Made by a program: the position numbers and the translations under genes. A stretch of DNA of 64,000 bases, taken from Emcibacter nanhaiensis. GTDB lineage: Bacteria; Pseudomonadota; Alphaproteobacteria; Sphingomonadales; Emcibacteraceae. Numbering within the stretch: the stretch's first letter is position 1; each line of letters starts with the position of its first letter. A model generated the notes under the pieces. It had not been told where the DNA came from, did not search any database, and saw nothing but the letters and a program-made list of their open reading frames with translations. The stretch lies in NCBI RefSeq assembly GCF_006385175.1, contig NZ_VFIY01000018.1, positions 62,001 through 126,000 of the forward strand, written 5' to 3'. This document shows, in pieces, positions 1-64,000 of the stretch.

Positions 1-137
1 GGCGTCTTTACACCGCTCACGGGCCGGATTTCCGCCACCGGCTTGCCGTGCTTGGTAAGCAGTATCTGCTCCCCTTCCAGCGCCGCATTGATCAGGCCGG
101 ACAGCTTACCTTTGGCTTCATGGATGGCAATTTTCAT
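1..137 (-). CDS. Phd/YefM-family antitoxin, N-terminal part (cut by window edge)
   Basis: Only the first 45 codons are inside the window; the C-terminal end lies off the left edge. The reading starts MKIAIHEAKGKLSGLINAA and continues through a 'LLTKHGKPVAEIRP' segment, which is the standard pattern of the N-terminal DNA-binding domain of Phd/YefM antitoxins. The ATG is preceded by AGGAG at seven bases, which fixes the start. These proteins neutralise a cognate toxin (usually PIN/VapC, Doc or RelE type) and repress their own promoter. The toxin would be expected just downstream, off the window, so it cannot be checked. A set of repeated TGGTCC half-sites directly upstream fits autoregulation. 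Confidence 0.8.
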   Translation of the reverse strand, partial: MKIAIHEAKGKLSGLINAALEGEQILLTKHGKPVAEIRPVSGVKT

Positions 138-152
138 GAATTATCTCCTATC

Positions 153-213
153 TGGTCCATTATATGGTCCTGATAGGAATAAAGTCAAGAAATATGGACC
201 AATAAGTGGTCCA
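153..213. promoter_or_regulatory. Repeated TGGTCC/TGGACC operator upstream of the antitoxin
   Basis: Four copies of a six-base half-site lie between the antitoxin start and the end of glmS: TGGTCC at 153 and 165, TGGACC at 195 and TGGTCC at 207. The right-hand pair forms a perfect inverted repeat TGGACCA-5 bp-TGGTCCA; the left-hand pair is a direct repeat. Each pair has a 12-bp step and the two pairs are 42 bp apart, about four helical turns. This is inferred to be the binding site of the adjacent Phd/YefM-like antitoxin or toxin-antitoxin complex. Confidence 0.6.
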
Positions 214-216
214 AAA

Positions 217-2043
217 TTACTCCACCGTCACCGATTTGGCCAGGTTGCGGGGCTGGTCCACATCGGTGCCTTTGGCAACGGCGACATGATAGCTGAGCAG
301 CTGCACCGGGATGGCATAGAGCAGCGGTGTGACGAACTCATCCAGCATGGGGAGCGCAATGGTGGCCTCGGCATCGTGGCCGTTGGCTTGTGAGCCTTCC
401 TCGTCGGTGATGAAGATCACCCGGCCTTTGCGGGCAATCACTTCCTGCATGTTGGAGACGGTTTTCTCGAACAGCCGTCCGGTCGGGGCGATGACAATGA
501 TCGGCACCAGCTCGTCAATGAGCGCGATCGGGCCGTGTTTCATTTCCCCGGCGGCATAACCTTCGGCATGGATATAGGAGATTTCCTTGAGCTTCAGCGC
601 CCCTTCCATGGCGATGGGATATTCCGGGCCGCGGCCCAGATAAATCACATCCCGGGCCTTGGACATGTCGTCAGCCAGCGCCTCGATGGCTTCGTCATGG
701 TTCAGCACCTCGGCCATGCGGGCCGGTACTTCGGTCAGCGCATTGACCAGACGTTCTTCCTCGGCATGATCGATCTTGCCGCGCGCCTTGGCGACCGCAA
801 TGGACAGGCAGGCGAGCACGCTGAGCTGGCAGGTGAAGGCCTTGGTCGAGGCGACGCCCACTTCGGGACCGGCATGGGTCTGCAGCACGATGTCGCTTTC
901 CCGCTCCATAGAGCTCTGCGGCACATTGACGATGGTCAGGATATGCTGGCCCTGGGACTTGGCGTATCTGAGCGCGGCCAAAGTATCGGCGGTCTCCCCG
1001 GACTGGGAGATGAAAATGGCGAGCCCGCCCGGCGGCATCACCGCCTCGCGGTAGCGGAATTCGGAGGCGATATCCACCTCCACATTGATGCGGGCCATCT
1101 GCTCGAGCCAGTATTTGGCGACCATGCCGGCGTAAAAGCTGGTGCCGCAGGCGATGATGGTCACCCGCTCGATGGCGGCGAGGTCAAAGGGAAATTCCGG
1201 CAATGTGGTGGTGCCGTGCAGCGGATCCACCATGGTGGCGATGGTCTGGCCGACCACGGTCGGCTGCTCGTAAATCTCTTTCAGCATGAAATGGCGATAG
1301 TTGCCCTTGTCGATCATGCCGCCGGACACGGAAGCGATGGTCACCGGCCGGATCACTTCCTTGCCGGTTTCGTCATAAATCCGCGCACTCTCGCGGGTCA
1401 GTTCGACCCGGTCGCCCTCTTCCAGGTAGACGATGCGGTTGGAAAGGTCCGAGAGCGCGATGGCGTCGGAGCCGAGATACATTTCACCGTCGCCGTAGCC
1501 GACCACCAGCGGGCTGCCGCGGCGGGCGCCGATCATCAGGTCGTCTTCGCCATCAAAGATAATGGCGAGACCGAACGCCCCTTCCAGCCGTTCAATGGCG
1601 GCCTTGGCCGCGTCACGCGGCGCCATGCCTTTGTCCAGCATGCTGGTGATCAGGTGGACGATGGTCTCGGTATCGGTTTCGGTCTCGAACACATGACCCT
1701 CGGCGGTCAGTTCCTCGCGCAGTTCGCGGAAATTCTCGATAATGCCGTTGTGCACAGCGGCGACGCGCGGGGTGGCATGGGGATGGGCATTGACTTCGGT
1801 CGGGGCACCATGGGTGGCCCAGCGGGTATGGCCGATGCCGATCACGCCCGGCAGCGGGGCGTCTGCAAGACGGGCCTCAAGGTTCTTGAGCTTGCCCTCG
1901 GCCCGGCGCCGGTCGATGCTTTTGCCGTCGAACAGGGTGGCGATGCCCGCACTGTCATAACCGCGATATTCCAGCCGACGCAGACCGTCGAGAATACGGG
2001 GCGTGACCTCTTCCTTGCCGATGATACCGATAATGCCGCACAT
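217..2043 (-). CDS. glmS: Glutamine--fructose-6-phosphate aminotransferase (isomerizing)
   Basis: Makes glucosamine-6-phosphate from fructose-6-phosphate and glutamine, the first step to UDP-GlcNAc for peptidoglycan, lipopolysaccharide and exopolysaccharide. The 608 residues match the usual length. The protein begins MCGIIGI, so Cys2 is the N-terminal nucleophile of the glutaminase domain (about residues 1-220). Two SIS sugar-isomerase domains follow, with 'SQSGETADT' in the first, and the protein ends in the family signature DVDQPRNLAKSVTVE. It lies 26 bp downstream of glmU on the same strand and probably shares its transcript. No glmS ribozyme is expected or seen in this gram-negative setting. 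Confidence 0.97.
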   Translation of the reverse strand: MCGIIGIIGKEEVTPRILDGLRRLEYRGYDSAGIATLFDGKSIDRRRAEGKLKNLEARLADAPLPGVIGIGHTRWATHGAPTEVNAHPHATPRVAAVHNGIIENFRELREELTAEGHVFETETDTETIVHLITSMLDKGMAPRDAAKAAIERLEGAFGLAIIFDGEDDLMIGARRGSPLVVGYGDGEMYLGSDAIALSDLSNRIVYLEEGDRVELTRESARIYDETGKEVIRPVTIASVSGGMIDKGNYRHFMLKEIYEQPTVVGQTIATMVDPLHGTTTLPEFPFDLAAIERVTIIACGTSFYAGMVAKYWLEQMARINVEVDIASEFRYREAVMPPGGLAIFISQSGETADTLAALRYAKSQGQHILTIVNVPQSSMERESDIVLQTHAGPEVGVASTKAFTCQLSVLACLSIAVAKARGKIDHAEEERLVNALTEVPARMAEVLNHDEAIEALADDMSKARDVIYLGRGPEYPIAMEGALKLKEISYIHAEGYAAGEMKHGPIALIDELVPIIVIAPTGRLFEKTVSNMQEVIARKGRVIFITDEEGSQANGHDAEATIALPMLDEFVTPLLYAIPVQLLSYHVAVAKGTDVDQPRNLAKSVTVE

Positions 2044-2069
2044 TGCTTTTTATCCTCTAGATACTCTTT

Positions 2070-3398
2070 TTATTTCTTTTGCTTTTCACGAAACTTCAGG
2101 GCCCAGCCGCCCAGTTCCTTCTGGGTCGCCCGGGTCACCGCCAGCGCATCAGCAGAAACCTCGCGGGTCACCACGCTGCCGGCGCCGACAATGGCGCCCT
2201 CGCCGATGGTGACCGGCGCCACCAGCGACGTGTTGGAACCGATGAAGGCCCCCGCGCCGATGTCGGTTTTGAACTTGTTGAAGCCGTCATAGTTGCAGGT
2301 GATGGTGCCGGCGCCGATGTTGGCACCCTCACCCACCCGCGCATCGCCGATATAGGTGAGATGGCTGACCTTGGCGCCCTTCTCGATGGTGGATTTCTTC
2401 ACCTCGACAAAGTTGCCGATCTTGGCCCCTTCGCCGATGTCGGCGGCGGGACGCAGCCGGGCAAACGGCCCGATTGACGCCCCTTCATGAACGGTTGCCC
2501 CTTCGAGATGGGAGAAACTGTGGATCTTGACACGGTCTTCCACCGTTACACCGGGACCGAAAAACACATTGGGACCGATCACCACATCACGGCCTACCCG
2601 TGTATCATGGGCGAAAAACACCGTGTTCGGGTCGATCAGGGTCACCCCGTCAGCCATAAACTGGTCGCGCTTGCGGCGCTGGAACACGGCTTCGGCCTCG
2701 GCCAGTTCCTTGCGGCTGTTGACCCCCATAACCTCGTCTTCATGGGCTTCGACCACGCTGCAGATCAGGCCCCTGCTGCGGGCGATTTCCACGATGTCGG
2801 TGAGGTAATATTCCTGGGAGGCATTGTCGTTGCCGACCTGATCGAGCAGGGTGAACAGCTCCCTGCCGTCCACCGCCATGATGCCGGAGTTGCAGAGATT
2901 GATCTGGCGCTGCTCGTCACTCGCATCCTTGTGCTCGACAATGGCTTCCAGTTCGCCGGCGTCATTTACGACCAGACGCCCGTACGCCTTGGTGTCGGCC
3001 GGACGAAAACCCAGTACCACAACAGAGGCGTCCCGACGCGCCTCGACCATGGCCTGCAAGGTCTGCTCGGTCAGCATCGGCACATCGCCGTACAGGATCA
3101 GCACATTGCCGTCGAAGCCCTTGAGCGCGTCCCGGGTCACCTGGACCGCATGGCCGGTGCCGAGCTGCGGCTCCTGGACCACAATTTCAGCCACATTTCC
3201 GACGGCCGCTTCGACCTGTTCCTTGCCGGCGCCGACCACAATAACGCGGCGCTTCGGGTTCAGCGGCTCCAGCGTGTCGATCAGGTGCATCAGCATGGGA
3301 TGGCCCGCCAGCGGATGCAGCACCTTGTGGGTGTCGGACTTCATGCGGGTCCCCTTGCCCGCCGCGAGAATAATGACCGCAAGATCAGAAGAGCTCAT
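2070..3398 (-). CDS. glmU: Bifunctional GlcNAc-1-phosphate uridyltransferase / glucosamine-1-phosphate acetyltransferase
   Basis: Catalyses the last two steps to UDP-GlcNAc. The N-terminal nucleotidyltransferase domain carries LAAGKGTRMKSDTHKVLHP near residue 13, and the C-terminal half is a left-handed beta-helix of hexapeptide repeats. I place the start at the ATG that gives MSSSDLAVIILAAG, 442 residues, close to the usual 450-460. The frame is open for 27 more codons upstream, but that extension has no counterpart in the family and no convincing ribosome binding site. The gene is divergent from gph and upstream of glmS. Its product could feed the WecB-like epimerase of the exopolysaccharide region about 36 kb away. 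Confidence 0.95.
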   Translation of the reverse strand: MSSSDLAVIILAAGKGTRMKSDTHKVLHPLAGHPMLMHLIDTLEPLNPKRRVIVVGAGKEQVEAAVGNVAEIVVQEPQLGTGHAVQVTRDALKGFDGNVLILYGDVPMLTEQTLQAMVEARRDASVVVLGFRPADTKAYGRLVVNDAGELEAIVEHKDASDEQRQINLCNSGIMAVDGRELFTLLDQVGNDNASQEYYLTDIVEIARSRGLICSVVEAHEDEVMGVNSRKELAEAEAVFQRRKRDQFMADGVTLIDPNTVFFAHDTRVGRDVVIGPNVFFGPGVTVEDRVKIHSFSHLEGATVHEGASIGPFARLRPAADIGEGAKIGNFVEVKKSTIEKGAKVSHLTYIGDARVGEGANIGAGTITCNYDGFNKFKTDIGAGAFIGSNTSLVAPVTIGEGAIVGAGSVVTREVSADALAVTRATQKELGGWALKFREKQKK

Positions 3399-3563
3399 GA
3401 TTTTATATCTTTTTCCGTTATAACTTATTACAAATGACAGGGTCGGATCGTCATCCGTTATTGTCCCATTTTGGAGCAATGTGCCACAAGAACTTTAAAA
3501 TTTATATAACCCAATTGTTTATTTTTTATTCCGGGTTATCTGTCAGGGATTAGTGTCAACTTT

Positions 3564-4238
3564 ATGTCCAATAAACTGAACGCCGTGATTTTCGACCTGG
3601 ACGGGACCCTTGTGGACAGCGCCCTGGACCTGACCGCCACCCTCAACCATGTACTGCATCTGGAAGGCCGCCCGCAGATCAGCATTGACGAAGTGCGCCA
3701 TATGGTCGGCCACGGCTCCCGCGCCCTGATCATCAAGGGTTTTGATCATTCGGGCGAAGTGCCGCCGGAAGCGGAACTGGACCGGCTGCAGAAAATCTTC
3801 CTCGACTATTACAACGATCATATTGCCGACCACACCATCAGTTTTCCCGGACTGTGGGAGGCTCTGACCGAGCTGAAAGGCAGCGGCGTCAAGCTGGCGG
3901 TCTGCACCAACAAAGTCGAAGACCTGAGCCACAAGTTATTGAAATCCCTGGGCCTGGACGATTTTTTCTGTGCGCTGACCGGCGGCGACAGCTTCGACTA
4001 TAAAAAGCCCGACCCGCGGCATCTGCTGTCCACGCTGGAGCTGATGGGCTGCGAGGTGGACGGCGCGGTGATGGTCGGCGATTCCGCCAATGACATTGAT
4101 GCCGCCCGCAATGCCGCCATTCCGGTGATCGGCGTGACTTTCGGCTATACCCCGGTGCCGGTGACAGAGCTCAGCCCGGACCGGGTGATTGATCATTATG
4201 ACAAGCTGATCCCGGCGCTTCAGGACCTTATGGATTAG
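3564..4238 (+). CDS. gph: Phosphoglycolate phosphatase, HAD superfamily
   Basis: Predicted cytoplasmic HAD hydrolase of 224 residues. Motif I is FDLDGTLVDS at about residues 10-19, with the Asp nucleophile and the Asp acid/base two residues later. Motif II/III is represented by the VCTNK segment and the conserved Lys of DYKKPDP, and motif IV by VMVGDSANDIDAA. Gph-type enzymes remove 2-phosphoglycolate formed by DNA repair or oxygenase reactions. HAD substrate specificity is hard to assign by eye, so another phosphoester substrate is possible. The stop codon overlaps the convergent nucleotidyltransferase gene by four bases. No strong Shine-Dalgarno site is seen before the ATG. Confidence 0.85.
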   Translation: MSNKLNAVIFDLDGTLVDSALDLTATLNHVLHLEGRPQISIDEVRHMVGHGSRALIIKGFDHSGEVPPEAELDRLQKIFLDYYNDHIADHTISFPGLWEALTELKGSGVKLAVCTNKVEDLSHKLLKSLGLDDFFCALTGGDSFDYKKPDPRHLLSTLELMGCEVDGAVMVGDSANDIDAARNAAIPVIGVTFGYTPVPVTELSPDRVIDHYDKLIPALQDLMD

Positions 4239-5305
4239 TGCGTTTCGCCCCGAAGGCGGCGCAGAGACTTGGTCGCCAGATGTTTGACCAGCAGTCCGGC
4301 CGGCATGCGCAGCCAGTGGGACCGCATATAAAGGATCTTGGAGGCGATCTGGAACAGGCGGCTGGTCGGCGGTTTCATCACCAGCGGCACCATCCGGTCC
4401 ATCATCCCGAGGACCAGGGCATTCGGCGCATAACAGCCGGTTTTTTCAAGAACTTCGCCGGGCACCGCCGTCCCTAGGATCAGTGCACAATAGCGCAGGC
4501 AGTAAAACAGCGGCCGGCCGAGCCCCAACTCGTCGGTGCGGTCCAGCAGCCGGTCCCAGAAACCCTCCATCCGGGCAAATTCCGAAATCATGTCATGCTG
4601 TTCCAGCAGGTTCCTGAGCGAAACCGCGATTACCCCGTCATGGAACAGATGCACGGCGCTGTGCAGCAGCATGTCTTCCGGCGACAGGGTATAGAGGTTG
4701 CCGTCGACCGGTTCGATCTCTGCCAGCAGTTTCAAAGCGTCCACCGTCAGGCGGCCGGTCAGCGGCAGAATGGTGTGGTGCACATCCACGGTCATGCCCC
4801 GGTCCGGGTGATAGAGCGGCGGCAGTTCGTGGGCCCATTCCCGGTAATATCTCTGGTCGTAATCATCCTCGACACTATGCACCCAGCCGGCATCCAGCAG
4901 CATCTGTTCCACCGTCTCCAGGTCTTTGCGGTCGACCATAATGTCCACATCGGAGCTGACCCGGCCTGTGGCGGCCGTGAGATCGCGGGCGATATAGGCC
5001 CCGCCCTTGAGCACGACAATCGGCTCTTCAAAACCGAACAGGGCGCGGCGGATCCGGTTCAGCTCCCACATCAGGCGCCGCTGGCGCGACTGGGCGTCGA
5101 TCTCGGCCGACAGGAAAATATCCTGCACCCGCTCCGGCAGCCGGTCCCACAGGCCCTGGTCGCGGGCCTCTGCCGCCAGCCGGCCGGTCAGGCTGTTGAC
5201 CCGGGCTTCATAAAGGCAGCTGTTCCACTGTGCAACGTTGAAGCCGAGCATCACCGCCGGGTCCTGCAACACATCAATGACAAGGGAGCCGCTGGTCTCA
5301 GTCAT
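4235..5305 (-). CDS. Nucleotidyltransferase family protein (NTP_transf_5-like), HPr-rel-A cassette
   Basis: A 356-residue protein with the polymerase-beta-type nucleotidyltransferase core: LKGG at residues 99-102 followed by SDVDIMV at 118-124, where two Asp residues would bind metal. The rest is helical, as in the NTP_transf_5 family often found beside exosortase and exopolysaccharide genes. Its start overlaps the end of the HprK-like kinase gene by eight bases, so the two are probably translated together as the last genes of a four-gene leftward operon. The target of nucleotidyl transfer is unknown; a protein or a small molecule are both possible. The family call is firm, the role is not. 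Confidence 0.8.
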   Translation of the reverse strand: MTETSGSLVIDVLQDPAVMLGFNVAQWNSCLYEARVNSLTGRLAAEARDQGLWDRLPERVQDIFLSAEIDAQSRQRRLMWELNRIRRALFGFEEPIVVLKGGAYIARDLTAATGRVSSDVDIMVDRKDLETVEQMLLDAGWVHSVEDDYDQRYYREWAHELPPLYHPDRGMTVDVHHTILPLTGRLTVDALKLLAEIEPVDGNLYTLSPEDMLLHSAVHLFHDGVIAVSLRNLLEQHDMISEFARMEGFWDRLLDRTDELGLGRPLFYCLRYCALILGTAVPGEVLEKTGCYAPNALVLGMMDRMVPLVMKPPTSRLFQIASKILYMRSHWLRMPAGLLVKHLATKSLRRLRGETH

Positions 5306-6248
5306 CGCCTGCCCCCGCCGTCTCGCTCATGAAGCGCTCGACCAGCTTGATGCCCTCTTCCAGGTTGGGATAGATGATCTCGCAGCAGGCGGCCTTGTCG
5401 GCGATTTCGGTCATGACCCGGAACGACCGCTCGCCGATGTCACCGTAGTTGGCCGAGGACATCACCAGTTTGAAGAACGCCATGCTGCGGGTGATGGGTT
5501 TGATTTCGGGCGTGGCGCCGGGCCGGAAAGAGGGCAGGATCACCGCCCCGGCCCCGGCCCGCTCATACATGCGGTTGATGCTCTCCGCCGGCGGGCGCAT
5601 ATAGCAGATGGTGCCCTTGGGTGTGCCATGATATTCCGGGCTGAAGGTGGTGCCGGGCGCGGCCCAGTCCTTCATCACCGGGATGGATTCATTTTTCAGC
5701 GATACCGGCCGCGGGTAAGGTACAAATTCCCCGGTATCGATATCGGCCAGGCCAAATTCATCGGAAAACAGCCGCCAGCCGGCGAAGGACAGACCGGCGG
5801 CCAGGGTGCTTTTGCCGCTGCCCGAGGCCGCCGGCATAATGACCACGCGGCCATTCTTTTCCACCACCCCGGCATGAAACAGGAGCAAATTCTTGCAACC
5901 GACGGCAATCTGCCAGTTAAGCCCCATTTCCGTCGCCACCATGCCCAGTTCCGCCGGCAGCGGGATAAAGGCATCCTTCATCATGGTATCGACACAGGCC
6001 TGGGGCTTGATATAGCGGCGGTAGAAATTACGGCCGTACACGCTGAGGTGGTTGTTGGCGATGGCCCCTTCCGGCCAGGCAGGATAGCCGCCATAAAGAT
6101 GGCAGAATTCTTCCCGGATATTGGGGAACAGAATGCGGACCTGGGTGACGAACGGACCGACTTCGAGAGCCAGTCCCTGCGTCGTCATCAGTTTCCCCAA
6201 CTGCCTGTCAGGAATTTCGGAAAGGTTGACAGTCTTTTTATTGGCCAT
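5298..6248 (-). CDS. HprK-related kinase A
   Basis: A 316-residue protein related to the C-terminal catalytic domain of HPr kinase/phosphorylase. A P-loop ASGSGKSTLA lies at residues 141-150 and is followed by LFSDEFGLAD about 20 residues later, the position of the HPr kinase Asp. The N-terminal half is unrelated to HPr kinase. Proteins of this type ('HprK-related kinase A') are known to occur next to a PqqD-like protein and a nucleotidyltransferase, exactly as here, and usually not next to an HPr gene, so the substrate is unlikely to be HPr. The start overlaps the PqqD-like gene by eleven bases. Phosphorylation of the Tat-signal protein upstream is a guess from position only. Confidence 0.85.
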   Translation of the reverse strand: MANKKTVNLSEIPDRQLGKLMTTQGLALEVGPFVTQVRILFPNIREEFCHLYGGYPAWPEGAIANNHLSVYGRNFYRRYIKPQACVDTMMKDAFIPLPAELGMVATEMGLNWQIAVGCKNLLLFHAGVVEKNGRVVIMPAASGSGKSTLAAGLSFAGWRLFSDEFGLADIDTGEFVPYPRPVSLKNESIPVMKDWAAPGTTFSPEYHGTPKGTICYMRPPAESINRMYERAGAGAVILPSFRPGATPEIKPITRSMAFFKLVMSSANYGDIGERSFRVMTEIADKAACCEIIYPNLEEGIKLVERFMSETAGAGDD

Positions 6249-6537
6249 ATGTGGGTTCGATCAGTCCCATTTTGTCGAATTCGGCCATAGTCTGACGGAT
6301 ATTCAGCCGGATGTCTTCAGAAATTTTTTCTTCCATCACTCTTTCCAGTTCGTTGCAGACCTGGTCTAGTGTTGACGGCTTTTCCTCAATGATGGCAAGA
6401 ATTTCCCGGGCGAAGATATTCATGGCCTGGGTGTGACCGGACCTTGGATCAAAGATGACATAGGCGTCATCCCAGTTTTTCCATAAAAAACCGGCTGTAT
6501 CCCCGACACGGAATACAGCCGTTTCATATAAAGACAT
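6238..6537 (-). CDS. PqqD-like protein of the HPr-rel-A system
   Basis: A 99-residue protein with the PqqD fold: an N-terminal beta segment containing AYVIFDPRSGHTQAMN, then helices with ILAIIEEKPSTLDQVCNEL and a C-terminal helix ending in FDKMGLIEP. PqqD and related RiPP recognition elements bind leader peptides and hand them to modifying enzymes. I chose the ATG preceded by GGAAG; a GTG four codons upstream has no ribosome binding site. It lies between a small exported protein and the HprK-like kinase, which it overlaps. The context suggests it delivers a peptide or protein to the kinase or nucleotidyltransferase, but this is inference. Confidence 0.82.
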   Translation of the reverse strand: MSLYETAVFRVGDTAGFLWKNWDDAYVIFDPRSGHTQAMNIFAREILAIIEEKPSTLDQVCNELERVMEEKISEDIRLNIRQTMAEFDKMGLIEPTYGQ

Positions 6538-6584
6538 TTTATCTTCCACGGGTCAGGCGACTGATAAATATATCAGTGGTCGTG

Positions 6585-7001
6585 CTAGTTGCCGCCATAG
6601 AACGTCTTGTTGATATAATCAACGGCATCAACGGACTGCAGACAGGAACATTCATCGCCATTGTGTTTCTTCAGGTAATCCCAGTGATCTTCGTTGGAAT
6701 CATCAAAATGCGCTGTCCGTTCCGGATGCTCATACTCGTGATCGGCAGACATCCAGCTCCGGTGTTCCCGGGGGATTTGAAGCTCTTCATTTCCCGCGTA
6801 GGACTTCTGTTTTACATTGGATACACAAGCTGCGCCGGACACTGCAATCCGGTTCGTCGCCATGGCATTTCCTGTGCTCAGGGTCAGGGCCAGCGGAGCC
6901 AGCGCAGCGCCGGTTTTCAGCACCTTACGGCGGGACTCTCTCTTCGCCTGCTCCTGCTCAGAAGCCTGGACTGCGGTGTTTTTACCTTTAAAATCTTCCA
7001 T
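6585..7001 (-). CDS. Small Tat-signal protein, putative substrate of the HPr-rel-A cassette
   Basis: A 138-residue protein not assigned to a named family. Residues 23-29 read SRRKVLK, a good twin-arginine motif, followed by a hydrophobic stretch and an AMA cleavage site near residue 48, so it should be exported folded by the Tat pathway. The mature part is only about 90 residues, polar and rich in His, Asp and Glu, with Cys59 and a CSC pair at 118-120 and a C-terminal GGN. The start is set by AGAGG eight bases upstream; the in-frame ATG ten codons earlier has none. It is the first gene of the leftward cassette, 47 bp before the PqqD-like gene. Export, metal binding or modification are all possible; none is shown. 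Confidence 0.65.
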   Translation of the reverse strand: MEDFKGKNTAVQASEQEQAKRESRRKVLKTGAALAPLALTLSTGNAMATNRIAVSGAACVSNVKQKSYAGNEELQIPREHRSWMSADHEYEHPERTAHFDDSNEDHWDYLKKHNGDECSCLQSVDAVDYINKTFYGGN

Positions 7002-7426
7002 TTTACCAGCCTCTAGTGTTAGTTGCTGCATATACGATTGTCGAAAAAATATACAGTTTCAATAAATTCAAACCGATTTACGCTGCTATATGCAATATTC
7101 AGGCCACTTTATTTAAATCTTTAAAAACAACACCTTAGAAAAATATCTTTTTTAGGAACCTTAAAAACTGTTAAATATCCCGACACTTGTGGCTCAATCT
7201 GACACACCGGGACAGACATGATATGCCCTTCTACCATAAAATCATTAACAACTATATAGCTGTTCTGAAAAAACACTGGTACAAAGTCCGGAGTATTTTT
7301 ATTATTTTTTTGTTACACAGGTGACAACTTCGCGGCTTGGAGATAACGTCTCCGGTCAGCTCTGAGGAAACAGCAATATTAAAGGTTTTCGCCACCAGAT
7401 TTAAGGCGTTATCAAAAGGTTAGTCA
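7002..7426. other. AT-rich divergent intergenic region without a gene
   Basis: About 425 bp between the Tat-signal protein gene and phoR. It is clearly more AT-rich than its surroundings and must hold the promoters for both directions. A possible weak PHO-like element, TGTTACA followed by GTGACAAC, lies near 7309-7326. A 33-codon reading frame starting near 7223 has no good ribosome binding site and I do not call it. No RNA gene or long repeat is evident. Confidence 0.5.
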
Positions 7427-8734
7427 TTGGACCAGAAAAGTTCCTACAATTCCCCCCTGAACGAATTAAGACCGCTGATTTATTCCCTGCCGGTCGCGAT
7501 TTTGCTGGTTGTCCTGACCTGGTTCGAAACCGTTTCCGTCGCCAACGCCATTATCATCACCGCCCTGATTTTTGTCAGCATGTTATACCTGAACCGGCGT
7601 TACGAAGAGGAAATTGCCGAGCTCAGGCGAAAAACCATTCTCCAGGAACATGAGAGCCGGGACACCCGGGCGTCGCAGTTCCTGCTGACCAACATCATGG
7701 AAAACCTGACCGACCCCTTCCTGCTGCTGGATTCCCGCAAAAGAATTCTGATGGCCAACAAGTCTGCCATCGATATGCTGGGGGCCGACATCCTGCGCAA
7801 GGATATCTCTCTGTTTATCCGCAACCCAGATGTCAACAATGCGATCCGCAAGACAATTCGCACCGGCAAAACCCATACGGTGGAATATATGCACGGCAAC
7901 GTGGTACCGCGAAACATGCTGGTTCGCCTGCATGCCCTGGACATCCAGGGCAGTGAGGACAACCAGGAAAATAAACGCTATATCTTCCTGTCCATTTACG
8001 ACATCACCCTCATCAAACAGGCGGAACAGATGCGGGTTGATTTTGTCGCCAATGCCAGCCACGAGCTCCGAACCCCTCTGGCCAGCATTCTCGGTTTCGT
8101 GGAAACCCTGCAGGGACCGGCCAAGAATGACCTGCAGGCGCAGGAGCGCTTTCTCAGAATCATGCACGATGAGGCCAGTCGCATGACACGACTGGTCGAC
8201 GACCTGCTGTCCCTGTCCAAGATCGAACGGGAAGCCCACATCCCGCCGGAAGGAACCGTTCACCTGCCGACCCTGATCAACAGCGTGCTCGAAACCCTCG
8301 ACATGCGGCTCAAGGAACGCAACATGACCGTCACTGTCAGCAATCCGGATAACGTGGGGAATATAACGGGTGATTTTGACCAGTTAACCCAGGTAGCCCA
8401 GAACCTGGTCGACAACGCCATTAAATACGGTCGGGAGAATACCGCCATTGACGTGGTGCTGAAAAAACACGTCAGCGAATTCCCCATCCACGAGGAAAGC
8501 GTGAGCATCGCCATTACAAACCGCGGCAACGGTATTCCGGCCGAACATATCCCGCGGTTGATGGAAAGATTTTACCGGGTTGATACGGCTCGCTCCAGGA
8601 GCCTCGGCGGCACCGGTCTGGGACTCGCCATCGTAAAACACATTATACAACGTCACAAAGGTCATATTTTGTTTGAAAGCGAAGTCAATGAATATACCCG
8701 CGTTACGGTTACTCTCCCCTACAAATCAGGATAA
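7427..8734 (+). CDS. phoR: Phosphate regulon sensor histidine kinase PhoR
   Basis: Membrane sensor kinase of the PhoR/PhoB system. Two membrane segments lie at about residues 17-35 and 38-56 with only a very short external loop, as in PhoR, followed by a PAS domain (about 88-195). The HisKA domain carries NASHELRTP with the phosphorylated His at 212, and the ATPase domain has the G box GGTGLGLAIV near 404. The start is TTG with AAAGG seven bases upstream. The gene stands before the PHO box and the pst operon, while phoB is last, so kinase and regulator flank the transporter genes. It presumably senses phosphate through the Pst complex and PhoU. Confidence 0.93.
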   Translation: MDQKSSYNSPLNELRPLIYSLPVAILLVVLTWFETVSVANAIIITALIFVSMLYLNRRYEEEIAELRRKTILQEHESRDTRASQFLLTNIMENLTDPFLLLDSRKRILMANKSAIDMLGADILRKDISLFIRNPDVNNAIRKTIRTGKTHTVEYMHGNVVPRNMLVRLHALDIQGSEDNQENKRYIFLSIYDITLIKQAEQMRVDFVANASHELRTPLASILGFVETLQGPAKNDLQAQERFLRIMHDEASRMTRLVDDLLSLSKIEREAHIPPEGTVHLPTLINSVLETLDMRLKERNMTVTVSNPDNVGNITGDFDQLTQVAQNLVDNAIKYGRENTAIDVVLKKHVSEFPIHEESVSIAITNRGNGIPAEHIPRLMERFYRVDTARSRSLGGTGLGLAIVKHIIQRHKGHILFESEVNEYTRVTVTLPYKSG

Positions 8735-8794
8735 TGCATTGATTATAAACAGTTATTAGACTGAACAAAAATATCATACACCGCCCCCGCCAGA

Positions 8795-8827
8795 CTGTCA
8801 CAAAACTTTAACAAAACTGACGCATAT
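8795..8827 (+). promoter_or_regulatory. PHO box: three 11-bp direct repeats upstream of pstS
   Basis: The sequence reads CTGTCACAAAA, CTTTAACAAAA and CTGACGCATAT end to end, three repeats of exactly 11 bp. The 11-bp period and the CTGTCA core match the known PhoB binding unit. A further CTGTCAT lies at 8847-8853. The box is about 150 bp before pstS and after the end of phoR, so PhoB probably activates pstSCAB-phoU-phoB from here under phosphate limitation. Confidence 0.75.
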
Positions 8828-8972
8828 GAGTAATTGATGCTGCATACTGTCATCGCAAGTTATGGCAAATATGTATATCGGAATGGCCTGCATATCCTGT
8901 CAGGAGTGGGGGCGGAAAATACTCATCAAGCTGGAAACGGGACTTTCCATGCTTAAATTCGGAGATATAAAA

Positions 8973-10007
8973 GTGCTGAAAAAATCCCTAATGACTCTCG
9001 TAGGAGCCGGTGCCCTCGCCATGTCTGTGGCTGGAGCCGCCGAAGCCCGGGACCAGATCCGTATTGTAGGTTCATCCACAGTATTCCCTTTTGCAACTGC
9101 AGTGGCAGAGGAATTCGGCCAGACCACTTCCTTTAAAACACCGGTTGTAGAGAGCACTGGTTCAGGCGGCGGCCTGAAGCTGTTCTGCGCCGGTGTTGGT
9201 GAAGGCCATCCGGACATCACCAATGCCTCCCGCCGCATCAAGAGCTCCGAGATCGAACTCTGCGCCTCCAACGGCGTGAAGGAAATCGTGGAAGTCAAAG
9301 TCGGTTACGACGGCATTGTGCTGGCCAACTCCAAGGAATCGCCGCAGATGGAACTGAGCCTGCGCGACATCTGGCTCGCCCTGGCCAAGGAAGTTCCGGT
9401 TGGCGGCTCCATGGTTGAAAACCCCTACCGCTACTGGAATGAAGTAAACCCCGCCCTGCCGAAGAAGAAAATCGAGGTCATGGGCCCGCCGCCGACGTCC
9501 GGTACCCGCGACGCCTTTGTTGAGCTGGCCATGGAAGGCGGCTGCAAAACCTTCCCGGAAATTGCCGCCCTCAAGAAAAGCGACAAAAAGAAATATAAAG
9601 CCGTTTGCCACACCATCCGTGAAGATGGCGCCTACATCGAAGCCGGTGAAAACGACAACCTGATTGTCGGCAAACTGCAGGCTAATCCGGATGCCTTGGG
9701 CATCTTCGGATACAGCTTCCTGGACCAGAACAGCGACGTTATCCAGGGCAGCATCGTCAATGGCGAACTGCCGACCTTCGAGGAAATTGCCGCAGGCCGG
9801 TATCCGGTTTCCCGCTCACTCTATTTCTATGTGAAAAAAGCACATGTGGGTAAAATCCCGGGTATTGAAGAATATCTCGCAGAATTCACCAGCGACAAGG
9901 CGATGGGTGAGTTCGGATATCTCGCAGAAAAAGGCCTGATCCCGATGCCGGAAGAAGAGCTTGCAAAATACCGTGAGGATGCGAAAAACCTTACACCGAT
10001 GAAGTAA
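8973..10007 (+). CDS. pstS: Phosphate ABC transporter substrate-binding protein PstS
   Basis: Periplasmic phosphate receptor. After a signal peptide (MTLVGAGALAMSVAGAAEA) the mature protein starts DQIRIVGSSTVFPFA, with the SSTVFP phosphate loop, and later shows ESTGSGGGLK and GPPPTSGTRDAF, both typical of PstS. I use the GTG start with GGAG eight bases upstream (344 residues). An ATG 24 bases earlier and one at 8862 are in frame and give longer N-termini, so the start is not certain. It is the first gene behind the PHO box and is separated from pstC by a hairpin that probably lets pstS be expressed more strongly than the rest. Confidence 0.95.
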   Translation: MLKKSLMTLVGAGALAMSVAGAAEARDQIRIVGSSTVFPFATAVAEEFGQTTSFKTPVVESTGSGGGLKLFCAGVGEGHPDITNASRRIKSSEIELCASNGVKEIVEVKVGYDGIVLANSKESPQMELSLRDIWLALAKEVPVGGSMVENPYRYWNEVNPALPKKKIEVMGPPPTSGTRDAFVELAMEGGCKTFPEIAALKKSDKKKYKAVCHTIREDGAYIEAGENDNLIVGKLQANPDALGIFGYSFLDQNSDVIQGSIVNGELPTFEEIAAGRYPVSRSLYFYVKKAHVGKIPGIEEYLAEFTSDKAMGEFGYLAEKGLIPMPEEELAKYREDAKNLTPMK

Positions 10008-10018
10008 TCATTGTAACA

Positions 10019-10047
10019 TGCCGGGGCGGAATCACCCCGCTCCGGCA
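10019..10047 (+). terminator. Hairpin between pstS and pstC (partial terminator or mRNA stabiliser)
   Basis: The sequence TGCCGGGGCGG-loop-CCGCTCCGGCA forms a stem of about eleven pairs with one G-T pair, starting eleven bases after the pstS stop. It has no T run, so it is more likely an RNA stability or attenuation element than a full terminator. Such elements commonly raise the amount of a binding-protein transcript over the membrane subunits. Confidence 0.55.
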
Positions 10048-10097
10048 AGTTCTTTGTTGACCTATTGTTTAAATTATATTGAGCTCACAGGGCCCCC

Positions 10098-11480
10098 ATG
10101 AACATCTATTTACTTATTCTGGTTCTTGGCATTATTTCTACCGTGTCCTTTGTCTATGGACGCAAAAAGGCCCTGATGTCCGTGAAGGGGCAAATCAGTC
10201 AGCTCCATTCCCTGCCCAGCCATTACGGCTGGTATGCGGCGATGGTCGGACTTGTACCCGGTCTGTTCATTCTTGTTGTCTGGATCATTTTCGGCTCCAC
10301 CGTCATTGATAAGATGGTTCTTTCCCGAATGGCCGAAACAGTGCAGAGCATGAGCCGGTTTGAAGTCAATATTCTGATGAACGACATCCGGAACCTGGCT
10401 GCCGGGGACGCCATATCCGGCCCCGCAACGCCGGAGCTGAGAGATGCAGCAGATTATTTCAACCATATTTCAAAATCGACTTTCACTGTGGTCTCCCTGT
10501 CCGCGATTTCAGTCACGGCACTCTTTACGGCTTTTGGCATCTACAGGATCGACCCGGAACTCCGCTCCCGCAACCGGCTGGAATCCTTCATCCTGTTTTC
10601 GCTCGTCGCCTGTTCCGTGATCGCCATCCTGACCACCATCGGCATTGTATCTTCGCTGGTTTTCGAAACCATGAGATTTCTGGAAAAAGTGCCGCTGAGC
10701 GAATTCCTGTTTGGCCTGCAGTGGAGTCCGCAGACGGCGCTCCGGGCTGATCAGGTTGGCAGCTCCGGCTCCTTTGGTGCCATCCCCCTGATTACCGGCA
10801 CCTTGCTGATCACCTTCATTGCGTTGCTGGTCGCAGCCCCGGTGGGACTATTGTCTGCCGTCTATATGACTGAATTTGCCGACCGGAAAACACGCGGCTT
10901 TTTCAAACCCCTGCTGGAAATCCTGGCCGGAATCCCGACTGTGGTATATGGCTTTTTTGCCGCCCTCGTCGTGGCGCCGGCCATTCGCAATACCGGCGAT
11001 CTGGTGGGGCTGGAGATTGCCTCGGAAAGCGCGCTGGCCGCCGGCATCGTCATGGGCATTATGATCATCCCCCTGATGTCTTCCCTGTCCGATGACGTGA
11101 TCTCCGCGGTTCCCCAGAGCCTGCGTGACGGATCCTATGGCCTGGGCGCTACCAAGACAGAGACGATCCTGAATGTGATATTGCCCGCCGCCCTGCCCGG
11201 CATCGTCAGCGCCTTCCTGCTGGCGGCCTCCCGGGCGATCGGGGAAACCATGATTGTGGTGATGGCCGCCGGCATGGCCGCCAACCTGACCGCAAACCCG
11301 CTGGAAGCCGTGACTACCGTCACGGTGCAGATTGTTGCCCTGCTCACCGGAGACCAGGAATTTGACAGCGCCAAGACCCTGTCCGCCTTTGCACTGGGAC
11401 TGGCCCTGTTCATCATTACATTGTCCCTGAACTTCCTGGCCCTGTATGTGGTACGAAAATACAGAGAACAATATGACTGA
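10098..11480 (+). CDS. pstC: Phosphate ABC transporter permease PstC
   Basis: Inner-membrane subunit of the phosphate importer, 460 residues. It is longer than the enterobacterial protein because of an N-terminal region with two extra membrane segments (MNIYLLILVLGIISTV and GLVPGLFILVVWIIFG) before the transport domain. The domain contains the ABC-permease coupling loop around SLRDGSYGLGATKTETILNVILP and IGETMIVVMAAGMAANLT. The long form is known from alphaproteobacteria. The stop overlaps the pstA start by eight bases, suggesting coupled translation. Confidence 0.94.
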   Translation: MNIYLLILVLGIISTVSFVYGRKKALMSVKGQISQLHSLPSHYGWYAAMVGLVPGLFILVVWIIFGSTVIDKMVLSRMAETVQSMSRFEVNILMNDIRNLAAGDAISGPATPELRDAADYFNHISKSTFTVVSLSAISVTALFTAFGIYRIDPELRSRNRLESFILFSLVACSVIAILTTIGIVSSLVFETMRFLEKVPLSEFLFGLQWSPQTALRADQVGSSGSFGAIPLITGTLLITFIALLVAAPVGLLSAVYMTEFADRKTRGFFKPLLEILAGIPTVVYGFFAALVVAPAIRNTGDLVGLEIASESALAAGIVMGIMIIPLMSSLSDDVISAVPQSLRDGSYGLGATKTETILNVILPAALPGIVSAFLLAASRAIGETMIVVMAAGMAANLTANPLEAVTTVTVQIVALLTGDQEFDSAKTLSAFALGLALFIITLSLNFLALYVVRKYREQYD

Positions 11481-12810
11481 TATGTCCGAAAATTCATCCG
11501 CTGAAACCATTCAGGGCCCGACTGCCTGGCAGGGTGACACCATGCGCAAACGCGTAGCCAAGCGGTATCGCAAGGAAAAAATCTTCAAGGCCCTGGGCTT
11601 GGCCGGATTGAGCCTGGCGTCTCTGGCCCTTGCCGTGTTGCTCGGCAGCATCCTCTATATCGGCCTCAGCGGTTTCGCCACCACCAGCATCGAGCTGGAT
11701 ATTACCCTGGATCAAAAGGTCATCGGTGATATTGCCAACCGGACCGAGACGGAACGCGCCGACATGTTGCAGCAGGCGAATTACAACAAACTGATCCGTG
11801 ACAGCCTGCGCGCCAAATTTCCGGAAGCCAAAAGCCGCCGCGACGTCTTTGCCCTGATGCGCCTGATCAGCAACGGCGCCCGCGAGGAGATACGCAACCT
11901 CCTGGTCAAGAACCCTGGCCTGGTCGGAGAAACCGTCACCATTGACCTGCCGGCCTCCAGTAATGTGGATATGTTCGTGAAGGGCGAGATCAGCAGGGAT
12001 GTTCCCCAGACAAACCGAAAAATCACCGACCAGCAGATTGCCTGGATCGACCAGCTTGACGCTGAAGGACGCATTTCCAGAGGATTTAACTGGCGCTTTC
12101 TGTCCTCCGGCGATTCCCGGGAACCGGAACTGGCCGGTGTCTGGGGCGCTGTGGTCGGTTCCTTTTATACCCTGATGGTCTGCTTCCTGGTGGCGTTTCC
12201 CGTCGGTGTGGCTTCCGCCATCTATCTCGAGGAATTTGCCCCGCAAAACAGATGGACGGACCTGATCGAGGTCAACATCAATAACCTGGCTGCCGTGCCG
12301 TCCATCGTGTTCGGACTTCTCGGCCTGGCCATTTTCCTCAATGTCTTCAACATGCCGCGCTCCGCCCCGATGGTGGGCGGCCTGACCCTGGCGCTGATGA
12401 CATTGCCGACAATCATTATTGCCGCCCGCGCCGCCATCAAGGCTGTCCCGCCCTCCATTCGCGACGCCGCCACCGGCCTGGGCGCCTCCCCGGTACAGAC
12501 GGTTTTCCATCACGTCCTGCCGCTCAGCATGCCCGGCATCCTGACCGGAACCATCATCGGCATGGCCCAGGCGCTCGGGGAGACCGCTCCACTGCTGATG
12601 ATCGGCATGGTGGCCTTCATCGTGGATATTCCCCAGGGTATTACGGATGCTGCCACAGCGCTGCCGGTGCAGATCTTCCTGTGGGCGGACAGCCCTGAAC
12701 GTGGTTTCCTGGAAAAAACCTCGGCTGCAATTATCGTATTGCTTGGATTTCTTGTTATTATGAACGGTCTGGCTATCTGGCTGCGACAGAAGTTTGAAAA
12801 ACGCTGGTAA
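11473..12810 (+). CDS. pstA: Phosphate ABC transporter permease PstA
   Basis: Second membrane subunit of the phosphate importer, 445 residues. It has an N-terminal extension with one membrane segment (about residues 35-60) and a soluble periplasmic region before the permease domain, as in the DUF3333-containing PstA of many alphaproteobacteria. The coupling loop is SIRDAATGLGASPVQTVFHH. I start at the ATG overlapping the pstC stop rather than nine codons further upstream, because the upstream part would lie entirely inside pstC. pstB follows after six bases. Confidence 0.94.
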   Translation: MTDMSENSSAETIQGPTAWQGDTMRKRVAKRYRKEKIFKALGLAGLSLASLALAVLLGSILYIGLSGFATTSIELDITLDQKVIGDIANRTETERADMLQQANYNKLIRDSLRAKFPEAKSRRDVFALMRLISNGAREEIRNLLVKNPGLVGETVTIDLPASSNVDMFVKGEISRDVPQTNRKITDQQIAWIDQLDAEGRISRGFNWRFLSSGDSREPELAGVWGAVVGSFYTLMVCFLVAFPVGVASAIYLEEFAPQNRWTDLIEVNINNLAAVPSIVFGLLGLAIFLNVFNMPRSAPMVGGLTLALMTLPTIIIAARAAIKAVPPSIRDAATGLGASPVQTVFHHVLPLSMPGILTGTIIGMAQALGETAPLLMIGMVAFIVDIPQGITDAATALPVQIFLWADSPERGFLEKTSAAIIVLLGFLVIMNGLAIWLRQKFEKRW

Positions 12811-12816
12811 AGTAAG

Positions 12817-13626
12817 ATGAACATTATGAACGTACAAAACGAAGAACAGACCATTCCGCACACCAATAAAACTGCCAAGATGCGGGCCCGGAATGTCAAT
12901 GTCTATTACGGGGAAACCCAGGCCATCAAGAACGTCAGCCTGGACATCAACCCTGATGAGGTCACTGCTCTGATCGGCCCGTCCGGCTGCGGCAAGTCTA
13001 CCTTCCTGCGTTGCCTTAACCGGATGAACGATACGATCCCGATCTGCCGGGTCACAGGTGACATCAGCCTGGATGGCGAGGATATCTATGGCAAAAGGGT
13101 TGATGTGGTGCAGCTTCGCGCCCGGGTCGGCATGGTGTTCCAGAAACCGAACCCCTTCCCCAAATCAATCTATGATAATGTGGCCTATGGCCCGCGCATC
13201 CACGGCCTGGCCAACAATAACGCGGACCTGGATGAAATCGTCTTTACCAGCCTGCAGAAGGCCGGCCTGTGGGAGGAAGTCAAGGATCGCCTGGACACCC
13301 CCGGCACCGCCCTCTCCGGCGGTCAGCAACAGCGTCTGTGTATTGCCCGCACCATCGCTGTGAACCCGGAAGTTATCCTGATGGATGAACCCTGTTCCGC
13401 TCTGGACCCTATCGCCACGGCGATTATCGAAGAACTGATTGATGAACTGAAAGGCCGTTATGCCATCGTGATCGTCACGCACTCCATGCAGCAGGCGGCG
13501 CGTGTCTCCCAGAAAACGGCTTTCTTCCACCTTGGTGACCTTGTTGAGTATGACGATACGGTGAATATCTTCACCAATCCCAGGGAAGAAAAAACCAAAG
13601 ACTATATTACAGGACGCTATGGCTAA
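12817..13626 (+). CDS. pstB: Phosphate ABC transporter ATP-binding protein PstB
   Basis: ATPase that powers phosphate import and takes part in PhoR signalling. All ABC motifs are visible in 269 residues: Walker [10 protein letters not shown] at 54-62, Q loop in [12 protein letters not shown], signature [13 protein letters not shown], Walker [14 protein letters not shown] and the switch His in [19 protein letters not shown](I/V)YDNVAYG is typical of PstB. It lies in the pst operon between pstA and phoU. Confidence 0.97.
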
Positions 13627-13663
13627 TCGCCGCAGCCGGTCCGCATTTTAGGACAAAACAAAC

Positions 13664-14392
13664 ATGACAGACAGTCACATCGTTGCCTCATTTGATGAAA
13701 ACCTGAACGACCTCCGCAAGAAAATCGTCCAGATGGGAAATCTGGTCGAGGAACAGTTCAAACTGGCGACCGAAGCGCTGGTGGAGAAAGACAAGACACT
13801 GGCGGAACAGGTCCGCAAAAACGACAAGGCCATCGACCAGCTGGAACTGGAAATCGAAAGGTTCGCCGTTGAGGTGATTGCCCTGCGCGCCCCGGTCGCC
13901 GACGACCTGCGCGAGGTTATCTCCTCTATCAAGATCAGCTCCGCCCTGGAGCGCATGGGCGACTATGCCAAAAACATGGCCAAGCGCCTGACCGTGCTGA
14001 GCAAGATCGACCACCTGCCGGGCAGCACCACCATCCTGTCGCAAATGGTCAAGATCACCCGGACCATGATCACGGACGTCCTGGACGCCTATGTCAAACG
14101 GGACACCAACCTGGCCATTGAAGTCTGGAACCGGGACCAGGAGGTCGATGCCCTCTATGACAGCCTGTTCCGCGAACTGCTGACCTATATGATGGAAAAG
14201 CCCCAGTATATCACCAGCGCGACACACCTGTTGTTCATTGCCAAGAATATTGAGCGCGCCGGCGACCAGACCACCAATATTGCAGAAATCGTTTATTACA
14301 TTACCGAAGGAGAGCTTCTTGAACTGAAGCGGCCGAAAAAGGATGACACCAGCTTCGCCGATTTGGGGGTAAGCAAAGAAGAGAACAAGTGA
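13664..14392 (+). CDS. phoU: Phosphate signalling complex protein PhoU
   Basis: A 242-residue all-helical protein of two repeated PhoU domains. Each repeat shows the metal-binding pattern: ALERMGDYAKNMAKR in the first half and IERAGDQTTNIAEIV in the second. PhoU links the Pst transporter to PhoR and switches the kinase off when phosphate is plentiful; its loss generally leads to uncontrolled uptake. The stop codon overlaps the GTG start of phoB. Confidence 0.95.
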   Translation: MTDSHIVASFDENLNDLRKKIVQMGNLVEEQFKLATEALVEKDKTLAEQVRKNDKAIDQLELEIERFAVEVIALRAPVADDLREVISSIKISSALERMGDYAKNMAKRLTVLSKIDHLPGSTTILSQMVKITRTMITDVLDAYVKRDTNLAIEVWNRDQEVDALYDSLFRELLTYMMEKPQYITSATHLLFIAKNIERAGDQTTNIAEIVYYITEGELLELKRPKKDDTSFADLGVSKEENK

Positions 14393-15087
14393 ATGCCATG
14401 AGTGCACATATCCTACTTATTGAAGACGACCAGAACCTGACGGAACTGGTCAGATATAATCTTGAACAGGAAGGCTTCAAAGTCACCTGTGAAGCGGACG
14501 GGGAAGACGGACTTCTGACCGCGATTGAAGAGGCGCCGGACCTGATCCTTCTGGACTGGATGCTGCCCAATCTTTCCGGTATTGAAATCTGTCGCAGGCT
14601 GCGCCGTGAGAATATTACCAAAAACATCCCGATCATCATGCTGACGGCCCGGTCCGAGGAAACCGACCGCATCCGTGGTCTGGAAACAGGTGCTGATGAC
14701 TATATCACCAAGCCCTTCTCGCCCAAGGAGCTGATTGCCCGCATCAACGCCATCCTGCGGCGGATCCGCCCGGCCCTGTCCGGTGAAACGCTGGAATATG
14801 CCGGCATCGTCATGGACACCGCCTCCCACAAGGTAGCCCGCGATGGCACTGCTTTGCACCTGGGCCCGACGGAGTACCGGATGCTGAAACACTTCATGGA
14901 AAATCCCGGCCGGGTTTTTTCCCGGGAACAGCTGCTGGACTCTGTATGGGGCAACGACATCTATGTCGAGTCCCGGACAGTCGACGTTCATATCCGCCGG
15001 CTCCGGAAAGCGCTCAATATCGGCGACACGCCCAACATCATCCGGACGGTCCGTTCCGCCGGATATGCCCTGGACAAAGATATCTGA
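14389..15087 (+). CDS. phoB: Phosphate regulon response regulator PhoB
   Basis: OmpR/PhoB-type activator. The receiver domain has the acidic pocket IEDD at residues 11-14, the phosphorylated Asp in LDWMLP at 56 and the conserved Lys in TKPFSPKEL. The winged-helix DNA-binding domain ends in the recognition helix region YVESRTVDVHIRRLRKAL. The GTG start overlaps the phoU stop; an ATG three codons later is an alternative. It is the last gene of the pst operon and is followed at once by a strong terminator, so it is probably autoregulated from the PHO box. Confidence 0.95.
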   Translation: MNAMSAHILLIEDDQNLTELVRYNLEQEGFKVTCEADGEDGLLTAIEEAPDLILLDWMLPNLSGIEICRRLRRENITKNIPIIMLTARSEETDRIRGLETGADDYITKPFSPKELIARINAILRRIRPALSGETLEYAGIVMDTASHKVARDGTALHLGPTEYRMLKHFMENPGRVFSREQLLDSVWGNDIYVESRTVDVHIRRLRKALNIGDTPNIIRTVRSAGYALDKDI

Positions 15088-15109
15088 ATATAAGTGTAAA
15101 AATTTCCAG

Positions 15110-15149
15110 AAAACTGTCGGTATTTTTTACAATTACCGGCAGTTTTTTT
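15110..15149 (+). terminator. Rho-independent terminator of the pst-pho operon
   Basis: A 13-bp stem AAAACTGTCGGTA / TACCGGCAGTTTT with one G-T pair and an 11-base loop, followed by seven T residues, starting 22 bases after the phoB stop. Confidence 0.9.
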
Positions 15150-15370
15150 ATAGCCCCAAAAATCTAATACTTTTTAACTAGCTGTAATTTATAGGTTTCT
15201 GATTTCTGGCATAATTCTTGTATGGAGAAACATATATTTTGGAGGTGGATGTACATTAAACATTCGTAAATTTTGATTAAAAAAATCTCTGGCCATAAGA
15301 ATTTATTAATTATAGGATAATAGCATTATCGGGCACAGAGACTAACTTATTGATATAATTGAGAGTTATA

Positions 15371-15628
15371 ATGGCTGATAATACCGAAAATAATAGCGAT
15401 GAACGCCTGTCCATGCGCCAATCCGTCATGATTTGGGTCGTTGGGGCCGTTTTGGGCTGGGTTGTCGCAGTAGCATCGGTTTACAGTGCCCTTCGTTCTC
15501 CTGAAAGCGAGATTGCTGAAAACAAGGCGCCTCTCGAGGAAAAAATTTCTCCCGAAGATGCCGAAAAAGTTCAGGAAATCATGCCTGCCGCCGGTCAGGA
15601 AGACAAGAAAAGCGAGGACGAAAACTGA
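15371..15628 (+). CDS. Small acidic single-pass membrane protein, unknown function
   Basis: An 85-residue protein with a polar N-terminus, one membrane segment at about residues 17-40 (VMIWVVGAVLGWVVAVASVY) and a strongly acidic, Lys/Glu-rich C-terminal tail. The start has GAGAG six bases upstream; a TTG four codons earlier is possible. I do not recognise a family. It is monocistronic, follows an AT-rich 220-bp leader and is convergent with the serine protease gene at the end of the exosortase block. Composition and the good start site make it a likely real gene. Confidence 0.6.
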   Translation: MADNTENNSDERLSMRQSVMIWVVGAVLGWVVAVASVYSALRSPESEIAENKAPLEEKISPEDAEKVQEIMPAAGQEDKKSEDEN

Positions 15629-15667
15629 GATCCTGCTCTCCGAGGCAAATAGCTTGTCAGCGCAAGT

Positions 15668-16471
15668 TTATTTGACGGGACGGCCCCCTGCTGTTTTCAG
15701 CCCCGCCTCATTCAATATTTCATGAATATAGACTGCCGGTATGGCAAATGTGATGCCGGAAGGTGACTTCAGGGCATTTTCTTTTGTCCCCTTGACCTTC
15801 ACGCTGTTGATGACACCTTCCACCCTGCCGGTGATCGCGTCATAAAGCGGACTGCCGCTGTTGCCCGGATAGGCGGTCGCATCCAGCTGATAGACTTCAA
15901 AACGCGACTGGGTAATGATCTTGATGTCCAGATAGCGGGCCGAGGGCTGGGGAATAACATTGGGCGTGATCGCCGATACAATTCCCTGATGAGTGACCGG
16001 ATAAAGCCCCAGCACCGCGCCGATCGGATACCCGGTAAAGGCAATGGAAGTGCCCGGATCCAGCATGGCGCCGTTTCCCAGCTTGACTGCCGGAAGCGGT
16101 TCGCCCTCAATCTTGAGTAACGCCAGGTCATGCTGTTCATTGGTCTTGACAACCTGTGCCTGGCGCACATCAGGCAGGCGGCCGATGCCGGAAAGAACAA
16201 CGATGGTCTCTTTATCCGTCATATGGGCCGGATTTGGCAGCACATGGGCATTTGTGATGACGTAGTTGCCGTCATAGACAACGAAACCCGTTCCCCGCAA
16301 CACGTTCTGCGGCGCCCCCAAAGGATTGTGGGCGGCAATCCCCACGACAGACGGGGTCATCTTCTTCACCAGTTTCGGGAAATCCCTGTTATTGTCATGC
16401 GCGCTGCCGCCAGCTGTGAAGAAGACAGTCACAACCAGAAAAACAATGATGGAGCGAAATTTAGATTTCAT
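15668..16471 (-). CDS. Exported trypsin-like serine protease, exosortase-linked
   Basis: A 267-residue S1/HtrA-type protease domain without a PDZ domain. A signal peptide (FRSIIVFLVVTVFFTAGGSA) precedes the domain. The triad is visible as His in VITNAHVLP, Asp in EQHDLALLK and Ser in YPGNSGSPLYD. I start at MKSKFRS, where the signal peptide begins; the frame is open 85 codons further upstream but that part overlaps the exosortase gene and looks non-coding. It is the last gene of the leftward exosortase block, 31 bp after xrtA. Such proteases accompany exosortase A loci, but their target is not known. Confidence 0.8.
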   Translation of the reverse strand: MKSKFRSIIVFLVVTVFFTAGGSAHDNNRDFPKLVKKMTPSVVGIAAHNPLGAPQNVLRGTGFVVYDGNYVITNAHVLPNPAHMTDKETIVVLSGIGRLPDVRQAQVVKTNEQHDLALLKIEGEPLPAVKLGNGAMLDPGTSIAFTGYPIGAVLGLYPVTHQGIVSAITPNVIPQPSARYLDIKIITQSRFEVYQLDATAYPGNSGSPLYDAITGRVEGVINSVKVKGTKENALKSPSGITFAIPAVYIHEILNEAGLKTAGGRPVK

Positions 16472-16502
16472 AAGGTCATACCTGTTTTCCGGGACATCCT
16501 GA

Positions 16503-18098
16503 TTATTTTTTGCCGCCCTGCCCCGCGAGCATAGTGTCGATCGGTGGCAAATTTTGGGCAATTTCCGCCAGGGCCTCGCGCGCCATTTTCTCGTTACCGT
16601 CCGGGATGGGAATGGAAATAGCAAAAACCTTGGCTTCCAGGCTATCGCCCAGCAATTTCGCCCGGGCGTCATAAAGCTTCGCAACATATGTGTTGTTTGT
16701 AAAGCGATCGTCCACAAAATAGACATACCAGACCAGCCGGTTGCCGAGATGGGAATGAATGATCTCCTCGATCATATCATAGTTCCGGCCGCCGAATTCC
16801 ACCGTCCGTTCGCCGCCGGCCGTATAGGACCAGACCTTGGGCGCGGCCACCGTATTGCCGAACCGGATCATCTCTTTCTGACGATGCTGGTAGGCATACC
16901 GGGCCATGTAAAGGTCAAAGACGCGACCTTCTCCGACCTGGTAGCTGACCAGCAGTTCATTGTCAGCGTTCTTGAAGCGGGGATGCCAGTTGCTTTCCAC
17001 ATCTGCTTTGGCAAAGGAGGAAATTCCAGGATCCAAATCCTGCGCTGTATGCTCAGCTAGGGAAAGCCGGTTTTCAACCTTCAGGCTATAGAGCGGCGCG
17101 ACCGCAGTCAGCACAAAGGTCACGGCGACCAGAAAGGCCCATTTACCCAGCGAAGCGTCCGCCAGGGACCGGCTCCAGTAATCGCGGCTAAAATCAAGGT
17201 AGCTGTCCGACACCTTGCGATTGGTAAAGGTCATGGCAATGGAAATGAACAGCAGCAAGACGAGCGCAAAGAAGAACCAGCCGTAAACCAGGTGATCCAC
17301 ACCGACGGCATATTGCATTTCAGAATAATAGCCGATCAGAACGATCCCGGTCGCCCGCACACCGTTGGCCAGGACGGGCACAATCAACGACAGCAACACG
17401 ACGATGATTTGACGGCCAATCGTCTTGTAGGCAATGTTGGCCATCAACAGGCCAAGCGCCACGGTAGCCACCAGGAACCGCAGCCCGGCGCAGGCTTCCG
17501 CCACATGGAACTTACCGTTGGGAACCGTAAGGAATACCCCTTCCACATAAACCGGAATATCGAGTAAATTCAAGGTCTTGACCACGAAAAAGGTGGTGAT
17601 GTCCTGCAGGGTCGGGATCAGGAAATTGCCAAAGGGGATCAGGAAATACAAATAAAGGTAAGGAAACAGCAGTCCATGTACGGCCCGTACGCCGATCGCC
17701 GTCAGGATCGTTCCCTGCAGGATGACGACCAGGCCGAACTGTTTGACCACATTGGTGTCCGCCATATCCCCCAGGAACCAGACGAAAGCCCCGGCGCCGA
17801 TGACCAATAGTCCCCAGGCCGACGGCGCAGGCGCCAGCCTGGTGAAAATCTCCCGGCGTTCATACAGGACATAAGCAACAATCGGGATGATCAGCAGACA
17901 GTGATTATAGTAAGCCTGATTCCACCAGACACCAACGACCTCGGAAATAGTCTGCCAGAAAGACGCCAGAACCACAGCCAGCATCAGACACCAGATCACC
18001 GCAGTCTTGATCCATCTTTCAACAATCGTCAGGTCATTTCCGAAAAACTTAATCACGTCGTCCCCATTTTTTGCCGGACCAGTTACATTGTTGCCCAT
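16503..18098 (-). CDS. xrtA: Exosortase A fused to an EpsI-type C-terminal domain
   Basis: Integral membrane transpeptidase of the PEP-CTERM protein-sorting system. About eight membrane segments span residues 30-290. The catalytic residues are visible: Cys203 in VAEACAGLRF, Arg248 in LANGVRATGIV and His269 in VDHLVYGW. From about residue 300 a soluble EpsI domain follows (region with NRLVWYVYFVDDR), as in XrtA proteins. Length 531 fits. It should cleave PEP-CTERM tails and attach the proteins to the envelope or polymer. No PEP-CTERM substrate gene is visible in the window. It is flanked by the protease gene and, after 59 bp, by femAB. Confidence 0.92.
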   Translation of the reverse strand: MGNNVTGPAKNGDDVIKFFGNDLTIVERWIKTAVIWCLMLAVVLASFWQTISEVVGVWWNQAYYNHCLLIIPIVAYVLYERREIFTRLAPAPSAWGLLVIGAGAFVWFLGDMADTNVVKQFGLVVILQGTILTAIGVRAVHGLLFPYLYLYFLIPFGNFLIPTLQDITTFFVVKTLNLLDIPVYVEGVFLTVPNGKFHVAEACAGLRFLVATVALGLLMANIAYKTIGRQIIVVLLSLIVPVLANGVRATGIVLIGYYSEMQYAVGVDHLVYGWFFFALVLLLFISIAMTFTNRKVSDSYLDFSRDYWSRSLADASLGKWAFLVAVTFVLTAVAPLYSLKVENRLSLAEHTAQDLDPGISSFAKADVESNWHPRFKNADNELLVSYQVGEGRVFDLYMARYAYQHRQKEMIRFGNTVAAPKVWSYTAGGERTVEFGGRNYDMIEEIIHSHLGNRLVWYVYFVDDRFTNNTYVAKLYDARAKLLGDSLEAKVFAISIPIPDGNEKMAREALAEIAQNLPPIDTMLAGQGGKK

Positions 18099-18157
18099 AG
18101 TTGTCGCATAAACAGGTTGCTAAACCGTTAGCCCGGCCGGTTTTTCTCGTTTTATTC

Positions 18158-19192
18158 CTAGCCAAGTGACCGGGCGATGAACGGTCCGAGGAAATTGGCC
18201 ACCGGCAACGGCAGCTTTCTCCAGGTTTTGATCATCAGCTGATACTTGGGATTCATCGGATTGACCTCCGGCACCTCCTGCCCCTCCCGCAGATAATATT
18301 CATAATGCAGGGGACGCGGCTCGAATCCCCAGTTCTTTTTAAAACTGAAGGAGCCGGTACCGTTCTTGCTGCGCCCGAAGTCAAAAATCTCGCAGCCCCG
18401 CTCGGAAACCGCCCGTTCCATGACGGACCAGTACATAAAATCATTGGCTGCATATTTGCGGGCGTCCAACGTGGCGCCGCCGTAATAAGGAAAGACCTCA
18501 TTGCGGAAATACAGGCTCATGACGCTGGCAATCGGCTGGCCGTCGGGTGTACAGACCGTCAGGATTTCACAATCCTTGCCGAATTCATCTTTCATAGCCT
18601 GGAACAGTTTCTTGGGAAAGACCGGCGTACCCAGGTTGCGCACGCTTTCCGCATAGAGCGGATAGAGACGTTCTACATCCTCGTCGATTTCCGCCCTGAG
18701 CTCGAACTTGATTCCCTTGCGCACCATGGCCCGCTGTTTGCGGGGGATGGCTTTCATATTTTCTTCGTTGTCGGTGGAAAGTTCCTTGCGGAATACCGAA
18801 TACATATCCTCCTTGCAGGGCCAGTCTTCGTGCACCCGGTCCATGTTGCGGAATTCCACGCAATCCACCCTGAGCTCCTCGGCCAGCCGGGCGCATTCCT
18901 CATCCAGCAGGGCGAGAACCTCGTCATTGTCAAAGAGCGGGCCGCCATTGGTGGCGAAAGCCACGGAAATCAGGCTGTTGCCGAACAGGCTACTCTTGAC
19001 ATGCACCAGCGGCACCAAGCCCCGGATTTTGCCCTCATCCTCCACACAGACATAATAGAGCGGATGCCCCATGCTGACGTGCACCGCCCGCCCCCAAGCC
19101 ATCATATGGGCCGCCGTGGCAGAAGGATGGGCCAGGACATAGTCGTTCCACGCCGTTGGGTCCCCGTTGATGTCGTATAATTTTACCTGCAT
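18158..19192 (-). CDS. FemAB-family protein, XrtA/PEP-CTERM system-associated
   Basis: A 344-residue GNAT-fold protein of the FemAB class, with SVMSLYFRNEVFPYYGGATLD and FDFGRSKNGTGSFSFKKNWG, the substrate-side motif of the exosortase-linked subgroup. FemAB proteins transfer amino acids from aminoacyl-tRNA to cell-wall precursors; the exosortase-linked members have no proven substrate. I start at MQVKLYD, preceded by AGGGG; an ATG six codons earlier lacks this site. It lies between xrtA and the deacetylase in the usual order of such loci. Confidence 0.88.
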   Translation of the reverse strand: MQVKLYDINGDPTAWNDYVLAHPSATAAHMMAWGRAVHVSMGHPLYYVCVEDEGKIRGLVPLVHVKSSLFGNSLISVAFATNGGPLFDNDEVLALLDEECARLAEELRVDCVEFRNMDRVHEDWPCKEDMYSVFRKELSTDNEENMKAIPRKQRAMVRKGIKFELRAEIDEDVERLYPLYAESVRNLGTPVFPKKLFQAMKDEFGKDCEILTVCTPDGQPIASVMSLYFRNEVFPYYGGATLDARKYAANDFMYWSVMERAVSERGCEIFDFGRSKNGTGSFSFKKNWGFEPRPLHYEYYLREGQEVPEVNPMNPKYQLMIKTWRKLPLPVANFLGPFIARSLG

Positions 19193-19211
19193 ACCCGCCC
19201 CTGTAAGCAAA

Positions 19212-20054
19212 CTAGTTTTTCAGGAAGATTTCGTCCATCCGGCCCCAGCTGAAATCAGCCAGCGCCCGACGCAGCTTTGTTTCCATAACGTCAAGGTTTG
19301 TGTAATGACGAAACCGGGATTTCCATCCGGCCTGTTCCTGTCGCGGCTGATCGGGATCGATCTCCCACGGATGGAAATAAAAAATACAGGACTGCTGGTC
19401 CCGGCTGTTGACCCGGGACATGGCCCATTTGGAGAGGAAATAGGGCAACAGGCGGAAATAGCCGCCACCGCCGCAGGGAACCTTCCGGCCGCCGACGTCC
19501 ACGGTTGTCACCGGCATTTCCAGAAAGTTGCGCCCCTCGATGGGGTGAAAGGAAAAGCGCGGCGCTTCCGGCATGCCGTAATGGTCATGGCGAATGGGAT
19601 AGATGCTGGAGCTGTAATCGAAGCCGGCTTCCTCCAGCACATCCAGGGCCCAGAGATTGCGTTCCCCGATGGAAAAGCTGGCTGCCCGGTAGCCGCGGAT
19701 TTTCTGTCCGCTGACATCCTCGAGAAGCGTCTTGGAGCGCAGGACATCCTCACGGAACTGCTCCCGGGTCTGGTCCGTCACGCGCCAGTGCGCCATGCCG
19801 TGGCTGGCCAGTTCATGGCCGCTATCCACAATCCGACGCACGAGGTCGGGATATCTCTCGGCAACCCAGCCCAACGTAAAGAAGGTGGCCTTGACGCCGG
19901 CGTCATCAAACATCTGCAAAATCTGGTCGGTATTCCGTTCAACCCGGCAGGGAAGAGCGTCCCAGTCAGCACGATCAATGTCATTTTCAAAGGCGCCAAC
20001 CTGGAAATAGTCTTCCACATCCACCGTCATGGCGTTCCTGATCTGATCGGTCAT
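19212..20054 (-). CDS. Polysaccharide deacetylase, XrtA system-associated
   Basis: A 280-residue carbohydrate esterase family 4 protein. MTVDVEDYFQVGAF near the N-terminus supplies the catalytic Asp, SHGMAHW the metal His pair, and YRAASFSIGERN the conserved active-site loop; a DUF3473-like C-terminal segment includes FYFHPWEIDP. It probably removes acetyl groups from GlcNAc-type sugars in the exopolysaccharide. No signal peptide is seen. It follows the ATPase gene by five bases, in the standard gene order of exosortase A clusters. Confidence 0.9.
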   Translation of the reverse strand: MTDQIRNAMTVDVEDYFQVGAFENDIDRADWDALPCRVERNTDQILQMFDDAGVKATFFTLGWVAERYPDLVRRIVDSGHELASHGMAHWRVTDQTREQFREDVLRSKTLLEDVSGQKIRGYRAASFSIGERNLWALDVLEEAGFDYSSSIYPIRHDHYGMPEAPRFSFHPIEGRNFLEMPVTTVDVGGRKVPCGGGGYFRLLPYFLSKWAMSRVNSRDQQSCIFYFHPWEIDPDQPRQEQAGWKSRFRHYTNLDVMETKLRRALADFSWGRMDEIFLKN

Positions 20055-20059
20055 GAGAT

Positions 20060-21094
20060 TTATTCGCCCCTCTCGGCATTTTTTCCAAGCCAGACAGACG
20101 CGATATCGAGGACCGCCTTGATGGTCTCGTCATGGACGCGGACATATCTCTCCAGGGTATCCAGCCGGGATTCCAGTTCGGCGGGAAGCGAACCGTTTAC
20201 GGGCCGGCCGGCGGCTGCCCCGCTGCCATTCATCTCGCCGCGTACGGAGGACGGGCTTTTGATCGGTTGTGTCGCCAGGGCATTTTCCTGTTCCATATCG
20301 GCAACGACATCAGCCACAACCTTGTCATCGATTTCGTGAATTTCCTCGATGGCGCCGAACAGCAGGATACGGGAGCACAGGGTGTTCAGGCGACGGGGTA
20401 CGCCCTGGGTATACTCGTAAATCTTCATAAAGGCGCCGTCAGTAAAACTGGGATTATTCTTCCAGCCGACCAGCGTGAGCCGGTGTTCCACATATTCCCG
20501 GGTCTCGTCATAGGTCATGGCCTGCAGGTGGTGCGTGGCAATCACCCGCTGGCGCAATTGCTCCAGGTCCGGGTCAAAGGCCCATTTGTCACGGAATTCG
20601 GGCTGGCCGACCAGGAAACTCTGCAGCAGGGCACGGTCCCCTTCCTGGAAATTGGACAGCATACGCAGTTCTTCCAGCGCCTTGGTCGGCAGGTTCTGCA
20701 CCTCGTCGATCAGCAGCAGCGCCCGGCGCCCCTGCATGTGGTTCTGCCGGAGGAAAGTCTCGATGTCACGGAGCAGGACAGACTTGTCCTTGCCGGTTAC
20801 ATCCAGGCCAAACCCCACAGCCACCATCCTGAGAATGTCGTCGGCTTCCAGGTTGGTGGTAACGATCTTGGCAGCAACAAACTTGTCCTTGTCCAGTTCA
20901 TTCAGCAAATGACCCACAAGTGTGGTTTTTCCGGCCCCGATTTCACCGGTAATGATGATGAACCCCTCCCCCTGGCTCAGGCCATAAGTCAGATAGGCCA
21001 TGGCCTTGTGGTGGGTGCTACTATCGAAGTAGAACCGGGGATCCGGTGTCAGTTGGAAGGGTTTCCCTTCTAGGCCGTAAAATTCAGCATACAT
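20060..21094 (-). CDS. ExeA/GspA-like ATPase, XrtA system-associated
   Basis: A 344-residue AAA-type ATPase starting MYAEFYGLEGKPFQLTPDP, the hallmark of the ExeA/GspA group. Walker A is GEIGAGKTT at 50-58, Walker B LLLIDEVQNL near 125, and the arginine-finger region RRLNTLCSRIL lies near 245. The C-terminal 70 residues are low-complexity and then helical. Such ATPases belong to exosortase A loci and may energise assembly of the export machinery, but their action is not established. The gene lies ten bases after the outer-membrane protein gene. Confidence 0.9.
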   Translation of the reverse strand: MYAEFYGLEGKPFQLTPDPRFYFDSSTHHKAMAYLTYGLSQGEGFIIITGEIGAGKTTLVGHLLNELDKDKFVAAKIVTTNLEADDILRMVAVGFGLDVTGKDKSVLLRDIETFLRQNHMQGRRALLLIDEVQNLPTKALEELRMLSNFQEGDRALLQSFLVGQPEFRDKWAFDPDLEQLRQRVIATHHLQAMTYDETREYVEHRLTLVGWKNNPSFTDGAFMKIYEYTQGVPRRLNTLCSRILLFGAIEEIHEIDDKVVADVVADMEQENALATQPIKSPSSVRGEMNGSGAAAGRPVNGSLPAELESRLDTLERYVRVHDETIKAVLDIASVWLGKNAERGE

Positions 21095-21103
21095 AATTTA
21101 TAC

Positions 21104-22567
21104 CTACAGCGCCGCCCTTATCGAAATGGAAATATAGTTGGACGGCCGGTTCAGCAAAGGCAGACGCGTACCGGACCGGTCTGAATAAACATAGGCCACA
21201 GTCGACGTCAGGGATTCAGAAATCCGGTAGGAGGCATTGGCACCGGCGCTCCAGAACTTGTCGTCAACCGGAACGAAAAAAGGAATGTCATCAGTGCCAA
21301 GATTATAGGTGTATTCGGAGTAGCTGAAGGAGCCATATACAGAGACCGTCAGCTTGGGACTTAACCGGCGCCCCAGGGAAGCAGATACCGTCGAGCGCTC
21401 CTCATCACGGGTCGCATATTCATTGGAATATCTCCTGTTGGTCCCGCTCAGGCTATAAGTCGTGCGCCCCCGTTCCCCCTGCAGGGAAACCTGCCAGGTT
21501 TTGGTCCGGACAAAACTGTCATCCAGGAACTCGGTCCCGTTGTTGGAAATCTGGCCGGAAAAGGGGTCAATGACAAAGGCATCAATCACTTCCAGTGTCT
21601 GGTAGGTTTCCAGCAGGTCGCGGTAGGTTACCGTCAGCTGCGCCTTCGGTGTGATCCGGTAAAAGGCGCTGAGAGAGAAGGTATCGCCGCGATACTGGTT
21701 GCCGTAGCGGAAGGAAATCGAGGTTCTCGGTCCGGGGACCAGACGGAAGCCCGCATCCCAGACCACATTATCGAATTGCACGAAGGCGCTGTTGGCGTCC
21801 CGGTTTTCATAGCCGAAGCTGCCCAGAAGGGACAGCATACGGTTAATCCGGTAACTGCCGTCCAGGCGGGTACCGTAGTTTTTATAGCTATCCGCGGAAA
21901 CCCGTTGCTGGTCATTGTAATAGGCTGAATAGGACCAGCCGATACGGGAAAACTGACTGCCGCTGTCCACGGTCAGGCTGGTTCCCCAACTGGTGGCTTT
22001 TTGAAAATTTGAACCCGCCAGAAGCAGGCGCTCATCGTCATCGCTCCTCACATGCCGGACATTGGCCTCGAGGCGGGCATCGGCAAAAGAGCCAAAATGA
22101 TGGGTCAGGTAGGGCCGAACCCTGTAGGTCTGGATTGTGGCGCGGTTCAGGGTCCGGCTGCCGTCCACGCTGGAAACAGCCCGGCGACGGTCCAGGTATC
22201 TCTGATTGACGTTGGCGCTGGCATCGACGAAAAACAGGTCTTCCGACAGTTCGGAATTCGCTGTGAAATTCAGGTTATGGCGGATTTCGTCCTTGTCGCC
22301 CGTCGCGTCGGGATAATAAAAATAGTTCGGTGTGTAATTCAGGTTCAGGTCCAGACGGGGGCCATCGGCCCTGACCGTGATATTGGGGGCAACCTGGGTA
22401 ATAAAGTCGCCTTCCGCCTGGGCACTGTCCAGGTCCACGTTGTCGGTATAGGTCTCGATCACGGTAAGCGACGGCGTCACTTCCCAGTCGGCCGCTACAC
22501 CGGCTGCGGGTGCAGCGAGCCCCACGAACGCCGGAAGAAAGACATAAGCGATTTTATTTTTACACAT
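21104..22567 (-). CDS. PEP-CTERM system-associated outer-membrane beta-barrel protein
   Basis: A 487-residue exported protein. The signal peptide ends near VGLAAPAAGVAA, and the mature part starts DWEVTPSLTVIETYTDNVDL, the typical opening of this exosortase-linked family. The rest is a series of amphipathic beta strands with alternating aromatic residues, ending in a barrel-type C-terminus (ISIRAAL). It is likely the outer-membrane pore or anchor for the polymer or its proteins. Translation follows the kinase gene after 23 bp. Confidence 0.87.
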   Translation of the reverse strand: MCKNKIAYVFLPAFVGLAAPAAGVAADWEVTPSLTVIETYTDNVDLDSAQAEGDFITQVAPNITVRADGPRLDLNLNYTPNYFYYPDATGDKDEIRHNLNFTANSELSEDLFFVDASANVNQRYLDRRRAVSSVDGSRTLNRATIQTYRVRPYLTHHFGSFADARLEANVRHVRSDDDERLLLAGSNFQKATSWGTSLTVDSGSQFSRIGWSYSAYYNDQQRVSADSYKNYGTRLDGSYRINRMLSLLGSFGYENRDANSAFVQFDNVVWDAGFRLVPGPRTSISFRYGNQYRGDTFSLSAFYRITPKAQLTVTYRDLLETYQTLEVIDAFVIDPFSGQISNNGTEFLDDSFVRTKTWQVSLQGERGRTTYSLSGTNRRYSNEYATRDEERSTVSASLGRRLSPKLTVSVYGSFSYSEYTYNLGTDDIPFFVPVDDKFWSAGANASYRISESLTSTVAYVYSDRSGTRLPLLNRPSNYISISIRAAL

Positions 22568-22590
22568 ATTCCCGCCCCTAATTTTTATTA

Positions 22591-23583
22591 TTAATGGTGG
22601 CCGTAGCCGTAATAGGATCCGAATTTCTTCTTGCCGCCCGAGAAACGCGATTTGTTCAGAAGCAGATTGATATGCTCACAGGAGCCGATCATGGACAAGG
22701 CTTCCTTGAGATCGATCTCGCGCGTTTTATCGGCTTCTACAACATACAGGACCTGTCCTACGCTCAGGGCCAGAACGGAAGCCGAGCTGCTGGCCAGAAC
22801 CGGCGGTGAATCAATGATGATCACACGGTCCGGATAGCGCTTCGCCACTTCGTCAACAATCTCACCCATCCGCTCACTGGCGAGCAGTTCGGTCGTCAGG
22901 CGGTGCTTTTTCCCCGCCGGCAGAAGCGACAGGTTCGGAATATTGGTTCTCAGCAGGCAATCTGACAGATCCAGGCTCTTATCCTCGATCACATCGATCA
23001 GCCCCTTGTCCGCCTTGACCCCCAGGCGTTTCATCACATCGGGCTTTTCCACATCGGCGTCAATCAGCAGAACCGTCAGGTCCCGTTCCATGGCCATGCT
23101 CATAGCCAGGCTGACGGCGCAGAAGGTTTTGCCTTCATCCGGCTGGGTGCTGGTCACCATGATGATGTTGCCATTCTTGATGGCCGCATCACCCTTGGCA
23201 AAAGCATTGAGCAGCAGGCTCCGTTTAACGATCCGGAATTCTTCGGAAATAATAGAATGATCGGTTTCGAGAACCGGAATATTCTGCGCCCGAAGCTCGT
23301 CGAAATTGATATCGACGTGGCGGCTCCGACGCCCGTGTGACCTGGACACCGGTGCGGATGCAGCCTGTGGCTCAGCCATGGGCTCCGCTTGAGCAACCGG
23401 CTCGGCCTGAACCGGCTTTTCCGGGGCCGGAGCCGGTGCGGGTGTTTCTGAAGCTACCTGATTGGCAGAGGTCTGAGCAGCAGGTTCCGCCTTTGCAGAA
23501 TTTTCAGCCGCTTTCCTGGCGGCCTTTTCCACAAGGCTTTCCGTTTTCTTCATCTTCTCTGCAGCTTTTTCGATCAAACTCAT
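22591..23583 (-). CDS. Exopolysaccharide tyrosine autokinase (BY-kinase), XrtA type
   Basis: Cytoplasmic kinase of 330 residues controlling polymer length with the adjacent Wzz-like protein. The P loop reads TSTQPDEGKTF, Walker A' VLLIDADVEKPD and Walker B VIIIDSPPVLA. The C-terminus has a Tyr cluster (Tyr324, Tyr325, Tyr327), the usual autophosphorylation sites. A Pro/Ala/Glu-rich linker covers residues 35-85. It is separate from the chain-length protein, as in exosortase A systems. Confidence 0.92.
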   Translation of the reverse strand: MSLIEKAAEKMKKTESLVEKAARKAAENSAKAEPAAQTSANQVASETPAPAPAPEKPVQAEPVAQAEPMAEPQAASAPVSRSHGRRSRHVDINFDELRAQNIPVLETDHSIISEEFRIVKRSLLLNAFAKGDAAIKNGNIIMVTSTQPDEGKTFCAVSLAMSMAMERDLTVLLIDADVEKPDVMKRLGVKADKGLIDVIEDKSLDLSDCLLRTNIPNLSLLPAGKKHRLTTELLASERMGEIVDEVAKRYPDRVIIIDSPPVLASSSASVLALSVGQVLYVVEADKTREIDLKEALSMIGSCEHINLLLNKSRFSGGKKKFGSYYGYGHH

Positions 23584-23609
23584 GGTTTTTCTTCTTATAA
23601 ATTCAGAAT

Positions 23610-25205
23610 TTACACTGTAGGCACGTAATAGTAATTCATCATTGCGTAAACGCTGACGCAGGAGATGAACAGTCCTGCCAACATGATGGAGAACAGGATC
23701 AGTTTACGTTTTCTGCCCCGCAGTTCCTGCGGAGAAGGAATGGCGGAAATACTTCCCAGCACCGGCAGGGACAGAATATCCCGCAACCGCTGCTCGGTTG
23801 AGAAGGTTGAATGCATCTGGCTCATCAGGAAAGCAACACCAACTCCTGCCCCGAGGCCGATAAACAGCACTGCAACCACATAAAGGAGACGGTTCGGACT
23901 GCTGGGTTCACGCGCTTCCTGTGGCGGCTCAATCACCCGGAACTGTACACGATCGGATTTGGTCTCCAGGTCCTGGGAAATCCGGGCCGACTCACGTTTC
24001 TCGAGAAGTTCGTTGTAGTTTCGCTTGATAATGCCGTAGTCCCGGTTCAGGCGGGCAAGTTCAGCCTCCACTTCCGGCACGCGCTGGGCATAAGAAGACA
24101 GCCGTTTGACCTCGTCTTCCTTCTGTGCAAGTCGCGCCTGCAGGCTGGCAATTTCACCTTCCAGTTCGATAATATTCATATTCAGCTGGTCGTAGACCGG
24201 GTTGGGCCGTACTCCGGCTGTATTCTGGAGTTTCTCGGTATCCCCTTCCTCCAGGGCCTTGGCCAGTTCAGCCTGCTCCTCAGCCATTTTGGCCTGCAGG
24301 TCCGCAATCTGGTTCATGATAATCTTCACGTCAGGATGCTGATCCTTGTAGCCGCGGGCATAAAGGTCATCCAGCCGCTGCTCCAGGATGGAAATCCGGT
24401 TGGCCAGGTTGCTGGACGTGGAAGGTCCTGCTCCGCCGATTGCCGGACCGGTGCCTGAGCCTGACGCCAGATAGGGCGGAATATTTTCCAGATAGGCTTT
24501 CATCTGTTTCTGTTTGTTGCGATATTCGCTGATCTGGTTTTTCACAATCGCAACGTCTTCCTGGGCCTGCTGCATCTGGTCGAAATAGGATTTCCCCTGG
24601 CTGGACAGGAAAGACATGTTTTTCTGCTTGAATTCGGCGGTCCGCTGCTCGGCAATTTCCATCTGCTCTTCATATTCGCGGATCTGTTCTTCAATGAAGC
24701 GCAGGGCAGAGGACAGGTCCTTGCGGCCCGTTGCCAGCTTGTCCTCGATGAAGATATTCAGGAGCGACTGGACAACTTTCTTGGCCACGGCCGGATTGCT
24801 GTTTTCATAGGAAATCTGGAACAGGTTGGCGGCGCCCTGGATATTGATTTTGATATCTTCGCTCAGGGCTTCAACCAGCTTTTCGGTTTCCTCTTCTGAG
24901 GTCACCGTCATATCGAGGTCGGTCATGCGAATAACTTTCTCGATATTGGGACGGCTGATCAGGGTCTGGCGCATCAGGCGAACCTGGTCATATACGTTAT
25001 TGGAAACGGTCAGGCCTTTCATCAGGGGCTTGAGCATGGTTTCCGCATCCACATGAATCCGGGCACTGGATTCATATTTGTTGGGAATCTGGGCGACATA
25101 CATCCAGCCCGCAATGCAAACCACCCAGGAGACAGCCAAGGCAAAGTGCCGCTTGCGCCAGACACCATATAAGATGGAAAGTAACTGTTGATATAATTCC
25201 TGCAT
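23610..25205 (-). CDS. Polysaccharide chain-length determinant, Wzz/GNVR type, XrtA system
   Basis: A 531-residue polysaccharide co-polymerase. One membrane segment lies near residues 20-36 and two more near the C-terminus (LLYVVAVLFIGLGAGVGVAF and the following KLILFSIMLAGLFISCVSVY), with a long coiled-coil periplasmic region from about 150 to 410. The GNVR-like segment LNRDYGIIKRNYNELLEKRES is present. It sets polymer length together with the downstream tyrosine kinase and couples to the Wza-like exporter encoded just before it. Confidence 0.92.
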   Translation of the reverse strand: MQELYQQLLSILYGVWRKRHFALAVSWVVCIAGWMYVAQIPNKYESSARIHVDAETMLKPLMKGLTVSNNVYDQVRLMRQTLISRPNIEKVIRMTDLDMTVTSEEETEKLVEALSEDIKINIQGAANLFQISYENSNPAVAKKVVQSLLNIFIEDKLATGRKDLSSALRFIEEQIREYEEQMEIAEQRTAEFKQKNMSFLSSQGKSYFDQMQQAQEDVAIVKNQISEYRNKQKQMKAYLENIPPYLASGSGTGPAIGGAGPSTSSNLANRISILEQRLDDLYARGYKDQHPDVKIIMNQIADLQAKMAEEQAELAKALEEGDTEKLQNTAGVRPNPVYDQLNMNIIELEGEIASLQARLAQKEDEVKRLSSYAQRVPEVEAELARLNRDYGIIKRNYNELLEKRESARISQDLETKSDRVQFRVIEPPQEAREPSSPNRLLYVVAVLFIGLGAGVGVAFLMSQMHSTFSTEQRLRDILSLPVLGSISAIPSPQELRGRKRKLILFSIMLAGLFISCVSVYAMMNYYYVPTV

Positions 25206-25314
25206 GTCTTTCTCGATATCCCAAACCTAGTAACTAGTTTTCCACCTTCACGGCGCCCCCCGACGCCGGCGGAAGATACGAACCGGGCGGAGTTCCGCCC
25301 GGCCCTTTCAACTC

Positions 25315-25968
25315 TTAGAAGAAGCTTTCCGGAATAATGACCACGTCACCCGGGTTGATCTTCACATTGGCGCTGGTATCGCCGTCTTTCAGAAGATCAT
25401 CAATACGGACGTTATATTCCTTCTGTGTACCGTTTTCGACACGCGCCAGAACCGCCCGGTTACCGGCGGCAAATTCAGTGGTGCCGCCAACAGCAATCAT
25501 CAGGTCCAGAAGCGTCATATTGGCGCGGTACGGAATGGCCTGCGGCTGTGTTGCAGAACCGACAACGCGCACCTGCTGGGCGAACGGGCCCTGGAAGCCG
25601 CTGACGATAACGGTCACAATCGGACTCTGGATATATTCAGCGAGTTTTTTCTCGATATCCCGGGCCAGCTGGGTCGGTGTGCGGCCGGTGGCGGCCATGT
25701 CATCGATCAGAGGCACGGAGAAACGTCCGTCCGGGCGTACTGTCACGCTGGTGGAGAGCTCAGGGTTACGCCAGACAAAAATCTCCAGATTGTCAAGCGG
25801 GCCAACAACATAAGGCTCACCCGGCCCCTCATTGATCGGCACAAAACCTGCTGACGGCAGACCGCCGTCTTTTGCCCCACAACCGGCCACTGCCAGCAGA
25901 CCAAGAACCATAGCCAGCTTGGCCATGGCGCCACGGATATTTGTGATTTTAAATTTATTCTTATTCAC
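25315..25968 (-). CDS. Wza-like polysaccharide export lipoprotein, XrtA system
   Basis: A 217-residue outer-membrane export protein. The N-terminus is a lipoprotein signal with lipobox AVAGC, Cys30 being the lipidated residue. A poly_export (BON-like) domain follows with GPLDNLEIFVWRNPELSTSV, then a SLBB-type domain with VVGSATQPQAIPYR, and the end NPGDVVIIPESFF is typical. It is the first gene of the leftward block down to the protease, which would make the upstream 237 bp its promoter region. Confidence 0.93.
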   Translation of the reverse strand: MNKNKFKITNIRGAMAKLAMVLGLLAVAGCGAKDGGLPSAGFVPINEGPGEPYVVGPLDNLEIFVWRNPELSTSVTVRPDGRFSVPLIDDMAATGRTPTQLARDIEKKLAEYIQSPIVTVIVSGFQGPFAQQVRVVGSATQPQAIPYRANMTLLDLMIAVGGTTEFAAGNRAVLARVENGTQKEYNVRIDDLLKDGDTSANVKINPGDVVIIPESFF

Positions 25969-26205
25969 AGCACATTCCCTTCCATCTATTACAATTCTTT
26001 ATTGATGCCCCTATCAAGGTCACCCCAGTATGCATTCTCAACCTTATGTTTAGCGCAAAATTGTTAAATTAATGCAAACATGTATGGTTTTTTAAATAGG
26101 ACAGTTCGTCTCCGCTGGTGAAATCTGCGCCTCACCCCGCTCGCGCTGCATATTACATCATATGTCCTACAAAATCCAATTATGATAATATTATAGTTAA
26201 CGTTC

Positions 26206-28065
26206 CTAATAGTGAGTCTTAAGCCACATTTCCAGCATGGCGAGGTCCCAGGCCAGTCCCGCGCCGGGGTCATCAGGGCGACTGCACGAGGCAATCACTT
26301 CGTCCAGGAAATCATTTTCCAGATAGCCCCTGCTCTTGAAATCCGACACATTATCGGTCACCAGGTCGTTCAGCTTGCGGTCCTGGTGAATCCAGACCAT
26401 GAACGGCAGGCCGAAACCGTGCTTTTCCTTGGTCAGGGTCTGGTCCGGCAGGAATCCTTTCATGGCATATTTGAAGAAATCCCGCAGCTTGTAGCCGGGC
26501 AGCATCACATCGACCGGAATGCTGGCGGCGAATTCCACCAGTTCATCCTCCAGGAAAGGATAATGCACATCCACGCCAGCCAGCCGGCACATCTGGTTGA
26601 CCTTGCGCAGGTCATTGTCGGCCAGGGTGATCTGCATGTCCATATGCATCATTCGCTGCAGCATCTGGGTATTTTCATGGCGATGATAGGTCTGGCGGAT
26701 CAGGTTCAGTGGCATTTCCACATCCAGGCCCTCGCGACATTCCGGACGGAAGATGTCCAGCGGCTCGACCCCGGCAATAAAGCTGTAGGAATAGAGCCGT
26801 TCCGGCATCGGCGTGGCGTACCTGCGGGCCAGGCTGCGCGCCTTGGACACCACCGGGATATGCTGCATGCCCGGCAGCGCGAGGATGGGCTCCATGAAAA
26901 ATTTCCGGAATGGCGCCGGAATGACCGCATATTTCTCGATCTTTTTCATCATGACATAGCGTTCATTGCCGGCGAATATCTCGTCGCCGCCGTCCCCGGC
27001 CAGAAGGGTTGTCACCCCGCTGTCCCGCGCCATTTTGGCACAATAGTAGGCTGCCACCGCCGAGTGATTACCGTAAGGTTCGTCATAGATGTCAGCGATC
27101 TGCGCCATAACCTTTTCCACGTCACCCGGCTCCATGAAATATTCATGATGATCGGTGTGGAAATGTTCCGCCACCAGCCGCGCATAGCCGCTTTCGTCAT
27201 ACCGGGATTCATGAAAGCCAATGGTGAAGGTCTTGCCGTCGCCATTATGTTTTTTCAACAGGCCGGCGACCGTGCTGCTGTCCAGCCCGCCGCTGAGGAA
27301 CGCGCCGAGATGGGCGCGGTCCGTATCGCCCAGCACTTTTTCGAAACTTTTGTCCAGCAGGGCCCACAGCGCGTCCTTCCACTCCTTGGGATTGCCGGAG
27401 GTCTCGGTGGTATAGGGCATGGACCAGTAGAACCCGGTTTCGGCCCGACCATTGGAGAATTTGACATACTGGGCCGGTTCCAGCTTCCGCATCTGGTCAT
27501 AGATCGAGGTCGGCGACGGAACGACGAAATAGTAGAGATAATTGTACACCGATTGCGGGCTGATGGTGGTTTCCAGACCGGGAAACAGCCGTACTGCGTC
27601 AGTAACGGTGGAAAAGATGAAGCTTCCCCCCGGTCCAACGGCATAACTGAGCGAATTGATACCGGTGCGGTCAATGGCGATAACGGCTTCGCCTTTTTCC
27701 TGATCGGTCAGCGCCGCCGACCAGGGGCCCTGCATCAGGGTAAAGACCTCGACGTCATGACGGCGATAGCCCTCGATCAGGGCGGCCGCGTCATTGTCGC
27801 TCTTCGCGATGGTAGCAAGGTCCCTGTCCTGCCAGCGCACGATCCCCGACACCGCGGCCTGTACCGGCCCTTTGACCGCCAGTGTTCCATGGTTGTGCGT
27901 CGGCACAACGGCCAGCGCCCCCCCGGAGGAGGCGAATTTCCGGATCTTGTCCCGGAGATGTTGTTCATGCTCCGCCCGGATCAGGCATCCGGCCATTTCG
28001 CCGATCAGTACGCCTGAGGCGCTTTCATCACCAGCATGCCCCTGCCAACCTGTGAGTCCAGTCAT
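26206..28065 (-). CDS. Asparagine-synthase-like amidotransferase lacking the glutaminase cysteine
   Basis: A 619-residue AsnB-type protein. The C-terminal synthetase domain has the ATP-pyrophosphatase loop LSGGLDSST at 257-265 and LLAGDGGDEIFAGN. The N-terminal domain has the Ntn-hydrolase framework (AIDRTGINSLSYA) but starts MTGLTGW, so the essential Cys2 of normal glutamine amidotransferases is replaced by Thr. It may use free ammonia or join another amine, as beta-lactam synthetases do. It is the last gene of a three-gene unit with the PLP decarboxylase and acyl ligase (gaps of 10 and 20 bp), all exosortase A associated types. Confidence 0.85.
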   Translation of the reverse strand: MTGLTGWQGHAGDESASGVLIGEMAGCLIRAEHEQHLRDKIRKFASSGGALAVVPTHNHGTLAVKGPVQAAVSGIVRWQDRDLATIAKSDNDAAALIEGYRRHDVEVFTLMQGPWSAALTDQEKGEAVIAIDRTGINSLSYAVGPGGSFIFSTVTDAVRLFPGLETTISPQSVYNYLYYFVVPSPTSIYDQMRKLEPAQYVKFSNGRAETGFYWSMPYTTETSGNPKEWKDALWALLDKSFEKVLGDTDRAHLGAFLSGGLDSSTVAGLLKKHNGDGKTFTIGFHESRYDESGYARLVAEHFHTDHHEYFMEPGDVEKVMAQIADIYDEPYGNHSAVAAYYCAKMARDSGVTTLLAGDGGDEIFAGNERYVMMKKIEKYAVIPAPFRKFFMEPILALPGMQHIPVVSKARSLARRYATPMPERLYSYSFIAGVEPLDIFRPECREGLDVEMPLNLIRQTYHRHENTQMLQRMMHMDMQITLADNDLRKVNQMCRLAGVDVHYPFLEDELVEFAASIPVDVMLPGYKLRDFFKYAMKGFLPDQTLTKEKHGFGLPFMVWIHQDRKLNDLVTDNVSDFKSRGYLENDFLDEVIASCSRPDDPGAGLAWDLAMLEMWLKTHY

Positions 28066-28075
28066 CCGGGTCCCC

Positions 28076-29314
28076 TTAAACCAGTATTTCCTTCGGCGCC
28101 TCGTGGCCGAGGAAGGCCGTCGGGCTGGCGGTCAGTCCGTAAGCGCCGGACTGGAACAGGACCACATAGTCCCCGATTTCCGCCACCGGCAGTTCCATTT
28201 TATTGCCCAGCAGGTCAAGCGGCGTACAGAGGCAGCCAACCACGCTGGCCTCTTCTTTTTCGCCCGCTGCCATGCGGTTGCCGATTTCCACCGGATAGTT
28301 CTTGCGAATGACCTGGCCGAAGTTGCCGGAGGCCGCCAGATGATGGTGCAGGCCGCCGTCGGTCATCAGGAAGGTATGGCCGCGGGAAACCTTGCGATCG
28401 ACAATCTTGCTCACATAGATGCCGGCCTCGCCGACAAAAAAGCGGCCAAGCTCGATTACCACTTCCGCATTGGGCAGTTTTTCCTCAAACGCCGGCAGCA
28501 GCTCGCCAAGCCCGGCCCCGGCCGCCTTCAGGTCGAGCGGTTCTTCGCCCGGGAAATAGGGAATGCCGTAGCCGCCGCCGATATTGACGGTCGGCGGCTC
28601 GCAGGGCGCATCACCGGCCAGCCGGATCGCCAGATCAAGGGTTTTTTCCTGGGTTTCCAGGATGCTGTCGACGCGCAGGTTCTGGGAGCCGCTGAAAATA
28701 TGAAAACCCTGGAAGTCCAGGTCCAGTGCGGCAAATTCCTTCAGCATGTCCGGCACCTGCTCGGCATCGACGCCGAACTGTTTCGGGCCGCCGCCCATTT
28801 TCATGCCGGAAGATTTCAACTCGAAATCCGGATTGACGCGGATCGCCGCTTTGGGCCGGATGCCCTGCTGTTCGCCAAAGGCGGCAGCCCGGCGCATTTC
28901 ACCGAAGGATTCCATATTGAGTACCACCCCGGCCGCCACCGCCTGGGAAAGTTCCTGGTCGGTCTTGGCAGGCCCGGCAAAGCTGATCAGTTCCGGTGAG
29001 GTGCCGGTGTCCAGCGCCACCGCCATTTCCCCGCTGGAGGCCACATCCAGACCGTCCACCAGGGAGGCCATGTGATGCACCACCGCCGGCATCGGGTTTG
29101 CCTTCATGGCGTAATGAAGCTGCACCTGTTTCGGCAGATATTTGCGCATCTCCTCGACCCGCGCCGTCATGAGGCGGCGGTCGTAGGCGAAGAACGGGGT
29201 CGAGCCTACCCGGTTGGCGAGGCGCGACAATTTGATCCCGCCGAGGGTGATTTCGCCATCAACGACAGGATAACCTGTGATTGGTGCATGCTGCGGTTTT
29301 TTCTTTTCCGTCAA
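28076..29314 (-). CDS. PLP-dependent decarboxylase, exosortase A system-associated
   Basis: A 412-residue fold-III decarboxylase of the ornithine/diaminopimelate type. The PLP lysine is Lys71 in HYAMKANPMP; the glycine loop is GGGYGIPYFPGEE near 246, and the second-subunit Cys lies in GCLCTPLDLL. The subgroup occurs with exosortase A. Related enzymes act on D-amino-acid centres or on carrier-bound amino acids; the exact substrate is unknown. The gene lies between the acyl ligase and the asparagine-synthase-like gene, so it may supply an amine for amide formation. Confidence 0.88.
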   Translation of the reverse strand: MTEKKKPQHAPITGYPVVDGEITLGGIKLSRLANRVGSTPFFAYDRRLMTARVEEMRKYLPKQVQLHYAMKANPMPAVVHHMASLVDGLDVASSGEMAVALDTGTSPELISFAGPAKTDQELSQAVAAGVVLNMESFGEMRRAAAFGEQQGIRPKAAIRVNPDFELKSSGMKMGGGPKQFGVDAEQVPDMLKEFAALDLDFQGFHIFSGSQNLRVDSILETQEKTLDLAIRLAGDAPCEPPTVNIGGGYGIPYFPGEEPLDLKAAGAGLGELLPAFEEKLPNAEVVIELGRFFVGEAGIYVSKIVDRKVSRGHTFLMTDGGLHHHLAASGNFGQVIRKNYPVEIGNRMAAGEKEEASVVGCLCTPLDLLGNKMELPVAEIGDYVVLFQSGAYGLTASPTAFLGHEAPKEILV

Positions 29315-29334
29315 TGCCTTGATCCTTGTTTTTC

Positions 29335-30909
29335 TTATTTCGTCACTTCAGCGGCAATGGCCTTGCGATCAATTTTTCCGTTCGGGTTACGCGGCAGAGA
29401 AGTCCATTCTATGATCTTGTGCGGCACCATGTAGCTGGGCAGTTCCGCCCGGCAATAGGCCAGCACGGCGTCCTCGTCCAGCTTGGCGCCTTCCTTGCCG
29501 GTGGCGACAATCCAGATGGCCTGCCCCAGTTGTTCATGTTCCACGCCGATGGCGGCGATCTCGCCGATCAGGCCGCTGGCATAAATGGTTTCTTCCAGTT
29601 CGGTCGGGCTGGTCCGGTAACCGGAGGTTTTGATCATCTCGTCCCGGCGACCGACAAAATAGAGGAACCCGTCCTCGTCCTTCTTGACGGTGTCCCCTGA
29701 CCAGACGGCGATTTCCGGCATCGGAATACCCTCTGGCTGGCCCGGGGCCGGTTTAAAGCGTTCAGCGGTCCGTTCCGGATCATTCCAGTAGCCCAGCGCC
29801 ACCAAGGCGCCGCGGTGTACCAGTTCCCCCGGTTCCCCCGGATCACACGGCGTGCCGTCTTCGCGGACCACCATGATTTCCGCATTGGGAATGGCCTTGC
29901 CCATGGAGTCGGGGATCCGGTCCACTTCCTCCGGCGGCAGATAGGTGGAGCGAAACGCCTCGGTCAGGCCGTACATCAGATAGATATCTGTCTTCGGCAG
30001 CTTCTGGCGGAAGGATTTGGTCACATGAACCGGCATCCGGCCGCCGGTGGTGGCGATATAGCGGATATTGTCCACCGTCTCCGGGGGCCAGTCCATGTCC
30101 ACCAGCTGGATCCACAGCGGCGGCACACAGGTGATCCCGGTAACGCTGTGCTTGGCCGCCTGGCGGATCACATCCCGCGGCAGCAGGTAATTCATCAGCA
30201 CCACCGTGGCGCCGACCCGGAATGCCGTGGTCAGCTGGCTGAAGCCGGCATCGAAGCTCAATGGCAGAACGCTCAGGATCTTGTCTTCCGGTGTATTTTT
30301 CAGGTAGGTGGACACGCTTTCCGCCCCGACAATCAGGTTGCGGTGGGAAACAATCACTCCTTTGGGCATGCCGGTACTGCCGGACGTATAGAGGATGGCC
30401 GCCATATCGGCGTCAATGACCGGATGGCCGACGCACTCACGTCCCTCGCCGGTCGCCATAAAGTCTTCCCAGGAGCCGATCCCCACATCCAGTTCCGGCA
30501 GACTGTCGGGTATTTTCCCAACCAGAATCACCTGCTTGAGATCGCTGCAGTCCTGCAGTTCCTCGGCCAGCCCCGCCAGCCGGTCGGCGCTGGTCACCAG
30601 ATAGCGGACATTGCAGTCGTTCAGGATATAGGCCACCTGGCGCGCCTTCAGGGTCGGGTTCACCGGGACGAACACGCCGCCAGCCTCCGAGGCGCCAAAA
30701 ACCGTGACAACGGTCTCGATCTGTTTCGGCAGGAACACCGCCACGCGGTCGTTTTTCGCCATACCGGCGGCCATTAATGCCGCACCGAACACACCGTTCA
30801 GCCGGGCAAACTCACCGTAGGATACTTCCTCTGCCTTGAACACAATCGCCGTATGGTCCGGACGGCTGATCGATTGCTTTCTGACAAAATCCGATAGCTT
30901 GTTTATCAT
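29335..30909 (-). CDS. Acyl-CoA ligase (AMP-forming), exosortase A system-associated
   Basis: A 524-residue member of the acyl/aryl-CoA synthetase and NRPS adenylation family. The phosphate loop is ILYTSGSTGMPKGV near 172, followed by MYGLTEAFRSTYLPP, GDTVKKDEDGFLYFVGRRDEMIK and the catalytic Lys in NPNGKIDRKAI near the C-terminus. It belongs to the exosortase A-linked subgroup. Together with the acyl carrier protein encoded on the other side of the divergent promoter it could activate an acid and load it on the carrier. It is the first gene of its leftward unit. Confidence 0.88.
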   Translation of the reverse strand: MINKLSDFVRKQSISRPDHTAIVFKAEEVSYGEFARLNGVFGAALMAAGMAKNDRVAVFLPKQIETVVTVFGASEAGGVFVPVNPTLKARQVAYILNDCNVRYLVTSADRLAGLAEELQDCSDLKQVILVGKIPDSLPELDVGIGSWEDFMATGEGRECVGHPVIDADMAAILYTSGSTGMPKGVIVSHRNLIVGAESVSTYLKNTPEDKILSVLPLSFDAGFSQLTTAFRVGATVVLMNYLLPRDVIRQAAKHSVTGITCVPPLWIQLVDMDWPPETVDNIRYIATTGGRMPVHVTKSFRQKLPKTDIYLMYGLTEAFRSTYLPPEEVDRIPDSMGKAIPNAEIMVVREDGTPCDPGEPGELVHRGALVALGYWNDPERTAERFKPAPGQPEGIPMPEIAVWSGDTVKKDEDGFLYFVGRRDEMIKTSGYRTSPTELEETIYASGLIGEIAAIGVEHEQLGQAIWIVATGKEGAKLDEDAVLAYCRAELPSYMVPHKIIEWTSLPRNPNGKIDRKAIAAEVTK

Positions 30910-31153
30910 GATGAGAGAATTCTTTTTCTTGTTACAGTTGGACCGTAAGATAGTGAAGAATAGTTAGAGAAATATGAACAGCTTACAAAGAAAAACCAAA
31001 CCCGTTCAATAATTTCCCGTCAAATGTTAACACGCCCCTGACAAACCATATTAACCATAATTTGAATGCTTTCCATTTTTATTTTATTAACGTAAGTCCT
31101 GTAGAAGCGGAGACACGCAAAGGACAATAAGAATAACGCTATGGACAGGCCAA

Positions 31154-31846
31154 ATGTTTAACTGGTTCAGAACCTCCTTTCAGCAGCTCGGGGTATATTC
31201 CACATTTTGTTATGGGGCAGATGTCATTCTGTGCCGACTGGGGATCGGTTCCGTTCACCGCTATCTTTATTATACCCAGCCGCTCGGGAGTCTGGTCAAA
31301 CCGGCGCGCCGGAAAAGCGCGTTCGAGGTGGCGGAACTGACAGCCGACAACGAGGCTCTGCGCGAGCTTTTGGGCCAGGACGTACTGGATTATCGCTTTG
31401 GCCAGCAGGCCACCTGCCTTGCCGCCCTGAAGGAAGGCCAGATCGCCGCCCTGCTCTGGTATACCGCCGGGCCCTACAACGAGGATGAGGTCCGGGCCAC
31501 ATTCGTGCCGCCGGCAAACAATGCCTGGGATTTTGGCGTCCATGTGGAACCGGAATTCCGCATGACCCGGGCCTTCATGACGCTGTGGAGCGAGGGAGCG
31601 CGCCGGATGACCGAGCGCGGGCTCGTTAATTCCCTGAGCCGGATCTCCAGCTATAACCCGAACTCCAAACTATCCCACGCCCGGATGGGTGCCCGCGAAA
31701 TCGGCCGGGCCACCTTCCTCAACATTGGCCCGCTGCAGATCTGCTGGTCTTCAGTGCCGCCGCGCTTTGATTTTTCCCTGAGCCGGAAAAAGAAACCTGT
31801 TTTTAATTTTTCTGCCGCATTATCAAGGGCGTTACCTGGGGAATAA
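31154..31846 (+). CDS. GNAT-like acyltransferase, exosortase cluster
   Basis: A 230-residue protein with a GNAT-like pattern in its second half: WDFGVHVEPEFRMTRAFMTL followed by SLSRISSYNPNSKLSHARMG, the acetyl-CoA-binding and product-side segments of N-acyltransferases. The N-terminal 50 residues are not recognisable. It is the first gene of a rightward unit, ahead of an acyl carrier protein and two hydrolases, and divergent from the acyl ligase. A role in transferring an acyl group made by the ligase and carrier is plausible but not shown; I do not recognise a named subfamily. Confidence 0.55.
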   Translation: MFNWFRTSFQQLGVYSTFCYGADVILCRLGIGSVHRYLYYTQPLGSLVKPARRKSAFEVAELTADNEALRELLGQDVLDYRFGQQATCLAALKEGQIAALLWYTAGPYNEDEVRATFVPPANNAWDFGVHVEPEFRMTRAFMTLWSEGARRMTERGLVNSLSRISSYNPNSKLSHARMGAREIGRATFLNIGPLQICWSSVPPRFDFSLSRKKKPVFNFSAALSRALPGE

Positions 31847-31953
31847 GCCGGATTTCAGGAATTTTTGTTCGGCCTTTATTTCGCAGGACGCTTATAGTAT
31901 AAGGGCTCGTTTTTAGCTGTAGAATTTAATGACCAAGAGAACAAGGCTGTAGA

Positions 31954-32202
31954 ATGTCAGTAATTGAAGATGTAAGGGAAGTGCTTAAAGCAACACTTCA
32001 ACTTGGCGACCGCGCCAACGATATCGAGGCGGATACGCCCCTGCTCGGCAACTTGCCGGAGCTTGACTCCATGGCCGTCGCCATGCTGGTTACCTCTATC
32101 GAGGAACATTTCGACATCTACATCGAGGATGATGAAATCAGCGCCGAAACTTTTGAAACCTTCGGTGCGCTGTGCTCTTTCGTGGAAGAAAAAGCAGCCT
32201 GA
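31954..32202 (+). CDS. Acyl carrier protein, exosortase cluster
   Basis: An 82-residue acidic four-helix carrier. The phosphopantetheine site is Ser39 in PELDSMAVAML, with the LDS triplet typical of carriers outside fatty acid synthesis. The length and the acidic second half (IEDDEISAETFETF) fit the family. It stands alone with specialised exosortase A genes rather than with fab genes, so it probably serves the local acyl or aminoacyl ligase rather than general lipid synthesis. Confidence 0.88.
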   Translation: MSVIEDVREVLKATLQLGDRANDIEADTPLLGNLPELDSMAVAMLVTSIEEHFDIYIEDDEISAETFETFGALCSFVEEKAA

Positions 32203-32235
32203 TCAAGCAGGGTATTCCCGGGGAGAGCTGTCCAA

Positions 32236-33066
32236 GTGGAACCTTTTTTCTTTAAAAGTGTCAAAGGACATCTGTTCGGGAATTACTTTCCGCCCTCGAA
32301 GGAGGTCGCCCCCCTTGGCGACCTTATTTTTTGTCCCCCGTTCGCAGAAGAACTCAACCGCTCGCGGCACATGATCGCCCGCCAGGCCCGCTCGCTCGCC
32401 GGACAGGGCTACGGCGTGCTGTTGCTTGACCTGTTCGGTACCGGCGACAGCGAAGGTACCTATGGGGAAACGGCCTGGGACACCTGGCTGGCCGATCTCG
32501 GCGCGGCCGTGGCATGGGTCAACGCGCAAGGACGTCCCTTTGCCGGCCTGTGGGCCAAGCGCACCGGCGCCCTGCTGGCGGCAGACTTTATCGGGAAAAC
32601 CAAGACGCCCTGCCCGCTGATCCTGTTGTGGCAGCCGGTCACCAACGGCAAAAACTTTGTCGGCCAGTTCCTGCGTATCAAGCTGGCCGGGGAATTTACC
32701 GGCGGCATCGGCCCACAGGCCCTGACCAGTAAGGATCTGACCGAGGCTCTGGGTCGCGGTGAAACCCTCGAGATCGCCGGCTATGACCTGACCCCGGACA
32801 TCGCAAATTCCATGGGAGAGCTGTCCCTGGCAAAACTCACGCTGCCGGCGGAAACCCGGGTCAAGTGGATCGAGATTTCCCTGAAGGAAGACCCTGAGAT
32901 CGGGCCGGGCTCCCGGAAAGTACTGGAGAAATGGACCGCCGACGGGGTGACTTGTGAGTCCCTGGCCGTCAAAGATATCCAGTTCTGGACCCTGCAGGAA
33001 CCGGAATGGGCGGACGGCTTCAGCGAAGCGACCCGGAAACTGATGAAGGGAGCGGCTGATGACTGA
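32236..33066 (+). CDS. Hydrolase 2, exosortase A system-associated (alpha/beta fold, no Ser nucleophile)
   Basis: A 276-residue alpha/beta-hydrolase. LLLDLFGTGDSEGTYGE near residue 62 is the usual strand-4 region with the GTGDS motif. At the nucleophile elbow, where G-x-S-x-G is expected, the sequence is AGLWAKRTGALLA (103-115) with no Ser, Cys or Asp nucleophile in place. It could be a non-hydrolytic binding protein or use another residue. The stop overlaps the start of the hydrolase 1 gene by eight bases. Confidence 0.82.
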   Translation: MEPFFFKSVKGHLFGNYFPPSKEVAPLGDLIFCPPFAEELNRSRHMIARQARSLAGQGYGVLLLDLFGTGDSEGTYGETAWDTWLADLGAAVAWVNAQGRPFAGLWAKRTGALLAADFIGKTKTPCPLILLWQPVTNGKNFVGQFLRIKLAGEFTGGIGPQALTSKDLTEALGRGETLEIAGYDLTPDIANSMGELSLAKLTLPAETRVKWIEISLKEDPEIGPGSRKVLEKWTADGVTCESLAVKDIQFWTLQEPEWADGFSEATRKLMKGAADD

Positions 33067-33952
33067 CTCCTTCAATGAAGAAGCGTTCGCCTTTGACATC
33101 CATAAGGAGACCGTCACCGGCATCATCCATCATGCCGCACCCGCAAAATCCGATACCGGACTGCTGATCGTGGTTGGCGGCCCCCAGTACCGGATCGGCG
33201 CCCACCGGCAATATGTCCACCTGGCCCGTCATAGCGCCAGGCGCGGGGTCCCGGCCATGCGCTTTGATTACCGCGGCATTGGTGACAGCAGCGGCGACTA
33301 TCCCGGTTTCCAGCGGGTGAGCGAAGATATTCACCGGGCGGTCGATGAATTCCTCGCCCGGGAACCCGCCATCAACAATGTGGTCATCTGGGGTCTGTGC
33401 GAGGGGGCCTCGGCCTGCCTGCTCGGCGCCCAGACCCATCCCGCGGTGTCCGGGCTCGGCCTGGCCAATCCGTGGGTCCGCAGCGAAGCCGGCCTTGCCA
33501 GGGCTTACGTCAAGCATTATTACACCGACCGCCTCAAGGATCCGGAGTTCTGGAAAAAGCTCTTCTCCGGCAAAATGAATATCACCGGCGCCCTCGGTGG
33601 TCTGCTCAGCAATATCAAAAAAGCGCTCGGCGGCAGGTTCCCCGCCCCGGCAGAAGACACACCGTCGACACCCGCAGCAGAGATCGCCGACGAAAATTTC
33701 CCCGACCGGATGCTTGCGGGACTGCAGGGCTTCAACGGTCGGGTGCTTCTGGTCCAGTGTGACAACGACCTTGTGGCCCGGGAATTCGACGATCTGGTCA
33801 AAGGCTCCCGCGACTGGCAGGCGGCCCTGAAAAACCGGGATTTCGCCCGTGTTGATATTCCGGAAAGCGATCATACATTCTCCAGCGAAGTCTGGCGGCA
33901 GGCGGTCGCCGACGCCACCCTGGACTGGCTCCTCAATAAAGGAGCAAGCTGA
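33059..33952 (+). CDS. Hydrolase 1, exosortase A system-associated (alpha/beta fold, Cys nucleophile)
   Basis: A 297-residue alpha/beta-hydrolase. MRFDYRGIGDSSGDY at 67-81 matches the family. The nucleophile elbow is WGLCEGASA with Cys114 in place of Ser; a candidate acid lies in VQCDNDLVAREF and the His in PESDHTFSSEVW. A Cys nucleophile suggests thioester chemistry, for example acyl transfer from the nearby carrier protein, rather than ordinary ester hydrolysis. It overlaps both neighbours, sharing one base with the next gene. Confidence 0.84.
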   Translation: MTDSFNEEAFAFDIHKETVTGIIHHAAPAKSDTGLLIVVGGPQYRIGAHRQYVHLARHSARRGVPAMRFDYRGIGDSSGDYPGFQRVSEDIHRAVDEFLAREPAINNVVIWGLCEGASACLLGAQTHPAVSGLGLANPWVRSEAGLARAYVKHYYTDRLKDPEFWKKLFSGKMNITGALGGLLSNIKKALGGRFPAPAEDTPSTPAAEIADENFPDRMLAGLQGFNGRVLLVQCDNDLVAREFDDLVKGSRDWQAALKNRDFARVDIPESDHTFSSEVWRQAVADATLDWLLNKGAS

Positions 33953-35679
33953 TGGGCGCCTTTCTGATCCTGCAGGAACAGCGACTCAGTGAACCGCGCA
34001 AACAGGCGGCACTCACGGCCCTGTCCCGGGCCGGCTTTTCCAATCCGCTGATCCTGACCTGCGCCGACAAAACCATTTACCTGTATGACAAGCTGGTCTC
34101 CCCGGTTCCCCGGCTTTACGAACATGGGAACGGCGACTTCTGTTTTTCCGTCGGCACCCTGTTCTATGATGGCTGCTATGGCCTTGACGCCAGTGAGAAA
34201 CTGTTCAAGACCTTCAGCCCGGCGCGCATCGATCCCACATTGTTTGACGGCAGTTTCACAGTTGTCCTGTCCCGGGGCGGCAAGCTCTATATCTTCGGCG
34301 ATCCGCTAGGCACCTACCGGCTGTTCCACAGCGAGGACCATACAGTCTGGGGTTCTTCCTTTGTCGCGGCGGCTTCCGCCATGAACTCCCTGAAACCCAA
34401 CCCCCAGGGGCTTTATGAATATGTGTTCCAGGGCGCCACTTATGGCAACGACACCCCGTTCCATGAAATCCGCATGGCAGACAGCCATGCCGTCTATGAG
34501 TGGGAAGAAAGAGAGGCACCGCAGCGACGCCCCCGTTCCTTCAACATGTTCCTGCGCCCGATCAACGGCAGCCAGGATGAACTGACTGATGATTGTCTGG
34601 AAGCGCTGAAGACCCAGTTCTCCCAGGTCGTTGGCCAATTCCGGGACAATATCGATACGGCGCTGTCCGGCGGCTACGATTCCCGGCTGATGCTGGCCCT
34701 GTTGCGACAGGCCGGCAGCCGGCCAAAGGTGCATGTCTATGGGGCCGACAATGATCCCGATGTCATGGTGGCCAAAGCCATTGCAGCGGGCGAGAACATC
34801 CCCCTGACCCATCAGGACAAGTCACAGTCAGTCCCGCCGACTGCAGAGGACTATCCCGCCATTGTGGCAAAAAATTTCTTTGTCATGGACGGCATCCCCA
34901 ATGAAGGCATTTTCGACAACGGCCTTAATCTGGAAACCCGGCGTGAACGGGTGGACGGCGGCGCGTTGGCCCTGAACGGCGGCGGCGGTGAAATCTACCG
35001 GGATTTCTTCCATTTGCCGGACCAGCCCCTCACCGTCGAGGACATGATCAAGACTTTTTACAGCCAGTATGACCCGGCGAGTACGACCGAAGAATTCAGC
35101 GAACGGCTTTATCGGGAACGACTGGCGCAGAAAATCCGCACCGTGCTGGACAAGACAACGGATCAACTGACCCGGACTGAAGCGGAAGCCATATACCCGC
35201 TGTTCCGCCTGCGCTACTGGATGGGAAAAAATAACACCCTCAATAACCGGTTCGGGCCGGCACTGACCCCCTTCACCCGCTATTCGGTCCTGCAGTCCGC
35301 CATGCCGGTGCCGCTGAGCATGAAATACTATGGTAATTTCGAGGCCGCCATGATCCGCAAGCTTGATCCGGTCCTGGCCAGCTACGACACGGACTACGGC
35401 TATAACCTGGCCGCGCCGGCACCGCTGGGCGCCCGGATGGCAGGCTGGATGGACATCAACAAACCCATCGGCCTGCGCCAGCATATCTTCGCCCTGAAAA
35501 ACAGGATGCGTAAACTGCAAAAGCCCTATTACATGACGGAGGAGTATCTGAACGGTATCATCGACAGCGCTTGTCCGGCGATGAGCCGATACTTCCGGCT
35601 CGACCATATCAACAGCGCCGAACAGCTGAACCGGCTCTACACCCTGGAATATCTGGTAAATTACATCAAAAACCCCTGA
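33952..35679 (+). CDS. Second asparagine-synthase-like protein, no glutaminase cysteine
   Basis: A 575-residue protein with an AsnB-like synthetase core: ALSGGYDSRLML at 237-248 is the ATP-pyrophosphatase loop, with Tyr in place of the usual Leu. The N-terminal half keeps Ntn-hydrolase features such as FGDPLGTYRLF but begins MGAFLIL, so there is no N-terminal Cys and no glutamine hydrolysis is expected. The C-terminal half differs from ordinary AsnB. It ends the rightward unit with the carrier and hydrolases. It is distinct in sequence from the other AsnB-like protein 6 kb to the left. Confidence 0.8.
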   Translation: MGAFLILQEQRLSEPRKQAALTALSRAGFSNPLILTCADKTIYLYDKLVSPVPRLYEHGNGDFCFSVGTLFYDGCYGLDASEKLFKTFSPARIDPTLFDGSFTVVLSRGGKLYIFGDPLGTYRLFHSEDHTVWGSSFVAAASAMNSLKPNPQGLYEYVFQGATYGNDTPFHEIRMADSHAVYEWEEREAPQRRPRSFNMFLRPINGSQDELTDDCLEALKTQFSQVVGQFRDNIDTALSGGYDSRLMLALLRQAGSRPKVHVYGADNDPDVMVAKAIAAGENIPLTHQDKSQSVPPTAEDYPAIVAKNFFVMDGIPNEGIFDNGLNLETRRERVDGGALALNGGGGEIYRDFFHLPDQPLTVEDMIKTFYSQYDPASTTEEFSERLYRERLAQKIRTVLDKTTDQLTRTEAEAIYPLFRLRYWMGKNNTLNNRFGPALTPFTRYSVLQSAMPVPLSMKYYGNFEAAMIRKLDPVLASYDTDYGYNLAAPAPLGARMAGWMDINKPIGLRQHIFALKNRMRKLQKPYYMTEEYLNGIIDSACPAMSRYFRLDHINSAEQLNRLYTLEYLVNYIKNP

Positions 35680-35692
35680 AAAACCAATGAGC

Positions 35693-36691
35693 TCAGCCCT
35701 TAAGCATCTGCTGCAGTTCTAGGGGATTGGCCGACCGGCCGCCAAGATCATTCATGAAAAAGCTGAAATAGACATCCATGTCCTCGAGGAATTTGTCGAG
35801 TTGACCCTGGTCCTTCACATAGGGCGAGCCGCCGACCATCAGGCTCGAACTGTGATAGGCGTAATTGAACACCCGATGGCCGATCGAATACATGCGCCGG
35901 GTCATGCGGATATGATCTTCTGCGTGGATTCCTTCCGGCGTCAGGGGGATGCGTTCCAGCAGGGACAGTTTCGACAACACCCCCGCCATCAGGGAGCGGA
36001 TGCCGGACTGACCGGCCAGCAGCGGATAGAGTGTACTGCCCCAGCGGGCCAGCAGACCGTCATAGCCGCGGCTGTTGGGCAGTTCGAGGAATCGACGGTT
36101 ACCATAGTGGAAATAGTAGGGCTGGGTCGGCAGGCCGCGGAAATCGGGACCGGTATCATGGGAAAAATTCGTATCGGCTACCACGCTGGTATCAATTTCG
36201 TAGCCCAGTTCGGCCAGGATCCGGGACGTGTTGGGGCCGGCGCCATAACGGCCGGCCTTGTAGATCACCGGTCGGCGACCCGTTTTCCGTTCGATCAGCT
36301 CCGTGAGGACTTCCAGCTTGGCCTTTTCCAGTTCATAGGGCAGATTGCCGGGATAGCTGTTGTGGACGCAGACTTCCTCGTCATAGGGCGGATTGACCCA
36401 AGGGTGCAGGTGGGTGCCGATCAGGCAGCTTCCCTGCTCCATCCATTCCCGGAGAATACCCACCGCCGTATCATCCTCCGCCACCGCATGATCGATCACA
36501 TAGGTGGGAATGATCTGATGTTTCCGGAAAACCTCCTGCGCCAGGTGTTGGTGGGAAATACAGTTCACCGACCTGCTGTCACGGTCAAACGGCGCCGCCC
36601 AGTCAAATTCCTCCTCGGTGTCGATCACCACCGTAAGCAGGGGCTGGTCGCCGTCGAGACCGGCGCTCTGGATATTCTTCCTGTCAAACAT
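35693..36691 (-). CDS. Polysaccharide deacetylase-fold protein (WalW-like)
   Basis: A 332-residue protein with the deacetylase fold: VVIDTEEEFDWAAPF near residue 21 supplies the acidic residues, GTHLHPWVNPP the metal His pair, and YKAGRYGAGPNTSRIL the later active-site segment. WalW-like members of this family occur in polysaccharide clusters; the substrate is unproven. It is the second exosortase-region deacetylase, transcribed against its neighbours on both sides. Its ATG lies six bases after the stop of a 47-residue membrane protein, so the two form a small operon. Confidence 0.78.
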   Translation of the reverse strand: MFDRKNIQSAGLDGDQPLLTVVIDTEEEFDWAAPFDRDSRSVNCISHQHLAQEVFRKHQIIPTYVIDHAVAEDDTAVGILREWMEQGSCLIGTHLHPWVNPPYDEEVCVHNSYPGNLPYELEKAKLEVLTELIERKTGRRPVIYKAGRYGAGPNTSRILAELGYEIDTSVVADTNFSHDTGPDFRGLPTQPYYFHYGNRRFLELPNSRGYDGLLARWGSTLYPLLAGQSGIRSLMAGVLSKLSLLERIPLTPEGIHAEDHIRMTRRMYSIGHRVFNYAYHSSSLMVGGSPYVKDQGQLDKFLEDMDVYFSFFMNDLGGRSANPLELQQMLKG

Positions 36692-36697
36692 GACCGG

Positions 36698-36841
36698 TTA
36701 CTTTCCGGTTTTCTTTTTGGACTGATATGTCCGCGGGTCGAACTTCTCTTTTTTGGTGTCCGCATAGTCATCCTTTGTCACAGAAAGATATATGACATAG
36801 AGGATCATCAAAATGAAACCTGCAAGGACTATCTCAAACAT
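36698..36841 (-). CDS. 47-residue single-pass membrane protein upstream of the deacetylase
   Basis: A short frame beginning MFEIVLAGFILMILYVIYLS, which is one membrane helix, followed by a Lys-rich cytoplasmic tail with DPRTYQSKKK near the end. It is preceded by GGAGGT three bases before the ATG, close but a very strong Shine-Dalgarno sequence, and its stop is six bases before the start of the deacetylase gene. It resembles no named family to me. The combination of helix, strong ribosome binding site and tight operon spacing makes it a likely real small protein, perhaps holding the deacetylase at the membrane. Confidence 0.65.
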   Translation of the reverse strand: MFEIVLAGFILMILYVIYLSVTKDDYADTKKEKFDPRTYQSKKKTGK

Positions 36842-36952
36842 GGGACCTCCGAAAAATTATGATATAATCACTATTTAAAGCTTAGCGGTTTCAAAAATGT
36901 TAACTAATATCCACTACAAAACATACCGCAAACAATAACAGAAAACCGATCC

Positions 36953-38248
36953 ATGCGTGATATACTTCTAAGCATCATCATATTTGGCCTTATCCCCTTC
37001 ATTCTCAAGTACCCTCAGGTAGGGGTTCTGGCCTGGTCATGGATTTCCTATATGAATCCCCACAAGCTGGCCTATGGCTTCGCTTATTTTTTCAACTTTC
37101 TGGATTTTCTGGCGGCGGCAACCATTCTCGCCCTGTTGGTTACCAAGGAAAAAAAGTCCCTCCCGCAGCACCCGATAACCTGGCTTCTGGCACTGTATGT
37201 TGTCTGGGTCAGCCTTTCGACGATCGTCGCCATCGACTATGACGTGGCAATCCCGAAATATCTCACTGTGATCAAGATCCTGCTGTTCACCTTTGTGACC
37301 ATGCTGATCATGCAGTCCAAATCGCGCATCAACTCCCTGATCTGGGTCATCGTCCTGTCCATCGGTTTTTATGCCTTCAAGGGCGGTATCTTTACCATCC
37401 TGACCGGCGGCGGCGGCCGCGTGTGGGGCGCCCCCGGCAGCTTTTTCGGGGACAACAACCATTTCGCTCTTGTACTGCTGATGATTGTTCCCCTGACCTA
37501 CTACCTGTATCAGAACACACAACACAAGTGGCTCCGGCTGGCGGTCTTCGGCCTGATGGCCTGCGAAATTCTGTCCATTTTCGGCACCCAGTCCCGTGGC
37601 GCCCTGGTCGGCATGATCTGTATGTTCTCTTTCTGGGCCTATAAGACCAAGCGACTGGCCATTATCTTTTTCCTGCTGCCGTTTCTCGCCCTTATTGCGT
37701 TTTTCTTCATGCCCGACAGCTGGAAAGAACGCATGATTACCATTGAGCATTTTGAGGAAGATGCCTCCGCCCAGGGACGTATCACCATGTGGCGTGTGGC
37801 CGTTAAGATTGCCAATGACAACCCCATCCTGGGGGGTGGCTACAATGTCTTTTATGATGAAGGGGTCAGGTCCAAATATCTCCTCCCCGGCGAGGTCGGC
37901 CGTGCCGTGCACAGTGTTCATTTCGAAGTGATTGGCGAACAAGGCTATGCCGGCTATCTGATCTTCCTGTTGCTGGCGCTGACAACCTATGCCACCGGCA
38001 ACACCATCAAGAAACGATCGGCAGGCCGACGGGACCTCAAATGGTGTGGGGACCTGGCCGAAATGATACAGGTCAGTATGGTCGGCTATGCCAGTGCGGG
38101 TGCTTTTGTGAATCTGGCGACTTTCGACCTATACTACCACTTATTGGCAATTATGGTGATGACCAGGGTTGTACTGCAGAAAGAACTTGATAAAACAGAA
38201 CAAAATGTCCCGGCAGTGATCGGGGCGCCAGCATTGAGGAAAATCTGA
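36953..38248 (+). CDS. Putative O-glycosylation ligase, exosortase A system-associated (Wzy/WaaL type)
   Basis: A 431-residue membrane protein with about ten helices. It starts MRDILLSIIIFGLIPFIL and has the large periplasmic loop between residues 225 and 330 with QGRITMWRVAVKIANDNPILGGGYNVF, the Wzy_C region of O-antigen ligases and polymerases; FGTQSRGALVG is also typical. It could polymerise repeat units or attach the glycan to protein. Stop and the next start are two bases apart, so it is co-transcribed with the epimerase gene. Confidence 0.87.
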   Translation: MRDILLSIIIFGLIPFILKYPQVGVLAWSWISYMNPHKLAYGFAYFFNFLDFLAAATILALLVTKEKKSLPQHPITWLLALYVVWVSLSTIVAIDYDVAIPKYLTVIKILLFTFVTMLIMQSKSRINSLIWVIVLSIGFYAFKGGIFTILTGGGGRVWGAPGSFFGDNNHFALVLLMIVPLTYYLYQNTQHKWLRLAVFGLMACEILSIFGTQSRGALVGMICMFSFWAYKTKRLAIIFFLLPFLALIAFFFMPDSWKERMITIEHFEEDASAQGRITMWRVAVKIANDNPILGGGYNVFYDEGVRSKYLLPGEVGRAVHSVHFEVIGEQGYAGYLIFLLLALTTYATGNTIKKRSAGRRDLKWCGDLAEMIQVSMVGYASAGAFVNLATFDLYYHLLAIMVMTRVVLQKELDKTEQNVPAVIGAPALRKI

Positions 38249-38250
38249 TC

Positions 38251-39351
38251 ATGACCAAAATCATTCATTTGATCGCGGCAGTGCGCCCGAACTTCATGAA
38301 AATTGCTCCGCTTTATCATGCTCTGAGCAAACAGGACTGGTGTGAGGTCAAGATCATTCATACCGGCCAGCATTATGACGCCAATATGTCCGACAGCATT
38401 TTTGAGGACCTGATGCTGCCCCAGCCCCATTACCATCTGGGCGTCGGCGGCGGCACCCACGCCTACCAGGTGGGCAGCGTCATGATCGCCTATGAAAAAA
38501 TTTGCATGGAGGTTGAACGTCCGGACCTGCTGGTGGTTGTTGGCGACGTGAACAGCACTTCGGCCTGCGCCCAGGTCGGCACCAAACTGCATATCCCGGT
38601 GGCCCATCTGGAAGCCGGCCTCCGGAGCGGTGACCGTCGCATGCCGGAGGAAATCAACCGGCTGATCACCGATGCCATTGCCGATTACCTCTGGACCCCG
38701 TCCCCCGACGCTGATGAGAACCTGAAACGGGAGGGCCATCCCGACAGCCGCATCATCAGGGTCGGCAACATCATGATGGACAGTTTCGAATTGCTGCGTG
38801 ATCGTATCGAGAGCGAGAATGCACCCGCCAAATTCGGCCTGACGCCGGACAATTACGGTGTTGTTACCATGCACCGCCCCTCCAATGTGGATGAGGAGGA
38901 GACCCTGACCAAACTGATGAATCAGATCATGGCGGTGGCGGGTAAGATTGACCTGTTGTTTGCGGTTCACCCGCGCACCCGGAAAAACCTGGAAAAGTTC
39001 GGACTATGGGACAAGCTGGACCAGACGGCAGGACTTACGCTGGTAGAGCCGGTCAGTTACGCCCCTTTCATGAGCCTGGTCAAGGACGCCAAACTGATCA
39101 TCACCGATTCCGGCGGCATTCAGGAAGAAACCACCTATCTGGATGTCCCCTGCCTGACCCTGCGGGAAAACACCGAGCGCCCGATCACCATTACCCAGGG
39201 CACCAACAAGCTGATTCCCACGGACGAGCTTCAGGAAAATGTGGAGAAGGTCCTCGCCGGACAATGGATATCCGGCACCAAACCGGATTTGTGGGACGGC
39301 AAGACAGCGGAACGTATCGTTACGGAAATCGCCCGGATAACCGGCCTCTGA
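38251..39351 (+). CDS. wecB: UDP-N-acetylglucosamine 2-epimerase (non-hydrolysing)
   Basis: A 366-residue cytoplasmic enzyme making UDP-ManNAc from UDP-GlcNAc. Visible motifs are VVGDVNSTSACA, AHLEAGLRSGDRRMPEE, the TMHRPSNVD segment and ITDSGGIQEETTYLDVPC. The length is normal. It sits between the ligase-like gene and the flippase gene in one rightward unit and so probably serves exopolysaccharide synthesis, drawing on UDP-GlcNAc from GlmS and GlmU. No UDP-ManNAc dehydrogenase is visible, so ManNAc itself may be the incorporated sugar. Confidence 0.92.
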   Translation: MTKIIHLIAAVRPNFMKIAPLYHALSKQDWCEVKIIHTGQHYDANMSDSIFEDLMLPQPHYHLGVGGGTHAYQVGSVMIAYEKICMEVERPDLLVVVGDVNSTSACAQVGTKLHIPVAHLEAGLRSGDRRMPEEINRLITDAIADYLWTPSPDADENLKREGHPDSRIIRVGNIMMDSFELLRDRIESENAPAKFGLTPDNYGVVTMHRPSNVDEEETLTKLMNQIMAVAGKIDLLFAVHPRTRKNLEKFGLWDKLDQTAGLTLVEPVSYAPFMSLVKDAKLIITDSGGIQEETTYLDVPCLTLRENTERPITITQGTNKLIPTDELQENVEKVLAGQWISGTKPDLWDGKTAERIVTEIARITGL

Positions 39352-39373
39352 ACTGCCAGCGGACGTTAGAGAT

Positions 39374-40879
39374 ATGAGCAGCGAAGACAATAGTTCCGAG
39401 GAGAATATTTCCTCCCGTGTCATGAAGGGCGCCGCCTGGATGGCCTTTACCAGGTTCGGCACCCGCCTGCTCGGCATGCTCAGCACCATTGTCCTGGCCC
39501 GGCTTCTGGTGCCGGAAGACTTCGGGATCGTCGCGATTGCGTCTTCCTATTACGCCATTCTGGAAGGCATGAGCCAGTTTAACTCCCGACAGGCGCTAAT
39601 CAAATACCGGGATGCCGGCGACAACGACTATAATACGGCCTGGACCCTCAATATATGCCGCGGAATCCTGGTTTGCGTGGCTATTCTGGCAAGCACGTTT
39701 TTTGTCCCCGATATTGTCAGCGAACCGCGCGTGGCCCACGTCATCCTGCTGATGGCGGTGATACCGCTCATTGACGGGTTCGAAAACCCCAGGTTTGTTG
39801 TGTTCGAAAAGAACCTGGATTTTACCCGGGAAATGGTCATCACCCTGGGCACCAAGCTGTTGACCCTCACCGTTACCATCTACCTCGCCTTCACCTTGCG
39901 CAGTTACTGGGCCATGATCATCGGCCTGGTGTTCGGTTCGGCCAGCAGGATGACCATCAGCTATCTCATGATCCCCTACCTGCCCCGGTTCTGCTTTGCC
40001 TCCTTTGACCGTATCTTCAGCTTTTCCGGCTGGATGTCAGGCGTCAATATCCTGCAGTCCCTGTCTACAAACCTGGACAAGTTTTTTGTCGCCCATTTCC
40101 TGGGTACTGCAGCGACCGGCATCTACCACATCGGTAAAACCGTGGCGTTCATGCCCACCTATGAGCTGGTTATGCCGCTGAACCGGGCGCTTTATCCCGG
40201 CTTCGCCATGATTGCGGGGAAACGGGACTATATGCGGGAAAAGGTCCTGGAAAGCGCCCAGTTCCTGGCCGGACTCAGCCAGCCGATCGGCATCGGCTTT
40301 GCCCTGATTGCACCGGAATTTATCTATCTGGTCTATGGTCCCAACTGGCTCGACGCCATTCCCATCGTCCAGATCCTGGCCGCCGCGTCGGCGTTCAGCA
40401 TGATGGGCTCCATCGCCATTTTTGTCGCCATGGCCCACGGCGACACAAAATACCTGTTTTTCCGCGAACTGATGATGTTTCTCGCCCTGCCTGTCTTTGT
40501 CATCACCGGGGTCCACTATTTTGGCTTTATCGGCGCGGTCTATGGTATTGCCGCCCGCCAGATCCTGCAACTGGTGCTGAATATGTTAATCGTGCAGAAA
40601 CTGCTGGACCTGCCGCTGCTGCGCCTGATGTTCGCGCCCTGGCGCAGCATGGTCTCGGCCGCGGTCATGGCGCTGTGCCTGCTGGTCTTGAATTCTTACC
40701 TGCCCCATGAAACCATTGCCGACAAGTCATTGACCCTCACTGCCAAAATCGGCTGTGGAGTGCTGACTTATGCTGTCACTCATATTCTGCTGTGGATCAT
40801 GGCCGGGAAACCCAAAGGGTTCGAGCATCGCCTGTCCGGCATCATTGAAAAGAAATTTCTGAGACGCTCTCAGGCCTGA
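39374..40879 (+). CDS. Wzx-type polysaccharide flippase / lipopolysaccharide exporter
   Basis: A 501-residue integral membrane protein of the MOP superfamily with about twelve to fourteen helices. The opening [20 protein letters not shown] and [20 protein letters not shown] are typical of Wzx/WzxC-like transporters. It should flip lipid-linked repeat units across the inner membrane. It is the last gene of the exopolysaccharide region, and its 3' end overlaps the convergent rlmN by ten bases. Confidence 0.88.
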
Positions 40880-42048
40880 GCTTCCTGCGCGGCCTGCATT
40901 TCCCTGATCAGTTCGCTTTTGCGCTTTTTCTCGCTCTCTGACTTGAGCTGGCCGCAGGCGGCCAGGATATCCTCGCCCCGGGTTTTGCGCACCGGTGCGG
41001 AAATACCCATGCCAAAGACGATATCGGAAAAGCGCTTGATCTGCTTGTCGGTGGAGCGTTCGAACTCGGAGCCCGGCCAGGGGTTAAACGGGATCAGGTT
41101 GACCTTGGCCGGGATATTATAGTCCTTGAGCAGCTTGACCAGCCGCCGGGCGTCCTCGTCGGTGTCATTGACATCCTTGAGCATGATATATTCGAAGGTG
41201 ATCCTGCGGCTGTTGCTGGCACCGGGATAGTCGGCGCAGGCCTGGAGCAGTTCTTCCAGCGGATATTTGTTGTTGATCGGCATGATCCGGCTGCGGGTGT
41301 CATTGTCGGTCGCATGCAGGGAAATGGCCAGGTTGACGCCGATTTCCTCGCCGCAGCGTTTCATTTCCGGCACCACGCCGGAGGTGGACAGGGTGATGCG
41401 GCGTTTGGACAGGCTGATCCCGCCCTCGTCCATCATGATCTTCAGCGCCTTTTTCACATTGTCGAAATTATAAAGCGGTTCGCCCATGCCCATCATCACG
41501 ATGTTGGACAACATGCGGCCCTCTTTCGGGGTCGGCCATTCGCCCAGGTCGTCGCGGGCGACCAATACCTGCATGACGATTTCCATGGGGGTCAGGTTGC
41601 GTACCAGCCGCTGGGTGCCGGTATGGCAGAAGCGGCAGGTCAGCGTACAGCCCACCTGCGAAGACACACACAGCGTGCCGCGGTCTTCCTCGGGAATAAA
41701 GACCGTCTCCACCTCGTTGCCGTCGGGAAACCGCATCAACCACTTGCGGGTGCCGTCGACGGACACCAGCGCCTCGATAATCTCGGGCCGGCCAATTTCG
41801 AAATGCTCCGCCAACTGGGCCTGCAGTGTCTTCGAGATGTTGGTCATCTCGCCAAAGCCCCGGGCGCCGAAATGATAGATCCAGGACCAGATCTGCTGGG
41901 CCCGCATGCGGCACTGTTTTTCCGGCACACCGATCCCTTTAAGGCGCTCGGCGATTTCATCGCGGGTGAGCCCGATCAGGGTGCGGTCTTCCCGGAACTG
42001 CGGGCGGGGCCCGACCACCGGTTCTGTGCCTAATGGAAGTGTCTGCAT
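40870..42048 (-). CDS. rlmN: Dual-specificity 23S rRNA A2503 / tRNA A37 methyltransferase RlmN
   Basis: Radical SAM methyltransferase that makes 2-methyladenosine at position 2503 of 23S rRNA and in some tRNAs. The iron-sulphur motif is [12 protein letters not shown] (Cys-x3-Cys-x2-Cys), and [12 protein letters not shown] and the C-terminal catalytic Cys in DILAACGQL are present. At 392 residues it is of normal length. It borders the exopolysaccharide region and is unrelated to it. Confidence 0.96.
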
Positions 42049-42093
42049 GTCCTTGTGCCCTACAGGGCCTCCGTCAACTTATCCCCGCTGTCC

Positions 42094-42612
42094 TCAGCGG
42101 CACGCCTTTGTAATGGCGTTATGGGCCGCCGTAAAGCCGGAAAGTGAAAATTGATAGCTTGTGGCGTTGCCGCGGCCGCTGGTACCCCGCATTTCCACGT
42201 TCATGCCCCGCTTCATGGCGGAGGCCATGGCATTGTCCTGCTTGGCGTCATAACCCCAGGCGCCGTCGCCGGAGGTAAACAGCTTGAAGCTGCGTCCCTT
42301 GTCCACCACCATGGTCACTGTGGAATCCTTCTTGAAGCTGTAACCGACCACGAAATTTAACTCATTGGAAATCTTGCGTTTCGGCTTGTGCGACACGGTA
42401 ATAAAGGGATTGCCGTGCTTGAGGCTGGCCGGCAGCTTCCGCTTCGGTACCGAGATCATGTAGCAGACTTTTTCCCCGTCACTTTTCTTCAGTACAAAGG
42501 CGTCCCAGCTTTTGAAACTGCCGAGCAATTGCCGGCTGTCGGCCTGGGCCGCTGTGCCGGAAAAAAGCACTGTCACAAGTAAAACGAAAAAACCGGTACC
42601 AATAGTCTTCAT
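42094..42612 (-). CDS. Invasion-associated locus B (IalB) family protein, exported
   Basis: A 172-residue protein with a signal peptide (FFVLLVTVLFSGTAAQA) and the IalB pattern: FKSWDAFVLKKSDGEKVCYM, VTMVVDKGRSFKLFTSGDGAW and a C-terminal FSLSGFTAAHNAITKAC. Cys residues in VCYM and at the end may pair. IalB-like proteins are common in alphaproteobacteria; their general function is unknown and the name does not imply pathogenicity. It lies 45 bp upstream of rlmN on the same strand. Confidence 0.82.
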   Translation of the reverse strand: MKTIGTGFFVLLVTVLFSGTAAQADSRQLLGSFKSWDAFVLKKSDGEKVCYMISVPKRKLPASLKHGNPFITVSHKPKRKISNELNFVVGYSFKKDSTVTMVVDKGRSFKLFTSGDGAWGYDAKQDNAMASAMKRGMNVEMRGTSGRGNATSYQFSLSGFTAAHNAITKACR

Positions 42613-43001
42613 ATGATCCTCTGAATATTCTGGTTTGCGCTACAGTAACAAACTGGCGAATCACCCTCAAGCCCGTTTTGCTCCCAAGCCCGAAGAGGTC
42701 GCCAAATCGCGGCCTGATTTCCGGCCGGAAAAATGAACCTAGCGGCAAATATGGACAAAATTTGGTCACTGCTGCGTGAAATTCAACCCTTTGAACGGAG
42801 GGGCGCTATTCCGCCTCTTTTGCATTGCACAAAGCAGCCTCGGCAAGTAAGGTGAGCACAACCGGCACCAAAGTATTATGGCAGCCCCTGCCGGGCTGTA
42901 TTACAGAGAAGCCGGAAGAACCATAAAAAATCCGGTTGCCCAAAAAATCCTGTGGCCAAGACCGGACGCTGACAAAGCCAAGTTCAGGAGGTTGAACAAT
43001 T
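42613..43001. other. Intergenic region without a gene upstream of the CoA-transferase operon
   Basis: About 390 bp between divergent genes. A short hairpin CAGCCC-CTGCC-GGGCTG lies near 42882-42898, and AGGAGG just before the scoA start is its ribosome binding site. The promoters for both directions must be here; I cannot assign boxes with confidence. No reading frame has coding character. Confidence 0.5.
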
Positions 43002-43706
<705 letters not shown>

Positions 43707-43708
43707 TC

Positions 43709-44353
43709 ATGCCTTGGAACAGAGATGACATGGCCCGCCGTGCGGCGCAGGAACTGGAAGACGGCTTCTACGTCAACCTCGGCATCGGTATCCCGACCCT
43801 GGTGTCCAACTATATCCCGGACGGCATGGAAGTAACCCTGCAGTCCGAAAACGGCATGCTGGGCATGGGCCCCTTCCCCTATGAGGGCGAGGAAGACCCG
43901 GACCTGATCAACGCCGGCAAGCAGACCATCACCGAACTGGATAAAACCAGCTATTTCTCCTCCGCCGACAGCTTCGGCATGATCCGCGGCGGCCATATCA
44001 ACATGGCGATTCTCGGCGCCATGCAGGTGGCGGAAAACGGTGACCTCGCCAACTGGATGATCCCGGGCAAGCTGGTCAAAGGCATGGGCGGGGCCATGGA
44101 CCTGGTGGCCGGCGTGAAAAAAGTGGTGGTGATCATGGATCATACCGCCAAGGACGGCACCCCCAAGTTCCTCAAGACCTGCGACCTGCCGCTGACCGGC
44201 ACCGGCGTGGTCGACATGCTGATCACCAATGTGGGCGTGTTCGAGATTAAAGACAGCGGCGTGACCCTGGTCGAGCTCGCCCCGGAAGTCTCCGTCGAGG
44301 ACGTCAAGGCGTCCACCGAGGCCCATTTCGAGGTGGCCGCCGGACTGGCGTAA
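43709..44353 (+). CDS. scoB: 3-oxoacid CoA-transferase subunit B
   Basis: Beta subunit, 214 residues. It carries the catalytic Glu in [14 protein letters not shown] and the start [16 protein letters not shown] place the start at the ATG preceded by GAGAGGAGAA directly after scoA; a longer frame runs back into scoA but lacks family similarity there. The pair forms a two-gene operon closed by a strong terminator. Confidence 0.92.
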
Positions 44354-44379
44354 AGAACCTTATTCAGATTAAAACGAAG

Positions 44380-44409
44380 AAGCCGGGTGATGAGCCCGGC
44401 TTTTTTTGT
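44380..44409 (+). terminator. Rho-independent terminator after scoAB
   Basis: An AAGCCGGG-TGATGAG-CCCGGCTT-type hairpin followed by seven T residues, 27 bases after the scoB stop. The stem can also form on the other strand for the convergent gene. Confidence 0.88.
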
Positions 44410-44411
44410 TG

Positions 44412-44966
44412 TTACATCGCCAGGGCCAGGAATGCCGTCCCCGCCGTGCCGATTGCTGCCGTGATCAGGGTCGGGCGGCGGTAATTTGGCGCCAGCAGGC
44501 CGACAATCAGGCCGCCGACCACCGACAGGAACAGCACGCTGCCGACCACCATCAGATAGGTGCGAAAGGCAAGCGGGCCATGGCCCTTGTGCAGCTCCAT
44601 CAGGCTATATTGCAGGTTCGGCTCATTAAGGGTCGCCCGCACCCCCTCGCCCGTCACCTGGAAATCAACAAAAGTGCGGGAGGTGGGCCGGGTCATGAAA
44701 TTATTGCCCTTGCCCTTGATATATTCAAACTCCACGTCAATGTTCTGGGCCGCCAGCAGGGCCCGCACATCTTCTTCAAGGGTCGGACTTTTCGGGTCCA
44801 GCATGGTCCCGGCCGGAAGCTGGATCGGGGTGCGCTCCACCTTCTCCTCAAACCCGGCCACATGCATGCCGCCGGAGATGGCCACCAAAAGGAAAGCCGG
44901 GGCCAGGAAACTGGCGAGATAAAGATGAGCGAGAACCAGAAAACGACGCAGTTTGAGAACATTCAT
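44412..44966 (-). CDS. PepSY-associated-type membrane protein, unknown function
   Basis: A 184-residue protein with an N-terminal membrane segment (HLYLASFLAPAFLLVAISGG), a soluble loop of about 90 residues and two C-terminal helices. The first helix region resembles the membrane part of PepSY-containing proteins, but I see no complete PepSY domain. The start is uncertain: an ATG four codons earlier is also possible, and GGTG stands six bases before the one chosen. It is convergent with scoB and monocistronic. Confidence 0.55.
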   Translation of the reverse strand: MNVLKLRRFLVLAHLYLASFLAPAFLLVAISGGMHVAGFEEKVERTPIQLPAGTMLDPKSPTLEEDVRALLAAQNIDVEFEYIKGKGNNFMTRPTSRTFVDFQVTGEGVRATLNEPNLQYSLMELHKGHGPLAFRTYLMVVGSVLFLSVVGGLIVGLLAPNYRRPTLITAAIGTAGTAFLALAM

Positions 44967-45146
44967 ATCAGACACCATTTTTTAAGAATCATTTTTAATT
45001 ACTGCTACTTTATACGTGAAAAAACCAAAATTCCGACCCCAAAAATGAAAAAACGAACCCTCACCCCGCGCTTGTGCTTCTCCGGCGCGCAGGGTAGCAT
45101 AGTAGTTTGTATGGCTTACTAATATTTTCTAAGGGAGGAACAGGAA

Positions 45147-45683
45147 ATGCATTACGGATTTGGCCAGCCGCACGACGGCATCATGCAGACCGGCTTCATT
45201 GTGCCGGACCTTAAGGCGGCGATAGACCACTGGGTCCGGGACCTGAAAGTGGGCCCCTGGTTTGTATTTGACCATTTCACCGGCATCGATCCGATCTACC
45301 GCGGCGGCCCGTCCAAAGCCGACAGCACTATCGCCATGTCCTTCGCCGGCCATATGAATATCGAGCTGATCCAGCCGCTCGACGACAATCCCTCGGTCTA
45401 TAAGGAATTTGCCGAGAGCCGGGGCTATGGCTTCCACCATTACGGCCTCTCCACCACCCGGTTCGACGAGGAAATCGAAGGATATAAGGCAAAAGGCTAT
45501 GAGCTCGCCTTCCTGGCCGGGGTGCCGACCGGCGGCCGTGTCGCCTATATGGAAAATGGCGTCAACCAGCCCGGCATGGTGGAACTGATTGAATATACTG
45601 ACTCCACCGACGAAGCCTTTACTGCCATGTACAGCGCGGCCCTGACCTGGGACGGCAGCGATCCGGTCCGGCCGTTCGGCTGA
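45147..45683 (+). CDS. VOC-superfamily (glyoxalase-like) protein
   Basis: A 178-residue protein with the vicinal-oxygen-chelate fold, seen in QTGFIVPDLKAAIDHWVRDL at the N-terminus and MNIELIQPLDDNPSVY, HHYGLSTTRFDEEI and a C-terminal GMVELIEYT with the metal Glu. The group includes methylmalonyl-CoA epimerase-like and bleomycin-resistance-like proteins, and related proteins occur in steroid or aromatic degradation, but the substrate cannot be read from sequence. A GGGAGG site precedes the ATG. Confidence 0.75.
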   Translation: MHYGFGQPHDGIMQTGFIVPDLKAAIDHWVRDLKVGPWFVFDHFTGIDPIYRGGPSKADSTIAMSFAGHMNIELIQPLDDNPSVYKEFAESRGYGFHHYGLSTTRFDEEIEGYKAKGYELAFLAGVPTGGRVAYMENGVNQPGMVELIEYTDSTDEAFTAMYSAALTWDGSDPVRPFG

Positions 45684-45690
45684 CGGGGAG

Positions 45691-45724
45691 AAATAAAAAA
45701 AGCCGGACCATAAGGCCCGGCTTT
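45691..45724. terminator. Bidirectional terminator between the VOC gene and sodB
   Basis: A hairpin AGCCGGACC-ATAA-GGCCCGGCT with one mismatch. A run of A residues on its left gives a good T run for sodB on the minus strand; on the plus strand the T run is short (TTT). Confidence 0.85.
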
Positions 45725-45746
45725 CCTGTCCTGAGACGACTGGCTG

Positions 45747-46328
45747 TTAGCCGAAGTTCTTGGCGACAAAGTCCCAGTTCACCAGGGCCCAGAAGGCTTT
45801 CAGGTAATCCGGGCGCACGTTGCGGTAATCGATGTAATAGGCATGCTCCCACACGTCGCAGGTGAGAAGCGGGGTGACGCTATCGTCGGTCAGCGGGGTG
45901 GCGGCATTGGAGGTGTTGACGATGTCGAGGGACCCGTCAGCTTTCTTCACCAGCCAGGTCCAGCCGGAGCCGAAGTTGTTCACGGCGCTGTCGGTGAATT
46001 TGGCCTGGAACTCCTCGAAAGAACCAAACGCGGCGTTGATGGCGTCCGCCAGGGCGCCGGTCGGGGCGCCGCCGCCGTTGGGGCTCAGGCCGTTCCAGTA
46101 GAAGGTGTGGTTCCAGACCTGGGCCGCGTTATTGAACACGCCGCCGCTGGAGGCCTTGACAATCTCTTCCAGCGACTTGCCGGCGAGCTCGGTGCCTTCA
46201 ATCAGGCCGTTCAGTTTGACCACATAGGTGTTGTGGTGCTTGCCGTAATGATATTCCAGGGTTTCCTTGGAAATATGCGGCTCCAGCGCATTCATGTCAT
46301 ACGGCAGTGCAGGCAGTTCAATAGTCAT
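45747..46328 (-). CDS. sodB: Superoxide dismutase, iron type
   Basis: A 193-residue Fe/Mn superoxide dismutase without a signal peptide, so cytoplasmic. Metal ligands are seen as His in [12 protein letters not shown], His in VWNHTFYW and the Asp/His pair in [34 protein letters not shown] and FGSGWTWL favour iron. Metal choice by sequence alone is not absolute. It is monocistronic and ends at the shared terminator. Confidence 0.94.
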
Positions 46329-46724
46329 CTCTTTTCTCCAGTTTTTACAATATACCCTTAATTCAAATTCTGTTTTCGGCGCGCAAAAAGGCCCCGCAGA
46401 CCCCCGCGGGTCTGTTTGTCCCTCATCATCGTACTTTACCGGTCAGGGGCCGAGACGGCCCGCTGAGTGGGTGGAAAGATACTTTATCCATCCACTGTGA
46501 CAGTCCTGTGATCGGGAAGACTTTCCCCAGGACCTTTACGCCACACATATAGGGCCTTCCGCAGCTGCGAACAAGGTGGAAAATGGATTTTTTATAGAAA
46601 AAACTTTAAAATGAAGCGCCGACGGCATATTTCCCCTTGGCGCAGCGCAGCAATTACCCCATAGTGAACAAAAGGCAAAGCAATAGGGCCGCTGTTCGGC
46701 GGTCCGCCGAGATGGAATCCTTTC
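46329..46724. other. Intergenic region without a gene between sodB and the first DMT exporter
   Basis: About 395 bp between divergent genes. A perfect seven-base stem CAGACCC-CCGC-GGGTCTG followed by TTTG lies at 46397-46414 and could stop or fold a transcript. No reading frame with coding character is seen; promoters for sodB and the exporter gene are expected here. Confidence 0.45.
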
Positions 46725-47621
46725 GTGTCCGCAGGCAACCTGACCGCAAACAGACTTGGACTGGCCATGGCCTATATGGCGGGCTATTCCCTGTGTTATG
46801 CCCTGCTGTGGGCCATCGTGCGCCATCTGTCGGAAGAGCTGCATCCGTTCCAGCTGGTGTTTTTCCGCACCGTGCTCGGGTTCCTGTTCATCCTGCCGGC
46901 GCTGAGGCGAATAGACACCTCCAAACTCAAAATAATTCCGCGCCCGCTCTATTTTTTCCGCGCCATTTTCAACATCACCTCGGTGTTCGGCGCCTTTTAT
47001 GCAGTGAGCCACATTCCGCTGGCCGATGCCGTCGCCTACAGCTACCTGGCGCCGATCTTCGCCACCCTCCTCGCTGCCCTGTTCCTCGGCGAGAAGTTCC
47101 GGCTCGCCCGGCTGCTGGCCGTCCTCTGCGCCTTTGCCGGCATGCTGGTGCTGCTCCGGCCCGGCTTCCAGGAACTTGGCCCCGGGGTCATCGGCGCCCT
47201 GGTCAGCGCGCTGTGCTTCGCCGCCACCATGACCTGTGTGAAAAAACTGACCGGCGAGGACCCGCCGTCGGTGGTGACCTTCTACGGCTTTGCCCTTGGC
47301 ACCCCGATCAGCCTGGTGGTCGCCCTGTTCTTCTGGCAATGGCCGACCGCGCTGCAATGGCCGCTGATCCTGGTGCTCGGCGTCTGTTCCGTGACCGCCC
47401 ATATCTGCATGGCCCGGGCCTTTTCCCTGGCGGAGATGACGGCGGTCATGCCGGTGGATTTCACCCGCCTGATCTTTGCCTCTCTGATCGGAATCACCCT
47501 GTTCGGCGACCCGTTCGATATCTTCACCTGGATCGGGGCGGCCATGATCCTGAGCAGTTCGGTCTATGTGGCCTACCGGGAAAACCGCAAGGGAAAAAAG
47601 CCGGAAGTCTCCACATCATAG
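46725..47621 (+). CDS. EamA/DMT-family transporter 1
   Basis: A 298-residue inner-membrane protein with ten predicted helices made of two EamA repeats. Recognisable parts are LHPFQLVFFRTVLGFLFILP, AVSHIPLADAVAYSYLAPIF with the usual PxF end of helix 4, and VMPVDFTRLIFASLIG. The start is a GTG; no better start is visible. Such proteins export small metabolites such as amino acids. It is the first and most divergent of four tandem DMT genes. Confidence 0.85.
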   Translation: MSAGNLTANRLGLAMAYMAGYSLCYALLWAIVRHLSEELHPFQLVFFRTVLGFLFILPALRRIDTSKLKIIPRPLYFFRAIFNITSVFGAFYAVSHIPLADAVAYSYLAPIFATLLAALFLGEKFRLARLLAVLCAFAGMLVLLRPGFQELGPGVIGALVSALCFAATMTCVKKLTGEDPPSVVTFYGFALGTPISLVVALFFWQWPTALQWPLILVLGVCSVTAHICMARAFSLAEMTAVMPVDFTRLIFASLIGITLFGDPFDIFTWIGAAMILSSSVYVAYRENRKGKKPEVSTS

Positions 47622-47624
47622 CTT

Positions 47625-47653
47625 TTGACAAGTCCCGTCACCGGAACTAACTT
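47625..47653 (+). promoter_or_regulatory. Sigma-70-like promoter of DMT transporter 2
   Basis: TTGACA, a 17-base spacer and TAACTT, three bases after the previous gene's stop. The same arrangement with similar flanking bases is found before DMT transporter 3, which supports function and shows the promoter was duplicated with the gene. Confidence 0.7.
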
Positions 47654-47694
47654 ATTGCCATGCCACCCTGTTTTCCCACGACCCGGATCCTGCC

Positions 47695-48609
47695 ATGACG
47701 ACCGTGCTGCCACAAAAAAACAACTTCATGATTGGCGCCGCCTATATGCTGACCGCCTCGGTCAGCTTTGCCATCCTGGGGGGATTGGTGCGGGAATTGT
47801 CCGCCGATATGCATCCGTTCGTGATCGTCTTCTGGCGCACCGCCCTCGCCCTGGTGATCCTGGTTCCGATCCTGTGGGGCAGCGGCAGCCTCCGGGACCT
47901 GAAAAGCAAACGGCTCGGCCTGCAATTCCTTAACGGCGCCTTTTTCGGCTTTATGCTGCTCGCCAATTTTTACGCCCTGAGCACCATTCCGCTGGCGGAC
48001 ACCGTCTCCTACAGCTTTGCCGCCCCGATTTTCACCACCATCTGCGCCGCCATTTTCCTGGGGGAAAAAATCCGCCTGCCCCGAATCATGGCGATCATTT
48101 TCGGCTTCATCGGCATGCTGGTTCTGCTCCAACCCGGCGTCCAGCCCCTGAGCCTGGGGGTCATCGCTGCCCTGTCCTGCGCTGTCGCCATTTCCATCAG
48201 CGTCACCCTGGTTCGCGTTCTCGCCCGGACGGAAAAACCGCAGGTCATCACCTTCTACGCCCTGGTGCTTACCCTGCCCGCCAACCTGGTTTTCGCCCTG
48301 CCGGTCTGGAGCTGGCCGAGCCGGGACAACCTGCTGCTGGTGCTCGTGATGGGAGTTCTGGCCGCCATCATCCAGTTGTGCTTCAGCAAGGCCATTGCCG
48401 AGGCCGAAGCCAGCGCCATGATGCCGCTGGATTATACCCGGCTGGTGTTTTCCGCCCTGATCGGTTATTTCTTTTTCGATGAACAGCCGCAGCTCAACAC
48501 CTATGTCGGCGCTGTTATTATTATGGCCAGTGTGCTCTATGCCGCCCACCGGGAACGACTTGAAGCCAGGCGAAAAAAAGAGAAGCCTGCTCCCGCCCCT
48601 ACGGCATAG
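47695..48609 (+). CDS. EamA/DMT-family transporter 2
   Basis: A 304-residue, ten-helix transporter. It is very similar to the next gene's product over its whole length (shared stretches include RVLARTEKPQVITFY and NTYVGAVIIMASVLYAAHRE), so the two arose by tandem duplication. It has its own TTGACA/TAACTT promoter. No clear Shine-Dalgarno site precedes the ATG. The substrate is unknown. Confidence 0.87.
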   Translation: MTTVLPQKNNFMIGAAYMLTASVSFAILGGLVRELSADMHPFVIVFWRTALALVILVPILWGSGSLRDLKSKRLGLQFLNGAFFGFMLLANFYALSTIPLADTVSYSFAAPIFTTICAAIFLGEKIRLPRIMAIIFGFIGMLVLLQPGVQPLSLGVIAALSCAVAISISVTLVRVLARTEKPQVITFYALVLTLPANLVFALPVWSWPSRDNLLLVLVMGVLAAIIQLCFSKAIAEAEASAMMPLDYTRLVFSALIGYFFFDEQPQLNTYVGAVIIMASVLYAAHRERLEARRKKEKPAPAPTA

Positions 48610-48666
48610 GCGGCTTATCGGGAAAGTCGACAGGCGAGGAAGTCCGATTTCCCGCCTTCATTGCTT

Positions 48667-48695
48667 TTGACAAGTTACAATAGAACATCTAACTT
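48667..48695 (+). promoter_or_regulatory. Sigma-70-like promoter of DMT transporter 3
   Basis: TTGACA, 17 bases, TAACTT, matching the promoter before DMT transporter 2. The bases between promoter and start codon are also alike in both copies (both contain TGCCACCC and GTTTTCCC), giving the same transcript leader. Confidence 0.7.
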
Positions 48696-48736
48696 GTTGC
48701 CGTGCCACCCCGTTTTCCCGTTACCCGGATCTATTC

Positions 48737-49678
48737 ATGAGTGCTGTGCCCCAACAGAAAAACAATGTTATGCTCGGTTCCGCCTATATGCTTATCGGAG
48801 CCTTTAGCTTTTCCCTCGTCGGGGGTGTGGTGCGGGAACTGTCCACGGATATTCATCCCTTCATGCTGGTGTTCTGGCGCACCTCTATTGCCCTTGTCAT
48901 CCTGTTGCCGATCCTGTGGACCAGCGGCAGCCTCCGGAACCTGAAGACCAAACGGTTCGGTCTGCATTTTTTGCGCGGCGCCATCTCCAGCTTTACCCTG
49001 ATCGCCAATTTCTATGCGTTCAGCGCTATTCCGCTGGCCGAAGCCGTCTCCTACAGCTTCGCCGCGCCGATCTTCACCACCATCACTGCCGTCATCTTCC
49101 TGAAGGAAAAAATCCGTCTGCCCCGGATACTGGCAGTGATTTTCGGCTTCATCGGCATGCTGGTCCTGCTGCAGCCCGGCTATCAGCCTATCAACCTGGG
49201 GGTCATCGCCGCCCTGTCCGCCGCCGTTGCCATTGCCTTTACCATCGTTCTGGTCCGCGTCCTCGCGCGCACGGAAAAACCCCAGGTCATCACTTTTTAT
49301 TCCCTGGTTTGCACCCTGCCCGCAAGTTTGATTTTCGCGCTGCCGGTCTGGAGCTGGCCCAGTTGGGACAACCTGCTGCTGGTGTTGGCGCTTGGCGTTC
49401 TCGCGGCCGTCACCCAGTTAAGCCTCAGCAAGGCTATTTCCGAGGCCGAAGCCAGCGCCCTGATGCCGCTGGACTTCACCCGGCTGATCTTTTCCGCCCT
49501 GATCGGCTATTTCTTTTTCGCCGAACAGCCGGAACTCAATACCTATGTGGGTGCTGTCATCATCATGGCCAGCGTGCTCTATGCCGCCCATCGGGAACGG
49601 CTCAATGCCAAACGGGAGAAAGGCCAGGTTCCACCAACTGCTGAAGCAACGGTTAAACCCGGAGGGGATGCTCTGTGA
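48737..49678 (+). CDS. EamA/DMT-family transporter 3
   Basis: A 313-residue, ten-helix transporter, the close paralogue of transporter 2, differing mainly near the N-terminus and in a C-terminal tail of about 20 residues. Signature parts are AFSAIPLAEAVSYSFAAPIF and ALMPLDFTRLIFSALIGYFF. Its stop overlaps the GTG start of the fourth transporter, so these two are translated from one message. Confidence 0.87.
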   Translation: MSAVPQQKNNVMLGSAYMLIGAFSFSLVGGVVRELSTDIHPFMLVFWRTSIALVILLPILWTSGSLRNLKTKRFGLHFLRGAISSFTLIANFYAFSAIPLAEAVSYSFAAPIFTTITAVIFLKEKIRLPRILAVIFGFIGMLVLLQPGYQPINLGVIAALSAAVAIAFTIVLVRVLARTEKPQVITFYSLVCTLPASLIFALPVWSWPSWDNLLLVLALGVLAAVTQLSLSKAISEAEASALMPLDFTRLIFSALIGYFFFAEQPELNTYVGAVIIMASVLYAAHRERLNAKREKGQVPPTAEATVKPGGDAL

Positions 49679-50568
49679 CGGTCATTCCCCCGCGGCCGAC
49701 AAACAATCTGCACGGCATCCTGTTCATGATCGCCGGCGGCCTGTGCATGTCCTTCAACAGCATTTTCATCCGTAATGCCGGCCTCAATCTCGGCCTGTTC
49801 GAGGTGGTCATGCTGCGCTCCCTGGTGATCGTCTTTATCGCCATCACCCTGTCCCGGCATTTCAGTTTCGACAACTTCAAGGTCAAGCAACCCAAACTGA
49901 TCGCCGCCCGCAGCGTCCTGATGTGCATTATCGTATTGGCAAACTTTTCCGCCATCATGTACCTGCCGCTGGTCACCGTCACCTCGATCCAGTTTACCCG
50001 GCCGCTGTTCCTTGTCGTGCTTGCCGCCATCTTCCTTGGCGAAGCGGTGCGCCTGCCTCGCACCCTGGCAACGATTGTCGGCTTTATCGGGGTGGTGATC
50101 ATCCTGCGTCCGGGTAGCGACATCCACTGGGCCATGACCTTCCTGCTGGTCGGCACCCTGGCGTCCAGCTTCAATTCCATTGTCACCAAGAAACTGACCC
50201 GCTTTGACAAACCCAGTCTGATGATGGTCTACAGCAACCTGACGGTCACCGCCATGTGTACGCCCATGGCCCTGTACAACTGGGTCACGCCGGGCTGGCT
50301 GGATATCTTCTGGGTCCTGGGCATTGGCATTCTGTCCACCGGCACCCAGTATTTTATCATCCGCGCCTATGACAAGGGCGAAGCCACCGTGGTCGCCCCG
50401 TTCGACTATATCAAGATTATTTTCATCGCCCTGATCGGCTATTTCGTCTTTGCAGAACTCCCCGACACCTATACCTGGATCGGCGCCTTCATCATTGTCG
50501 GGGCAACCATGTTTATCGCGTGGCGCGAAGCCAGACTGAAGAAAAAAACACAGGCGGAAACGGCCTAA
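49675..50568 (+). CDS. EamA/DMT-family transporter 4
   Basis: A 297-residue, ten-helix transporter starting at GTG in overlap with the preceding stop. It keeps the EamA pattern (MYLPLVTVTSIQFTRPLFLV, GVVIILRPGSDIHW, APFDYIKIIFIALIGYFVF) but differs enough from transporters 2 and 3 to be an older duplicate. It ends the DMT array. Confidence 0.86.
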   Translation: MTVIPPRPTNNLHGILFMIAGGLCMSFNSIFIRNAGLNLGLFEVVMLRSLVIVFIAITLSRHFSFDNFKVKQPKLIAARSVLMCIIVLANFSAIMYLPLVTVTSIQFTRPLFLVVLAAIFLGEAVRLPRTLATIVGFIGVVIILRPGSDIHWAMTFLLVGTLASSFNSIVTKKLTRFDKPSLMMVYSNLTVTAMCTPMALYNWVTPGWLDIFWVLGIGILSTGTQYFIIRAYDKGEATVVAPFDYIKIIFIALIGYFVFAELPDTYTWIGAFIIVGATMFIAWREARLKKKTQAETA

Positions 50569-50640
50569 AATATCAGCTCGACATTCCCCGGCACATCCGC
50601 TATATGTTACCCGACAGTAACATCAGCAAAGAGGGATACC

Positions 50641-51408
50641 ATGGATATTCAAGGCAAAGTCGCCGTCGTCACCGGCGCAGCTTCCGGTCTGGGCGACGCC
50701 ACGGCGCGGGCACTGGCTGCCGCGGGCGCCAAAGTGGCCATTTTCGATCTCAACAAGGAAGGCGGTGAAAAAGTTGCCGGCGACATCGGCGGCGCATTTT
50801 TCGAGGTAAACGTCACCTCCGAAGACAGCGTCACAACTGCTCTGGACGGCGTTGAGGAGAAACTCGGCGCTGCGCCCCGCATTCTGGTAAACTGCGCCGG
50901 CATCGCCCCGGCCCAGAAAACCGTGGGCAAGGAAAATGCCCCCCATGACTTTGACCTCTACAAGAAGGTCCTGGAAGTGAACCTGTTCGGCACCTTCAAC
51001 ACCGTGCGTCTGGCCGCGGCCCGCATGGCCGCCCAGGAGCCTCTGGAAGGTTCTGAACGCGGCGTAATCGTCAACACCGCCTCGATTGCCGCTTTTGACG
51101 GCCAGATCGGCCAGGTCGCCTATGCCTCTTCCAAGGCGGCCATTGCCGGCATGACCCTGCCGATCGCCCGCGACCTCAGCAAGCTGGGCATCCGCATCTG
51201 CACCATCGCCCCGGGCATTTTCGGCACGCCGATGCTGCTCGGCCTGCCCCAGGAAGTTCAGGACAGCCTGGGCGCCAGCGTGCCCTACCCCAGCCGCCTC
51301 GGGAAACCGGAGGAATATGCCGCCCTGGCCAAACATATTGTGGAAAACCAGATGCTGAACGGCGAAACCATCCGCCTGGACGGCGCCCTGCGCATGGCCC
51401 CGAAATAA
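50641..51408 (+). CDS. Short-chain dehydrogenase, 3-hydroxyacyl-CoA dehydrogenase type 2-like
   Basis: A 255-residue SDR protein. [14 protein letters not shown] near residue 10 is the NAD-binding loop and the catalytic Ser-Tyr-Lys set is in [10 protein letters not shown] and [10 protein letters not shown]. The spacing and the segment [16 protein letters not shown] resemble type-2 3-hydroxyacyl-CoA / 17-beta-hydroxysteroid dehydrogenases. A role in fatty-acid or branched-chain breakdown is likely but the substrate is inferred. A GAGGGATACC ribosome binding site precedes the ATG and a terminator follows. Confidence 0.88.
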
Positions 51409-51447
51409 ACGGCGCGTTAACTTCTAAGAAAAGTAACGTAAAGAAAA

Positions 51448-51475
51448 GGAGCCCCACGGGGCTCCTTATTGTTTT
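51448..51475. terminator. Bidirectional terminator between the SDR and stress-protein genes
   Basis: A perfect eight-base stem GGAGCCCC-AC-GGGGCTCC with TTATTGTTTT on the plus side and TTTTCTTT on the minus side, lying between two convergent genes. Confidence 0.85.
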
Positions 51476-51487
51476 GGTGACTGTTTA

Positions 51488-52324
51488 TCAGGTCTGCGGA
51501 GCTTCAGCCGCGCAGTTGATGACCATCACATCCCGGTTCAGGCGCTTGATAATTTTTTCGCTGGTATTGCCACGCATCGCCGCGCGCAGGCCTTTGCGGG
51601 ACAGCGTCCCGATCACCACAATATCGGCGTCGATATCATCGGCCACCGTGGAGATGATTGTTGCCGGATCGCCCACCTGGATATGCATATTTTCCTGCTT
51701 GGTGTCGGTTTCACGCAACATCGCGCCCCGGTCAGGATAGTCCATGGTGTCCTCAAAGGCATTTACGGTATGTTTTTCCGCGCCATAGGCCTGGGCCATG
51801 ACCTTGCTCACCTTGAGGATATTCTCGTTCAGCTCCACATATTTGGGGTTGTCCGTCTGCATATTGACGGCGCCCAGAATGGTTTTGCGACGCAGTTGGG
51901 AGGTCGGGTGAACGATCATTACCGGACAGGGCGCCACCCTGAGCAACGCCCAGCGGGCGGCCGACATATCGTTTTGATGTTCTTCCGTCGTATAATCGGA
52001 CATGACAATCGCATCGATCCCATGGCGCTCCACCGCTCCCAGAACGGATTTCTGCCAATCTTCGGTCCAGTAGACTTCGGCGGTATAATTTATGCCATGT
52101 TTGTGCAGTGGCTTCACAAGGTTGGCAAACCAGTCGTTGTCGCAGTGGAATTCATGTTCGTGGCGGCCCAGCTTGTCCATTTCAACGGAAATAAACAGGT
52201 GGATATCGACACCGCCTTCGACAATGTCGTTCATGAGCTCGACACGGCGCAGGGCATATTGCACCTCCTCGGCCGGGTCAATAACAACAAGAACTTTGTG
52301 CAGTGCTTTTGTGGTTTCCGTCAT
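51488..52324 (-). CDS. Universal stress protein with two UspA domains
   Basis: A 278-residue cytoplasmic protein of two tandem UspA domains. The C-terminal domain has the ATP-type loop VVIGTLSRKGLRAAMRGNTSEKII, matching the G-2x-G-9x-G(S/T) pattern; the N-terminal one is more diverged (KVLVVIDPAEEVQYAL). Two-domain UspE-like proteins respond to stress and growth arrest. A strong AGGAAGAGGAA site precedes the start. Confidence 0.88.
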   Translation of the reverse strand: MTETTKALHKVLVVIDPAEEVQYALRRVELMNDIVEGGVDIHLFISVEMDKLGRHEHEFHCDNDWFANLVKPLHKHGINYTAEVYWTEDWQKSVLGAVERHGIDAIVMSDYTTEEHQNDMSAARWALLRVAPCPVMIVHPTSQLRRKTILGAVNMQTDNPKYVELNENILKVSKVMAQAYGAEKHTVNAFEDTMDYPDRGAMLRETDTKQENMHIQVGDPATIISTVADDIDADIVVIGTLSRKGLRAAMRGNTSEKIIKRLNRDVMVINCAAEAPQT

Positions 52325-52445
52325 AATTCCTCTTCCTTCTTTATTTCAGGCTTTGTTATTTTCATCATGCGGCATTCACCGTCGTCCGTAATTGATCCAG
52401 GCCAATTTACGCACTTTTTGGAAAAACTTATGTTACGCAGAAAAC

Positions 52446-52730
52446 TCAGGCGGCCGCGTGGTTGATAAAGCGGGCCAGTTGTACGTCCTTCAGGGTCACG
52501 CCGCCGGCATCATGGGTCGTCAGAATAATTTCAACCCGGTTATACACATTGGCCCACTCCGGATGATGATCCATTTTTTCTGCATGGATCGCCACCCTGC
52601 TCATAAAACCGAAGGCTTCGGCGAAATCCTCGAATTTAAAGATCCGGTAGATGGCTTCCCGATCTTCAACTTTGTCCCAGCCGGGAAGTTCCCCCAGGGC
52701 TGCGCTTATTTCATTGTCATCCAGTTTCAT
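52446..52730 (-). CDS. 4a-hydroxytetrahydrobiopterin dehydratase (pterin-4-alpha-carbinolamine dehydratase)
   Basis: A 94-residue protein with the family core [19 protein letters not shown] and the active-site His motif [20 protein letters not shown], followed by [19 protein letters not shown]. It recycles tetrahydropterin cofactor after aromatic amino-acid hydroxylation. I use the ATG preceded by GGAGG, not the longer frame running back into the sirtuin gene. It overlaps the end of that gene by 14 bases, implying coupled translation. Confidence 0.92.
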
Positions 52731-53439
52731 GATGCGCCTCCGACAGTAGTTTTTCCACATACTGTGGCACAACTTCCGTCGCAGGGCCATAGTGGGTTTC
52801 GTCAAACAGGCTGAAGCCGTCGGAGGGCTCCCGGTTCAATTCGACCGTATGGGCGCCGGCATCCATCGCCGCCTGGACGAACCCGGCCGCGGGATAAACC
52901 GTCCCCGAGGTGCCGATCGAGATAAAAAGATCTGCTGTTTCAATGAATTGACCGATTTTGTTAAGATCAAACGGCATTTCACCAAACCAGACGATATGGG
53001 GACGCAAGCGGCCGCTCTTGCCACAGAGCGGACAGATCGCTTCTGTGGTCAGATCGTCCCACCAGTCCATCACTTCGCGACAAGAGGTACAGCGGACCTT
53101 GCCCAGTTCGCCATGCATGTGACAAAGGTGGCGTGACCCCGCCTTTTCATGCAGGTCGTCCACATTCTGGGTCACCAGCAACACCTCCCCGGGATAGTCC
53201 CGTTCGAGCCGGGCCAGGGCCAGATGAGCCGCATTGGGATTAACGCTTTTCACTGCGGAGCGCCGGAGATTATAAAACTCATGCACCATATCCGGATCCC
53301 GGGCAAAGGCTTCGGGCGTGGCAACCTGGGTCAGGTCATATTTTTCCCAGATCCCGCCTTTGTCACGAAAAGTATCCAGGCCGGACTCCGCTGAAACTCC
53401 GGCCCCTGTCAGAATGATAATCCGTTCAAAATGGGTCAT
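52717..53439 (-). CDS. cobB: NAD-dependent protein deacylase (sirtuin)
   Basis: A 240-residue class III sirtuin. [18 protein letters not shown] is the NAD-binding motif, [12 protein letters not shown] and CHMHGE give the catalytic His, and the zinc site is formed by the Cys pairs in VRCTSCREV and [10 protein letters not shown]. The RPHIVWFGE stretch is usual for bacterial CobB, with possible desuccinylase activity. It precedes the pterin dehydratase gene in a two-gene unit. Confidence 0.94.
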
Positions 53440-53525
53440 ATCGCCTCGATTTCTTGCGTTGTGTGACTACCCATCATATATAACAATGTGAAACTAATTG
53501 TATCATTTGAGGAAATTTCTGCGAC

Positions 53526-54020
53526 ATGCTGAGAGTATTGTTTGTGTGCATGGGAAATATCTGTCGCTCGCCCATGGCCGAAGGCGTCTTCCGCCACCAG
53601 GCCAACGCCGCCGGAATCCGGGACGGGCTTCTGCATCACCTGTTTATCGATTCCGCCGGCACCACCGGCTATCACACCGGGGAAAGCCCCGATCCCCGGG
53701 CGCAGCAGACCGCACTGAAATATGGCATCGACATCAGCGAGCTTCGCGCCCGGCAGGTGACCCGGCAGGATTTCGCCGATTTTGACTATCTGCTGGCCAT
53801 GGACCGGGAGAACCTCAAGAACCTGCAGCGTATGGGCGACCCGGCCCACCACCACAAGGTGCGGCTGTTTATGGATTTTGCCGAAAATTGTCCCGGCATC
53901 ACCGAGGTGGACGACCCTTATTACGGCGGCGCGGAAGGGTTCGAGCGGGTTTTTGACATCATCAACCGCGGCGCGGAAGGTTTTCTGAAATATCTGCAGG
54001 AAAATCACGACTTTAAGTAA
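53526..54020 (+). CDS. Low-molecular-weight protein tyrosine phosphatase
   Basis: A 164-residue phosphatase. The P loop is FVCMGNICRSPMAEG near residue 7, with Cys nucleophile and Arg, and the general acid is in the C-terminal DDPYYGG. Such enzymes often reverse BY-kinase phosphorylation in polysaccharide synthesis; here the gene is 30 kb from the kinase, so a link is possible only by inference. It may equally be a housekeeping LMW phosphatase. Confidence 0.93.
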   Translation: MLRVLFVCMGNICRSPMAEGVFRHQANAAGIRDGLLHHLFIDSAGTTGYHTGESPDPRAQQTALKYGIDISELRARQVTRQDFADFDYLLAMDRENLKNLQRMGDPAHHHKVRLFMDFAENCPGITEVDDPYYGGAEGFERVFDIINRGAEGFLKYLQENHDFK

Positions 54021-54162
54021 TGGATCCTGCCCCGGAACAGTGGACTGGAAATCGGACAATCCAGCGCCGGTTTCCCTTGAATTTTGCGCCCGCTGTGACA
54101 ATATATGGCCCGTATCGAGTATGAATCAGGGATATGACTTTTAACAAAGGGACAAAATATCA

Positions 54163-54918
54163 ATGGTAGATCGCAATACCCAATATTCTCCGACAGGCGT
54201 CCGGACAGCGGCAGAGATCGACGCCGGCCTGCGCAGCTATATGCTGACTGTCTACAATTACATGACCATTGCCCTGGCACTGACCGGGTTTGTGGCCCTC
54301 GGCGTGTTCCAGGTACCGGCACTGCAGGATCTTTTCTACCAGACCGCCATGGCACCGGACGGCAGCCGCATGCTTGTCGGCGTCACCGGCCTCGGCTATA
54401 TCGCCATGTTCTCGCCGCTGGCCTTTGTCCTGGTGCTGAGCTTCGGCATCAACCGCATGCAGTCCTCTACGGCACAGCTGGTCTTCTGGGCCTTTGCCGC
54501 CGTCTTCGGGCTGTCGCTGTCCAATATTTTCCTGGTCTATTCCGGCACCAGCATCGCCCGCACCTTCTTTGTCACTGCCGCGGCCTTTGGCGGTCTGAGC
54601 CTCTATGGCTATACCACCAAAAAGAGCCTCAGTGCCTTCGGGTCCTTCCTGGTCATGGGCCTGTTCGGCCTGATCATCGCCATGCTGGTCAATATGTTCC
54701 TGCAGTCCACCATGATGCAGTTCGTGATCTCGGTAGCCGGGGTACTGATCTTTGCCGGCCTGACCGCCTATGACACCCAGAAGATCAAGCTGATGTATCT
54801 GGAAGACGATCATCCGGAACTGGCCCGCAAAAAGGCCATCATGGGCGCCCTGACCCTCTATCTGGATTTCATCAACCTGTTCATGTTCCTGCTGCGCTTC
54901 ATGGGCAACCGGGAATAG
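54163..54918 (+). CDS. Bax inhibitor-1 / YccA family membrane protein
   Basis: A 251-residue inner-membrane protein with seven predicted helices, including LTAYDTQKIKLMYLEDD and the C-terminal ALTLYLDFINLFMFLLRFMG, hallmarks of the BI-1 family. Members are calcium-leak or FtsH-linked membrane proteins; the role in this organism is open. A strong terminator follows. Confidence 0.92.
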   Translation: MVDRNTQYSPTGVRTAAEIDAGLRSYMLTVYNYMTIALALTGFVALGVFQVPALQDLFYQTAMAPDGSRMLVGVTGLGYIAMFSPLAFVLVLSFGINRMQSSTAQLVFWAFAAVFGLSLSNIFLVYSGTSIARTFFVTAAAFGGLSLYGYTTKKSLSAFGSFLVMGLFGLIIAMLVNMFLQSTMMQFVISVAGVLIFAGLTAYDTQKIKLMYLEDDHPELARKKAIMGALTLYLDFINLFMFLLRFMGNRE

Positions 54919-54939
54919 GACAGGCAGAACAGGCATTCG

Positions 54940-54967
54940 AAACGGCCCCTTTGACGGGGCCGTTTTT
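54940..54967 (+). terminator. Rho-independent terminator after the BI-1 gene
   Basis: The stem AACGGCCCC-TTTGAC-GGGGCCGTT, nine pairs, followed by a short T run, starts about 21 bases after the stop. Confidence 0.88.
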
Positions 54968-55068
54968 ACGTTGAGCGAGATTATGCGCATTTAGGCGTTG
55001 CGCTCGGGGAAATTTTCAACTAGTCTCCGGCCCATTCCGGCGCTCCCCTGCCGGTCCGATATGGCGAA

Positions 55069-55145
<77 letters not shown>

Positions 55146-55196
55146 ATCTTTTCAATAAGTTGAATATCTTTTGAAATTTCCCGAAAAATCGGCCAT

Positions 55197-55206
55197 CCCC
55201 CCCCCC
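55197..55206 (+). repeat. Ten-base poly-C tract
   Basis: Ten consecutive C residues 88 bases before the DJ-1-like gene and just after the tRNA. Such tracts can vary in length by slippage; here it lies in a leader, not in a reading frame. Confidence 0.9.
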
Positions 55207-55293
55207 GCCGGGTCGGAGAGTGTCACCTTGTAGCCAGTTTCCTTTGACACCATCTTCGCTGCAGTTGTATACCGGCAACAAGGAGGCACAGAC

Positions 55294-56598
55294 ATGAACC
55301 GTCTTTTTCAGATCACCCCAAAACGCCGGTCCGGACCAGCTTTGTCCGCCTGCTTCGGCCTCCTCGCCATGGCGATTATACTTCCAGCGTCTGCCGGCAG
55401 CACGGGCGAATTCAAGGCCATTGATTTTGATCCCGCGCTAGAGGCCGCTGGAATGAACCTTGCAACCACGGACGGCAATCTGGACGCCGGTTTGCAGAAA
55501 AACGGCCTGCTGGATTCTGCCGAGATGGCTTTGATCGCGACGGTTCTCAACGACAAAGGCTACGACAGGTCGGCAACGGGTGGCGCCGATCACAAGACTG
55601 TCCTCGATGCCTACAGGCAGGCGCTGTCGTCCGCCAGCCGGGATGTGCAGCTCTTGACCGCCAAATACCCGGCCGCGGCAGAAATGGTGGCTGGTTATGT
55701 CATGATCGGCAATGACGGTTCCTTTGCCGCGATCAACGCCATGATGAGCAGATTTGGATCCCCGCTGGCCGGCGACTATACCCTTGCCCGAAGGCTTGGT
55801 CCCTGGTTCGGGCCCGAGGGAGATGCCGACGGGGACGGCGTGACCAACCGCATGGAATATAGCGCCTTTATCACCTCCGGACGAGAGGCGTATGTCAGGG
55901 CGGCGCTTGACCCGGAAACAAAACCCTCCGCCGCACAGGTTGCCGAGCTGGCGGGCAAAACCACCGTTCCGCAGGACGGGCGCAAAACCGTCGGCATCAT
56001 CCTCTACCCCGGTTTCGAGGTTCTGGATGTCTATGGCCCCCTCGAGATGTGGAGCTATGTGAAGGAATTCAACGTGGTCCTGATCGCCGAGCAAGCCGGG
56101 CCGGTGAAATCCGGCCAGGGTACCACGACAATCGCGGACTATTCCTTCACTACTGCGCCCGACCTCGACATCATCATGGTGCCGGGCGGCTTCGGCACAT
56201 TCAGCCAGCTTGAAAATGCGGCGCTTATGGACTTCCTGCGGACCCGGAATGAACAGACAGAAATCACGTCATCCGTCTGTACCGGCGCCGCGCTCCTCGC
56301 CCGGGCAGGTATCCTGAAAGGCCACAGGGCAACCACCAATAAACGTTTTTTCTCACTGGCAACGGATCAGGACGTAAGCGTGGACTGGGTGGTTGAAGCC
56401 CGCTGGGTTGAAAGCGGCAAGATGATCACCTCCTCAGGTGTTTCGGCGGGGACGGACATGGCGCTGGCCCTGATTGCCCGGCTTTATGGCGTGGACCGCG
56501 CACGAGGGATTGCCAGCGGAGTGGAATATCAATGGCAGGAAGATCCCTCCCTCGATCCCTTCGCCAAATTTGTCACAAAGCAGGGGACTGCCCCCTGA
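55294..56598 (+). CDS. Exported DJ-1/PfpI-family protein with an N-terminal calcium-binding-like region
   Basis: A 434-residue protein. A signal peptide ([18 protein letters not shown]) is followed by about 190 residues of no named family that contain an EF-hand-like loop [14 protein letters not shown]. From about residue 230 a DJ-1/PfpI domain follows: [20 protein letters not shown] and the nucleophile elbow [16 protein letters not shown]-1/PfpI proteins act as chaperones, glyoxalases or proteases; an exported fusion is less usual. It lies between an intact tRNA-Arg and a degenerate copy of the same tRNA, a position that suggests arrival by duplication or insertion. Confidence 0.85.
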
Positions 56599-56668
56599 AC
56601 CTGATGACGGTTTCTGGCCCGAAGACAAACATCTCGTGGATAAATGGGGGAAATGAACCAGCGCATTT

Positions 56669-56741
56669 ATGGCGTAAACACCCGTCCGAAGGCAGAGGCC
56701 AGAGGTTCGTATCCTCTCGGTTGCGCCATCTTTTGAATAAG
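56669..56741 (+). pseudogene. Degenerate tRNA-Arg(CCG) copy with internal deletion
   Basis: From CACCCGT it jumps directly to CCGAAGGCAG, missing the 26 bases of the D arm and 5' anticodon arm, and then follows the tRNA to GCGCCA with a few changes. Flanks match as well: ATGGCG before it and TCTTTTGAATAAG after it. The T stem has changed in a paired way (AGAGG/CCTCT), but the T loop reads TTCGTAT, losing the invariant A58, so it cannot work. Confidence 0.8.
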
Positions 56742-56876
56742 CCAGATATCCGGTCACCTCTCTCCATTCTTGCATTTTCATATCCGGTATGGCACCACTT
56801 ATAGGGAGACGGCTGGCTGCCTGACGGCCCGCAAGTCTCCTGAAAGTTCCGTTTTGTAGTGCAGGGGAACAGGTGA

Positions 56877-57659
56877 ATGCGGTTGAGGATGCGATTTTGG
56901 ATGATCGCCTTTATGCTGATGCCAGTCGGCGCATTGGCGCAGGCTGACGACAAGACCGTTTCCAGTCAAAAGCCGGCTGTGGTTCGTACCATCGTGCTGG
57001 GCGCAGAGGACAGCTGGCCTCCCTTTTCCAATGCGGACGGCACTGGCCTGTCCAACAGCATTGTCCGGGAGGCCTTCGGCCTGCGCGGCATCAAGGTGCT
57101 TTTCCAGGTGGCGCCATACGCCCGCCTCCTGCGCATGACAGAGCAGGGGGAAATCGTCGGCCTGTTCAACGTCACAAAAGAGCCCTCGACTGAAAAAGTC
57201 TACCATTTCGGAAAGCAGCGCCTTTTTCGCGCCACCACCGGCTACTACTATCATGTGGGCCAGCCACTCAAGGCCGGGAACTTCCGCGAACTGGTCAACA
57301 ACGAGCGCATAGGCCTGATGCTGGGCTATGAATATGGCCCCTTTATTCTCCAGAATGACAAGGTCCGCACCGTTCGGGTCAACAGCCAGGAAAATCTTGT
57401 ACACATGCTGCAACGGGGCCGGCTGGATGCCGTCATTATGTTTGACGCCATTGCTGAAGTCGTGCTGGCAAAAACCCAGGCACAACAGGAAATCAGGCGC
57501 GCCTTTGACGGGGAGCATAGCGACATCTATGTGGCCTTCAGTCGCAAGCATCCGGAAGCCGGGATGCTGGCTGAGGAACTGGACGCCGGGCTCATCGCCC
57601 TGCGGGAATCCGGGCGGCTGGCGGAGATCCTGCGCGGGCAGGCCGAGATCGGAGACTAA
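56877..57659 (+). CDS. Periplasmic solute-binding protein, SBP_bac_3-like
   Basis: A 260-residue exported protein. The signal peptide (FWMIAFMLMPVGALAQA) is followed by a binding-protein fold: LGAEDSWPPFSN, IVREAFGLRGIKVLFQ, and LVHMLQRGRLDAVIMFDAIAE. No permease or ATPase gene is nearby, so this looks like an orphan receptor, perhaps sensing rather than transport. The amino-acid-type ligand is a family inference. AGGGGAAC lies upstream of the ATG. Confidence 0.78.
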   Translation: MRLRMRFWMIAFMLMPVGALAQADDKTVSSQKPAVVRTIVLGAEDSWPPFSNADGTGLSNSIVREAFGLRGIKVLFQVAPYARLLRMTEQGEIVGLFNVTKEPSTEKVYHFGKQRLFRATTGYYYHVGQPLKAGNFRELVNNERIGLMLGYEYGPFILQNDKVRTVRVNSQENLVHMLQRGRLDAVIMFDAIAEVVLAKTQAQQEIRRAFDGEHSDIYVAFSRKHPEAGMLAEELDAGLIALRESGRLAEILRGQAEIGD

Positions 57660-57763
57660 CCCGCCGCCCTGACGGCCCGGCCCGGTTCGTTGCCGCACAG
57701 CATATCGGGGGCCCGGGCGGACCCTGATCATTTCCTGCTCCTCCCCATCGTCTGCCCCCTGCC

Positions 57764-57777
57764 CTGATCCAGATCAA
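57764..57777. promoter_or_regulatory. FNR/FixK-type box upstream of the truncated haemoglobin gene
   Basis: The sequence CTGAT-CCAG-ATCAA matches the TTGAT-N4-ATCAA consensus of FNR/FixK at nine of ten bases and lies 63 bases before the start codon. It suggests oxygen- or nitric-oxide-dependent control of the globin gene. Confidence 0.65.
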
Positions 57778-57839
57778 TGCAATATAGCTGCATAATCAAC
57801 TAGGTTGGGAGCCATAACAGAAAAAGGCAGACTTACAGG

Positions 57840-58283
57840 ATGACGAACCCCGCAACCAAAGACAACAACAGCAACGCGCGAACCCCCGCCAAACCCCCCG
57901 CCAAAACCCCCTATGACATGCTTGGCGGCGATGAGGGTGTGCGCCGGCTGTGCAAGGCCTTCTACCGGATCATGGACACCTCCGACCAGACCCGGGAGCT
58001 GCGCGCCCTGCATGGCGAGGACCTGTCAGACATCGAGGAACTGCTGGGCGACTACCTCACCACCTGGCTTGGCGGCCCCCGCATCTGGATTGAGAAGAAA
58101 GGCGGCATGTGCCTGACCGGGGCCCACGCCCCCTTCAAGATCGGCCCCAAGGCCCGCGACCAGTGGCTGTATTGCATGGACGAGGCGCTCAGGGACATCG
58201 AGGCACCGAAGGAACTCCAGGTCATCCTCAAGGCTCCCTTGATCGGCATCGCCAACATGATCATGAACAGCGACGAAGATTAG
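57840..58283 (+). CDS. Truncated haemoglobin, group II-like
   Basis: A 147-residue globin with a Pro/Lys-rich N-terminal extension of about 22 residues. The core reads YDMLGGDEGVRRLCKAFYRI, LTTWLGGPRIWIEKKG and GAHAPFKIGPKARDQWLYCM; the proximal His is in GAHAPF. The distal pocket Trp and Tyr expected for group II fit WLGGP and nearby residues. Such globins handle nitric oxide or oxygen under low-oxygen conditions, in line with the FNR/FixK-like box upstream. Confidence 0.88.
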   Translation: MTNPATKDNNSNARTPAKPPAKTPYDMLGGDEGVRRLCKAFYRIMDTSDQTRELRALHGEDLSDIEELLGDYLTTWLGGPRIWIEKKGGMCLTGAHAPFKIGPKARDQWLYCMDEALRDIEAPKELQVILKAPLIGIANMIMNSDED

Positions 58284-58294
58284 GGAAGAGCTTT

Positions 58295-58723
58295 CTATCC
58301 CTCCTGTGACGACGACAGTCGTGTCAGACAGCGCCGGAAGGCGGACAGATGGTTGTTTTGCGAGGCCTCCTGCAGGCGCAGCAATACATTCCTGACCATC
58401 GGGTCATTGACGGCAGCCAGAAGGCGGTCATACATTTCCGCATTCTCGATCTCCGCCTCGATGCCGCCCTTGCAGGCCTCGACCAGGGTCTCCGGCGCCT
58501 CGACATTTCCGGCCCACTGGTCTTCCGGCGGGATGAGGCCGAGGCGCTCAAACTGCCTGAGCAGGGCCCCGGCATGCCTGTTTTCCGCCTCGACGATATT
58601 GATGAAGGGCCGGACCGGTCCGAACTTCTCGATTACCTTGGCATAGGTGGCCCTGGCCTTATATTCGTCATCCAGCGCCTCCTCGAGAATTTTCCGGGTT
58701 TCCTCGCGATAGTCTTCAGCCAT
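58295..58723 (-). CDS. Ferritin-like (DUF2202-type) protein
   Basis: A 142-residue all-helical protein with the four-helix ferritin-like pattern: LEEALDDEYKARATYAKVIE and NIVEAENRHAGALLRQFERL place carboxylate and His residues as in di-iron carboxylate proteins, repeated in IEAEIENAEMYDRLL and ASQNNHLSAF. It is convergent with the haemoglobin gene, eleven bases apart. A role in iron or peroxide handling is inferred; the family is otherwise uncharacterised. Confidence 0.72.
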   Translation of the reverse strand: MAEDYREETRKILEEALDDEYKARATYAKVIEKFGPVRPFINIVEAENRHAGALLRQFERLGLIPPEDQWAGNVEAPETLVEACKGGIEAEIENAEMYDRLLAAVNDPMVRNVLLRLQEASQNNHLSAFRRCLTRLSSSQEG

Positions 58724-58894
58724 GCCGTCCTCTCATAGATCATGAATGGAAATCTTCGCCATTGTGCCACAACCGGCCGCCGATTTCCATGCGCCTGCAT
58801 CAGACCCACGCCGGCTCCATCGGGGCTTGAGTAACAGGGGGTATGATGCTAAAATTAACACTTTATTAATGATAATAATCTCTTGGGGGATAGT

Positions 58895-61800
58895 ATGACG
58901 TACCGGCCTTCCGGCGCTGTTCCAGCGTCTAAAAACGATAAAATTGATATCGAAAATATTTCCACACCCAGAACAACCCCGGAAAAATCCTCCGGCCGCA
59001 AAGGACTTCGCTTTGGCCTGATGAGCCTCAGCCTGCTGCCGCTGGCGGGCTGCGGTGGCGGCGGCGGCAGCACGGCCTCACCCACCTCGCCGACGACCCC
59101 GACGACCCCGGACCCGGACTTCACCGAAAACCCGACCAATGTCTTTACCGCCATTGACGATAATGACCGGACCCTGGATGAAAGCGGCTCGACCGCCGAC
59201 CTCACCGTCATTGGCCGCGGCGGCGACGACAGCATCACCACCGGCAGCGGCGATGATATGATCCGCGGCGGTGACGGTGCGGACACCATCGTTGCCGGTG
59301 CAGGCGACGACGTGATTGTGGTGATCGGCACCACCGCGGCAGGGGAATATACCTCCGCCGATATCACCAACCCGGCCGGCTCCGGCGTCGACCTGTCCGG
59401 ACTGATTACCCTGGCCGACCTGAACGACCGGACCACCAGCGAGGCACAGGCCGGGGAAAGCCTCGACGGCGGCGCCGGCAACAATACCCTCTATATCTAT
59501 GGCACCGTCGACCTGACCGGGGTGACGCTGACCAACCTCACCCAGCTGATCGTCAATTCCGATGTGACCCTGACCCAGGAACAGATCGCCCGGTTCACCA
59601 GCATCGACGGCGACGGCAATTCGATCATCAACATTGTGGTGCCGGACGGTCAGAGCGCCAGCCTTGATCTCAGTACGATCAGCGTAAGCGACATCGGTGC
59701 CATCAATATTGATGGCAACCTGACGCTGGTGATTGATGATCTGAACGATCTTGCCGGCATCGCCTCTATTGTCTCCCAGGCCGGGGACAATTTGACACTC
59801 AGCATCAGTGGTGATGTTCCATTGAATATCAACCTGTCAGACCTTTTGGCGATATTCCCCAAAATCGACACTTTGGACCTGGATGATGTCGTGACCCTGA
59901 GCATTGACGATCCGGCCGCTGTGACGGCGTTAGGACTAACGGATATTTCAGGCGATGGCGTGATTGACGCCGGCGGCTCTGTCGAGGTCCTTAACGCGCT
60001 TGAAAATATCAATCTCTCAATCGGTGAAGTATTTGCAAGTGTTGACAGTTTCGCTGTCCAGGAAGACACGCTTCTGGTTCTGAATATCCAGGACGACTTG
60101 CTGTCAAACGATTTCACCTTGAATGGCGACGCCGTAAGCTTCGTTGATTTTTCCTTGAGCGAGGATTCTGCTGGACAAGCCGTTTTTATAATCGATGAAG
60201 AACTTGGTGTTGTTATCATCAAACCGGCACAGGATTACTCCGGGCTGCTTTCCTTCAACTATACAGTAGAGGATGAGAATGGAAACAGTGACAGCGGCAC
60301 TGTGAAAGTCAATGTCAATCCTGTCGACGACGTTCCCACCGCCTATGGAGCAACAGTAAACGTTTCCGTCAACGAAAGTGGCACGTTATCAATTGATGGC
60401 ATTGTCATGTCCAACGACGTTGTTCTTTCAACTGACGGAGACCAGCTCCATATAGAAGACCCGGACAGTTCACTTTCTCCCATTGTTATTCGGGTTGACG
60501 AGATTTCGCATGGCGAAATCCTGGTCAATGGTTCACCTGCCACAGAATTCACCTATAGTCAGGTATCTTCCGGTGTAGTGGAGTTCTCGCATTCCGGCGG
60601 GACATCTTTACCGACACTCTCCATTTCCCTTTCTAACGACGGAATAAATTTTGGAGAAACATTTGATGTTACCGTCAGATTGAGCGACCTCGACAATGCC
60701 TATATCATCACTGAAGCCGGAACATTCCAGCCTGGCTTTACAATTGCCGCCAATGAGTCCTATTACAGTGATGCTGAAGATCTCTATTTCTACAGTAATT
60801 CACCAAGTAGTGACTTTACCAATTATGGTCAGATTACAGGACTCGGCGATACAGGTTATATTAACCCCCTTTACTTTGATGATGTCGGAACGGTCACTAA
60901 CTATGGCATAATCGAAATCGAGGGTGGAACCGATGATGCCGCCGCGATACACACTTTTGGTGAAGGAACACTGATCAACCATGGACTGATTCAGACTTCC
61001 GTGCCATTTGATTTTTATTCCTCTGGAGGAGACACCGAGACATATGCTTTTGGCGCCGTAATCGGATCTGCCACCAATAGCGGGACCATCCTTGCCGAAG
61101 GAAAAGGCGCTATCGGCCTCTTTTATACTTCCGGTCTTACCCTCAACAATTCAGGATATATTATCGCAAGGGGCAATGAGCTGGCAGAAGGAGTCGCTGT
61201 ATCCGGCGGAGTAGCAAATATTGTAAACTCTGGACTGATCAGCGCCAGCGCTGAGGACGAACAGGGTATTTCATTTGGCCTGGATCTTTTCAACACTGTT
61301 GCAACAGTGGAAAATAGTGGCACCATCACTGCCGATATCGCTGTTTATGCCACCAATCTGACGGCCCTCAATAATAGCGGGGCAATATCTGGTGAAATCT
61401 ACCTGCTATCTTCCCTGGACAACACGCTGATCAATACCGGTTCCATCAATGGAAATATTTATTTCGGTAGCGGTGACGATAGCCTGACAAACACCGACGG
61501 CAGTATTTCGGGACTGGTCTATCTTGGCGCCGGGAATGATACGGCGATTGGCAGCAGCGCAAGTGATTACCTGATCGGCGAAGCCGGAGACGACACGATT
61601 TCCAGCGGCGGCGGAGACGACCTTATATCAGGGGGCGCCGGGGCCGATACCATTGATGGCGGAGAAGGGTCGGATACCGTCAGCTACCGGTCCTCTACGG
61701 CAGCAGTTATTGCCAGCCTGGATGGCAGCCTGGGATTGCAGGGGGATGCAGAGGGAGACAGCCTGACCTCCATTGAGAACCTGATTGGCAGCGCCTATGG

Positions 61801-62899
61801 AGACGTACTCAAAGGCAATGATGGCGACAATATCCTTCAGGGCCTGGAGGGCGACGATTATTTCGACAGCGGCCTTGGTGCAGATACTCTAGACGGTGGA
61901 CTTGGTGTAGATAATGCCCGTTATCAGTTTTCCGATGCTGCCGTATTTATTGACCTGGGCGCGGGAACCGCAAGTGGCGGCCATGCTGAGGGCGATATCC
62001 TGATTTCCATTGAAAATCTTTGGGGGAGCGAATTCGATGACACCCTGACGGGAGATTTGAAAGACAACCGCCTCTTCGGACACGACGGGGATGACACGTT
62101 GCTGGGAGCCGAAGGCGATGACTATCTCGAGGGCATGGCCGGAGCAGACCACCTGGATGGCGGTGACGGAACTGATACGGCCCTCTATGTAAATTACAAC
62201 ACCGAAGGCGTAACAGTAAATCTGGGGACAGGCGTCGGTTCAGGAGGAAATGCGGAAGGTGACACCTACACGGGGATCGAAAACGTATCCGGTACTCAAT
62301 TTGACGATGTCATCTTTGGCAGTGCAGATGATAACTATCTAATAGGCTCCGAAGGTAATGATGTTCTCTATGGGCAACAGGGAGATGACCATTTGGAAGG
62401 CTCTCTTGGTAACGATACCCTCTATGGCGGAGACGGCAACGACAGATTGACGGACAGTTTCGGCAATAATGTGCTTTTCGGAGGCGAAGGCGCGGATAGT
62501 TTCGAAACAGGGGATGGCGACGACAGCATCAATGTAACCAACCTGGATTTCACTCTAATTTCCGCCGGCGGAGGCAATGACTTCCTTGCCTTGGTTGGAA
62601 CCGGCCTGAATCTGGACCTTAGTTCAGAAACCGGCGACCTGATTTCAGGAATCGAAAATATCTCCCTTGGTATAGACGGCGCCAACAGCCTGACCCTAAC
62701 GGCTCAGGATCTGCTGGATCTTTCGTCGACCTCTGATCAGTTGATCGTTACCGGCGGCGCAGATGATGTTGTCAATGCCACTGGCGAAGGCTGGGTCCAG
62801 GAAGCTGACCAGATCATCGACGGGGTGACCTATAATGTTTACACGTCGGATCTGGCTACTTTGCTTGTGGAAGAAGATATCATTCAGAATGTTGGCTAA
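58895..62899 (+). CDS. Large RTX/beta-helix surface protein with lipoprotein-like N-terminus
   Basis: A 1334-residue protein. After a polar N-terminus of about 35 residues comes a hydrophobic segment and LLPLAGCGGGGGS with Cys53 in a lipobox, which would make it an outer-membrane lipoprotein. A first RTX-like block (GRGGDDSITTGSGDD and relatives) is near residues 110-150; a cadherin/VCBS-like region with 'EDTLLVLNIQDDLLSND' lies near 390; repeated NSG-type beta-helix turns such as NNSGYIIARG and ENSGTITAD fill residues 640-860; and many calcium-binding GGxGxDxLx repeats run from about 890 to 1220. The start ATG has GGGGGA upstream; a TTG four codons earlier is in frame. It is probably an adhesin or surface-layer protein; no type I secretion genes are near. 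Confidence 0.85.
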   Translation: MTYRPSGAVPASKNDKIDIENISTPRTTPEKSSGRKGLRFGLMSLSLLPLAGCGGGGGSTASPTSPTTPTTPDPDFTENPTNVFTAIDDNDRTLDESGSTADLTVIGRGGDDSITTGSGDDMIRGGDGADTIVAGAGDDVIVVIGTTAAGEYTSADITNPAGSGVDLSGLITLADLNDRTTSEAQAGESLDGGAGNNTLYIYGTVDLTGVTLTNLTQLIVNSDVTLTQEQIARFTSIDGDGNSIINIVVPDGQSASLDLSTISVSDIGAINIDGNLTLVIDDLNDLAGIASIVSQAGDNLTLSISGDVPLNINLSDLLAIFPKIDTLDLDDVVTLSIDDPAAVTALGLTDISGDGVIDAGGSVEVLNALENINLSIGEVFASVDSFAVQEDTLLVLNIQDDLLSNDFTLNGDAVSFVDFSLSEDSAGQAVFIIDEELGVVIIKPAQDYSGLLSFNYTVEDENGNSDSGTVKVNVNPVDDVPTAYGATVNVSVNESGTLSIDGIVMSNDVVLSTDGDQLHIEDPDSSLSPIVIRVDEISHGEILVNGSPATEFTYSQVSSGVVEFSHSGGTSLPTLSISLSNDGINFGETFDVTVRLSDLDNAYIITEAGTFQPGFTIAANESYYSDAEDLYFYSNSPSSDFTNYGQITGLGDTGYINPLYFDDVGTVTNYGIIEIEGGTDDAAAIHTFGEGTLINHGLIQTSVPFDFYSSGGDTETYAFGAVIGSATNSGTILAEGKGAIGLFYTSGLTLNNSGYIIARGNELAEGVAVSGGVANIVNSGLISASAEDEQGISFGLDLFNTVATVENSGTITADIAVYATNLTALNNSGAISGEIYLLSSLDNTLINTGSINGNIYFGSGDDSLTNTDGSISGLVYLGAGNDTAIGSSASDYLIGEAGDDTISSGGGDDLISGGAGADTIDGGEGSDTVSYRSSTAAVIASLDGSLGLQGDAEGDSLTSIENLIGSAYGDVLKGNDGDNILQGLEGDDYFDSGLGADTLDGGLGVDNARYQFSDAAVFIDLGAGTASGGHAEGDILISIENLWGSEFDDTLTGDLKDNRLFGHDGDDTLLGAEGDDYLEGMAGADHLDGGDGTDTALYVNYNTEGVTVNLGTGVGSGGNAEGDTYTGIENVSGTQFDDVIFGSADDNYLIGSEGNDVLYGQQGDDHLEGSLGNDTLYGGDGNDRLTDSFGNNVLFGGEGADSFETGDGDDSINVTNLDFTLISAGGGNDFLALVGTGLNLDLSSETGDLISGIENISLGIDGANSLTLTAQDLLDLSSTSDQLIVTGGADDVVNATGEGWVQEADQIIDGVTYNVYTSDLATLLVEEDIIQNVG

Positions 62900-62908
62900 A
62901 GGCCTTTT

Positions 62909-63280
62909 TTACGTAATTCCGGCCGGCGTGCCCTGGTGGAAGATCATCTGCCAGCGGCCGTCAGTCAGTTGCCATAGGGAACTCCTCCGCGCCTGGCTGG
63001 CGATATGACCGTCACGCCCTGTCACCGTGGTGGTGTACAGCAGCAGGGCCAGGGTGTCTGTGACCGGCCTGAGCTCCGGGTCGCTCAAGCTAACCGCTGG
63101 TGCCGGCCCTGAGAGCGCCTCCGGGAAATCACTTTTGACGAACCGCCGTCCCGATTTGCCGATTTCGACAAAGTCGTCATGCAGCAGCTCCGCGAAGGTG
63201 GCCGCACAGGCCGTCGCGCCCGCCTCAAGCAAGCGGTGCTCCAGCGCCACCAGGGTTTCCGTCAAATTTTTGTCGGTCAT
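62909..63280 (-). CDS. DUF4440 / NTF2-fold protein
   Basis: A 123-residue protein with the SnoaL/NTF2-like pattern, FAELLHDDFVEIGKSGRRF and RRSSLWQLTDGRWQMIFHQG, the standard DUF4440 opening and closing segments. I start at the second in-frame ATG, nine bases after AAGGA; the first ATG directly touches that site. It is unlikely to be an enzyme with an assignable substrate. It is convergent with the RTX protein gene at nine bases. Confidence 0.75.
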   Translation of the reverse strand: MTDKNLTETLVALEHRLLEAGATACAATFAELLHDDFVEIGKSGRRFVKSDFPEALSGPAPAVSLSDPELRPVTDTLALLLYTTTVTGRDGHIASQARRSSLWQLTDGRWQMIFHQGTPAGIT

Positions 63281-63292
63281 TATCGTCATTCC

Positions 63293-63883
63293 TTACCCCA
63301 TTGCCTCATGCACTTTATCCTTCACCGCCGGTAGCACCTCCTCTTCGAACCAGGGGTTCTGCTTGAGCCAGCGGATATTGCGCGGGCTCGGGTGCGGCAG
63401 GGGAATAATCCCCTCGCCCATAAATTCCCGCCAGTTGCGCACGGTCTCGGTCAGGGTCTTGCCCTGCCGGCCCCTGAGGTGCCAGGCATGGGCATACTGG
63501 CCGATCACCAGGGTCAGGCGGATGTCGGGGAGCTGCGCCAGCAACCTCTCCCGCCAGGTCGCGGCGCATTCCGGGCGCGGCGGCAGGTCACCGCCGGTCC
63601 CGGTGCCGGGATAGCAGAAGCCCATGGGCAGGATCGCCATCAGCTCCGGATCGTAAAACTGCTCCCGGCTCACCCCCATCCAGTCGCGCAGCCGGTCGCC
63701 GCTCGGGTCATTGAAGGGAATCCCGGTCTCATGCACCTTTTTGCCCGGCGCCTGCCCGGCCACCAGGATCCGCGATCCCGGCGCCATCTGGAACACCGGC
63801 CGCGGCCCCAGCGGCAGCTTGTCAGCGCACAGGGTGCAGGCCCGCACCTCGGCCAGAAGTTTGTCAAAATCCCTGTTCTTCAT
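63293..63883 (-). CDS. Uracil-DNA-glycosylase-family protein
   Basis: A 196-residue member of the UDG superfamily. VAGQAPGKKVHETGIPFNDPSG contains the GxAPG motif A region and PHPSPRNIRW the motif B His. Cys16 and Cys19 of ACTLC, with Cys90 and Cys106, could carry an iron-sulphur cluster as in family 4 enzymes, but spacing is not diagnostic. I start at MKNRDFDKLL; the frame is open further upstream without support. Uracil repair is likely; substrate scope is not established. Confidence 0.78.
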   Translation of the reverse strand: MKNRDFDKLLAEVRACTLCADKLPLGPRPVFQMAPGSRILVAGQAPGKKVHETGIPFNDPSGDRLRDWMGVSREQFYDPELMAILPMGFCYPGTGTGGDLPPRPECAATWRERLLAQLPDIRLTLVIGQYAHAWHLRGRQGKTLTETVRNWREFMGEGIIPLPHPSPRNIRWLKQNPWFEEEVLPAVKDKVHEAMG

Positions 63884-64000
63884 TGTCCAGAGCCTAGCTT
63901 GTCCAGTCCCTGAGGGCCAGTGATTTTGCCCCGACACCGGCTGTCCTGGTCGGAAAATCCTGCCGGATATATATGCCGGCGGCAAAAGCTGCAGGCGCCA

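Follow-up and report, generated by a model that had tools for sequence, protein, structure and literature searches.

A Tat-signal small protein accompanies HPr-rel-A cassettes and is a candidate substrate of their enzymes

We identified a small protein with a Tat signal as the constant partner of the HPr-rel-A cassette, a set of genes for a PqqD-like protein, an HPr kinase-related protein and an NTP_transf_5 nucleotidyltransferase. The partnership is well supported by gene order, and the small protein is very probably the partner and substrate of the cassette enzymes, as the best candidate for the role that the original prediction gave it. HPr-rel-A enzymes are encoded by many Proteobacteria, including Sphingomonas, Nitrosomonas, Massilia, Thiobacillus and Methylomonas, with no substrate described in the databases and papers searched. 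Our analysis supplies a candidate for nearly all HPr-rel-A cassettes, predicts an acceptor serine for several of the lineages and links the cassette to XrtA exopolysaccharide.

The four-gene operon of Emcibacter nanhaiensis

The operon runs leftward from position 7001 to position 4235 of the window, the 64,000-nucleotide stretch of DNA analysed here, in the order Tat-signal protein, PqqD-like protein, HprK-like kinase and NTP_transf_5 nucleotidyltransferase. All four genes lie on the minus strand and, as originally described, partly overlap: the PqqD-like and kinase genes share 11 bp and the kinase and nucleotidyltransferase genes 8 bp, with a gap of 47 bp between the Tat and PqqD-like genes, counted from the PqqD ATG at 6537. 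No open reading frame beyond these four was found in the operon.

The first gene (6585–7001) encodes a 138-residue predicted Tat substrate, with the SRRKVLK twin-arginine motif already read from the sequence, a hydrophobic stretch and an AMA cleavage site; TatC is encoded in the genome (235 bits). An alignment of 21 relatives shows R21, R24, R25, L28, K29, G31, A32, P36, T40 and A48 of the signal region (residues 1–48; 6858–7001) to be invariant. The protein matched no Pfam or NCBIfam family, its weak match to PF10518 (12.3 bits) falling under the cut-off, and no relatives were found in viral contigs. An AlphaFold2 model built from 21 sequences was poor (pLDDT 61) and unusable. Within the window's lineage, Cys59 (6825–6827), the first cysteine of the mature part, is as invariant as Cys120 and Ser123, which lie in an SCLQS motif (residues 119–123; 6633–6647). 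The C-terminal feature kept among relatives is [ST]CxxS, rather than the CSC pair and glycine pattern originally singled out; neither Cys118 nor the glycine pattern is conserved among them.

The identities proposed for the other three products hold, each with a family match above its cut-off. The PqqD-like protein is PqqD_rel_X (TIGR04353, 55.2 bits, cut-off 35) and also matches PF05402, while a comparison with PDB sequences returned nothing significant. Its gene ends at 6238 and starts at either GTG 6549 or ATG 6537, of which the ATG is likelier because of a GGAAGA ribosome site, giving a protein of 99 residues (6238–6537). The kinase (316 residues; 5298–6248) is HprK_rel_A (TIGR04352, 260.9 bits, cut-off 200), with H125, K146 of the Walker A motif, D163 and E164 invariant in the alignment. 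The HprK structure 1jb1 aligns over the P-loop core only (E 4e-4), with its His, Lys and Asp matched, and no full-length similarity of the kinase to bona fide HPr kinase/phosphorylase was found. The nucleotidyltransferase (356 residues; 4235–5305) matches PF14907 (176.8 bits, 7e-52, cut-off 31.2), keeps D119, D121 and D174 invariant in the alignment and has an AlphaFold2 model of pLDDT 93 that resembles nucleotidyltransferases.

Recurrence of the Tat-signal protein with the cassette

Homologues of the Tat-signal protein were found 24 times in 60 related genomes, in every case directly upstream of the PqqD-like and kinase genes. As the same order recurs with a homologous Tat protein in all 24 genomes with a match, the grouping of the four genes is more than chance. 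Across 198 genomes of the order, a homologue is present in 59 of the 90 that encode HprK_rel_A and in none of the 108 that do not (nominal p ~1e-27). In a wider set from Alpha-, Beta- and Gammaproteobacteria and other lineages, a Tat-signal gene lies upstream of PqqD in 118 of 126 HPr-rel-A cassettes, 107 recognised by an automatic rule with a null rate of 10.7% (about 11%) in random windows from the same loci, and 11 by eye. At three loci (L118, L129 and L203) the rule picked an incorrect reading frame, and inspection by eye identified a genuine Tat gene near each. Among the eight other cassettes, six have their Tat partner at another place in the locus or genome, and in two (L111 and L221) no Tat partner was found. 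Two occurrences would have weakened the original prediction, namely cassettes devoid of such a protein and the protein apart from any cassette. The former are very rare, and the latter was not seen in the kinase-lacking genomes of the order.

Some genomes depart from the usual arrangement. Four sphingomonad genomes carry a Tat gene alone, far from the cassette. In three split cassettes the Tat and PqqD-like genes stay together and the kinase and nucleotidyltransferase genes lie elsewhere, which points to the PqqD-like protein as the direct binder. The kinase and nucleotidyltransferase are fused in a single 706-codon frame at one locus. Three cassettes encode two precursors each and one family has second, distal copies, as would be expected for leader-defined substrates. 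The arrangement by which RRE-dependent RiPP systems are recognised, a precursor gene recurring beside an RRE and tailoring enzymes, is found in the same 118 cassettes.

The mature parts of the Tat partners are diverse and fail to align between lineages; the signal region aligns as RR.LLK..A..P..xTLxS/G..A.A. Every lineage retains at least one invariant serine in its precursor. Seven partners from other lineages gave no Pfam match and a single, meaningless NCBIfam match. The expectation that one C-terminal pattern would recur is borne out in part: [ST]CxxS is present in alphaproteobacterial and some other lineages, with SCWxS and TCFAS as equivalents, and is absent from the beta- and gammaproteobacterial partners, which share a different core, C..SG..S...SPGYW...LNA, with a serine conserved near the first cysteine.

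A possible modification and export pathway

We favour a model in which the four genes form a RiPP-like unit for protein modification and export, and judge the full scheme somewhat probable. The Tat-signal protein would be the precursor, and its signal peptide would first serve as a leader. By binding this leader, the PqqD-like protein would present the precursor to the kinase and nucleotidyltransferase. The HprK-like kinase would phosphorylate a conserved serine, Ser123 of SCLQS in the window's lineage, and the NTP_transf_5 enzyme would then place a nucleotide or sugar on the serine phosphate. The finished protein would leave via Tat, the signal peptide now acting as the export signal, and a Cys59–Cys120 disulphide may form outside the cell. 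It is likely that the Tat signal peptide doubles as the leader in this way, with the PqqD-like protein predicted to bind the signal region, to which the conservation of that region lends indirect support, although no leader motif of any characterised RRE type was identified there. If so, this would be a new way of making export wait for modification. Phosphorylation and nucleotidylation, their site, their order and their timing ahead of export are proposed from analogy and residue conservation; on these grounds we lean towards serine phosphorylation by the kinase and give extension of the phosphate by the nucleotidyltransferase an even chance. The [ST]CxxS acceptor motif is not universal among the partners, and the kinase has Glu164 in place of the second Asp of the lasso kinases; both observations count against the model, as do the two cassettes in which no Tat partner was found and the sphingomonad genomes with a solitary Tat gene.

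The cassette may act in the cell envelope or in exopolysaccharide production. It occurs in 23 of 29 XrtA genomes and 21 of 270 others (nominal p ~4e-17, with genomes counted irrespective of phylogeny). Many non-alphaproteobacterial cassettes sit among genes for Wza, Wzz, CpsD, an XrtA-type ATPase or an amidotransferase, and in Sphingobium a glycosyltransferase gene lies between the Tat and PqqD-like genes. An asnB-like gene of the window (26206–28065) lies about 20 kb from the operon within the XrtA cluster. We considered a lasso cyclase beside the cassettes of some lineages and rejected it: judging by its neighbours, which we take to be of TIGR03087/TIGR03088 type, the asnB-like gene next to those cassettes looks like the exosortase-associated amidotransferase of an exopolysaccharide cluster. 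Tentatively, Tat-exported modified proteins may constitute an undescribed and widespread class, in which the signal is a RiPP-style leader. Recognition by a PqqD-like protein would then couple the export of the folded protein to serine phosphorylation and to extension by a nucleotidyl or glycosyl group, and the products would feed the XrtA exopolysaccharide or cell-surface system.

The same XrtA associations and exopolysaccharide neighbours would suit enzymes that modify a glycan or lipid formed as an intermediate on the way to exopolysaccharide, the Tat protein being an unmodified periplasmic partner in assembly or anchoring. We regard this as unlikely, since in the three split cassettes PqqD stays with the Tat gene and not with the enzymes, the nearest functional precedent for the kinase and nucleotidyltransferase is peptide modification, and the co-occurrence figures take no account of phylogeny. 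To our knowledge, every characterised PqqD/RRE protein is also a peptide-binding element. The persistent pairing of PqqD and Tat genes could instead mark a proofreading chaperone, as cofactor-bearing Tat substrates commonly have signal-binding chaperones (redox enzyme maturation proteins), leaving the kinase and nucleotidyltransferase to regulate something else, such as PqqD or another protein. Such a role would leave unexplained both the strict co-occurrence of the two enzymes with the precursor and the invariant serine in otherwise dissimilar precursors, and we find it improbable.

If the precursor is the substrate, the modified residue might be something other than the conserved serine, perhaps a cysteine such as Cys120 or Cys59. 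Cys59 and Cys120 match Ser123 in invariance within the window's lineage; however, HprK-type kinases phosphorylate serine, and the Nitrosomonas-like lineage has alanine for the C-terminal cysteine and keeps the serine (S140, A143 and S146 in 7/7), which makes this a doubtful choice. A toxin-antitoxin or defence module is very improbable. The best PDB fold match of the nucleotidyltransferase model is TglT (Rv1045; E 0.003, TM 0.29–0.34), of the MenT/TglT toxin fold, but antibiotic adenylyltransferases match comparably and the likeness is to the general polymerase-beta-like nucleotidyltransferase core, on which ground we rejected the toxin reading. The synteny is moreover conserved in alphaproteobacterial families, and the operon has no antitoxin-like gene.

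Comparison with known systems

The operon belongs to the HPr-rel-A system (TIGR04352, TIGR04353 and PF14907), all three members being above cut-off and in the usual order, with the PF14907 gene overlapping. The NCBIfam names give no substrate, and a literature search turned up no paper in which the system is named; what our analysis adds is the Tat precursor. With HPr kinase/phosphorylase itself the window kinase shares the P-loop and aligned His, Lys and Asp of 1jb1, but it has Glu for the second Asp and is linked to a Tat protein rather than to HPr.

Phosphorylated lasso peptides (with the kinases PadeK of paeninodin, ThcoK and SyanK, and with PsmK/PsmN for pseudomycoidin) likewise combine an RRE, an HprK-like kinase and an annotated nucleotidyltransferase with a conserved serine towards the precursor C-terminus. 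PadeK and ThcoK phosphorylate a conserved C-terminal serine via a His-Lys-Asp-Asp motif, and the hexose on the phosphoserine of pseudomycoidin requires PsmN, which carries a nucleotidyltransferase annotation (reviewed in PMC9266682). The window kinase has H125, K146 and D163 followed by E164, and its operon, unlike the lasso clusters, is without a B2 leader peptidase and an asparagine synthetase-like C cyclase; the lasso precursor is a short peptide, whereas that of the window is a 138-residue Tat-signal protein. The DUF2063/DUF2282 RiPPs also have a RiPP-type precursor with an export signal, in this case a Sec signal peptide, paired with an RRE (PMC12710340). They differ in using Sec and other tailoring enzymes, where the window operon has Tat with a kinase and nucleotidyltransferase.

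A Tat-signal protein in the HPr-rel-A operon

The four-gene leftward operon of the original prediction is present in the window, with its genes and coordinates confirmed. On the minus strand it encodes a 138-aa Tat-signal protein (7001-6585), a PqqD-like protein (from ATG 6537, or GTG 6549, to 6238), an HprK_rel_A kinase (6248-5298) and an NTP_transf_5 nucleotidyltransferase (NTase; 5305-4235). The PqqD-like protein, the kinase and the NTase pass the curated thresholds of TIGR04353, TIGR04352 and PF14907, respectively; the Tat protein has no family match in Pfam or NCBIfam. The small protein was expected to recur at the same place with the cassette, and it does: used as a query it found matches in 24 of 60 related genomes, and in each of the 24 the match immediately precedes same-strand genes for PqqD and HprK. 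A profile from an alignment of the window protein with its relatives (A3) matched 59 of 198 genomes of the order, all among the 90 with HprK_rel_A (Fisher p about 9e-28, nominal because the genomes are related). The small protein without its cassette, sought as counter-evidence, was found in none of the 108 genomes of the order that lack the kinase. A search of literature available without subscription found no paper using the term "HPr-rel-A" and no link between these kinases and Tat proteins, though an earlier description is possible.

Tat partners beyond the order

In the class sample, 9 of 289 genomes had an HprK_rel_A match over the threshold, as did 44 of 299 in the phylum sample. We compared 52 loci from these samples (5 kb flanks) and 80 named loci from GTDB genomes; the upstream count covers the 126 cassettes whose upstream sequence reached 900 nt or more. 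These were screened automatically for an open frame of 70-320 aa that ends just ahead of PqqD and has, close to a start codon, twin Arg and then a hydrophobic stretch. The screen was positive in 107, with a null rate of 10.7% in 1242 random windows from the same loci. When all 107 were inspected, three proved to be in the wrong frame, though a genuine Tat gene lay near each of them; with 11 further cassettes that the screen had overlooked, a Tat-signal gene lies upstream of PqqD in 118/126. One has KR instead of RR (L211), and in another the N-terminus was not seen (L187). Cassettes without a Tat protein had also been sought as counter-evidence, and six of the remaining eight have a partner elsewhere, either downstream of the NTase (L088 and L193, the latter with two tandem copies) or elsewhere in the genome (L110, L115, L125, L137); no partner was found for L111 and L221.

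In three split cases (genomes G537, G401 and G360) the Tat gene still adjoins PqqD, and HprK and the NTase are encoded at other sites, suggesting a direct partnership between PqqD and the Tat protein. Four Sphingobium loci (L186, L201, L203, L206) carry a GT4-like glycosyltransferase gene between the Tat and PqqD genes. Some genomes have two precursor genes (L265, L266, L193, L259-L264), in tandem or with a second, distal copy by a sigma-factor-like gene. More distant HprK-like and NTP_transf_5 pairs occur without adjacent PqqD (L095, L096, L138); upstream of L138 lies a 70-aa protein whose start combines KRELIKK with a hydrophobic stretch and which may be a precursor of another type.

Conserved residues of the Tat partners

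Among 21 relatives of the window protein, the signal region keeps R21, R24, R25, L28, K29, G31, A32, P36, T40 and A48 without exception, and the mature part likewise keeps C59, C120 and S123; H106 is nearly invariant. The CSC pair singled out in the original prediction (C118-S119-C120) is not conserved as a whole: S/T119 and C120 belong with S123 to a conserved [ST]CxxS, but C118 falls outside it. The motif also ends partners of other lineages, as SCWxS in one group outside Alphaproteobacteria (C171 and S174 in 16/16) and TCFASLQMPR in sphingomonads (C and S in 20/20); Nitrosomonas-like partners keep the Ser and replace the Cys with Ala. The 48 beta- and gammaproteobacterial partners have a different core (C..SG..S.N.S, SPGYW, LNA) with two nearly invariant Ser (48/48 and 47/48). 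The protein's middle part can accommodate acidic, Ser/His or Asn/Gly repeats (L020, L265, L266, L272).

The signal region is shared by all lineages, and 98 of 105 partners contain a loose [TS][LVIFM]x(1-2)[SGPN] element; in a small control, P..xTL was absent from four other Tat signals of the window genome. Because the signal is the sole common part of otherwise dissimilar precursors, we infer from sequence that it may act as a leader.

Genomic context and a possible pathway

The cassette sits between glmS-glmU-gph (217-4238) and the phoR-pstSCAB-phoU-phoB phosphate regulon (7427-15087), an arrangement conserved across the window's family and order and in many sphingomonads; phosphate control is possible. 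An XrtA/PEP-CTERM exopolysaccharide cluster (exosortase, FemAB, ATPase, Wza, Wzz, CpsD, amidotransferase; 15668-30909) starts about 9 kb away. In the phylum sample, HprK_rel_A exceeds its cut-off in 23/29 genomes with XrtA above cut-off versus 21/270 others, and many loci outside Alphaproteobacteria sit within exopolysaccharide clusters. Together these observations make a role in cell-surface polysaccharide plausible but unproven.

The NTase has invariant D119, D121, D174 and K100-G101, and its model (pLDDT 93) shows weak similarity to nucleotidyltransferases, ANT(2'') and TglT among them. One genome has HprK_rel_A and NTP_transf_5 in a single 706-codon frame (L113:4938-7061), an apparent fusion that argues for consecutive action of the two. 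Four loci (L102, L108, L116, L120) have an apparently tetratricopeptide-like gene (~550-750 aa) between them.

Tat differs from Sec in being able to transport folded protein, consistent with modification preceding export. By analogy with modifying enzymes of phosphorylated lasso peptides, PqqD would guide phosphorylation of the conserved Ser in the cytoplasm (as for PadeK/ThcoK and PsmK/PsmN), the NTase might extend the Ser phosphate there (as for PsmK/PsmN of pseudomycoidin), and the modified protein would then be exported by Tat. PadeK/ThcoK phosphorylate a precursor Ser, and PsmK/PsmN phosphorylate and then add hexose to the phospho-Ser, with nucleotidylation still possible (PMC9266682). 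The P-loop core of the cassette kinase aligns with that of solved HprK (1jb1), including His, GxSGxGKS and DD. Whereas lasso-peptide kinases require His-Lys-Asp-Asp (PMC9266682), the cassette kinase has His125, Lys146, Asp163 and Glu164, kept in 19/19 aligned members.
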